Assembly (NCBI GenBank): GCA_903876875.1 | Contig: CAIRBT010000133.1 | Coordinates: forward strand, 1 to 34,185 | Reading direction: 5' to 3' | Source of the DNA: an uncultured Geobacteraceae bacterium | Lineage (GTDB): Bacteria > Desulfobacterota > Desulfuromonadia > Geobacterales > Pseudopelobacteraceae | Length of the DNA stretch: 34,185 nucleotides | Translations under genes and position numbers: made by a program | The notes under the pieces: generated by a model | Databases searched by the model: none | Told to the model about the DNA's origin: nothing | Seen by the model: only the letters and a program-made list of their open reading frames with translations | Part shown: piece after piece, positions 1 through 34,185 of the stretch | Position numbering within the stretch: position 1 is the stretch's first letter | Layout: every line of letters begins with the position of its first letter

Positions 1-89
1 CCAAATTCAACGCGCTGCCCATCGGGATGGATAGATTTATAGCCACCTAAGGTAATCTCTTTTAATTTCAATCTATGGTCGTCTTTCAT
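1..89 (-). CDS. AAA-type ATPase, N-terminal fragment cut by window edge
   Basis: Reading from the ATG at 89 toward base 1 gives about 29 codons beginning MKDDHRLKLKEITLGGYKSI. The pattern 'I-x-L-x-G-[YF]-K-S-I' followed by a short beta-strand is how RecF/SMC-like predicted ATPases (AAA_21/AAA_15 type) begin, just before the Walker A loop, which would lie outside the window. No Walker motif is visible, so the family call rests on this start pattern alone. It is on the same strand as the polysaccharide genes, 167 bp downstream of the GT9 gene. The GT9-ATPase gap shows no further gene. Confidence 0.5.
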   Translation of the reverse strand, partial: MKDDHRLKLKEITLGGYKSIHPDGQRVEF

Positions 90-256
90 GGCTGGTTCCC
101 GGAATCTTGATACAGATCTGAGTGTTTGAATCGATCCACAACCTCGTCACACGTTACGCAAGACTGCTCCAGTCTTTTTCCAGGAGAGTGATTTCATCTC
201 AATACGTAACAACTTGGGTTATTGAACATATTTATCATACCTTTGAAGTTTGTATT

Positions 257-1378
257 TTAGTGAATAAGTTCTGTAACAACATTGACAACTTCTGTGACCT
301 CTATCCCCTCAATACAACGCGTAGATTGGAATGAACATTTCCAGTTGCAATTAAAACAGTCCATAGTATGGGTAACTATACGGTTTTTAACTGGATCACC
401 CCATGGAACGAATCTGCCGAAATGTCCACCACCAACGAGGCCGATTGTTGGAATACCGGACGTGATACCCAAATGTAGTGCAGCAGTATCCATACTTACC
501 AAAGCACTGCACAATTGCAAACATCCGTATAGTTGCCTCAAACTGGTCATGCCGGCAATGTTGATAACATTCTCAGGTGGCTGAAACCTAGCAAGTCGAG
601 CAGCGACCTCCGTGGTAAGTTCAACATCGCCTGGTCCACCCAAAACAACAAAAACAACATTTTTTTTGATCAAATCAGCCAGTTTTTCATAATTATACGG
701 ATGCCATTTCTTAAACGACACTGATGCACCAGGAAACAGACCAATAATTGGGCGAGCTACCTTTGGCATTATGGATGAACTATATATTTTATCTGGTTCA
801 GATAACCAGACAACCGGCTTGATAACATCATCACTGCTGATAGTACAACCAAGAAACTCCAAAAAATTGGCGCTTGTTTGTAACTCATGCTGCCATGGAT
901 CCAGATCTGTAACATCCAGATATCGAGAAAAAAGAGTCTCTGGTTTTAAATGCAAAGGAAATCCGCAAGGTGGTTCATTAGCGTTACAACCAGTAATACC
1001 AAAACAGTGCCGAGGTGATAAATAGTAGATTGTCTCAAGATGCGTTGTTTGCGGTGATTTAACCGGATAGATAACCGTATCAAATTTCGGAAGGATTCTA
1101 TTTTTAGTTCTTTCCAAAAATTTTATGAGCAAACGAAATAGTTTAATTTTAAAGAAAACACTTTTTTCCAGTTTTTTCCAGAATACCAATGAATCTGTAG
1201 AAATAATGTCATTTACGTGAGGGCATAACTCTACAAGGTTTATGACTTGCTGTGTAACAGCCAGTGTAATATGTGAATCAGGATATAATTTTCGTATGTG
1301 TTGAATGGCACCGCTAAAAAGGACAACATCGCCGATGTTATCAGGTCGATATAATAATATGTTACCATAATTATTCAT
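257..1378 (-). CDS. Glycosyltransferase family 9 (heptosyltransferase-like)
   Basis: This 373-residue protein is of normal GT9 length. It starts with the family's N-terminal pattern (LLYRPDNIGDVVLFSGAIQ; compare R-x-x-x-IGDV-L), and has a C-terminal nucleotide-sugar site with 'GGPGDVELT' and 'SMDTAALHLG' (the S-D-T/S-x-x-x-H motif). It ends with a Cys-rich segment (CFNCNWKC...TRC) common in this family. GT9 enzymes are cytoplasmic and add heptose or a related sugar from an ADP-linked donor to LPS core or glycan. The sugar here cannot be told. It is AT-rich like the adjacent methyltransferase and unlike gmd/fcl, which suggests the two arrived together. It is last in the visible polysaccharide run before the ATPase fragment. 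Confidence 0.85.
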   Translation of the reverse strand: MNNYGNILLYRPDNIGDVVLFSGAIQHIRKLYPDSHITLAVTQQVINLVELCPHVNDIISTDSLVFWKKLEKSVFFKIKLFRLLIKFLERTKNRILPKFDTVIYPVKSPQTTHLETIYYLSPRHCFGITGCNANEPPCGFPLHLKPETLFSRYLDVTDLDPWQHELQTSANFLEFLGCTISSDDVIKPVVWLSEPDKIYSSSIMPKVARPIIGLFPGASVSFKKWHPYNYEKLADLIKKNVVFVVLGGPGDVELTTEVAARLARFQPPENVINIAGMTSLRQLYGCLQLCSALVSMDTAALHLGITSGIPTIGLVGGGHFGRFVPWGDPVKNRIVTHTMDCFNCNWKCSFQSTRCIEGIEVTEVVNVVTELIH

Positions 1379-1445
1379 ATCATCTACCTTTATTCATTCC
1401 TAATCATATAAATAAGCTAATAAATATTTCCGCATACTATTATAT

Positions 1446-2144
1446 CTACTTTTCGGCGACAGCACATAGTACAGGATGAAGGATCACTGGATTAAGATTT
1501 CCTGTTATACTTCTGGTATACCTTACAAATCTCCAAAACATATTTCGCTTAAAACGGAGTTTTTTAAGATGATAGTTTGTCGGATCATAATCTTCGAATC
1601 CAAAAAAACTAATCTTATTAAAGCCAGCAGTTAGTAGCACCTGCTGCAAACTATGTTCAATATATCCTACTTCGTGAGTTATATCATTATATCGGTGAAG
1701 ATGACCATCAGGTGCTTGTAAATTAGGCACTTGAATTATTACTTTACCTTTGATAGCCAGACATTCATATATGGATTTTAGAAAGCTAATAGTTGATTCT
1801 TTTTTTATATGCTCAAGTACATCAAGAAGTGTAATAACATTGAAATTGTTTTTCTTAGACATCAACCATTCTGACGTTTCATTAACTAATTCACAGTTTA
1901 AATGTAAAGATTTGCAGAATTTTACTGTACTTGGTGATATATCTATTCCTATATAATTGATATAGCCCCATTTTTTCATACAAGTAAGCATTTCACCCCT
2001 GCCTATTCCAATGTCAAGAGTTAAGCTGTTCTTGTTTTCTGGGAAATACTTTCTATAATTTAGTTCGAATTGATCGAATTTGAATTTTGCTTGTTCATAT
2101 GCTCCAAACGCATTATCTATATAATCATCATATATTTCTTTCAT
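1446..2144 (-). CDS. SAM-dependent methyltransferase, AT-rich copy 1
   Basis: A class I methyltransferase (Methyltransf_23-like) of about 232 residues. Visible are the SAM motif I (LDIGIGRGEML), an acidic strand-2 end (GIDIS) and the motif II region (VITLLDVLEH). The start is placed at the ATG at 2144 (MKEIYDDY) because AGAGGAAA lies just upstream and the paralogue at 6946-7644 aligns from the same residue; an upstream ATG at 2183 lacks this support. By eye the two proteins are about two-thirds identical over their whole length, yet this copy uses A/T-rich codons. The likely role is methylation of a sugar or glycan end in the O-antigen/EPS pathway. The substrate is unknown. Confidence 0.85.
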   Translation of the reverse strand: MKEIYDDYIDNAFGAYEQAKFKFDQFELNYRKYFPENKNSLTLDIGIGRGEMLTCMKKWGYINYIGIDISPSTVKFCKSLHLNCELVNETSEWLMSKKNNFNVITLLDVLEHIKKESTISFLKSIYECLAIKGKVIIQVPNLQAPDGHLHRYNDITHEVGYIEHSLQQVLLTAGFNKISFFGFEDYDPTNYHLKKLRFKRNMFWRFVRYTRSITGNLNPVILHPVLCAVAEK

Positions 2145-2197
2145 CTTAATTTCCTCTCGATCATATAATTTACGATAATTCATAATATAGGGTTATT

Positions 2198-3490
2198 TCA
2201 TTCACAGATAGAAGTTTTCCAGATTATCCGTGGTGAAACAGCCCCTAAACGACCATCAAAAACACCTACCCAACCAGTATTAGTAACGGTAAACGACACA
2301 GCTTGTTCAATAATTTCATATACCGTTCTATGGGGCAAATGAGCTACAACAGTAAGGGTGTAGGTACCTGGAGTCAACAGAAAACCTGGAATTATAAAAA
2401 GTGCCCGATACTTACCAGGTTCTCTTTGAAAAGCTGAATTATTAGTGGTATCGGTGTCTGCAGTGGTAAAAACAATATTTCCGTCAGAGTCAGTTACACG
2501 GACTCCCACTTGGCACCCCGTAAGTTTTCGTTCAATTTCATAGACAATTTCTATTAAAACTTCCTCATCAGCAGCAAAAGATAATAGACTACTATTCTGA
2601 GAATTATTTACCCCAATACTTATGAATTTAAACATCAAATTATTACTCATATTTTCTGGTCGAATCCAATTGCAACTTGAAGTTATACAATGCGTTTGGT
2701 AGTTCTGTAGGACGTTATGAATTGTCCCCATAGATTTAACACTACCTGCATCCAGTAATACTGCAGAAGTGCACAAACGAGAAATCGCCCCCATATTATG
2801 ACTCACAAACAAAACCGTCCGCCCTTGTTTTGTTGACACATCCTCCATTTTCCCCAAACACTTCTTCTGAAACTCCGCATCCCCTACCGCCAACACTTCA
2901 TCAACAATCAAAATCTCCGGTTCCAAATGGGCCGCTACGGCAAAAGCAAGTCGCACATACATCCCTGATGAATAGCGCTTCACCGGGGTATCCAAAAACT
3001 TTTCAACTTCGGCAAAATCGACTATTTCATCGAACTTACGCTTGATCTCCTCCCGACTCATACCCAAAATAGCACCGTTAAGATAAATATTCTCCCGCCC
3101 GGAAAGTTCGGAATGAAAACCGGTACCCACCTCAAGCAGACTGGCTATCCGGCCATTGATGGTAATACGCCCTTTGGTTGGCTCGGTAATACGGGAGAGG
3201 ATCTTCAAAAGGGTAGACTTACCGGCACCGTTACGACCAATAATACCAACCCGATCCCCCTGCTTGATCTCAAAGGAAACATCGTTGAGTGCCCAAAACT
3301 CCTCTTCCGTACGTGAGTTTGATGGAGAGTGAAGAGACAGTGGGGCTGACAGCATCTGTTTGCCACCTCTGAACAGTGACTTGGCCTTGTTGACCAGCAG
3401 GCTACTGAACAGCTGCTCCCGCTTGTCGGCCAGATGGCTCAGGATATATTTTTTGCCGAGATTTTCGACCTTGATTACCGTATCACTCAT
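2198..3490 (-). CDS. wzt: Polysaccharide ABC exporter ATPase with C-terminal glycan-recognition domain
   Basis: 430 residues. The N-terminal ABC ATPase (about 1-260) has Walker A GRNGAGKST, the teichoic/O-antigen-type signature YSSGMYVRLAFA, Walker B ILIVDEVLAVGD and the switch His in LFVSHNM. Residues about 290-430 form a beta-rich Wzt_C domain, which in characterised Wzt proteins binds the capped end of the glycan and couples it to export. It works with Wzm, encoded 86 bp upstream. Base composition changes within the gene: the ATPase half has ordinary GC, while the C-terminal half (below about 2780) is AT-rich like the downstream genes. The start at 3490 has only a weak ribosome site of its own and overlaps the stop of a 10-codon leader ORF. 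Confidence 0.93.
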   Translation of the reverse strand: MSDTVIKVENLGKKYILSHLADKREQLFSSLLVNKAKSLFRGGKQMLSAPLSLHSPSNSRTEEEFWALNDVSFEIKQGDRVGIIGRNGAGKSTLLKILSRITEPTKGRITINGRIASLLEVGTGFHSELSGRENIYLNGAILGMSREEIKRKFDEIVDFAEVEKFLDTPVKRYSSGMYVRLAFAVAAHLEPEILIVDEVLAVGDAEFQKKCLGKMEDVSTKQGRTVLFVSHNMGAISRLCTSAVLLDAGSVKSMGTIHNVLQNYQTHCITSSCNWIRPENMSNNLMFKFISIGVNNSQNSSLLSFAADEEVLIEIVYEIERKLTGCQVGVRVTDSDGNIVFTTADTDTTNNSAFQREPGKYRALFIIPGFLLTPGTYTLTVVAHLPHRTVYEIIEQAVSFTVTNTGWVGVFDGRLGAVSPRIIWKTSICE

Positions 3491-3519
3491 AATGTATCTG
3501 CCATACCCCGTTCAGACAT
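3487..3519 (-). CDS. 10-codon leader ORF coupled to wzt
   Basis: ATG at 3519 is preceded by a strong CAGGAGG ribosome site. The frame reads MSERGMADTL and stops at a TGA that overlaps the wzt ATG (ATGA). wzt itself has no comparable site, so ribosomes probably load here and re-initiate on wzt. It is too short to judge by homology; it could instead be an accident of the intergenic sequence. Confidence 0.4.
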   Translation of the reverse strand: MSERGMADTL

Positions 3520-3576
3520 ATAGTGCCTCCTGCATGACATAATCACGTAATTCTTCACGTAACGCTCTCTCTGGCC

Positions 3577-4401
3577 TTATATTATATCCGCAAAAATCCG
3601 CTCGGTCTTCCGAAAATACCAGACTCCACCCCCCAGAATCAGCAGCATCAAACCGTTAGAGAGGAGAAAACCGGGCCAGTATATCTGTGCATCTCCCCCT
3701 AAAATAGCCCATCTGAAGCCATCAATAACGCCGACCATCGGGTTTAACGAATAAAGAAGCCGCCATTTTTCCGGCACCACACTGCTGGAAAAACCGACCG
3801 GTGACACATAGAGTCCGAACTGGACAATAAACGGCACGATATAGCGAAAATCCCGGTATTTCACGTTAAGAGCCGACAGCCAGAGACTGAAACCAAGGGC
3901 GGCCACCAGTGCCTGAAAAAGAAAAAGCGGCACCAGCAAGATCTGCCAACTGGGTAAAAATCGGTACCAGGCCATCAGCACCACCAGAACTACGAAGGAG
4001 ATGAGAAAATCAACCAGACTGACGATCACCGCACTGCACGGCACAATAAGCCGGGGAAAATAGACCTTGGAAATCATATTAGAATTCGAAATCAACGAGT
4101 TACTGCTCTCCGACAGGGCATTGGCAAAAAACTGCCAGGGAAGCATGGCCGCATACACCAGAATTGCATAGGGTGCATTACCCGAAGGAAACTTGGCCAG
4201 TTTGCCAAAGATGACCGTAAAGACGATCATAGTCAACACCGGACGAATCACACTCCAGGCCACACCGATGACCGTCTGTTTATAGCGAACCAGAATATCC
4301 CGCCAGGAGAGGAAATAGAGCAGTTCACGAAAACGCCACAGATCACGCCAGTAGTGTTTCTCCCCCCTCCCCGCCTCGATTACCAGTTGATGTTCACTCA
4401 T
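3577..4401 (-). CDS. wzm: Polysaccharide ABC exporter membrane subunit
   Basis: An ABC-2 type permease of about 274 residues with six hydrophobic segments and the family entry pattern (YWRDLWRFRELLYFLSWRD, then VRYKQT-IG-AW). In O-antigen and capsule systems it forms the inner-membrane channel for the undecaprenyl-linked polymer, with Wzt as motor. I prefer the ATG at 4401 (MSEHQLV) over the ATG at 4416, because GGAAAGAG lies upstream of 4401 and nothing suitable precedes 4416. The first 39 bases of the gene and its upstream region are duplicated beyond the HEPN/MNT cassette. The ancestral order was therefore probably gmd followed directly by wzm. Confidence 0.92.
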   Translation of the reverse strand: MSEHQLVIEAGRGEKHYWRDLWRFRELLYFLSWRDILVRYKQTVIGVAWSVIRPVLTMIVFTVIFGKLAKFPSGNAPYAILVYAAMLPWQFFANALSESSNSLISNSNMISKVYFPRLIVPCSAVIVSLVDFLISFVVLVVLMAWYRFLPSWQILLVPLFLFQALVAALGFSLWLSALNVKYRDFRYIVPFIVQFGLYVSPVGFSSSVVPEKWRLLYSLNPMVGVIDGFRWAILGGDAQIYWPGFLLSNGLMLLILGGGVWYFRKTERIFADII

Positions 4402-4463
4402 GGGTACTCTTTCCATATGTATTTTAAACCAGATCGTTGGGCACGCTTTGCTCTACCCAACCT
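4363..4463. repeat. 101-bp direct repeat, copy A (wzm start region)
   Basis: Matches 5184-5284 at a constant offset of 821 bp with only 4 mismatches (4367, 4403, 4450, 4455). It covers the first codons of wzm, its ribosome site, the untranslated leader and a terminal palindrome (GTTGGGC...CCCAAC). Together with copy B it brackets the HEPN/MNT cassette. Confidence 0.95.
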
Positions 4464-4484
4464 ACGAGCTACAATCAATTTTCG

Positions 4485-4881
4485 TCAAACCTTTTTTACA
4501 GTTGCACAGACATGTACTAAAAACTTCTCTGACTCTGAAAGCATATCCGATATATCGTGAAGGTCGTCATGAATTATGGCATATCGCCCCTCAACCGCAT
4601 ATGGTGACAATTCCGTCAGTTTCTCCATAAATGGTGGAAGCTCAATTCTCTTGTTCCTGCGCGAGCTCAACAAGTTCATCAAGGTCGTGTGTTTTGGGAA
4701 ATCTAACGGAATTAAATGAGAATAAAACTTTGATGAGTTTTTCTACGCACTGTTGGATATGGAAAAGCATAATTTCCGGTGCTACATTGTTGTTACCAAT
4801 AACTTCGTGCACCAGAGCAATATCCTGTTTCGCTTTTATAATAAAAATGTTGTACTGTTCGGGAAAGACAACTTTATTCAT
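4485..4881 (-). pseudogene. HEPN-domain protein, frameshifted (toxin-like partner of MNT)
   Basis: Two adjacent frames together make one HEPN protein of about 130 residues. Frame 1 (start 4881) reads to KTHDLDELVELAQEQEN and stops at 4642; frame 2 continues with IELPPFMEKLTELSPYAVEGRYAIIHDDL to 4485. Removing one base near 4646 (GAGAATTGAG to GAGATTGAG) joins them as AQEQEIELPPF, which fits the PF05168 HEPN pattern (K-T-H-D-L-x-x-L ... Y-A-V-x-x-R-Y). An R-x4-H (RYAIIH) resembles the HEPN RNase motif. The start overlaps the MNT stop by 8 bases. As written the gene makes a truncated protein without that motif. A sequencing error is the alternative. Confidence 0.8.
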
Positions 4882-5182
4882 AAATTATTCTCCCAAAATG
4901 AGCAGCAGCATGATGGACTGAGTTTACCTGGTATTGGTAAAAATCAAACTCTTCCTGCGAACTGACTATAATATCGAATGATTTTCCAAGCCCCCGTAAT
5001 AGTTTTCGAGCACTATTCATCTCCTGTATTTTCGATGTCACCGTATCTTTTACCAGTAACAAATCGATATCGCTCTCATCGCCAGCAGTACCCGCTGCTT
5101 GACTACCAAACAGATACATTTTAGTAGGTTTGACCGGAATGAGCCGGGTAACAATTTCGTTTAATAATGTTTGACTAATCAC
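4874..5182 (-). CDS. Minimal nucleotidyltransferase (MNT), antitoxin-like
   Basis: 102 residues with the complete MNT fold signature: a short lead-in (LLNEIVTRLIPVKPTKMYLFGS), then GS-x10-D-x-D (GSQAAGTAGDESDID) holding the two metal-binding aspartates. In HEPN-MNT modules this protein modifies or neutralises the HEPN toxin (shown for MntA-HepT by AMPylation). It starts at a GTG at 5182 with GGGGATGGGG just upstream, overlapping the stop of the vestigial wzm fragment. Its catalytic motif is intact although the HEPN partner is frameshifted. Such pairs are widespread, so a housekeeping or defence role cannot be told apart from sequence. Confidence 0.88.
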   Translation of the reverse strand: MISQTLLNEIVTRLIPVKPTKMYLFGSQAAGTAGDESDIDLLLVKDTVTSKIQEMNSARKLLRGLGKSFDIIVSSQEEFDFYQYQVNSVHHAAAHFGRIIYE

Positions 5183-5222
5183 GCCCCATCCCCGCCTCGA
5201 TTACCAGTTGATGTTCACTCAT
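5175..5222 (-). pseudogene. Vestigial 5' end of wzm ahead of the MNT gene
   Basis: From the duplicated wzm ATG (5222) the frame reads MSEHQLVIEAG, identical to true wzm, then runs into cassette DNA (MGRD) and stops at 5175. Its TAG overlaps the GTG start of the MNT gene (GTGATTAG), so the stolen wzm ribosome site probably feeds ribosomes to the antitoxin-like gene. Confidence 0.75.
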
Positions 5223-5284
5223 GAGTACTCTTTCCATATGTATTTTAAACCAGATCGTTGGGCACGCTTTTCTCTGCCCAACCT
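5184..5284. repeat. 101-bp direct repeat, copy B (vestigial wzm start)
   Basis: Second copy of the repeat at 4363-4463. It lies 7 bp from the gmd stop codon, so it occupies the original position of the wzm upstream region. It retains the wzm ribosome site and start but has lost the rest of the gene. Confidence 0.95.
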
Positions 5285-5291
5285 GATTTGA

Positions 5292-6257
5292 TCATCGCCC
5301 TTTTTGTAGCTGTTCCTGAACCATCATTCGCGCTACGTCCCTCATTTTAAATGTCGCCTGCCACCCCAGCTTCTCTGCCGATTTGCCCGGATTGGCCCTG
5401 CTTACCATAATTTCCGAGGGGCGAAGCAGTGACGGGTCACTTTCCACATGCTCCCGCCAGTCGAGCCCGACACACTTGAACACTTCAGCAACAAAGTCCC
5501 GCAGGCTGTTTGTTTCTCCAGTGGCGATGACAAAATCATCAGGGGTATCCTGCTGAAGAATCAGCCACATTGCTTCCACATACTCAGGTGCCCACCCCCA
5601 GTCACGGGCGATGTCGATGTTGCCGAGCTTAAGCTTTTCAGACGCACCACCGGCGATGCGACAGGCACCCCGGACTATTTTCTGGGTAACAAAACGTTCG
5701 GGACGGAGGGGAGACTCGTGGTTAAAGAGGATGCCGGTACTGGCATAGAGGTTGTAGGCGTCTCGATAGTTGGCAATTTCCCAGAAGGCGGTTGCTTTAG
5801 CTACCGCGTAGGGGCTCCGGGGGCGGAACGGCGTTTCCTCGTCTGCCGGTACCCCGCCGGTGTTACCGAAACACTCGCTGGAACCGGCATTGTAGAGCCT
5901 GATCGGCCGTTTGAGAAAGCGAATTGCTTCAAGCAGGTTTAAGGTCCCCACACTGATACTTTCCAACGTTTCCACCGGCTGATCAAAGGAGAGCCCCACC
6001 GAACTCTGACCGGCCAGATTATAAATTTCATCGGGCTGCACCTGCACGAGCACCTGAAGGACGCTCCGAAAGTCGTTGAGTGCCATGGAATGAACAGCTA
6101 TTTCTCCACTGATACCCAGAGTTTTGAGGTTGGCAAACGAGGCCATCTGGGCATCCCGTGCCGTGCCGTGGACTTCATACCCCTTTGCCAAAAGCAATCG
6201 GGAGAGAAACGCACCATCTTGACCTGACACACCGCATATCAGAGCTTTTTTTATCAC
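5292..6257 (-). CDS. gmd: GDP-mannose 4,6-dehydratase
   Basis: An extended short-chain dehydrogenase of about 321 residues. It has the NADP-binding GVSGQDG (the 'GxTGQDG' hallmark of Gmd), the catalytic Ser/Thr region in NAGSSECFG, and Y-x3-K in SPYAVAKA. FNHESPLRPERFVTQKI and the ARDWGWAPEYVEAMW stretch are diagnostic for Gmd. It converts GDP-D-mannose to GDP-4-dehydro-6-deoxy-D-mannose, the precursor used by Fcl. I place the start at GTG 6257 because GGAGG lies 8 bases upstream and the GTGA overlaps the stop of the upstream regulator; the ATG at 6272 has no such site. It is slightly shorter than typical Gmd. A related 6-deoxy-hexulose reductase is less likely. Confidence 0.88.
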   Translation of the reverse strand: MIKKALICGVSGQDGAFLSRLLLAKGYEVHGTARDAQMASFANLKTLGISGEIAVHSMALNDFRSVLQVLVQVQPDEIYNLAGQSSVGLSFDQPVETLESISVGTLNLLEAIRFLKRPIRLYNAGSSECFGNTGGVPADEETPFRPRSPYAVAKATAFWEIANYRDAYNLYASTGILFNHESPLRPERFVTQKIVRGACRIAGGASEKLKLGNIDIARDWGWAPEYVEAMWLILQQDTPDDFVIATGETNSLRDFVAEVFKCVGLDWREHVESDPSLLRPSEIMVSRANPGKSAEKLGWQATFKMRDVARMMVQEQLQKGR

Positions 6258-6895
6258 GCTGCTGACCTCCATGAGGGTTTACGACCGCACACCTCTACCA
6301 CACCGGCAGAGAATATTCTGCCGGTACTCACCCCACGTTCCGCTAACTGCCGGGTTAAAAGCTCCCGCTGTTTCAGTGAAGAAATTACTACCGGCAGCGA
6401 CGCGATACCAGCACCTTCAGCCAGTGCCACCACCGGATGGGAGAAAAAAAGTTCGCCCCGATGATTATCATCCATAACGGCACGTAACGTCACCCCGGTT
6501 TCCTGAAGTGACAGATAGGCAATTTCGGCGACCTCGTCTACCCCACAGAAGATGACTTCGCTAACCCCTGCCATCTCCAAGCGACGGAACAGCTCCAGAT
6601 AGTCCTGCCGAGCCACGGTGTAGAGACTGGTAAAGTAGCTGAGGTGCTGATAGGCAAGACGGCTTTTTTCGGCTATGCCCTGGGGGGTGAGCAGATAGGC
6701 GTACCGGTTGCTTGGGAAGTCTTTCACCCGCACAAAGCCTTTACCAACCAGGTTTTTGAGATAGGAATTTACCAGGCCGACGGCAATGCCGAGGCGGCGG
6801 GAGAGTTCCCGCTGGGAAAGGGGCTCCTCACCGCTGATTTCAGAGAGCAGTTGGAGAGAGCGGGAGGAATCAAGTGGTTTTTTATTGCTGTTCAT
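6254..6895 (-). CDS. Winged-helix regulator of EPS locus (MarR_EPS-like) with extra C-terminal domain
   Basis: 213 residues. The first 85 or so match the pattern of the MarR-family EPS-associated regulators: SQRELSRRLGIAVGLVNSYLKNLVGKGFVRVKDF, then YAYLLTPQGIAEKSRL. Such proteins sit inside polysaccharide loci and are presumed to control them. Unlike the short (about 100 aa) family members, it carries about 110 further residues with strand-helix alternation (EVIFCGVDEVAEIAYLSLQE..VTLRAVMDD..), which looks like a Rossmann/CoA-binding-type ligand domain. A ligand such as a nucleotide sugar is possible but not shown. A perfect 15-bp palindrome overlaps the start codon. The gene ends in a GTGA overlap with gmd. 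Confidence 0.8.
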   Translation of the reverse strand: MNSNKKPLDSSRSLQLLSEISGEEPLSQRELSRRLGIAVGLVNSYLKNLVGKGFVRVKDFPSNRYAYLLTPQGIAEKSRLAYQHLSYFTSLYTVARQDYLELFRRLEMAGVSEVIFCGVDEVAEIAYLSLQETGVTLRAVMDDNHRGELFFSHPVVALAEGAGIASLPVVISSLKQRELLTRQLAERGVSTGRIFSAGVVEVCGRKPSWRSAA

Positions 6896-6904
6896 ATTAT
6901 GAAC
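6890..6904. promoter_or_regulatory. 15-bp palindrome over regulator start (candidate operator)
   Basis: GTTCATATTATGAAC is a perfect inverted repeat (two 7-bp arms, one central base) that covers the ATG at 6895. Its position fits an autoregulatory operator of the winged-helix protein. Binding is inferred only from position and symmetry. Confidence 0.45.
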
Positions 6905-6945
6905 ATACTATGGATGGTGTTCAATAGCAACAGTAATCACTCCAT

Positions 6946-7644
6946 TTACTTGCGAGCCACAGCGCACAACACCGGATGAAGAATTAACGGGTTCATATTG
7001 CAGGTCAGCCGTCTGGTAAAGTGGATCTTCGCCCAATAGAGTGCGCGGACAAGTCGAATCAGTTTCAGATATAAACCAGTAGGTTTGTAATCTTCATAGC
7101 CAAAAAATTCTATGGTGGTGAAACCGGCTGTGCGGAGTACCTGTTGCAGACTATGCTCAACATACCCCACTTCATGGGTTATATCATTATACCGATGAAG
7201 ATGACCGTCCGGTGCTTGAAGATTGGGAACCTGAATAATCACTTTCCCCCCCTCGGCCAGTCCATCATGGATAGCTCGCAAGAAACCGATTGTCGCCTCT
7301 TTTTTCACATGCTCCAGCACATCGAGCAGAGTTATTACTTCAAAAGAGCCCCTTCTCGACCGGAGCCACTCCGCAGTATCAGTTACCAATTCGCAATTAA
7401 GATCCAGAGTGGCGCAGTACCCGATAGTACTGGGAGAAATATCAATGCCTGAATACGCACCATACCCCCACCTTTTCATACAGGTGAGCATTTCACCTCT
7501 GCCAACTCCAATATCCAGAACCCTCCTCTCTTTATTTTCAGGGAAAAATTTCCGGTAGTTCAGCTCAAACTGGTCAAATTTAAACTCGGCTTGCTCATAT
7601 TCACCAAAAGCATTCTCCAGATAATTTTCGTAAATTTCTTTCAT
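6946..7644 (-). CDS. SAM-dependent methyltransferase, copy 2
   Basis: 232 residues, with motif I LDIGVGRGEML, GIDIS and motif II VITLLDVLEH, and long stretches identical to the AT-rich copy (for example VIIQVPNLQAPDGHLHRYND and the C-terminal LHPVLCAVA). The start is ATG 7644 (MKEIYENY), matching the start supported in copy 1; the longer frame from 7680 has no matching residues. It probably methylates a precursor or growing chain in the same glycan pathway. It lies between fcl and the regulator and has the GC content of those genes, so this is likely the resident copy. Confidence 0.87.
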   Translation of the reverse strand: MKEIYENYLENAFGEYEQAEFKFDQFELNYRKFFPENKERRVLDIGVGRGEMLTCMKRWGYGAYSGIDISPSTIGYCATLDLNCELVTDTAEWLRSRRGSFEVITLLDVLEHVKKEATIGFLRAIHDGLAEGGKVIIQVPNLQAPDGHLHRYNDITHEVGYVEHSLQQVLRTAGFTTIEFFGYEDYKPTGLYLKLIRLVRALYWAKIHFTRRLTCNMNPLILHPVLCAVARK

Positions 7645-7724
7645 CCAATATTCCCGCGCACAGTTGGTATGTGACCACATCCGTCCTACACATCAAGCAG
7701 GTTGTATATTCCTGTTTTTCGTGA

Positions 7725-8687
7725 CTACCGGTTTTCCAAAAACCACTGATAGGCTCCGGCAATCCCCTCACGCAGTTCAATGGCATGCCGCCACCCCAGG
7801 CCATGAATACGGGATGAGTCGGCGAGTTTACGGGGGGTTCCGTCCGGCTTGCTTTCGTCCAGCAGTACCGATCCGCTGAAACCGACGACTTCCCGCACCA
7901 GCAGTGCCAAATCATAAATACTGATTTCCTGACCGGAACCGACGTTAATGAGTGCCGGTGCCGCCGGGTTGTTCAGCAGTTCACCATAGCTGTCATCATC
8001 AAGATTCATGAGAAACAGACAGGCCGCCGCCAGATCGTCAACCTGGAGGAACTCACGGAGCGGTGTTCCACTTCCCCATATGGTGACCGTATCATCTCCC
8101 CGCTCCTTTGCTTCATGGAACTTGCGAATCATGGCCGGCAACACATGGGATTTTTCCAGATCGAAGTTGTCGTTGGGGCCGTACAGATTATTCGGCATGG
8201 CAGCCAGATAGCGGGTGCCGTATTGCTGGTTGTACGAGCGGCATTCATAAATACCGGCTATTTTGGCGATGGCATAGGCATCATTGGTCGGCTCCAGAAA
8301 ACCGCTCAACAAATGTTCTTCCTGCATCGGTTGGGGGGCAAACTTCGGATAGATGCAAGTACTGCCAAGAAACAGCAAGCGGGTTACGCCCGATTTCCAG
8401 CAGTTGTGAATGATATTATCCTGAATGATCAGATTGTCATGGATAAACTCCCCCTTGTAACTGCTGTTGGCAATAATTCCTCCAACCCGGGCAGCGGCAA
8501 GAAAGACGTAGTCGGGACGGAATTCTTCAAAGAAGGCCTCGACAGCAACCTGCTTACAAAGGTCAAGCTCCCCTTTGGTTCGAAGCAGCAGATTGCGATA
8601 CCCTTCCGCCTGCAACGCCCTCACAAGGGCCGAACCCACCATACCCCGATGGCCAGCCACAAAAATTTTTGCATCCTGATGCATCAT
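7725..8687 (-). CDS. fcl: GDP-L-fucose synthase
   Basis: 320 residues, full length. NADP-binding GHRGMVG at the N-terminus, LGSTCIYPKFAPQPM and Y-x3-K (YAIAK), followed by NLYGPNDNFD, are all characteristic of Fcl/WcaG. The enzyme epimerises and reduces GDP-4-dehydro-6-deoxy-D-mannose, the product of Gmd, to GDP-L-fucose in the cytoplasm. It is the first gene of the visible polysaccharide run; a perfect -10 hexamer lies about 35 bp upstream. The start has GGGGA seven bases upstream of a double ATG. Confidence 0.94.
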   Translation of the reverse strand: MMHQDAKIFVAGHRGMVGSALVRALQAEGYRNLLLRTKGELDLCKQVAVEAFFEEFRPDYVFLAAARVGGIIANSSYKGEFIHDNLIIQDNIIHNCWKSGVTRLLFLGSTCIYPKFAPQPMQEEHLLSGFLEPTNDAYAIAKIAGIYECRSYNQQYGTRYLAAMPNNLYGPNDNFDLEKSHVLPAMIRKFHEAKERGDDTVTIWGSGTPLREFLQVDDLAAACLFLMNLDDDSYGELLNNPAAPALINVGSGQEISIYDLALLVREVVGFSGSVLLDESKPDGTPRKLADSSRIHGLGWRHAIELREGIAGAYQWFLENR

Positions 8688-8720
8688 CTGTACGTCCCCA
8701 TTTCTTTGTTAATTCAGAAG

Positions 8721-8726
8721 ATTATA
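8721..8726 (-). promoter_or_regulatory. Possible -10 element for the fcl-led operon
   Basis: On the minus strand this reads TATAAT, a consensus -10 hexamer 34 bp before fcl. No good -35 is present at 16-18 bp, so the promoter may be weak or activator-dependent. Confidence 0.35.
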
Positions 8727-8959
8727 TGTAACCGATTCAACAAGCTCTTACATTAAAAAAACAACAAGAAATTACCCCTAACCCCCATTTTTTAAAAGTG
8801 AATTGTTTTCCCGATGGCACACATATCCACCCATGAGAAAAATGTCCGGTTCGGTTGGGCAAAGCAACCCGTGCCCAACAATCTCAACACCAAACCGCAG
8901 GGGCGACCCCATGTGGTCGCCCTGGTGCCAACGACACACAGAGCCACCTCACGGGCGAC

Positions 8960-8997
8960 AAAAAGCCTCCCCCATTATAAAAGGGGACTGAGGGGGA
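8960..8997 (-). terminator. Likely terminator of crcB-DUF190 operon, built from a C/G-run repeat
   Basis: On the minus strand TCCCCC pairs with GGGGGA across 18 bases, followed by GGCTTTTTG. It lies 45 bp past the DUF190 stop. The same sequence type is common as a dispersed intergenic element, so termination may be a secondary use. Confidence 0.5.
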
Positions 8998-9041
8998 TTT
9001 GCTCTTGAATGCCACAATACTTTTATAGCGTCAGCCGCTCT

Positions 9042-9377
9042 CTATTTGTGCCCATACCGGATCACGGTCGCCTTCTCCAGGGTGATCATCCCCCCTGCCA
9101 TCATGGCGTCAATACGGGGCATTATGGCATCAATTTTTTCCTGGCTGTCAACGACCTCCACCACCAGCGGCAGGTCGGCCGAAAGATCCAGTAGTTTCTG
9201 ACTATGGTAGACCCGGGTGGCACCAAAACCACAGATGCCGCGCAGGACGGTGGCACCGGCAAACTGTTCCCGCCGCAGTAATTCAACCAGTGCCTCAGAG
9301 AGCGGTTGATGGCCGTGGCGATCACTTTCTCCGATAAAAATCCGCATCAGCACCTGTTCACCAATCAATTTTGTCAT
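9042..9377 (-). CDS. DUF190 family protein linked to CrcB
   Basis: A 111-residue cytoplasmic protein with the DUF190 (PF02641) hallmarks: LMRIFIGESDRHGHQPL near the N-terminus, AGATVLRGICGFG in the middle, and PLVVEVVDS toward the end. The fold is PII-like (ferredoxin-like trimer). The family is repeatedly found beside crcB, and its precise role in fluoride resistance is unknown. The ATG overlaps the crcB stop by four bases (ATGA), so the two are translationally coupled. GAGGATG provides the ribosome site. Confidence 0.9.
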   Translation of the reverse strand: MTKLIGEQVLMRIFIGESDRHGHQPLSEALVELLRREQFAGATVLRGICGFGATRVYHSQKLLDLSADLPLVVEVVDSQEKIDAIMPRIDAMMAGGMITLEKATVIRYGHK

Positions 9378-9751
9378 GGTAACATCCTCACGGTAACAAT
9401 ACCGAGCCAGGTAAACAGCAAGCAGACCGCCACACTTGCCAGCACATTGGCAAAGGCGACCAGAAACCGGCCATCTTCCAGCAGGGTAAAGGTTTCGTAG
9501 CTAAAGGTGGAAAAAGTTGTTAAACCACCGAGAAAACCGACCGTCAAACCAAGCCGCAGGGTATCGGAAAGCAACGTACTCCGGAGACCCAGCTCCATTA
9601 TCAACCCGATCAGATAGGCACCGATAACGTTGACCGCAAAGGTTCCGTAGGGAAAGGACCGCCCCAGCAGGGAATAGACCCACCCGGACAGGTAGTAGCG
9701 GGTCAGACCACCTCCCGCACAACAGACAGCTATGGTCAGTGCCGTTCTCAC
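9374..9751 (-). CDS. crcB: Fluoride channel CrcB/Fluc
   Basis: 125 residues with four hydrophobic helices. The family motifs are visible: GGGLTRYYL (helix 1), GTFAVNVIGAYLIG (helix 2, with the conserved Asn) and GFLGGLTTFSTFSYE (helix 3, with the TTFSTF break that forms the fluoride/Na+ site). It forms dual-topology dimers that export fluoride across the inner membrane. The start is GTG 9751, with AAGGAA seven bases upstream. I looked for a fluoride (crcB-type) riboswitch upstream and did not find a convincing one. Confidence 0.95.
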   Translation of the reverse strand: MRTALTIAVCCAGGGLTRYYLSGWVYSLLGRSFPYGTFAVNVIGAYLIGLIMELGLRSTLLSDTLRLGLTVGFLGGLTTFSTFSYETFTLLEDGRFLVAFANVLASVAVCLLFTWLGIVTVRMLP

Positions 9752-9865
9752 GTTACAATTCCTTACTGTTCATCCAATAAAATCCTGTATCTACCTGCCT
9801 GTCCCACCAAACGCCCCTCTGTACTATGACAATTGGTGCATACTAGACGATTATTTCTAAAATGT

Positions 9866-9892
9866 CACGAAGCAGAATGGGCGTATTTCGTG
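9866..9892. promoter_or_regulatory. Inverted repeat in the crcB/cbiQ divergent region
   Basis: CACGAA (9866-9871) and TTCGTG (9887-9892) are separated by 15 bases, between two divergent operons. Spacing and position suit a regulator site, but six-base arms can occur by chance. Confidence 0.25.
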
Positions 9893-9908
9893 TAATAATT
9901 TTTGAAAT

Positions 9909-9942
9909 GTGTTACTGAAAGGGTATTGCCATCCAATAACAC
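9909..9942 (+). promoter_or_regulatory. Overlapping small hairpins in the cbiQ leader
   Basis: GTGTTA (9909-9914) can pair with TAACAC (9937-9942), while TATTG (9924-9928) can pair with CAATA (9934-9938). The two stems share two bases, so they partly compete. They lie 27 bp before the preferred cbiQ start. There is no match to a B12 riboswitch core. Confidence 0.25.
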
Positions 9943-9968
9943 TACCCTACCGGGGGATTCTGCAGACC

Positions 9969-10781
9969 ATGAATGCCATCACCACCGCCGTTATTGACTT
10001 GAAACAGCTTGAGCTGTTCGCCCAGGGGGACACACAGGTTCACGGACGGGATGCCCGGGTCAAGGTGTTGGTAACACTGTTTTTTATTCTTTCCGTCATT
10101 TCTTACCACCGCTATGAAATCAACGGTCTGCTCCCTTTCACCCTCTTCCCGATCATTATGGTGTGCCGGGCAGAACTGCCAATTCCCTATCTTGCCAGAA
10201 AAATGCTCCTCATCTGCCCGTTCATACTGCTGATTGGTGCTTTTAATCCACTTTTGGATCGTAGTACCCTCTGGCAGGTCGGTTCAATCGAAATCAGCGG
10301 CGGCTGCATATCACTCCTTTCCCTGCTGCTTCGCTCCTTTCTTACCATCGGAGCGGCACTCATTCTGGTGGCGACCACCGGTTTCACCACCATCTGCCAG
10401 GCACTGGAGCGCCTCGGTATGCCGGAGGTTTTTACGGTGCAACTGCTGTTTCTCCATCGCTATCTGTTCGTACTTGCCGAAGAGGCCGAACGGGCCTCCC
10501 GGGCACGGGAACTCCGAAGTTGCGGCAGCACAGGGAGGGGGATCGGTAGCTTTGGATCATTGACCGGCCACCTGCTGCTCCGCACCTGGCAACGGGCGGA
10601 GCGGATACATACCACCATGCTGTCACGGGGTTTTACCGGACAGTTCCACGGTCAACGTCGGGAGCGGTTCAGTCACGCGGATCTTACGTTCCTCATCAGC
10701 TGGAGTGTCACCTTTCTACTCATGCGCACCATGGAACCGGCAACACTGCTCGGCAGCTTCATCACCGGTGCTTTCCCGTGA
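9969..10781 (+). CDS. cbiQ: ECF transporter transmembrane (T) component, CbiQ-type
   Basis: About 270 residues with several hydrophobic helices and the two cytoplasmic coupling segments of EcfT/CbiQ proteins: ERASRARELR and MLSRGFTG (Ala-Arg-Gly-type motifs that dock into the ATPase). It links the ATPase to a substrate-binding S component in cobalt/nickel or vitamin uptake. The start is placed at ATG 9969 (MNAITTAV), with GGGGGA upstream, rather than the GTG at 9909, which lies in a hairpin and adds a non-hydrophobic tail. cbiO follows with a GTGA overlap. No S component (CbiM/CbiN or other) is encoded in this window, so the substrate is not certain. Confidence 0.88.
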   Translation: MNAITTAVIDLKQLELFAQGDTQVHGRDARVKVLVTLFFILSVISYHRYEINGLLPFTLFPIIMVCRAELPIPYLARKMLLICPFILLIGAFNPLLDRSTLWQVGSIEISGGCISLLSLLLRSFLTIGAALILVATTGFTTICQALERLGMPEVFTVQLLFLHRYLFVLAEEAERASRARELRSCGSTGRGIGSFGSLTGHLLLRTWQRAERIHTTMLSRGFTGQFHGQRRERFSHADLTFLISWSVTFLLMRTMEPATLLGSFITGAFP

Positions 10782-11536
10782 GCCACCATATCGTTGAGGT
10801 GAAAAATCTCCGCCATGTCTACGCCGATGGCACCGTGGCACTTGATACGGTCTCCTTTCGTATTACCCATGGTGAATCAGTTGCCATTATCGGCGCCAAC
10901 GGGGCCGGAAAATCGACACTGCTCCAGCACTTAAACGGCTGTATCACGGCCACTTCAGGGGAGGTTTTTATCGGCCACATCCCCCTCACCCGTAACACCC
11001 TCCCCGCGATCCGCCGTACGGTTGGTATGGTTTTCCAGTATCCCGATGACCAACTCTTCATGCCCACGGTGTTTGAAGACGTGGCCTTCGGCCCCCGCAA
11101 TCAGGGACTGCCGGAGGAGCTGACCGCCGAACGGGTCAGGGAAGCCCTGGAGCTGGTGGGTGCCGCACACCTCGCGTCAAAGCCCCCCTACCATCTATCC
11201 GGCGGCGAAAAGAAACGGGTAGCAATCGCCACGGTGCTGGCCATGTCACCCGACGTGCTGGTCATGGACGAACCGACCAGCGGTCTGGACCCCTTCGCAC
11301 GGCGACAACTTATGGGGCTGCTCCGGGAATTTCACCACACGAAGATCTTTACCAGCCATGACCTGGATATGGTACTTGAGCTCTGCCCACGAACCATCAT
11401 CCTCCACGAAGGAATTATTATGGCCGATGGAGCCACCGCTGATATCTTCGCCAATGACCACCTGCTTGCCGCCTGTCGACTGGAAAAACCTTTTGCTCTC
11501 CAGGGGTGCCCAGTGTGCCGCACATCAACTAATTAA
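10778..11536 (+). CDS. cbiO: ECF transporter ATP-binding (A) component, CbiO-type
   Basis: 252 residues with Walker A GANGAGKST, a Q-loop in VFQYPDDQLF (typical of EcfA/CbiO), signature LSGGEKKRVAIA, Walker B VLVMDEPTSGLD and the switch His in FTSHDLD. It powers the CbiQ membrane component. It starts at a GTG that overlaps the cbiQ stop, so the two subunits are coupled. The C-terminal CPVC pair is unusual but of unknown meaning. Cobalt is the usual CbiQO substrate; other metals or vitamins are possible because no S component is adjacent. Confidence 0.92.
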   Translation: MSHHIVEVKNLRHVYADGTVALDTVSFRITHGESVAIIGANGAGKSTLLQHLNGCITATSGEVFIGHIPLTRNTLPAIRRTVGMVFQYPDDQLFMPTVFEDVAFGPRNQGLPEELTAERVREALELVGAAHLASKPPYHLSGGEKKRVAIATVLAMSPDVLVMDEPTSGLDPFARRQLMGLLREFHHTKIFTSHDLDMVLELCPRTIILHEGIIMADGATADIFANDHLLAACRLEKPFALQGCPVCRTSTN

Positions 11537-11577
11537 ATAGTTCTAATCACTTCACTTATTCTGTATACAATTCCAGC

Positions 11578-11606
11578 TTTACAAAAAAATGATTTTTGCT
11601 TACTAT
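11578..11606 (+). promoter_or_regulatory. Candidate promoter of the binding-protein/chemoreceptor operon
   Basis: TTTACA (11578-11583), 17 bases, then TACTAT (11601-11606), in an AT-rich gap 57 bp before the start at 11663. The -35 is good (5/6) and the -10 moderate (4/6). Confidence 0.4.
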
Positions 11607-11662
11607 ATGTAAACAATATTTTTTTAATTAACAATCTAACGTTATTGGTAAAGGAGAAGGGT

Positions 11663-12424
11663 ATGAAGCGTACTATCGTAGGATCTCTTGTGGCACTTGT
11701 TCTGTCGACGACAGCTCTGTATGCAGCAGATGAAATCAAGGTTGGCGGTGGCGGTGCTTCAATAGCCACGGTTTTCAAACCGGTTAAGTCCCATTTTGAG
11801 AAGGATACCGGAAGCATCCTGGTAATTTCCCAGAGCACTCCCAAAAATGGTCTCATTGATTTAATGAATGGCACCGTCGATGTGGCAACAGCCGGAGTTC
11901 CCCTCGAAGCAATGATCAAGGGGGCGGAGAAGGAAGGGGTTAAAGTTAACGCTGCCGCTCTGGAAAGCAAGGTAGTAGCGGTCAATCGTACCGTAGTGCT
12001 GGTTCACCCCTCCAATTCTGTGCAGACCCTGACAAAGGAGCAGCTGAAAGGGATTTTCACCGGAAAATTTGTTAACTGGAAAGAGGTCGGTGGCTCCGAC
12101 TCCCCCATTCTGGTTGCGTGGGGCAAACTGACACCGGGGCAGAACGCCCAGTTCAGTGCCAAAATTCTTGACGGTGAAGCGGTCATGAAGGACATCATTG
12201 ATACCACCGACTATTTCGGCATTAAGGATACCGTGGCAGCAACACCCGAAGCTATCGGCATCGACCCGTTCGCGCTGGGAGCCGACGGCACAGTGAAAGT
12301 TCTACTGACAGAACCGCCGCTTAACTCCGATATTATCGTCGTCACCAAGGGTAAACCTTCGGCGAAAGCACAAAAACTCATCTCATACATCACCGGTGCC
12401 GGAAGTAAATATATCATTAAATAG
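11663..12424 (+). CDS. PstS-like periplasmic solute-binding protein
   Basis: 253 residues beginning MKRTIVGSLVALVLSTTA-LYAADE, a clear Sec signal peptide with cleavage after Ala. The start at 11663 is chosen over 11645 because AAGGAGAAGG precedes it. The mature part has the PBP_like_2/PstS layout: VGGGGASIATVFKP at the first ligand loop and LTKEQLKGIFTGKFVNWKEVGG in the second lobe. The phosphate-contact S-G-T signature of true PstS is not present; the equivalent stretch reads KLTPGQNAQF. The ligand is therefore probably not free phosphate, or the site is remodelled. No ABC permease or ATPase is nearby. Instead a chemoreceptor follows after 43 bp, so it may be a sensory binding protein. Confidence 0.85.
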   Translation: MKRTIVGSLVALVLSTTALYAADEIKVGGGGASIATVFKPVKSHFEKDTGSILVISQSTPKNGLIDLMNGTVDVATAGVPLEAMIKGAEKEGVKVNAAALESKVVAVNRTVVLVHPSNSVQTLTKEQLKGIFTGKFVNWKEVGGSDSPILVAWGKLTPGQNAQFSAKILDGEAVMKDIIDTTDYFGIKDTVAATPEAIGIDPFALGADGTVKVLLTEPPLNSDIIVVTKGKPSAKAQKLISYITGAGSKYIIK

Positions 12425-12467
12425 CCTTCATGTAGGCTCTGAGTAGTGTCGTACAAGGAGGAAAACT

Positions 12468-14933
12468 TTGAAAATCCGGACGAAACTTCAGCTGAATCTG
12501 CTTATGATTTCACTGGTTATTACTGCGGTGGTCGCCTCAAGTGTCGTAGGTATGCTCTTTGTGAGGGGCAAGCTCACCTATCTGACCCAGCAGAGCGCTC
12601 CCTACCAGACGCGCACAGCGGAGTTTCAGAGAGCTCTCCAGAGAGTCGGTGGTGAACTGGTAGAGACCACCATAACCCGGAGCACCAAGGAATATCAGGA
12701 GGCACGGGTTCAGACAGATAAGGCTTTGACTGAGCTTAAGACAAGTAACGAACAGCTGCAGGCACTAAAAAGCAGCGACAGTACGGCGTACATTGAGATG
12801 GAGAAAAGTGCCCGAGAGCTGTTTACCGTAACCGAGAGCCGCCTCAAGGCGGAAGCCGAAGTATCCGATATTGACACCAAACTCTATGAAGTGCTTGACA
12901 AGGTTGAAACCAACATTAAAGAGCTTGATGGCCGAATCAGAAAACTTCAGGAAGACCGAAGTGCCGTCTATGCCGGTTCACTCAAGGAGAGCAAAGTATC
13001 GGTCACCCGTCTGCGTGACATTGAAGTTTTCAAGACGTATCTGAATGAACTGCTCCACACGGTAAATGATATCCAAAAAGCGGCTGACCGCAAAGGTGTG
13101 TTGATGGCACGGAGCCGTTACACCGTTGCCCTGACAAAGGCGTTTCAATGCAGTTACCCGAAGAACTCCCGGAAAATCTCCGAGGAGTTAAAGAAACTCT
13201 CAGATTTGGTTGATGAACTGATCAAACTCAAAAGTGTTTCCGCTATTGAGGTGGCTGCCAAAGCCCGTATTGATAGCATTAATAGTGAGCTGGGGGAAAA
13301 AAACTCCCTTATCCTTGTGGAGATTGATCAGTCGACAACGGCCTTTTCCGATAAGAACAAACGGGAAGATGATCAGCTGGGCATGAGTTATGGTGCCGCC
13401 AATGCAGCCACCAGTATCCGGCTCGGCATGGCCGAATATCTCTCCCTCAGCATTGTCGTGGCCCACATGGCAGACCATCTGGCATTGGCAAAAAGCAGCA
13501 ACGATGTTGACGCAGCGCAAAACGAGCTGAACATCGCCTTTACCCGCTGTGAAACACTCCGGAAAAGCATGGAACAGCTGCTGGCTCGCCTCTCTGCCCA
13601 GAAGGAAGCCGGACTGCTGCGCAACGCCGTCGCCTCCTTCCAGACCGCCCGGCAGACCATCAGCGGCGACGATGGCTACATCGCAAAAGTACGCAAAAAA
13701 ATCGCCATGATCGAAGAAGCAACTCGTCTTAATACCAAGGTACGTCAGCAGATAGATGCCCAGGCAGCACAAGGGCGTGTCACCATCTCCGCAGCCCTTG
13801 GCGATCAGGAAAAAGCCATTGCGTCGGTCAACAGTATGAGCCGAAACTCCATCATTCTTGTCGTGGTAATCGGCCTCTGCTCGCTGCTTATCGGCATTTT
13901 CTTTGCAATCATGCTCAATCGCGCCCTCTTTCGCCCCATTGAGGAACTGTCTGCCCTGGCGGGTGAATTTGGTAACGGTAATTTCACCATAGTGCTTGAC
14001 GAAAGCCGGAAAGATGAATTTGGTGAACTGGGCATACACTTCAATCAGGCAAGTAAACGACTCCTTGAAATGGCGAGCAAACTTACCATAGCCATTGCCA
14101 ATCTTGCATCCAACTCGTCACAGCTCACCAGCACTGCACGGGAATTATCATCAGGTGCCCAGGAACAGAGCCGTCAGACGTCCCAGTCTGCCACCGCACT
14201 CACCGAAATGAGCCAGACCATCTCAGAAGTTGCCGACCACGCCCTGGGGGCTGCCGATGCCTCCCGTCAGACACTGGATAAGGCGGCAAACGGCAGTCAG
14301 GTGGTGGGAAAAGCGGTGCAAGGTATGGAGCAGATCGCTACCGCCGTGGAAGAGGCGGCCAGTCACATCAAGGCACTGGGGTCAAGTTCCGAGCAGATTG
14401 GCTCCATTATTGGCGTAATTAACGATATTGCCGATCAAACCAACCTGCTGGCTCTTAATGCCGCCATTGAAGCGGCCCGTGCCGGTGAAGTCGGCAAAGG
14501 CTTCTCCGTGGTTGCCGATGAAGTGCGCAACCTTGCCAACCGGACTACGGAGGCGACGGCTCAAATTTCCAACATGGTGCTGGAAATTCAGGCGGTAACC
14601 AGCAAGTCGGTTATTGCCATGGAGGTCGGTAATGGCCGTGTGGTGGCAGGGGTTAAACTGGCCAGTGAGGCGCGCCAGTCTCTTGATGATATTGTTGAGG
14701 CATCGGGACGTGGTGCATCCATGGTGAAACGGATCGCCACCGCCACCGAAGAGGAATCGGTAGCCGCCCAGCAGGTCGCCTCCAGCATGGTTAATATCGC
14801 CGATATCACCCACAAAACGGAGCAGTCCATGGAGGAAATCAGTCACGCCTCACTTGAACTAAACAAGATTGCCACCGAATTGTCCCATATGGCGTCATGG
14901 TTTAAAACCGGCACCATCATACCGGCAGCGTAG
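12468..14933 (+). CDS. Methyl-accepting chemotaxis protein with very long periplasmic domain
   Basis: 821 residues. TM1 lies near residues 9-30 and TM2 near 462-486, leaving about 430 largely helical residues outside the membrane, far more than the usual 150-250. A HAMP domain ([20 protein letters not shown]) and a cytoplasmic signalling hairpin follow. Its tip reads [20 protein letters not shown], the CheA/CheW-binding core, then [13 protein letters not shown]. Translation starts at TTG 12468, with AAGGAGG six bases upstream. No pentapeptide for CheR/CheB tethering is seen at the C-terminus. It is paralogous over its whole length to the protein at 29031-31448. Operon position suggests that it reads the PstS-like protein encoded just upstream. 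Confidence 0.92.
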
Positions 14934-14941
14934 GAGTCAAC

Positions 14942-15793
14942 ATGTCATATCGTGCCATTAAGGAATCATTACAAAGCGTCCCCACCATAGAAGGAGCCGG
15001 TGTGCGCCTCGTGCGTGCCTTCGGCCATGGCCAGGTTCCCCTCTTTGATCCGTTTCTGATGCTCGACGACTTCCACTCCTCTGATCCGGCCGACTACCTG
15101 GCTGGCTTCCCCTGGCATCCCCATCGTGGCATCGAGACCATTACCTATCTGTTGGAGGGAGAGGTTGAACATAGTGACAGCATGGGCAACCGGGGCATCA
15201 TCGGAGCGGGTGATATCCAGTGGATGACCGCCGGGAGCGGCGTTATCCATCAGGAGATGCCCCACGTTAGTCCGACCGGTACCATGTGGGGCTTCCAGTT
15301 CTGGTCAAATCTGCCCGCTGCCCACAAGATGATGGCACCCCGCTACCAGGACATCAAAGCCGCTGACATACCGGAAGTGACCCTCCCCGGTGCGGTAACG
15401 GTCAAAGTCATGGCCGGTGCGGTGTATGGCGTTGTGGGGCCGGTACAGGACATCATCAGCGAGCCGGAGATGCTGGATATCACGGTGCCAGCCGGTACAC
15501 AGTTCGAGCATCCTCTGCCGGCAGGTCATACGGCTTTTGCCTATATTCTCACGGGAGAGGCCTGTTTTGACGGGTCAGCAAAAGCATATCATCGGGAGAC
15601 CGTCCTGCTGTTTGAAAGGGAGGGTGCTGCGGTTAAAGTTGTCACGAGGGGGGAGGCGATCCGCTTCCTGCTGGTTTCCGGAAAACCACTTGGCGAACCG
15701 GTCGCCTGGGGGGGACCGATCGTCATGAACAGCCGTGAAGAATTGCAACTGGCTTTTAAGGAATATGAACAAGGGACTTTTATAAAACCATGA
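14942..15793 (+). CDS. Pirin family protein
   Basis: 283 residues with two cupin domains. The N-terminal metal site is visible: FPWHPHRGIETITYLLEGE (H-x-H and later E), then MTAGSGVIHQEMP supplies a further His. Bacterial pirins are iron-binding; some are quercetin dioxygenases and others modulate enzymes. TAGGAG lies before the ATG, 8 bp after the chemoreceptor stop, so it probably forms the last gene of the binding protein-receptor operon. Nothing in the sequence tells which pirin function applies. Confidence 0.92.
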   Translation: MSYRAIKESLQSVPTIEGAGVRLVRAFGHGQVPLFDPFLMLDDFHSSDPADYLAGFPWHPHRGIETITYLLEGEVEHSDSMGNRGIIGAGDIQWMTAGSGVIHQEMPHVSPTGTMWGFQFWSNLPAAHKMMAPRYQDIKAADIPEVTLPGAVTVKVMAGAVYGVVGPVQDIISEPEMLDITVPAGTQFEHPLPAGHTAFAYILTGEACFDGSAKAYHRETVLLFEREGAAVKVVTRGEAIRFLLVSGKPLGEPVAWGGPIVMNSREELQLAFKEYEQGTFIKP

Positions 15794-16116
15794 CCAGAAC
15801 TGACCGTCGATTAATGTTAAGTTTATTTTAATCTAACCCACCATATCTTATAACTGAATCGGTCGTACCCCTTCCACTATTATTTCGCATCCGTTTCGCT
15901 CACCCACAATCAACACCGCATAGTGCACGCCATAAGTTTAGCCCCTTTAATTACCCATTCCCAATAAAATCTAACAATGTTCTATATACCGCAGAAAAAT
16001 AAAAAATCTATATGTAATATCTTGTGATTATTATAATTTCTGATATAGAATAGAGACACACTGTTTAACGATAGTGAAAAAGTTGATGTATGGCGAACAT
16101 GCTAAGGGAGGAGTCA
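15794..16116. other. 323-bp AT-rich intergenic region before the beta-oxidation operon
   Basis: No coding frame of note. No strong terminator follows the pirin gene. Near its right end there is a plausible promoter (16022-16051), followed by a GGGAGGAG ribosome site for hbd. Confidence 0.6.
16022..16051 (+). promoter_or_regulatory. Candidate promoter of the hbd-crt-acd-emo-etfBA operon
   Basis: TTGTGA (16022-16027), 18 bases, then TAGAAT (16046-16051), 66 bp before the start. A second TATAAT-like hexamer lies inside the spacer, so the exact start is uncertain. Confidence 0.4.
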
Positions 16117-16962
16117 ATGATGACAACAATAGGCGTTCTTGGAGCGGGGCAGATGGGCAACGGCATCGCCCATGTTTTTGCACAGTATGGCTTTCAGGTG
16201 GTACTCTTTGACATAGCCCGGCCACAGTTGGAAAAGGCCCTTGTAATCATCAGGCAGAATCTGGAGCGACAGGCAAAAAAAGGGGCTCTTTCAGCGGAAC
16301 TGGTGGGTGAAACCATGGGGCGTATCACCACGACCCAGGATATGAACGACCTCTCTTCCGTTGATCTGGCGGTAGAAGCGGTCACCGAATATGAGCCACT
16401 CAAACTGGATATATTCCGGAAACTGGATGGCATCGTCAAGGCCGGTGCAATTTTGGCGTCAAACACATCATCAATTCCCATAACCAAAATTGCTTCGGTC
16501 ACCGGTCGTCCGGACAAAGTCATCGGTATGCACTTCATGAACCCGGTGCCGGTCATGAAGTTAGTGGAAGTAATCCGTGGTCATGCCACAAGTGACGAAA
16601 CCTTTGCCCGGATAGCCAAACTGGTAACCCACATTGAAAAAGAGCAGGCCGTTTCCCAGGACTATCCCGGCTTCATCGTTAACCGCATTCTGATTCCGAT
16701 GATTAATGAGGCGGTGTTTGCCCTCTACGAAGGGATCGCCACAGCGGAAGACATCGACAAGGGGATGAAACTGGGCACCAACCAACCCATGGGGCCGTTG
16801 ACGCTGGCTGATTTTATCGGCCTTGACACCGTGCTGGCCATCGCCAATGTGCTGTATGACGGCTACAAAGATCCGAAATACCGCCCCTGCCCCCTGCTGG
16901 TCAAAATGGTCAACGCCGGATATATGGGACGTAAGTCGGGGCGCGGTTTCTATACCTATTAG
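16117..16962 (+). CDS. hbd: 3-hydroxybutyryl-CoA dehydrogenase
   Basis: 281 residues. The NAD-binding turn GAGQMGNGIAHVFAQYG is at the N-terminus, with catalytic His and Glu in GMHFMNPVPVMKLVEVIRG. The Asn-containing SNTSSIPI and the C-terminal GRKSGRGFYTY are standard for the family. It interconverts 3-hydroxybutyryl-CoA and acetoacetyl-CoA. The start is ATG 16117 (MMTTIGV), with GGGAGGAG upstream; the 16090 frame adds a tail containing that site. It is the first gene of a six-gene operon with short gaps (10-25 bp) and ribosome sites before most genes. Confidence 0.93.
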   Translation: MMTTIGVLGAGQMGNGIAHVFAQYGFQVVLFDIARPQLEKALVIIRQNLERQAKKGALSAELVGETMGRITTTQDMNDLSSVDLAVEAVTEYEPLKLDIFRKLDGIVKAGAILASNTSSIPITKIASVTGRPDKVIGMHFMNPVPVMKLVEVIRGHATSDETFARIAKLVTHIEKEQAVSQDYPGFIVNRILIPMINEAVFALYEGIATAEDIDKGMKLGTNQPMGPLTLADFIGLDTVLAIANVLYDGYKDPKYRPCPLLVKMVNAGYMGRKSGRGFYTY

Positions 16963-16983
16963 TTTTCATCGGGAGGAATAGCC

Positions 16984-17766
16984 ATGGAATACAAAAATAT
17001 TCTGTTCGAGAGCAATGACGGCATCACCCTCATGACCATCAACAGCCCTCGCACCATGAATGCCCTTAATAGCGAGATTCTAGGCGAACTGGAAGCCGCC
17101 TGTCAGCAACTGGATCGGGACGGCAGCGTCAAAGTCGTTATTATTACCGGTGCCGGTGAAAAGGCCTTCGTTGCCGGTGCCGACATCAAAGAGATGTCCC
17201 GGATGAGTTCCTTTGAGGGGGCGGAGTTTGCCCGCAAGGGACAGCGGGTTATGACGCGCATCAACACAATGCGCAAGCCGGTAATTGCCGCTGTCAACGG
17301 CTATGCCCTCGGTGGCGGCCTGGAACTTGCCCTGGCGTGCGACTTCATCTATGCGTCTGAAAAAGCCCGCTTCGGCTTTCCTGAAGTGGGACTAGGTATC
17401 ATCCCCGGCTTTGGCGGCACCCAGAATCTGGCACGACTGATCGGGCCAAGCAGGGCAAACGAGCTGATTTTCTCCGGGCGTATGATCACTGCGGAACAGA
17501 GCTTCTCCTGGGGAATTATCAATGTGCTCTGCCCCCCTGAAGAGCTGATTTCACGGACGCTGGCAACGGCGCGGGAGATTACCACCAAGGGTTCCCTCGG
17601 TGTGGCCTTTGCCAAGGATGTCATCCTGAACGGCTTGAACATGGCCAAGGAAGATGGCTTCCGCTACGAAGCGTCGCTGTTCGGCGTGCTTTTTACCACG
17701 GAAGATCAGCTTGAGGGCATGGCTGCCTTCATGGAAAAACGTACGGCGGTTTTTCAAGGCAAATAA
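16984..17766 (+). CDS. crt: Enoyl-CoA hydratase (crotonase)
   Basis: 260 residues. The oxyanion-hole segments are AGADIKEM and GYALGGGLELALACD; the catalytic Glu region is PEVGLGIIPGFGGTQNLARL. Both hydratase glutamates are in place (GGLELA and PEVGLG). It hydrates crotonyl-CoA to 3-hydroxybutyryl-CoA. GGGAGGAA precedes the ATG, 21 bp after hbd. Confidence 0.93.
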   Translation: MEYKNILFESNDGITLMTINSPRTMNALNSEILGELEAACQQLDRDGSVKVVIITGAGEKAFVAGADIKEMSRMSSFEGAEFARKGQRVMTRINTMRKPVIAAVNGYALGGGLELALACDFIYASEKARFGFPEVGLGIIPGFGGTQNLARLIGPSRANELIFSGRMITAEQSFSWGIINVLCPPEELISRTLATAREITTKGSLGVAFAKDVILNGLNMAKEDGFRYEASLFGVLFTTEDQLEGMAAFMEKRTAVFQGK

Positions 17767-17789
17767 AACGATAACACGGAGGAATTACC

Positions 17790-18929
17790 ATGGATTTTGA
17801 ACTGAGCCAGGATCACAAGGTACTACAATCGGCGGTGCGGGACTTCGTAGAAAAAGAGATTAAGCCGATTGCCATGAAAATTGATGAAGATCATGCCATC
17901 CCGGATGCACTGGTACAAAAAATGAGCGACATGGGCTTTCTCGGCAGTTACCTGCCCGAGGAATACGGCGGAGCAGGACTTGACATGCTTTCCTATGCCA
18001 TTGTTGTTGAAGAAGTTTCTAAAGCCTGTGGGTCAAGTGGTGTGTTGATCTCCGCCCACACCTCCCTTGCCAGTGGCCCCATTTATACATTCGGCACCGA
18101 GGAGCAGAAGAAAAAATGGCTTCCCCCCCTGAACAGCGGCGAGAAAATCGGCTGTTTTCTCTTGACGGAACCGGGAGCAGGCAGTGATGCCGGTGGAACC
18201 GCCACCACGTACAGCCGTAATGGGGATCACTTTGTCATCAACGGCAGCAAAACGTTCATTACCAACGGCGGCTATCTGGGCACCGGTATCCTCATCGCCT
18301 CCTTTGATCGCAGCCTCAAACACAAGGGGATCAGTGCCTTCATCGTCGACCTGCAATCGCCCGGCGTCACCATTTTGAAAAACGAAAACAAAATGGGCAT
18401 CCGGGGTAGTTACACCACCGCCTTTGCCTTTGATAACCTGCGGGTGCCGGTTGAGAACCTGCTGGGGCAGGAAGGCAAAGGATTTAACGTTGCCATGGAC
18501 ACCCTGAACGGGGGGCGCATCGGCATCGCCTCACAGGCTTTGGGAATCGCCGAAGGTGCCTTTGAACGTGCCCTCGCCTATTCCAAAGAGCGCAAACAGT
18601 TTGATCAGGCCATCTGTGAATTCCAGGCGATTCAGTTCAAACTGGCAGATATGTGGACCCGCATTGAAACGAGCAAGCTGCTGACCTATAAGGCGGCATG
18701 CCTGAAAGATGCCAAGAAGAACTACACCATGGAATCGGCCATGTGCAAAATGCACGCCTCGGAAACGGCAACCTTTGTCACCAAAGAGGCGATGCAGATC
18801 CATGGCGGTTACGGCTACATTGCCGACTACGAGGTTGAGCGGATGTACCGGGATGCCAAAATCACCGAGATCTACGAGGGCACCAACGAAGTTCAGCGCG
18901 TCGTTATCTCCAAGCTGCTGTTGTCGTAA
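17790..18929 (+). CDS. Acyl-CoA dehydrogenase (short-chain, butyryl-CoA type)
   Basis: 379 residues, the usual length. The FAD/substrate motif CFLLTEPGAGSDAGG and the catalytic base Glu in IYEGTNEVQR mark the butyryl/short-chain group; GGYGYIADYEVERMYRDAK is also typical. It oxidises acyl-CoA to the 2-enoyl-CoA and passes electrons to ETF, encoded at the end of the same operon. Chain-length preference is inferred from the crt and hbd neighbours. GGAGGAAT precedes the ATG. Confidence 0.92.
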   Translation: MDFELSQDHKVLQSAVRDFVEKEIKPIAMKIDEDHAIPDALVQKMSDMGFLGSYLPEEYGGAGLDMLSYAIVVEEVSKACGSSGVLISAHTSLASGPIYTFGTEEQKKKWLPPLNSGEKIGCFLLTEPGAGSDAGGTATTYSRNGDHFVINGSKTFITNGGYLGTGILIASFDRSLKHKGISAFIVDLQSPGVTILKNENKMGIRGSYTTAFAFDNLRVPVENLLGQEGKGFNVAMDTLNGGRIGIASQALGIAEGAFERALAYSKERKQFDQAICEFQAIQFKLADMWTRIETSKLLTYKAACLKDAKKNYTMESAMCKMHASETATFVTKEAMQIHGGYGYIADYEVERMYRDAKITEIYEGTNEVQRVVISKLLLS

Positions 18930-18941
18930 ACCGGGGTTACC

Positions 18942-20930
18942 ATGGAAGCTACCCGTCACATATACTGGAATGTGGGCCATTCTGTTGTCATCCCGATGTA
19001 CCTCATGGCCTGTGCCGCCATCGGCTGGATGGCGTGGGGGTTCTGGCAGCGGTTACCGCTCTGGCGTCAGGGGAAGTCACTTAACCGCTGTGACAATTAC
19101 GACCTGCGGGTGAAACGGATGCTAGCCGAGGTGTACGGGCAGATTAAAGTGTCCCGGGTCACCGATGGCGGCCTGTTCCATGCCCTCTTTTTCTGGAGCT
19201 TCCTGCTGCTCTTTGCCGGGACACTGGTAATAATGATCCAGGCTGATGTGGTCACCCCCCTGACTCACCTTAACATCCTGTCAGGCGAATTTTATAACAT
19301 GTTCTCCCTGCTGCTTGATCTGGCCGGAATCCTGGCAATTATCATGCTGGCAGGGCTCTTTATCCGCCGCTTCGTCATACAGCCGAAGGGACTGGAGATC
19401 GTTAAAGATGATTACCTCGTTCTCCAGCTCCTCTTCGCCATCCTCATCAGCGGTTTTTTGATCGAAGGTGCCCGGATGGCCGCCACCGAACTGCACCAGA
19501 ACCCCGAGTTGGCGCGTTTTTCTCCCGGGGGGCTCCTGGCCGCCTCCCTCTTCGCGGCACTGGAGCCGGACGCCTTGCTCATCACCCATAAGATCCTCTG
19601 GTGGTTTCATTTCGTACTGGTACTCGGTTTTTTTGCCGCCATTCCTCGCACGAAATTACGTCACCTGTTCACCACCGCCGCCAATGCCTTTTTCGCCCCC
19701 TTGGAACCGAAGGGTACCATCGCCACCATTAATCTTGAGGATGAAACGGTGGAGCAGTTTGGTGTCACAACCATCACCGACCTTACTTGGAAAGACATCT
19801 TTGACGCCGATGCCTGCACCTCCTGCAAGCGGTGCCAGGAGTGCTGCCCGGCATACCGCACCGATAAACCACTTTCCCCCATGAAAATGGTGAAACAGCT
19901 CGGTGAATATGCGGAAAACAACCCGGGTGGCAACCTCATTGAGGCCGTCAGCCAGGAGGCACTCTGGTCCTGCACAACCTGCCGTGCCTGTCAGGACATC
20001 TGTCCGGCCAACGTCGAACATGTCAATAAAATTATCGAGATGCGTCGCAGCCTGACCCTCATGGAAGGTGCCTTCCCCGGTGATGAAGTGCGTACCGCCG
20101 TCAATAACATTGAGGTAAACGGCAATCCCTTCGGCCTTGCCTATGCAGCCCGTGGCGATTGGGCCGCCTCCCATCAGGTGTCAATTATGGGACAGGACAG
20201 CGATGTGGATATCCTCTATTTCGTCGGCTGCTACGCCTCCATTGACAAGCGAAATCAGATAATTGCCGGTAACTTCATCAAAATCTGTGCTGCGGCCGGT
20301 ATTAAGGTCGGTATCCTTGGTAAAGAAGAAAAATGCTGCGGTGAACCGGTCAGAAAGCTGGGTAATGAATACCTGTACCAGATGACCGCCACGGAAAATA
20401 TTGAGATGATCAAGGCCTATGGCGTTAAAAAAATCGTCACCACCTGCCCCCACTGTTTCAACACCCTGGCTCGTGATTATCGGGATCTGGGGCTGGCTAT
20501 CCCGGTCGAACATTACAGCACCTATATCCATACCTTGCTCATGAGCGGCAGGCTGCATCTGACACCAAAACCGTTCCCCTTCACCTACCATGACTCCTGC
20601 TATCTTGGCCGCTACATGGATATTTTTGATCAACCCCGGGCCGTTCTGGCACAGGCGGGGGGGATACTTACCGAGATGGACAGACATGGTTCCGACAGTT
20701 TTTGCTGCAGTGCCGGCGGGGGGCGTATCATCGCCGAAGAAAAGCTGGGAAGTAAAATCAGCGAACTCAGAGTCAAAATGGCCACCGACACAGGAATGCC
20801 GCTGCTGGTTTCAAACTGTCCCTTCTGCCTGAGTATGTTTGAAGACGGCATCAAAACCGGCGGAGCGGAAGGAAAACTGCGGGTAAGGGATCTTGCCGAG
20901 ATTGTGGCAGAGCGGATAACGAATTCATAA
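18942..20930 (+). CDS. Membrane FeS oxidoreductase, likely ETF:menaquinone oxidoreductase (EMO type)
   Basis: 662 residues. The first ~240 carry about five hydrophobic helices (NarI-like cytochrome-type membrane domain). Then two ferredoxin-type clusters follow: CTSCKRCQECCP and CTTCRACQDICP, both C-x2-C-x2-C-x3-CP. The C-terminal half has two CCG (HdrB-like) repeats with CCGEP, CPHCFNTL, HDSCYLGR, CCSAGGGR and CPFC. This architecture matches the membrane DUF224/HdrD-like proteins beside etf genes in Geobacter and Syntrophomonas, reported to move electrons from reduced ETF to (methyl)menaquinone. Its place between the dehydrogenase and etfB fits that job. Confidence 0.88.
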   Translation: MEATRHIYWNVGHSVVIPMYLMACAAIGWMAWGFWQRLPLWRQGKSLNRCDNYDLRVKRMLAEVYGQIKVSRVTDGGLFHALFFWSFLLLFAGTLVIMIQADVVTPLTHLNILSGEFYNMFSLLLDLAGILAIIMLAGLFIRRFVIQPKGLEIVKDDYLVLQLLFAILISGFLIEGARMAATELHQNPELARFSPGGLLAASLFAALEPDALLITHKILWWFHFVLVLGFFAAIPRTKLRHLFTTAANAFFAPLEPKGTIATINLEDETVEQFGVTTITDLTWKDIFDADACTSCKRCQECCPAYRTDKPLSPMKMVKQLGEYAENNPGGNLIEAVSQEALWSCTTCRACQDICPANVEHVNKIIEMRRSLTLMEGAFPGDEVRTAVNNIEVNGNPFGLAYAARGDWAASHQVSIMGQDSDVDILYFVGCYASIDKRNQIIAGNFIKICAAAGIKVGILGKEEKCCGEPVRKLGNEYLYQMTATENIEMIKAYGVKKIVTTCPHCFNTLARDYRDLGLAIPVEHYSTYIHTLLMSGRLHLTPKPFPFTYHDSCYLGRYMDIFDQPRAVLAQAGGILTEMDRHGSDSFCCSAGGGRIIAEEKLGSKISELRVKMATDTGMPLLVSNCPFCLSMFEDGIKTGGAEGKLRVRDLAEIVAERITNS

Positions 20931-20953
20931 TCAACACTTTTGGAGGTATTCAG

Positions 20954-21730
20954 ATGAAATTACTTGTCTGTGTCAAACAGGTTCCTGACATGGAATCCCG
21001 CTTCAAACCTGACGCCTCGGGCGTATGGTATAATGAGGCCGATCTTGCGTTCCGTATGAACGAGTATGATGAATATGCAGTGGAACAGGCGGTGCGCCTC
21101 CGTGAAGAGCTGGGAGAGGGTACCCTACTCACCGTACTCTCCATCGGCCCTGATCGGGTGGTTGAAACCATTAAAAAAGCCTTGGCTATGGGGTGCGACA
21201 ACGCCGTACATATTCAGGACACCACGGTGTCAGCCAAAGATCCGTGGCAGATTGCCTCAATTATTGCAACATATGCTCAAGACAAACAGTTCGACCTGAT
21301 ATTTACCGGCATGCAATCACAGGATCGGGGCTCGGCACAGGTTGGAGTTACCGTGGCAGAATTACTGAAATTTTCCTGTACGACGACTATTGTCGGCTTT
21401 GCCTACGACAGCTGCACAGTAACGACAAAGCGTGAAATAGAAGGGGGCATCAAGGGAGTTGTCACATTGAAGACTCCGGCACTTGTTACCTGTCAACTGG
21501 GGCTGAATATACCCCGTTACCCCACATTACCGAATATTATGAAGGCAAAGAAGAAAGAAATTGTCGCCATTCAGGTAACTGATTTTATGACAACAGAATC
21601 GCGGGTAACCACCACACATTTCCATTCACCCATGAAAAAAAGTGGCGGAATTGTTCTTGAGGGGGATGTGGGGGAACTTGTTGATAAGGTACGGGCAATT
21701 CTTAAGGAAAAATCCCTGGTATTACGGTAG
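20954..21730 (+). CDS. etfB: Electron transfer flavoprotein beta subunit
   Basis: 258 residues. It starts MKLLVCVKQVPDMESRF, with the MNEYDEYAVEQAVRLRE and TGMQSQDRGSAQVG segments typical of EtfB, which binds AMP in ordinary ETFs. TGGAGG precedes the ATG, 23 bp after the FeS oxidoreductase. With EtfA it carries electrons from the acyl-CoA dehydrogenase to the membrane oxidoreductase. A bifurcating type cannot be excluded from sequence alone, but the neighbouring quinone-side enzyme argues for a simple carrier. Confidence 0.93.
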   Translation: MKLLVCVKQVPDMESRFKPDASGVWYNEADLAFRMNEYDEYAVEQAVRLREELGEGTLLTVLSIGPDRVVETIKKALAMGCDNAVHIQDTTVSAKDPWQIASIIATYAQDKQFDLIFTGMQSQDRGSAQVGVTVAELLKFSCTTTIVGFAYDSCTVTTKREIEGGIKGVVTLKTPALVTCQLGLNIPRYPTLPNIMKAKKKEIVAIQVTDFMTTESRVTTTHFHSPMKKSGGIVLEGDVGELVDKVRAILKEKSLVLR

Positions 21731-21739
21731 GAGGCAGCC

Positions 21740-22651
21740 ATGAAAACCATATTGATCGGTGAATATCGCGAAGGAAAAATGCTGGACGCAACATATGAAC
21801 TGTTCGGGTTTGCCCGGCAACTGGGGGGTGAAACCGTGATGTTCCTGGTCGGAGACGAAACCGTGCTCCCTGCCTATGACGGCACCCTGTATCTGGCGGA
21901 GGCGGTACAGTGCGGTGAGTACAATCCGGAACTGCACAAAAAACTGCTCCTGGAAACGGTACAGAAAGAGAATCCGGACAACATCGTTTTTATCCACTCT
22001 TCCTATGGCTGGGATCTGGCACCACGGGTTGCTGCGGCCCTGAAAGTTGCCCAGGTGTCTGAAATAGTCGACATTATCGATGGTGGCTTCGAGGTTGGCT
22101 GTTGTAACGCCAAGATGCGCCGTACGGTTACACCGGCAACGTCACGGGCCGTGCTCACCATCCAGACGGGAGCATTTCCAGCAGTGCAGCCCGGTGGCAC
22201 ACCGGCAGTCATAAAAATCAGTAGTGACAGTGACGGCTCGCTCACGTTTGTCGGCTATGAACCTGCTGACAAGAAAGATGTCGATCTGGCCAAAGCAGAC
22301 ATCATCGTCAGTGCCGGGCGGGGTGTCGGCAAAAAGGACAATATCGCCATTATTCAGGCTTTGGCAACGGCTTTAGGTGGTGAGCTGGGAGCAAGCAGGC
22401 CGGTGGTCGATGCCGGCTGGGTACCCCACAATCAACAGGTAGGCACCACCGGACAGACCGTATCACCGAAACTGTACATCGCCTGCGGCATAAGTGGAGC
22501 CATTCAGCATGTGGCCGGTATGAAAAAAGCCGACTTCACCCTTGCCATAAACAAGGACAGGGACGCTCCCATAGGCGAGTTTGCCGATGTGCTGGTGATT
22601 GCCGACGTCATGCAATTTGTCCCCGCCTTAACGGCAAAGATTGCACAATAA
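21740..22651 (+). CDS. etfA: Electron transfer flavoprotein alpha subunit
   Basis: 303 residues. The FAD-binding C-terminal signature is complete: SAGRGVG, GASRPVVDAGWV, QVGTTGQTVSPKLYIACGISGA and INKDRDAPIG. It is a little shorter than many EtfA proteins, with a compact N-terminal domain and no ferredoxin insert. It pairs with EtfB. A 9-bp gap and GTAGGAGG link it to etfB. It is the last gene of the operon; the next gene is convergent 33 bp away, and I see no clear terminator between them. Confidence 0.93.
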   Translation: MKTILIGEYREGKMLDATYELFGFARQLGGETVMFLVGDETVLPAYDGTLYLAEAVQCGEYNPELHKKLLLETVQKENPDNIVFIHSSYGWDLAPRVAAALKVAQVSEIVDIIDGGFEVGCCNAKMRRTVTPATSRAVLTIQTGAFPAVQPGGTPAVIKISSDSDGSLTFVGYEPADKKDVDLAKADIIVSAGRGVGKKDNIAIIQALATALGGELGASRPVVDAGWVPHNQQVGTTGQTVSPKLYIACGISGAIQHVAGMKKADFTLAINKDRDAPIGEFADVLVIADVMQFVPALTAKIAQ

Positions 22652-22684
22652 AGGCTAAAGCTTACAAGGGGAGAGCCACGCATT

Positions 22685-25549
22685 TCACACAGAAATGCCG
22701 CTGCCTTTCCCCAGCCATTTACGCAGCATCAGAGCCAGAACATCCTTTTTCACCGGTTTCGACAAAAAGTCATCCATGCCCGCTTTCAAGCAGGCCTCAC
22801 GGTCCCCGTTCATCGCGTTGGCGGTCATGGCAATAATCGGTATGGTGCGATCAAGTACCTTCCAGTGGGAATCGCGAATTTTGGCCGTTGCTTCAAAACC
22901 GTCCATTTCAGGCATCAAACAATCCATGAGCACAATATCATAGGGAATGGTTTCAAGTGCCTGCAACGCCTCATAGCCGTTGGCAACCAGATCAACTTTA
23001 TCATAGCCGATGTTATGCAATAACCCTTTGGCCACTTTCTGGTTGATAATATTATCCTCGGCCAGGAGGATTCTAACGTTCTCTGCGCGCAGAGGGTGGT
23101 GCGCTCCATCCGCCGCCACCGGAACCGGTTCATGAAATCGTGCTATTTCCCCAGCGGTACAGCAACGTAACTGGATGGTAAACCAAAAAGTAGAGCCCTC
23201 CCCCCGCACGCTTCTCACACCAATGGCACCCCCCATCAACTCGGCAAGTTGTCGGCAGATGGCCAGTCCCAGACCGGTCCCTCCAAAACTATTGGAGGTG
23301 GCACTGCTTTCCTGGGTAAACGGCTCGAAAATGGCAGTCAGCCTGGATTCGGGAATACCGATACCGGTGTCCCGGATCTCAAAGAGGAGTGACATGTCAT
23401 CTCCCTCTTCCCGAGCGACGAATACGCCAATGCTAACTCCGCCCTCTTTGGTAAACTTGAGCGCGTTACCGGTTAAATTGGTAATAATCTGCCGCACCCT
23501 GCTCGGATCGCCATGGAGATATACCGGCACATCCGGGGCAACGGTACAGGTCAATGTGAGGCCCTTGGCCGGTGCCGAATAAGAGAACGGTACCAGGGTA
23601 TCATCCACCAGAAGACGCACATTAAAAGAGACCAGTTCCAGATCCATTTTGCCCGATTCGATCTTGGAAAAATCCAAAATGTCGTTAATTAACTCCAACA
23701 GGTGGTGACCACTTCTGCTCACCGATTCGGCATAATCCCGCTGTTCAACCGACAATCCGGTGTCAAGCAGCAGGCTGGTGAGCCCGATAACACCATTCAT
23801 CGGCGTGCGTATCTCATGACTGACTGTGGATAAAAAATAACTTTTTGCTTTGGTGGCCTCCTCAGCCTTTTCCAATGAAACGGCCAATTCCAGGTTTATC
23901 TGTTCAAGTTCATTGGCAAGGGTAAGCAGACTGTTCTCCGCTTCCGTAAAGATGGTACAATCCCAGCAGGTCCCGATCACCCTCACCGGCACGCCGGCTT
24001 CATCGTGCTTCACATCGGCGACAGCCTTCAACGTATGGGGAGAACCATCACCCCAGACAACATTGAACACCGTATTGAACGAAGCTTCACCCTTGAGCGC
24101 TTTCTCGAACTCATCGAACAGACGTTGGATATCATCCGGATGAACCATTGACCGTACCACGTGAAGTACATCCTCTGGAGTGTCTTCTGCCAAACCGAAC
24201 AGTGAATACATCTGCTGATCCCAGCTCATGGATCCGGTTGGCAGATCATAATCCCAGATACCACAATTGGCAGCTTTCGTTGCAAAGGTGAAGCGTTCAT
24301 AGAGCCGTTGGTACTCGACAGCCCGTTCTGCTACATCTTTTTGGGCGAGTATTTTTTCCGTTTCAAGTCGTTTTTGGACAGAAATATCCCGTACCGTGGC
24401 CGACAGAACCATCTGCTGCTCCAACTCCGTCGGCAGCAGGTGAACTTCCGCCATAAACGTATCATCGGTATCAAGTCGGGTATGGAGCCACTCAAAGTGC
24501 TGCAACCCCTCTGAAAAGGCACCGGCAAGCAGACGTTCCGCCTTAGTCAGAGAATTTTCACCATCAAATTGCAGCGTGGGGGAAAGATCACTTGGCCGCC
24601 GTCCGATGATATCTTCGCGGCAACCTGCCGCAAAGAGCCGAACCGCAGCCAGGTTACAGTTGATAATTTTTTCTGAATCGATAATCAGGATGGCATCAAG
24701 GGTAGATTCAAACAGATCACGGAGACGCTTTCGTGAATCGAGTAAGCTTTCTTCCAGACTTTTGCGAATCGATAAGTCCGTAATAGCACCAAACATCCAT
24801 AACGGTTGCCCGTTTTCTTTCCAGGAGGCAACTTTACCCCGTGACAGCACCCACACCCAATGACCACCCCGGTGCCGCATTCTCATTTCACATTCGTAGT
24901 ATGCCACTTCCCCGCAAAAATGGGCTTCCAACTTACGATTACTCTGTTCTACATCTTCAGGATGACAGAGTAACTGCCACTTTTGAAACGTGAGAGGAGA
25001 TAATTCCGCCAGGGAATGGCCAATTAACTGTGCCCACCGGGCATTAATCACCACCTCCCCCGACCGCAGATTCCATTCCCATGAACCGGCCCGGGTTCCG
25101 TCAACAACATAGGTCAGTCGCTGCCGCTCATTATGCAGTTCTTCCTTATCAAGAAGTATCTGTTCTTTCTGCCGTATCAGCTGCATCTGGTTGCGGATGC
25201 GCCTGCGCACCAGCCCCATGTTGTAGGGTTTGGAAATGAAATCAATGGCACCAAGCTCCAAGCCACGGATTTCATCGTCTCTATGATCCAGTGCCGAGAT
25301 CATGATAACCGGAATATCGGCCAGAGCGGGATCGTCCTTGAGACGACGACAGACCTCATAGCCGTCCATCTCCGGCATGATAATATCGAGAAGAATCAGG
25401 TCGGGACGCTTGGCAGCTGCCTGACGCAGTGCCGCTTCACCACCAGTGGCAAGATACACAGTATACTCATCTGCAAGTGCACAACTCAACGTCTGTAAGC
25501 CAACCACAGAATCATCTACGAGCAATATTTTCTCAGTCACTTCAGGCAT
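22685..25549 (-). CDS. Hybrid histidine kinase: REC-PAS-PAS-PAS-HisKA-HATPase-REC
   Basis: 954 residues with no membrane segment, so probably cytoplasmic. An N-terminal receiver (about 6-125, phospho-Asp55 in [13 protein letters not shown]) is followed by a short coiled linker and three PAS-type segments starting near 150, 275 and 415. HisKA has [15 protein letters not shown] (phospho-His), and the ATPase has N box [17 protein letters not shown] and [11 protein letters not shown]-terminal receiver (about 830-945) has [12 protein letters not shown]. The signal is unknown; the N-terminal receiver means another kinase may act on it. The start is ATG 25549 with AAGGAG upstream. No Hpt or output gene is adjacent, except a possible remnant just upstream. 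Confidence 0.93.
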
Positions 25550-25800
25550 TGGGCTCCTTGTCCAGCTGCTTCAAGAGATAGTGTCGCAAGCGTCGCCAAC
25601 GCACCTTCAAAATCAATGGCATGTACCCGACTGAGCAGCATTTCAAGCCTTGTGGAGGCCGCAAGCTGTGTACTAAGGACTTTAACCCACAACCAACCGC
25701 TGCGGTGCCCCGACTCGTTCATCACATCGATGGCAAAACCGGCCGACTTACCCCCCTTATCAAAAAAACAGGTTGGAGGCAGATCAGGAGCAAAACTCTC
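25537..25800 (-). other. Open frame without clear start, overlapping the kinase start
   Basis: An 87-codon open frame runs from just after a TAG at 25801 to a TGA at 25537, overlapping the kinase ATG by 13 bases. It reads protein-like (SAGFAIDVMNESGHRSGWL, then LLSRVHAIDFEGALATLATL), but the only starts are internal (GTG 25725, ATG 25722) without a ribosome site. The C-terminal helix pair faintly resembles the tails of Hpt-type domains. It could be the 3' end of a decayed upstream gene. I do not recognise a family. Confidence 0.3.
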
Positions 25801-25845
25801 CTAAAGAGCACCGTAGCATGTTGACGCAAAGGGGGTTTTCATATA

Positions 25846-25947
25846 CAACGGCTCCTGTATTTTAAATATAAACAATGTTTTATTTGAAAAACAGTATATG
25901 TGCGTTATAATCTTTGTCAAGCATCAGATTACAACCATGAGCCGTTG
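25846..25947. promoter_or_regulatory. Inverted repeat bracketing the glgC promoter
   Basis: CAACGGCTC (25846-25854) and GAGCCGTTG (25939-25947) are perfect 9-bp inverted arms 84 bases apart. They lie on either side of the -35/-10 at 25884-25911, the downstream arm about 30 bases past the -10. They could be two operator halves for a looping regulator or a long-range stem. No protein can be named. Confidence 0.35.
25884..25911 (+). promoter_or_regulatory. Sigma70-type promoter for glgC
   Basis: TTGAAA (25884-25889), 16 bases, then a perfect TATAAT (25906-25911). It gives a 5' leader of roughly 160 bases before glgC at 26078. The gap 25801-26077 otherwise contains no gene. Confidence 0.65.
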
Positions 25948-26077
25948 AATAGCAATGATCTCGTTTGATACCATGTTCCAAAGACATTTTTTTATCGCAG
26001 GAGCAACTTTTATATGTTCAAGTGCTGCGTAATACGGTAGAGTTTGTACTACAATTGATTTATTTTGGAGGTGTGCT

Positions 26078-27319
26078 ATGTATTCCCTGGATAATGTGGG
26101 CAGAAACACCATCGCCATGGTTCTGGCGGGGGGAAAAGGGGAGCGTCTCAGTCCGTTGACCCTGCGTCGCGCCAAGCCGAGCGTCGCCTTTGGCGGCAAG
26201 TACAAGATCATTGACTTTGTCCTGAGCAATCTTTTTAACTCCGGCATCAAAAAGGTCTATATTCTGACCCAGTACCGGGCCTACTCACTCAACAAGCACA
26301 TTCGTGAATCATGGGGTAAATGGACCGGCCTGGGCGAATTCTATGTGGCGATTTCTCCTGAAACGAGCAGTGAAAGTGAAGAGTGGTTCAAAGGAACCGC
26401 AGACGCAATTCTCCAGTATCTCCGTTTTGTTGAGTCATCCGATGCCGACTACGTTGCCATCTTCGGGGGTGACCATATCTACAAGATGGATATCACCCAG
26501 ATGATCAACGCCCACCGCATGAACCGGGCAGACATTACCATTGCAGCCCTTGAGGTTCCCAAGGATGAGGCGAGCCGCTTTGGAGTCTTTTCAGTCGATG
26601 ACGATGCCCGTGTTACCGCCTTCACCGAAAAACCGGATGACCCGGAAACCATTCCGGGACGGGATACCTGCCTGGCCTCCATGGGAAATTACATTTTCTC
26701 AACAAAAAAACTGATCGACGTGCTGCTGGAAGGAAAAAAACACCACGAGGATCTTGACTTCGGCAAGCATGTCATTCCGATGATGTTGCAGGCTAATGAC
26801 CGGGTTTTTGCCTATAACTTCAATGACAACCTAATTCCTGGCATGAAAGCCGGTGAGCGGGGGTACTGGAAGGATGTGGGCACCATCGACTCCTATTACG
26901 AAGCCAATATGGATCTGATCAATGTATCTCCCCAGTTGAACCTCTACAACTACAAATGGCCGATTTTGACCAATCAGGGGAACCTTCCCCCCGCCAAAAC
27001 CGTCTTTGACGACAGTGACCGCCGGGGTGTCAATATTGACTCCTACGTCTGCGCCGGTTGTATTACCAGCGGCAGTACGGTCAGGCGCTCAATTCTCGGC
27101 CCGCTCTGCAAGATAAACAGCTACAGCCTTGTGGAGGAGTGTATCCTCTTTGAAAACGTCACCGTCGGTCGCCATGTCAAAATCAGACGAGCCATTATTG
27201 ACAAGGGGGTCGTCATACCAGACGGAACGTCCATCGGCTATGACCTTGAGGCGGATTTGGCAAACGGCTATACGGTCACCGAGTCAGGCATTGTGGTCGT
27301 ACCACGCAAAGATAAATAA
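26078..27319 (+). CDS. glgC: Glucose-1-phosphate adenylyltransferase
   Basis: 413 residues. The nucleotidyltransferase start AMVLAGGKGERLSPLT is followed by AKPSVAFGGKYKIIDF, FGGDHIYKMD (catalytic Asp region), SMGNYIF and WKDVGTIDSYYEANMDL. A left-handed beta-helix C-terminus has hexapeptide-like repeats (SGSTVRRSILGPLCKINSYS). It makes ADP-glucose for glycogen synthesis, the committed and usually allosterically controlled step. TTGGAGG precedes the ATG. It is monocistronic, bounded by a promoter and a strong terminator; no other glycogen gene is in the window. Confidence 0.95.
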   Translation: MYSLDNVGRNTIAMVLAGGKGERLSPLTLRRAKPSVAFGGKYKIIDFVLSNLFNSGIKKVYILTQYRAYSLNKHIRESWGKWTGLGEFYVAISPETSSESEEWFKGTADAILQYLRFVESSDADYVAIFGGDHIYKMDITQMINAHRMNRADITIAALEVPKDEASRFGVFSVDDDARVTAFTEKPDDPETIPGRDTCLASMGNYIFSTKKLIDVLLEGKKHHEDLDFGKHVIPMMLQANDRVFAYNFNDNLIPGMKAGERGYWKDVGTIDSYYEANMDLINVSPQLNLYNYKWPILTNQGNLPPAKTVFDDSDRRGVNIDSYVCAGCITSGSTVRRSILGPLCKINSYSLVEECILFENVTVGRHVKIRRAIIDKGVVIPDGTSIGYDLEADLANGYTVTESGIVVVPRKDK

Positions 27320-27341
27320 CGTCCCTCACCCATGACGTATC

Positions 27342-27373
27342 AAAAAAACCCCCTTTTCCAAGGGGGTTTTTTT
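27342..27373. terminator. Bidirectional intrinsic terminator between glgC and the thiolase-like gene
   Basis: Seven A, five C and two T, a TTCC loop, then two A, five G and seven T: a 14-bp perfect stem with U-tracts in both directions. It lies between two converging stop codons (27319 and 27384) and serves both. Confidence 0.92.
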
Positions 27374-27383
27374 GTGCAGTTAT

Positions 27384-28988
27384 TTATGGCATGACCTTCC
27401 GGGTTAGTTTTTTCCAACTGTTCCCCGCCAGCTCTACCAGACCGTTCATGGTACGGGTATAAAAGCGGGTAACCGGGATACTGTTTACCATCAAGGCGCC
27501 ATCAACCGATTCTATAGAGATGGAATCACCGGCGGCACAGGCCGAAATGGCATCGTAATACTCCCCTGAAACCCCAAAAAGGAATTTGTAGGTGGAACCC
27601 TCACAGCGGCAGGCAACCACCAGGATAACGATTTCCGGTTCTCCGGTACGGTAGTTGAAACGGGCGGTCGAGGTCACAAAAGAGCCGACGGTCGGGGTGC
27701 CAGTGGCCAGCACCGCCTCCAGAGTGACCTTCTTCGGCTTGAGTTTCCCAAGGGAGGGGAGCCCCCACGGCTTGAACGGCACCGGTTGACGTTCCTCGTA
27801 ATGGTCACTCCGCTCCAAAAGGGTCACCACATTATTGTTAATCGGCCCACCGATGGAGTGGGACAGACCAGCAATGAAACGGCCATCCCGTATGAACCGG
27901 TGATTTTCCACAATCTGCACCATGCCGGTCGCCCCCAGCGGATGCCCCCGCCCCTTCAGACCGCCGGTAATATTGGTCGGGAACAGACCGTTAGCACCGG
28001 TCAGAGAATCATCCAGCAGAGCATCCATCAACCGCTTTCTCCCGACAATCCCCAGATCCACCATGTTGATCGGACCAAAGCCATTGAAGGGGTCATGCAT
28101 ATTGACATGGAGCTTACCGGCAAAACTGCGGATATCCTTGATGCCGGCCATGCCGTAGGCGTAGGCGGCGGCTATGACCGTGGCCGGAAAGGAGTTGAAA
28201 TAGTTACGATCGGCGATAGTCGGAATATCGGTCGCACTCCCTACCCCGCTCACCCGCACCAGTTGGGGGCGGGAGGTAAGCAGCACCGCCGCCACACCGT
28301 CAGACATGGGGCAGAAATCATGGTAGCGGAGCGGATACCAGTAGGGATAGTTTCGCCCATCGGCAATCTGGCGGTAATACTCTGCCAGCTCCACTTCGGC
28401 ATTCAGATGGGCTTCCGGATTCTGGGCGGCAAACCGCTGGCTCCGCTGGGTCAGCAGGGCCGAATAGGCGGTCCACTCCTCGTCGGAAAGTCCTAGTTTT
28501 TCCTTGAGAGCACGAGCCACCAGGGCACCGCAGGCCGGCATGGTCAAACCGAATTCCGCTTCATCGCGATCAATGACACCGGCAATAATTCTGGTTGAAT
28601 CTGCTGTGGAGGCATCACTCATTTTCTGGACACCGATGGCCAGCACGGCATCGAAGCGGCCGGAGGCGATTTCCAGATAGGCACTTTCAAAGGCAGAGGC
28701 CCCGGAAGAAGAGGCCGTGTCGATCAACACCGAACGGGCACCGGAAATACCGAGGATACCAGCGATCTTGGCGGCGGTATTATCAACCCCGGAGAAGGCG
28801 GCCGGATTCTGACTGCCAACAATAACCCCCTCAATATCCCGGCGTCTCACCGAACTCCCCTCAAACACCGCCCCGCTCAATTCGGCCAGTTCAAGAAAGG
28901 ATAACTGTGCTTTTTCCTTACCGTTATAACGGCCCACCGGAGCCATCCAGGATGAGGCAACATAGACCGGACGTGGTTTAAATTCCAT
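27384..28988 (-). CDS. Thiolase-superfamily protein lacking catalytic cysteines, with C-terminal beta-rich domain
   Basis: 534 residues, longer than a thiolase (about 390). Residues ~1-390 follow the thiolase fold: FSGVDNTAAKIAGILG, MSDGVAAVLLTS, then TGGLKGRGHPLGATGM with the catalytic His. At the nucleophile position, where thiolases read C-x-S-G, this protein reads DTASSSGASAF (Ser for Cys). The second active-site Cys (CxGG) is also Ser (SHSIGGPINN). Residues ~400-530 form an extra beta-rich domain, OB-like, comparable to DUF35 or the C-terminal domain of thiolase-like protein 1. The start is ATG 28988, with AAAGGAA upstream. It may be a non-condensing acyl-CoA-binding protein. Confidence 0.82.
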   Translation of the reverse strand: MEFKPRPVYVASSWMAPVGRYNGKEKAQLSFLELAELSGAVFEGSSVRRRDIEGVIVGSQNPAAFSGVDNTAAKIAGILGISGARSVLIDTASSSGASAFESAYLEIASGRFDAVLAIGVQKMSDASTADSTRIIAGVIDRDEAEFGLTMPACGALVARALKEKLGLSDEEWTAYSALLTQRSQRFAAQNPEAHLNAEVELAEYYRQIADGRNYPYWYPLRYHDFCPMSDGVAAVLLTSRPQLVRVSGVGSATDIPTIADRNYFNSFPATVIAAAYAYGMAGIKDIRSFAGKLHVNMHDPFNGFGPINMVDLGIVGRKRLMDALLDDSLTGANGLFPTNITGGLKGRGHPLGATGMVQIVENHRFIRDGRFIAGLSHSIGGPINNNVVTLLERSDHYEERQPVPFKPWGLPSLGKLKPKKVTLEAVLATGTPTVGSFVTSTARFNYRTGEPEIVILVVACRCEGSTYKFLFGVSGEYYDAISACAAGDSISIESVDGALMVNSIPVTRFYTRTMNGLVELAGNSWKKLTRKVMP

Positions 28989-29030
28989 AACTAATTCCTT
29001 TCGTGACAACGGGTGATATTGAGTGAACAA

Positions 29031-31448
29031 CTAAAACTTAAACCACTTTGCAGAGTCATTGAGATGCGTTGCAGTTACAGCCAACTCTTGCGCCGATCGT
29101 TTGACGTCGGAAAAAGCAGTTTTAATCTCACCGGATGAATCTGCAATGCCAGCCATCACTTTGGTAATTTCTTCAGAGGTTACCGACTGTTCCTCTGCCG
29201 CAACCGCGATTCTGTTGATCATTTCTGCTATATTTTCCATATCTTCAACAATTTTATCAATGGAAAGAACAGCGTCATTCACCAGAGAAACGACATTATC
29301 CACCGCGCCGTTTTCTTCCGTAATAAGGTTAACCGTCTCCTTGACGCTAGATTGCATATCATTAATCCTTGTCACAATATCACCGGTAGCGTCGCTTGTT
29401 TTAATCGCCAACCCACGTACTTCGTCGGCCACAACAGCAAAACCGCGCCCCATATCACCGGCGCGGGCTGCTTCAATAGCAGCGTTAAGGGCAAGAAGAT
29501 TGGTTTGATCGGCAATAGTATTGATCAAGGAAATGACACTGCTTATTTCTTCCGATTTTTTACTGAGAGATTGGATATTTTTTGCTGATGTTCTGATTAT
29601 TTCGGCAAAACTGTGCAGTTCATTTACCGCACCATGCATTTTCCCCCTTCCATGCAGTGCGGTTTTTTTCATGGATGAAGCGGTCTCGGCCGTACTATTG
29701 ACGTTGTTGGCAACGTTATTAATGGTTTGTGACATCTCTGCCATCGCCGTTGCAGAATGTTGGATTTCCCCTGCCTGCTCGTCAGCACCGTGTTCTAACG
29801 CATTGGCGGTACTGGATAGTTCTTCAGAGTTACTGGCCAATGTATCCGTAGCCTGACCTATTTCTTTGGCGATATGACGAAGATTAGCCACCATCTCGGC
29901 CATCGCTTTTTCTACCTGGCCAATTTCGTCATTCTGGCTGGTATCAACAACACAATTAAGATTGCCGGCTGAAATTTGTTTGGCAGTCGTGAGAAGACGT
30001 AACAGAGGAGACGAAATTGCCCGATACATCCAGGCACCGAATGCCATACCGAAAGCTATGGCCAAACCTCCGATAAGGAGAATCAGGGAGAGGCTTTTTC
30101 GAATCATACTATTGACCGCAGTGATGGATTTTTCCTGCTCATCATGGGCTGTCAGCTCAGTCTGCTTGCCCTTTTCAGCGAGCTTGACCACAATCTCACG
30201 CAGTAGTGAAGCTTCTTTACCAGCCTGTTCATGTAAAGAAATCTTCTGCTTTACCTTTGCGGCAATACCATCAGCGGCGACAACTGCGGCTTGCACACCG
30301 GCAAGAGCTGCAGTTGATTTTTTCAACGTGTTGAGCTCGTTGAGTGCCTTGATCTTCTTCAGATCACGTTCAAGATTTACGGTAGATTTTGCAATTTTTG
30401 CATACTGAGAATTAATCTGCCCCAGGAGGACATCAACCTCCTGGGTGGAGCTCAGATTGAAAAGCCGCGCGACCATCCCATCTATGGCCGTACCGTTGGC
30501 AACCAGTTCAGCATTGTTTGAGAGCGCATTCACGGCAATACTAGACTGGGTAAAGTTGATCCCTTGTTTTCCGGAAGCATCTGCAACTTTTTCATTCACT
30601 TTTTCCAGATCGGTATCAATTAAGGTAATGAGCGCGTCGAGCTTTTCCTGAAGTTCACTGAGCATCCCGTCCGCCTTAACACCATCACCACCTGTTCGCG
30701 CAGAGAAATACTCCTCGGTCTTTACTGCCAGACTTTTAATTTCATCACGCACCTTCTGACTACCCCGAACGTTGTTATTTTGCTGAACTCTGTCCAACAG
30801 AGCCTTTGCCTGTGACCTGTAACGTTTGGCATTACCACGCTGAGATTGCAGAATAACCACCATAACATCACGCAGCTGGGTTTTAGCCATGGCAAGGCTC
30901 GCCTGCTTGTCTGACATGCTATTACGGATTTCTACGGAAGATTCATAGGTTGCAGAACTGGTCAGTCGGAGAGCCTGTACTTTGCTGTCCAGATCCTTCA
31001 ACAGAGTAAGTGCTTCGTTCAGTCGCTGAGAAATCACATGGGCAGCCTGTGCAGCTTGTTCGTCTGCAGTAAGGCTTCCATCGATCGTCTTCGTCAGGTT
31101 ACCGTGTACCGTTGAAAGTTCGGCATAGGCACTATATTTCTCGCCCGACATACTTTCAAGGGACTCCTGAACTTTGTTGACGGTATCAAGAGTTTTTTCC
31201 GATTCCGACTTTAACGTCGTGAATTCAAGTTTATTTCGTGCGCCGCTTATCTTTATCAGGTCAGCAGAGGCACCCTGGGCTGCCCGTTGCAGCTCCAAAG
31301 TTTTAAGCTGGAATGGGGTACTTTTCTCGGTCAAATATGCCAATTTATTCTTAATAAAAGTCATACCGAAATAGCTTGTGGTGGAAATCGCAACGGAGAT
31401 GCCAACAACAATGGCAACATTCATAATCAATTTGGTTTTTATCGTCAT
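29031..31448 (-). CDS. Methyl-accepting chemotaxis protein, paralogue of the one at 12468
   Basis: 805 residues. TM1 near residues 9-29 and TM2 near 448-470 enclose about 420 helical periplasmic residues. HAMP ([20 protein letters not shown]) and a signalling hairpin with tip [20 protein letters not shown] follow. Right after TM1 both paralogues carry K-L-x-Y-L-T-x-x-S-x-P-[FY]-Q, and both end with a W-F-K near the C-terminus, so they share origin along their length. The start is ATG 31448 (MTIKTKL) with GGGGT upstream. It lies between the rhodanese gene, separated by a hairpin, and the thiolase-like gene, 42 bp after this stop. Confidence 0.92.
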
Positions 31449-31482
31449 CTTTACCCCACGAGAGTGCCAAGCGCACAATAAT

Positions 31483-31508
31483 AAAGGGCATTGCGAACAA
31501 TGCCCTTT
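31483..31508 (-). terminator. Hairpin between rhodanese and chemoreceptor genes
   Basis: A perfect 11-bp stem (AAAGGGCATTG / CAATGCCCTTT) with a TTCG loop on the minus strand, followed by ATTATTG. It lies 29 bp past the rhodanese stop and 34 bp before the receptor start. The U-tract is imperfect, so it may attenuate or stabilise the rhodanese mRNA rather than stop all transcription. Confidence 0.6.
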
Positions 31509-31537
31509 GCATTACCAAAGCGATACAGGAATAGCCG

Positions 31538-32017
31538 TTACTCCACAGGATTACCGGCTTTTTTCCATGCCGGTATACCGTCACGATACCAATAGAGGTT
31601 TTTAAAACCCAGCTGGGAGAGCATCAGGGCAACCGAGGGTGATCTCCAGCAGTGGGTACCATTGCAATAGAGCAGATACTCCTTGCTTTTATCGAGGTTC
31701 TTTGCCAGCCCGGGGTTATCAATAAGCGTGTCACAGAAGAACAGCTTGGCACCTGCAATATGCTCAGTATCAAACTGGGTCTTGATTCGATTGTCGAGAA
31801 AAACAACCTTTTTCTCTTTGAGCAGCTTCAACGCCTCAGTCGTATTGACATTTTTCACACCCGGAAGAGATGCAGGCATATCCTTCTTTATCTCGGCATC
31901 AGCCTTCATCGCCATAATTTTATCCATTATATCATCGGAGTATCCTTCTTCAGCAAACGCACATACTGCTGTCATGAGAACCACCAATCCTGCAACCATC
32001 AGTACTATTTTTTTCAT
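31538..32017 (-). CDS. Exported rhodanese-like sulfurtransferase
   Basis: 159 residues beginning MKKIVLMVAGLVVLMTAVCAFAEE, a Sec signal peptide with an A-x-A cleavage site, so it is periplasmic. One rhodanese domain follows: VVFLDNRIKTQFDTEHIAGA and the active loop YCNGTHCWRSPSVAL, in which a Cys followed by Trp-Arg-Ser recalls the PQQ-associated CXXCW rhodaneses. The start is ATG 32017 with AAGAAGGTGG upstream; the frame from 32059 overlaps the promoter. It probably moves sulfane sulfur or senses it. The gene next in the same direction is a chemoreceptor. Confidence 0.88.
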   Translation of the reverse strand: MKKIVLMVAGLVVLMTAVCAFAEEGYSDDIMDKIMAMKADAEIKKDMPASLPGVKNVNTTEALKLLKEKKVVFLDNRIKTQFDTEHIAGAKLFFCDTLIDNPGLAKNLDKSKEYLLYCNGTHCWRSPSVALMLSQLGFKNLYWYRDGIPAWKKAGNPVE

Positions 32018-32065
32018 AAGGCCACCTTCTTTGTAAAAGAATAAACTGCTCATAAACATTTTCCC

Positions 32066-32093
32066 ATTATGCTAACTCTAGCTATCTTGTCAA
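32066..32093 (-). promoter_or_regulatory. Promoter of the rhodanese gene
   Basis: On the minus strand: TTGACA (32093-32088, perfect -35), 16 bases, CATAAT (32071-32066). It predicts a start near 32058 and a leader of about 40 bases. Confidence 0.65.
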
Positions 32094-32167
32094 GATATAA
32101 TGTACGAGATCTACGATACACCTGAACTTTTATCACCCCTCAGAGGTGATGACATCACCCGCTCCAG

Positions 32168-32312
32168 TCAAGTCTCTTCCAGTGCCTTGATCAGTGAACG
32201 GTATTCTCGGCTACTGACAGTCAATAGCAAGCTTCATTGCTTTCAACTTTGACAGGTTTTTCAAGTCATAGCTCTGCCGCTTTCGGGACGAGAATTCGGC
32301 AATCATCGGCAT
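32168..32312 (-). pseudogene. Decayed small gene, frameshifted
   Basis: The gap 32094-32508 holds no intact gene. On the minus strand, MPMIAEFSSRKRQSYDL...KAMKLAIDC (from 32312) stops at a TAG, while an adjacent frame continues TVSSREYRSLIKALEET to a TGA at 32168. A one-base change near 32220 would join them into a small protein of about 48 residues. I do not recognise it. A third frame over the same DNA reads LVAYADDCRILV, recalling a reverse-transcriptase YADD box, but is short. Confidence 0.35.
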
Positions 32313-32508
32313 AGGCGACCAGTTGGTCTTCAAAAACAGAGGGGACTAATTGAAAAACTGATTTGGAGGGAAGAGAGATCTGAGCGTAAAATCCGCCACG
32401 AGTAACATATCCGGCATATGTGAAGGGTCGTGTCACAGTCAACGAAAGATATCGGCAGCGACACCGAACAGCAAGCGGACCTTGCCCCCAGAATGGCGTC
32501 GAAGAGAT

Positions 32509-32973
32509 TCACTTCCTTTGATGGATGCTACACGTTTCGCTCTCACAGGTATGTCGTTTCGGCAGATAAGGTCGAACACGGGCGAACAGCCAGTAACCAA
32601 TGCGGGCTAACCGGTTTACCACCGGCAACTGAATGATGCGCCCCATGATACCGTAGAGTGTCGAAGTCGGGAATGCCTGCCATATGGCCCAGAATGAGTC
32701 AACCCCTTTGAACACCTGTCCATCCTGATCAATGGCATGCAACTGGTGCATGAAATCAGTGAGCGCAATCTGGTACGGAGCCGAGTCAAAATCAGGGGAA
32801 CTGATGTCAATTGCCACCAGATTTTCCCCGTTATCTATCCTCAGGTAGTGTTCAATCTCGGTAGCACAGAGGACGCAGGAGCCATCGTAGAACACTCTAA
32901 GCGGGAAACGTGGCACTCTCACTGAATGAGTGGGCTTACCCGTAACATTACGAAAGGTTAGCCCCTTAGTCAT
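32509..32973 (-). CDS. DCC family thiol-disulfide oxidoreductase-like protein (DUF393)
   Basis: 154 residues. The DCC signature is at about residue 29: LRVFYDGSCVLC (D-x-x-C-x-x-C), with DISSPDF and VFKGVDSFWAIW following as in PF04134 proteins. A Cys-rich tail (CESETCSIHQ) is present. The fold is thioredoxin-like; function is not established for most members. The ATG at 32973 overlaps the stop of a 14-codon leader ORF (ATGA). The SOUL gene lies upstream on the same strand, so the two are probably co-transcribed. Confidence 0.85.
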   Translation of the reverse strand: MTKGLTFRNVTGKPTHSVRVPRFPLRVFYDGSCVLCATEIEHYLRIDNGENLVAIDISSPDFDSAPYQIALTDFMHQLHAIDQDGQVFKGVDSFWAIWQAFPTSTLYGIMGRIIQLPVVNRLARIGYWLFARVRPYLPKRHTCESETCSIHQRK

Positions 32974-33014
32974 CCCCACACCATGGTCTGCTCATCGATT
33001 TCGTGTAAGTTCAT
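32970..33014 (-). CDS. 14-codon leader ORF coupled to the DUF393 gene
   Basis: ATG 33014 has a strong AAGGAGATAGT site and reads MNLHEIDEQTMVWG, ending in a TGA that overlaps the next ATG. The DUF393 gene has no good site of its own, so translation likely enters here. It may be a truncated gene rather than a designed leader. Confidence 0.4.
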   Translation of the reverse strand: MNLHEIDEQTMVWG

Positions 33015-33039
33015 ACTATCTCCTTGATGACAATCTCTG

Positions 33040-33600
33040 TCACTCCGAGGCAATCGGAATCAGTATCTCATTTCGACGCAGAAACCAGGGTGTGAACGGC
33101 GGGTTGTAGCGTGCCCAGACCGGATCGCCCAGGACTTTCAAGTTGTTGGCTGTGATCCATTGTTCCAGTTTTTGCTCATAATGCATGTATCTCTTCGCGC
33201 TCCAGAATCCGGAATATTGAACGGCAGCCACTCTGCGGGCAGGAACCGGACGCAGTTTAATGTTTGAATCTTCGGGAGTCGGCAGGTTTTCCAGAGAATA
33301 TGAAGCCGGCATCATAAAGCTTACGGCCCACTTTCCCTGAATATTCAGTTGACTGACCGGGGCGGTCATGGATATTTTTTCCCCTGTCAGCTCCTGCGAA
33401 ACGGGAGCCGTCATAGTAATCTTGACCCGTGGTTTATTGTCACCGGAAATGTAGCGGAAAAGCGGTCTGAAAGCCTTGCTGCCGGCATTTTCCAAGTCAC
33501 CGTCAACAATGATTTCGGCGAGTATCTGACTGGCGTACTGGCGCAGCTCGAAAATTTTGTCTGCTTTAATAACCGTGTAGGGTGCTTCTTCGGTTGCCAT
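33040..33600 (-). CDS. SOUL-family heme-binding protein
   Basis: About 186 residues without signal peptide. SOUL/HBP features: EAPYTVIKADKIFELRQYAS at the start, AFRPLFRYISGDN, ITMTAPVSQ repeated as ISMTAPVSQ, FMMPASYSLENLPTP, and VAAVQYSGFWS. The end, ARYNPPFTPWFLRRNEILI, is the family's usual terminus. Bacterial SOUL proteins bind heme or related tetrapyrroles; the role is not known. The ATG at 33600 is preferred over GTG 33612 because AGGAG lies too close to the GTG. Confidence 0.9.
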   Translation of the reverse strand: MATEEAPYTVIKADKIFELRQYASQILAEIIVDGDLENAGSKAFRPLFRYISGDNKPRVKITMTAPVSQELTGEKISMTAPVSQLNIQGKWAVSFMMPASYSLENLPTPEDSNIKLRPVPARRVAAVQYSGFWSAKRYMHYEQKLEQWITANNLKVLGDPVWARYNPPFTPWFLRRNEILIPIASE

Positions 33601-33617
33601 GGCAGTAGTCACTCCTG

Positions 33618-33806
33618 TTAACTGGCTCTCGGGATGAGAACAAAGATCAGCTCAATATCCCCAATCATAAGCTCAGTTTTGATATTGCGCAATATGTCTT
33701 CGACGATCCGTTGCATATCAGTAAGCATGATCGCATTGAAAACAGGGAAGAACACTGGCAGACCGTCGGACAGTTCGCAGGTCGACACGTTGTGTTGGTA
33801 GCACAT
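33618..33806 (-). CDS. Small hypothetical protein
   Basis: 62 codons, stop 17 bp before the preferred SOUL start. It has hydrophobic and helical parts (GLPVFFPVFNAIMLTDMQRI, ELMIGDIELIFVLI) but no known motif. No strong ribosome site precedes the ATG at 33806. The strand and spacing suit an operon with the SOUL gene, but chance or a gene remnant is equally possible. Confidence 0.35.
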   Translation of the reverse strand: MCYQHNVSTCELSDGLPVFFPVFNAIMLTDMQRIVEDILRNIKTELMIGDIELIFVLIPRAS

Positions 33807-33900
33807 AACCGTTTTGGTTAATGGTTCTGGTCGGATAAATCCCTGAAAATACCTACAAATCAGATGTTATCCGTGCGCTACTGCTTTTCCCAGGTTACTT

Positions 33901-33978
33901 TCAGCTCGAAAGGCAACAAAGAAAGAAAGGATCGGTTATGAAGAAGGAACTTATCTAAAAAACAGATGGCAGAATTAG
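33901..33978 (+). pseudogene. BrnT-type toxin, C-terminal remnant
   Basis: This frame reads SARKATKKERIGYEEG and stops at 33978. S-A-R-K-A-T-K-x-E-R-x-x-Y-E is the typical end of BrnT ribonuclease toxins. Upstream in this frame (from about 33840) the residues do not match the family, so the body is missing or scrambled. It overlaps the antitoxin start, as in intact brnTA pairs. Confidence 0.55.
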
Positions 33979-34049
33979 AAGTTCTGGATGCCATGCCTGA
34001 TGAGGATATAAACCTTACGGATATTCCTGAATTAAATATACTGTCCTAG
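33938..34049 (+). pseudogene. BrnA-type antitoxin, frameshifted and truncated
   Basis: From ATG 33938 (AAAGGATCGG upstream) MKKEL is followed by a stop. Skipping one base at 33953 restores SKKQMAELEVLDAMPDEDI and then LTDIPELN, the N-terminus typical of BrnA antitoxins (P-D-E-x-I-x-x-x-D-I-P-E). After PELN the match ends abruptly and a TAG appears at 34047, exactly where IS-like DNA begins. The DNA-binding part of BrnA is gone. Confidence 0.65.
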
Positions 34050-34185
34050 GAGTCTGTCGGACTTAGGGAATCGTCGCGAAAATTCGGCTGGGCGAGAGCA
34101 GATTTCGACGATTTTGAAGGTCAATAGTCGTTCTATTGACCGAAAAAGCGGTGAAATATGATCCGTTCAGACGGATTTGCAGCAG
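34047..34185. mobile_element. Probable end of an insertion sequence, cut by the window
   Basis: The DNA following the broken antitoxin starts TAGGAGTCTGTCGGACTTAG, with a short internal palindrome (AGTC/GACT) like a terminal repeat, and later forms a hairpin GGTCAATAG / CTATTGACC (34119-34141). No coding frame is present in this 139-bp edge. It looks like the untranslated end of an IS (IS1182-like in feel, not certain). The transposase would lie to the right. Confidence 0.5.

Follow-up and report, generated by a model that had tools for sequence, protein, structure and literature searches.

A PstS-like binding protein paired with a chemoreceptor in Geobacteraceae: a probable indirect sensory unit

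Genes at the locus

In this work we have analysed a DNA stretch of 34185 bases (hereafter the window), which is the entire contig C133 of a 3.93-Mb draft genome of an uncultured Geobacteraceae bacterium. Two adjoining genes on its forward strand code for a PstS-like periplasmic binding protein and for a chemoreceptor, and elsewhere in the window, after the gene of a secreted rhodanese-domain protein, another receptor belonging to this sensory family is encoded (Table 1).

Table 1. Position and basis of the features discussed in this work
Feature	Position	Strand	Basis
PstS-like binding protein, 253 aa	11663..12424	+	PF12849 60.6 bits (cut-off 27); TIGR02136; AF2 model and Foldseek; loops
Intergenic gap, 43 nt, AAGGAGG ahead of the receptor TTG	12425..12467	+	Sequence scan
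Chemoreceptor, 821 aa	12468..14933	+	Pfam; hydrophobicity; Shine-Dalgarno; family alignments A1 and A3; AF2 model; VIA-align
Second receptor of the sensory family, 805 aa (start ATG 31448)	29031..31448	-	Sensory profile 415.9 bits; HAMP and MCPsignal
Secreted rhodanese-domain protein, 173 aa as listed	31538..32059	-	PF00581 53.9 bits; hydrophobic segment 11-39

The binding-protein gene starts at an ATG with the sequence AAAGGAG 6 nt upstream, and its product carries a single, signal-like N-terminal hydrophobic segment (residues 4-23), with no cysteine near the end of that segment. The receptor gene starts at a TTG, its AAGGAGG lying likewise 6 nt upstream, and this start agrees in the alignment with the MKIKTKL-type start of its relatives. 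Since the two hydrophobic segments of the receptor fall within residues 5-34 (TM1) and 456-489 (TM2), its external part spans about 420 residues (about 35-455); HAMP (483-533) and MCPsignal (597-781) matches follow, both above cut-off, and with the two hydrophobic segments they place the protein among the MCPs. The open reading frames, the Pfam matches and the Shine-Dalgarno sites thus confirm what a first-pass annotation had read here, namely a binding-protein gene and a chemoreceptor gene that adjoin each other 43 nt apart. A scan for promoters and terminators returned sites no commoner than in shuffled sequence and no terminator-like site in the intergenic gap, and therefore it is spacing alone that speaks for co-transcription of the pair.

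The same annotation held that no permease or ATPase accompanies the binding protein, and this has to be narrowed, since genes for CbiQ and CbiO, the T component and the ATPase of an ECF transporter, precede it on the same strand at a distance of 126 nt. ECF transporters are not known to take substrate from periplasmic binding proteins, and we rejected CbiQ/CbiO as the transporter of this protein on account of their type. Downstream of the receptor, at 8 nt, there is a pirin gene. In the closest relative of the locus (L076, from an uncultured Geobacteraceae MAG), whose receptor is 83% identical in its sensory part to that of the window, a 283-aa gene occupies the place of pirin.

Recurrence of the pair across genomes

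The recurrence of the pair was analysed in two samples, both searched with a profile (A1) that was itself built from loci bearing a binding protein. The first comprises 79 distinct receptors with a helical outer domain of about 420 residues, from 76 genomes of the family to which the window belongs; it excludes L037 and L038 (no receptor), L205 and L222 (duplicate regions), rows below 150 bits and repeated N-terminal parts, and two of its loci (L221 and L060) are truncated by contig ends. The second is a receptor-first scan of named genomes, in which 80 of 126 confirmed matches were listed and the best receptor per locus was taken; 14 of these 80 loci match A1 rows. The samples overlap, as 33 of the 80 loci are also in sample one.

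A binding-protein gene beside the receptor gene, the arrangement expected of indirect receptors, was found for 53 of the 79 receptors of sample one and at 57 of the 80 loci listed in sample two, with the overlap of 33 loci just given. The other partners in sample one were sCache_2 proteins (2/79) and rhodanese matches (4/79), which left 20 of 79 with none of these. One of the rhodanese matches (L161) is spurious, its 465-aa downstream protein not being of the short secreted type, so that 3 of 79 have a rhodanese of the window's type and the unpartnered receptors become 21 of 79, three of which have other secreted binding-type partners. When the rows were divided by profile score, all 46 receptors at 500 bits or more were partnered (44 with a binding protein, 2 with a Cache protein), although 20 of these 46 rows match rows of the profile used to find them and 26 do not; the partnered fraction was 7/18 between 350 and 500 bits and 6/15 between 150 and 350 bits, that is 13/33 below 500 bits. 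In sample two, a binding protein was the only partner at 49 of the 80 loci listed, both a binding protein and a rhodanese were present at 8, a rhodanese only at 7 and neither at 16, the last number falling to 13 when the sCache_2 cases (L137, L138 and L144) are removed. For the 47 loci of sample two outside sample one, the same categories count 24, 8, 6 and 9, so that a binding protein is present in 32/47 and a binding protein or a rhodanese in 38/47. We conclude that the binding protein and the receptor form a recurrent module.

The hosts are mainly Geobacteraceae (Geomonas, Oryzomonas, Trichlorobacter thiogenes and others) together with Nitrospirota MAGs; the pair also extends to further families of the phylum to which the window belongs, and the sensory family is patchy, being present in 20 of 395 genomes sampled across that phylum. 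We compared the two partners at 56 of the 57 loci with a binding protein (at L085 it is only a fragment). The nearest binding-protein gene lies upstream of the receptor in 45 of the 56 pairs and downstream in 11, with a median gap of 51.5 nt, and several loci have two or three binding proteins per receptor (e.g. L087, L121 and L150). The distance matrices of the two proteins showed a correlation of 0.54 over the 56 pairs, which fell to 0.23 after thinning to 26 non-redundant pairs (fraction of permutations as high, 0.051); coevolution of binding protein and receptor is therefore weak once the set is thinned.

Relation of the binding protein to PstS

A profile search found four members of PF12849 in the genome of the window. 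One of them (contig C152) is the PstS of a PstS-PstC-PstA-PstB-PhoU operon, all five products of which pass the curated NCBIfam cut-offs. Another (C46) is followed by a permease and an ATPase in a Tup-type operon, its nearest model being TupA at 241.5 bits, below the cut-off of 400. The remaining two are the binding protein of the window and a protein on C16, 38% identical to it and encoded 24 nt ahead of a receptor of the same family; these two of four adjoin two of the three family receptors among the 37 MCPsignal matches of the genome. Chance pairing of binding protein and receptor was rejected, given the hypergeometric probability of this coincidence (0.0045) and the recurrence in both samples.

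How far is this protein a PstS? It has the PBP_like_2 domain and a PstS-type fold, the AF2 model (pLDDT 94.0) giving PstS-type proteins as its best Foldseek matches, with E values from 1.4e-19. It departs from PstS in its curated family score (73.4 bits with TIGR02136 against a cut-off of 206.6, the genome's own PstS scoring 257.1), in its gene company (its neighbours are CbiO and the MCP, not pstC, pstA or pstB) and in its phosphate loops. The possibility that it is the PstS of this genome was rejected, because a separate PstS-PstC-PstA-PstB-PhoU operon exists.

The loops were compared with those of the genome's own PstS as the reference, alignments to PDB entries being made as well, and for the phosphate-coordinating residues we took the assignments from E. 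coli PstS to apply. S-D-T of PstS corresponds to G-A-S in the window protein, G-S-S-T to T-P-K-N, M-S-R to A-G-V, and R..S-G-T to G..P-G-Q, with one hydroxyl position kept in the first loop, where T50 of PstS is a serine. The observation in the first-pass annotation that the S-G-T contact is replaced was thus correct, P-G-Q standing in its place, and the other three loops differ too. Among 55 binding proteins of the family, that of the window included, R180 is kept in none, S184 and S96 in 3 each and S78 in 10, while G185 and T186 of the S-G-T loop are kept in 38 and 27, respectively; at this last loop the family has a consensus of its own, and 48 of the 55 have Asn at the position that follows. 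As judged from these alignments, the phosphate site appears to be largely rebuilt in most binding proteins of the family, with a different loop conserved in its place, and the ligand of the window protein is probably other than phosphate. Since many relatives keep the Gly and the Thr of the S-G-T loop, phosphate or another oxyanion may remain the ligand for some of them.

Orphan binding proteins of ABC systems exist, and a protein with a PstS-type fold could be a spare one that serves a distant transporter, for example the PstCAB of this genome, its place beside the receptor being incidental. We regard this as very improbable, because PstCAB has alongside it a PstS of its own that scores above the PstS cut-off where the window protein scores below it, because the phosphate loops differ, and because a binding protein accompanies this type of receptor at 57 of the 80 loci listed. 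The recurrence in two phyla, the separate Pst operon and the altered loops favour instead the initial proposal, a binding protein that accompanies a chemoreceptor rather than a transporter and whose ligand is possibly not phosphate.

Outer domain, exchangeable partners and proposed mode of sensing

AF2 predicts an entirely helical outer domain (pLDDT 86.6, pTM 0.59), in which long helices run over 107-204 and 262-339. The top rows of its VIA-align comparison are TorS in the TorS-TorT complex (3o1j_A; Z 18.1, 2.7 Å, 266 of 273 residues); since designed four-helix bundles reach Z 16.5 in the same list, over 162 residues, the TorS match is strong chiefly through its coverage. The sensing domain of McpZ (8f7n), another large helical chemoreceptor domain, follows with Z 15.6 and differs by an rmsd of 8.9 Å over 331 residues, and McpS and PilJ lie at about 13. 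With Foldseek, McpZ was the only match below 1e-3 (E 5.5e-6), and TorS came next at 0.014. Sequence comparisons gave no support to a relation with TorS or with a Pfam sensory family: hhalign of the domain to E. coli TorS, as a single sequence, returned a probability of 0.5%, no Pfam family was found on the receptor outer part at E 0.01, the sensory profile had nine weak matches to PDB sequences (best E 0.015), none of them a receptor, and no similarity was found between TorT and the binding-protein family. Homology to TorS/TorT was thus not found by sequence, and we claim only a resemblance of fold, which in the predicted model extends over the whole TorS sensor domain. As modelled, the outer domain is folded like a sensor whose input is a binding protein; this likeness falls short of proof of the same role.

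The second receptor of the window, which was absent from the finding of the first-pass annotation, is 31% identical to the first (BLASTP 344 bits, 248/813). The rhodanese whose gene precedes it is presumed to be its input subunit; by eye, a start at residue 15 (near 32017) is likelier than the listed one. Its loop reads YCNGTHCWRS, and YCNGxxCxRS is found in 16 of 16 aligned rows, that of the window included. The nearest NCBIfam model is PQQ_CXXCW, at 51 bits against a cut-off of 128.05, and the protein therefore belongs to no named NCBIfam subfamily; against PDB sequences it gave five weak matches, the best with E 6e-6. A rhodanese of this type lies directly upstream of 15 of the 80 receptors listed in the named-genome sample. 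In other loci the partner is again different: an sCache_2 protein is encoded directly upstream in L137 and L138 and as the second gene upstream in L144, and, among distant receptors, a Peripla_BP_6 protein (L183, L193, L195 and L203), a DctP protein (L187) or a Tll0287-like protein (L184) is encoded within about 100 nt upstream. For the other distant receptors scanned, housekeeping genes or nothing recognisable was found upstream, the Pfam scans of neighbours having covered chosen proteins.

In a quick tree of the sensory domain, made without a mixture model and flagging long branches that meet, 15 changes of partner label suffice for the 89 rows, a number below that of every one of 200 shuffles, so that a partner is retained inside a clade and exchanged from one clade to another. 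Such a change of partner (PstS-like, rhodanese, sCache_2, Peripla_BP_6 or DctP) on a sensory domain of one family is what would be expected if the domain reads proteins. It speaks against a receptor that binds its own ligand directly, with the binding protein co-regulated but separate, for instance scavenging the same nutrient; in the window, moreover, the binding protein has no transport genes beside it except the ECF genes. Direct binding finds some support in the helical McpS, of similar fold (Z near 13) and solved with malate or succinate (2yfa and 2yfb), and in the 20 of 79 family receptors without a recognised partner; on balance we judge it improbable.

The signalling part of these proteins is also subject to exchange. 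An MCP signalling match is present in 63 of the 79 family proteins of sample one. In L133 and L147 the MCP part is preceded by six and eight HAMP_2 repeats, respectively. In L139 and L152 the binding protein is kept and the receptor-like protein ends in a GAF domain, not in an MCP part, and in L152 it adjoins a 4HB-GAF-HisKA-HATPase-receiver kinase. In a Nitrospirae MAG (L078) the gene order is CheA, CheW/CheZ, binding protein, rhodanese, receptor and CheB. The genome of the window has six CheA-dimer matches beside its 37 MCPsignal matches, and therefore several chemosensory pathways. These pathways, and the relatives with a GAF end (adjoined by a hybrid kinase in L152), leave some room for a unit that is real but whose output is other than swimming, through a pathway controlling pili, matrix or gene expression; this is compatible with the sensory unit proposed below, and we think it possible but rather unlikely, the MCP match in 63 of 79 family proteins counting against it.

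Binding proteins are known to serve as the input of sensors. In the trimethylamine-N-oxide sensing system of E. coli, TorS reads the binding protein TorT. As occurs in our loci, the gene of the binding protein adjoins that of its reader, torS lying next to torT in K-12, and the helical outer domain has a similar predicted architecture; the differences are that TorS is a sensor histidine kinase, that the outer domain described here is about 150 residues longer, and that no sequence similarity was found. The first-pass annotation had named CtpL and PstS of Pseudomonas as the precedent. In the consulted sections of its description (PMC4926252), the CtpL ligand-binding domain of P. aeruginosa, of 286 residues, binds PstS 1:1 with a KD of 3.7 µM and does not itself bind phosphate, and the PstS that it reads is the ordinary transporter protein encoded beside pstABC. 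The precedent is thus real, and both systems share a PstS-type protein as (here, presumed) chemoreceptor input; it is not the nearest one, since, compared with CtpL as described there, our binding protein is a dedicated one, encoded with its receptor and altered in its phosphate loops, and the outer part of about 420 residues has a predicted fold nearest to TorS. Genes for binding proteins and sensor kinases are similarly paired in P. aeruginosa, where, according to the sections consulted of PMC11113362, neighbouring genes of this kind are not always functionally linked and no binding was seen in the pairs examined; in our case the pairing persists from genome to genome, and most of the receptors are MCPs.

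A search of titles and the opening lines of abstracts, with subscription journals mostly outside it, found no published account of this receptor family or of a chemoreceptor with a rhodanese partner. PstS and rhodanese are absent from the main text, as consulted, of a review of Geobacter chemotaxis (PMC8396549), and in the consulted part of PMC3543383 rhodanese is only a cytoplasmic sulfur enzyme. Chemoreceptors fed by binding proteins are already known; what is new here is a family with its own encoded partner, the swapping of this partner across unrelated folds, and rhodanese as a presumed input.

We propose that the binding protein and the receptor are one sensory unit, which probably works by indirect sensing, as TorT-TorS and PstS-CtpL do, within a family of receptors whose periplasmic input subunits can be exchanged. 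What is observed is the pairing and its recurrence, the altered loops, the separate Pst operon, the swapping of partners and outputs, and a predicted fold like that of TorS. Against the proposal stand the 20 of 79 receptors in which no partner was recognised, the weak coevolution in the thinned set, and the possibility that genes adjoin without their products acting together. Since the binding protein lacks much of the phosphate site, and the receptor family usually adjoins a soluble partner, it probably tastes a chemical for the receptor rather than serving import. The PstS-like protein would be exported and would bind in its cleft a small molecule, probably not phosphate; loaded or empty, it would dock on the receptor, at its long helical outer part, and the change would pass via TM2, HAMP and the MCP tip to CheA, altering its activity. 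Ligand-dependent signalling, a response in one direction or the other, and a chemotactic output would follow. The receptors of the family may thus read exchangeable soluble periplasmic sensors, mostly PstS-like, with rhodaneses, free Cache domains or other binding proteins in some members.

A broader reading can be put forward tentatively, and we consider it somewhat doubtful as a whole. One receptor family with a long, TorS-like helical docking domain would leave ligand specificity to secreted subunits that can replace one another although their folds are unrelated (PstS-like, rhodanese, free sCache_2, Peripla_BP_6, DctP and Tll0287-like), sometimes several per receptor. For the members with a rhodanese, the second receptor of the window among them, the input would be an enzyme-like sulfur carrier that has the YCNGxxCxRS loop, and the receptor would respond to its persulfide or redox state, which would amount to chemotaxis to reactive sulfur via a covalently modified subunit.

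What does this mean for the study of these receptors? For many chemoreceptors of bacteria the ligand is not known, and screening the isolated outer domain will miss it where the receptor in truth responds to a loaded protein. In cultured Geobacteraceae, the partner gene beside the receptor shows with which protein a screen should begin. The members with a rhodanese point to a sulfur carrier as input, a case for which we found no chemoreceptor in the literature searched, mainly titles and abstracts. With its swapped partners and outputs, this one sensory domain would offer a set of natural variants for locating where soluble sensors dock.

Genes around the main pair

Upstream of the genes for the PstS-like binding protein and its chemoreceptor, a DUF190 gene, whose product has weak similarity to P-II, is overlapped by a CrcB-type fluoride channel gene, and CbiQ and CbiO of the ECF type are also encoded; no ECF substrate component for these two was found among the neighbours scanned. 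On C46, another contig of the same genome, an ORF near the Tup-type genes begins MHMADALLSPAVGG and looks CbiM-like by eye. The run downstream of the main pair codes for a hydroxyacyl-CoA dehydrogenase, an enoyl-CoA hydratase, an acyl-CoA dehydrogenase, an Fe-S oxidoreductase and ETF alpha.

Coordinates of the neighbouring features
Locus	Position	Strand	Feature
Window	9042-9751	-	DUF190, CrcB
Window	9909-11536	+	CbiQ, CbiO
Window	16090-22651	+	Acyl-CoA gene run
Window	31449-31537	-	Gap with hairpin
Window	32509-33612	-	DCC1-like, SOUL genes
L037 (C46)	3462-4478	-	ORF
L046	6503-10012		Binding protein, kinase
L125	4504-5871		Cytochrome-like gene
L136	8470-8922		150-aa protein
L162	4570-5937		Cytochrome-like gene
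L168	5558-6010		150-aa protein

Neighbours in other genomes

In L046 a binding protein of the family adjoins a Tll0287-PAS-HisKA-HATPase-receiver kinase, not a receptor. A 150-aa protein is encoded 3΄ of the receptor in L136 and L168. Residues 26-86 of the former align with positions 90-155 of PBP_like_2 (E 0.0015, below the cut-off), and it could possibly be a half-size binding protein; no match was found for the latter. Directly upstream of the receptors without a recognised partner in L125 and L162 lies a multihaem cytochrome-like gene.

The rhodanese-receptor pair

Genes for a DCC1-like thiol-disulfide oxidoreductase and a SOUL haem-binding protein lie close to this pair. Read by eye, the stretch that separates the rhodanese gene from the gene of the second receptor contains a perfect 11-bp hairpin, AAAGGGCATTG-TTCG-CAATGCCCTTT, which may be an attenuator or a partial terminator.
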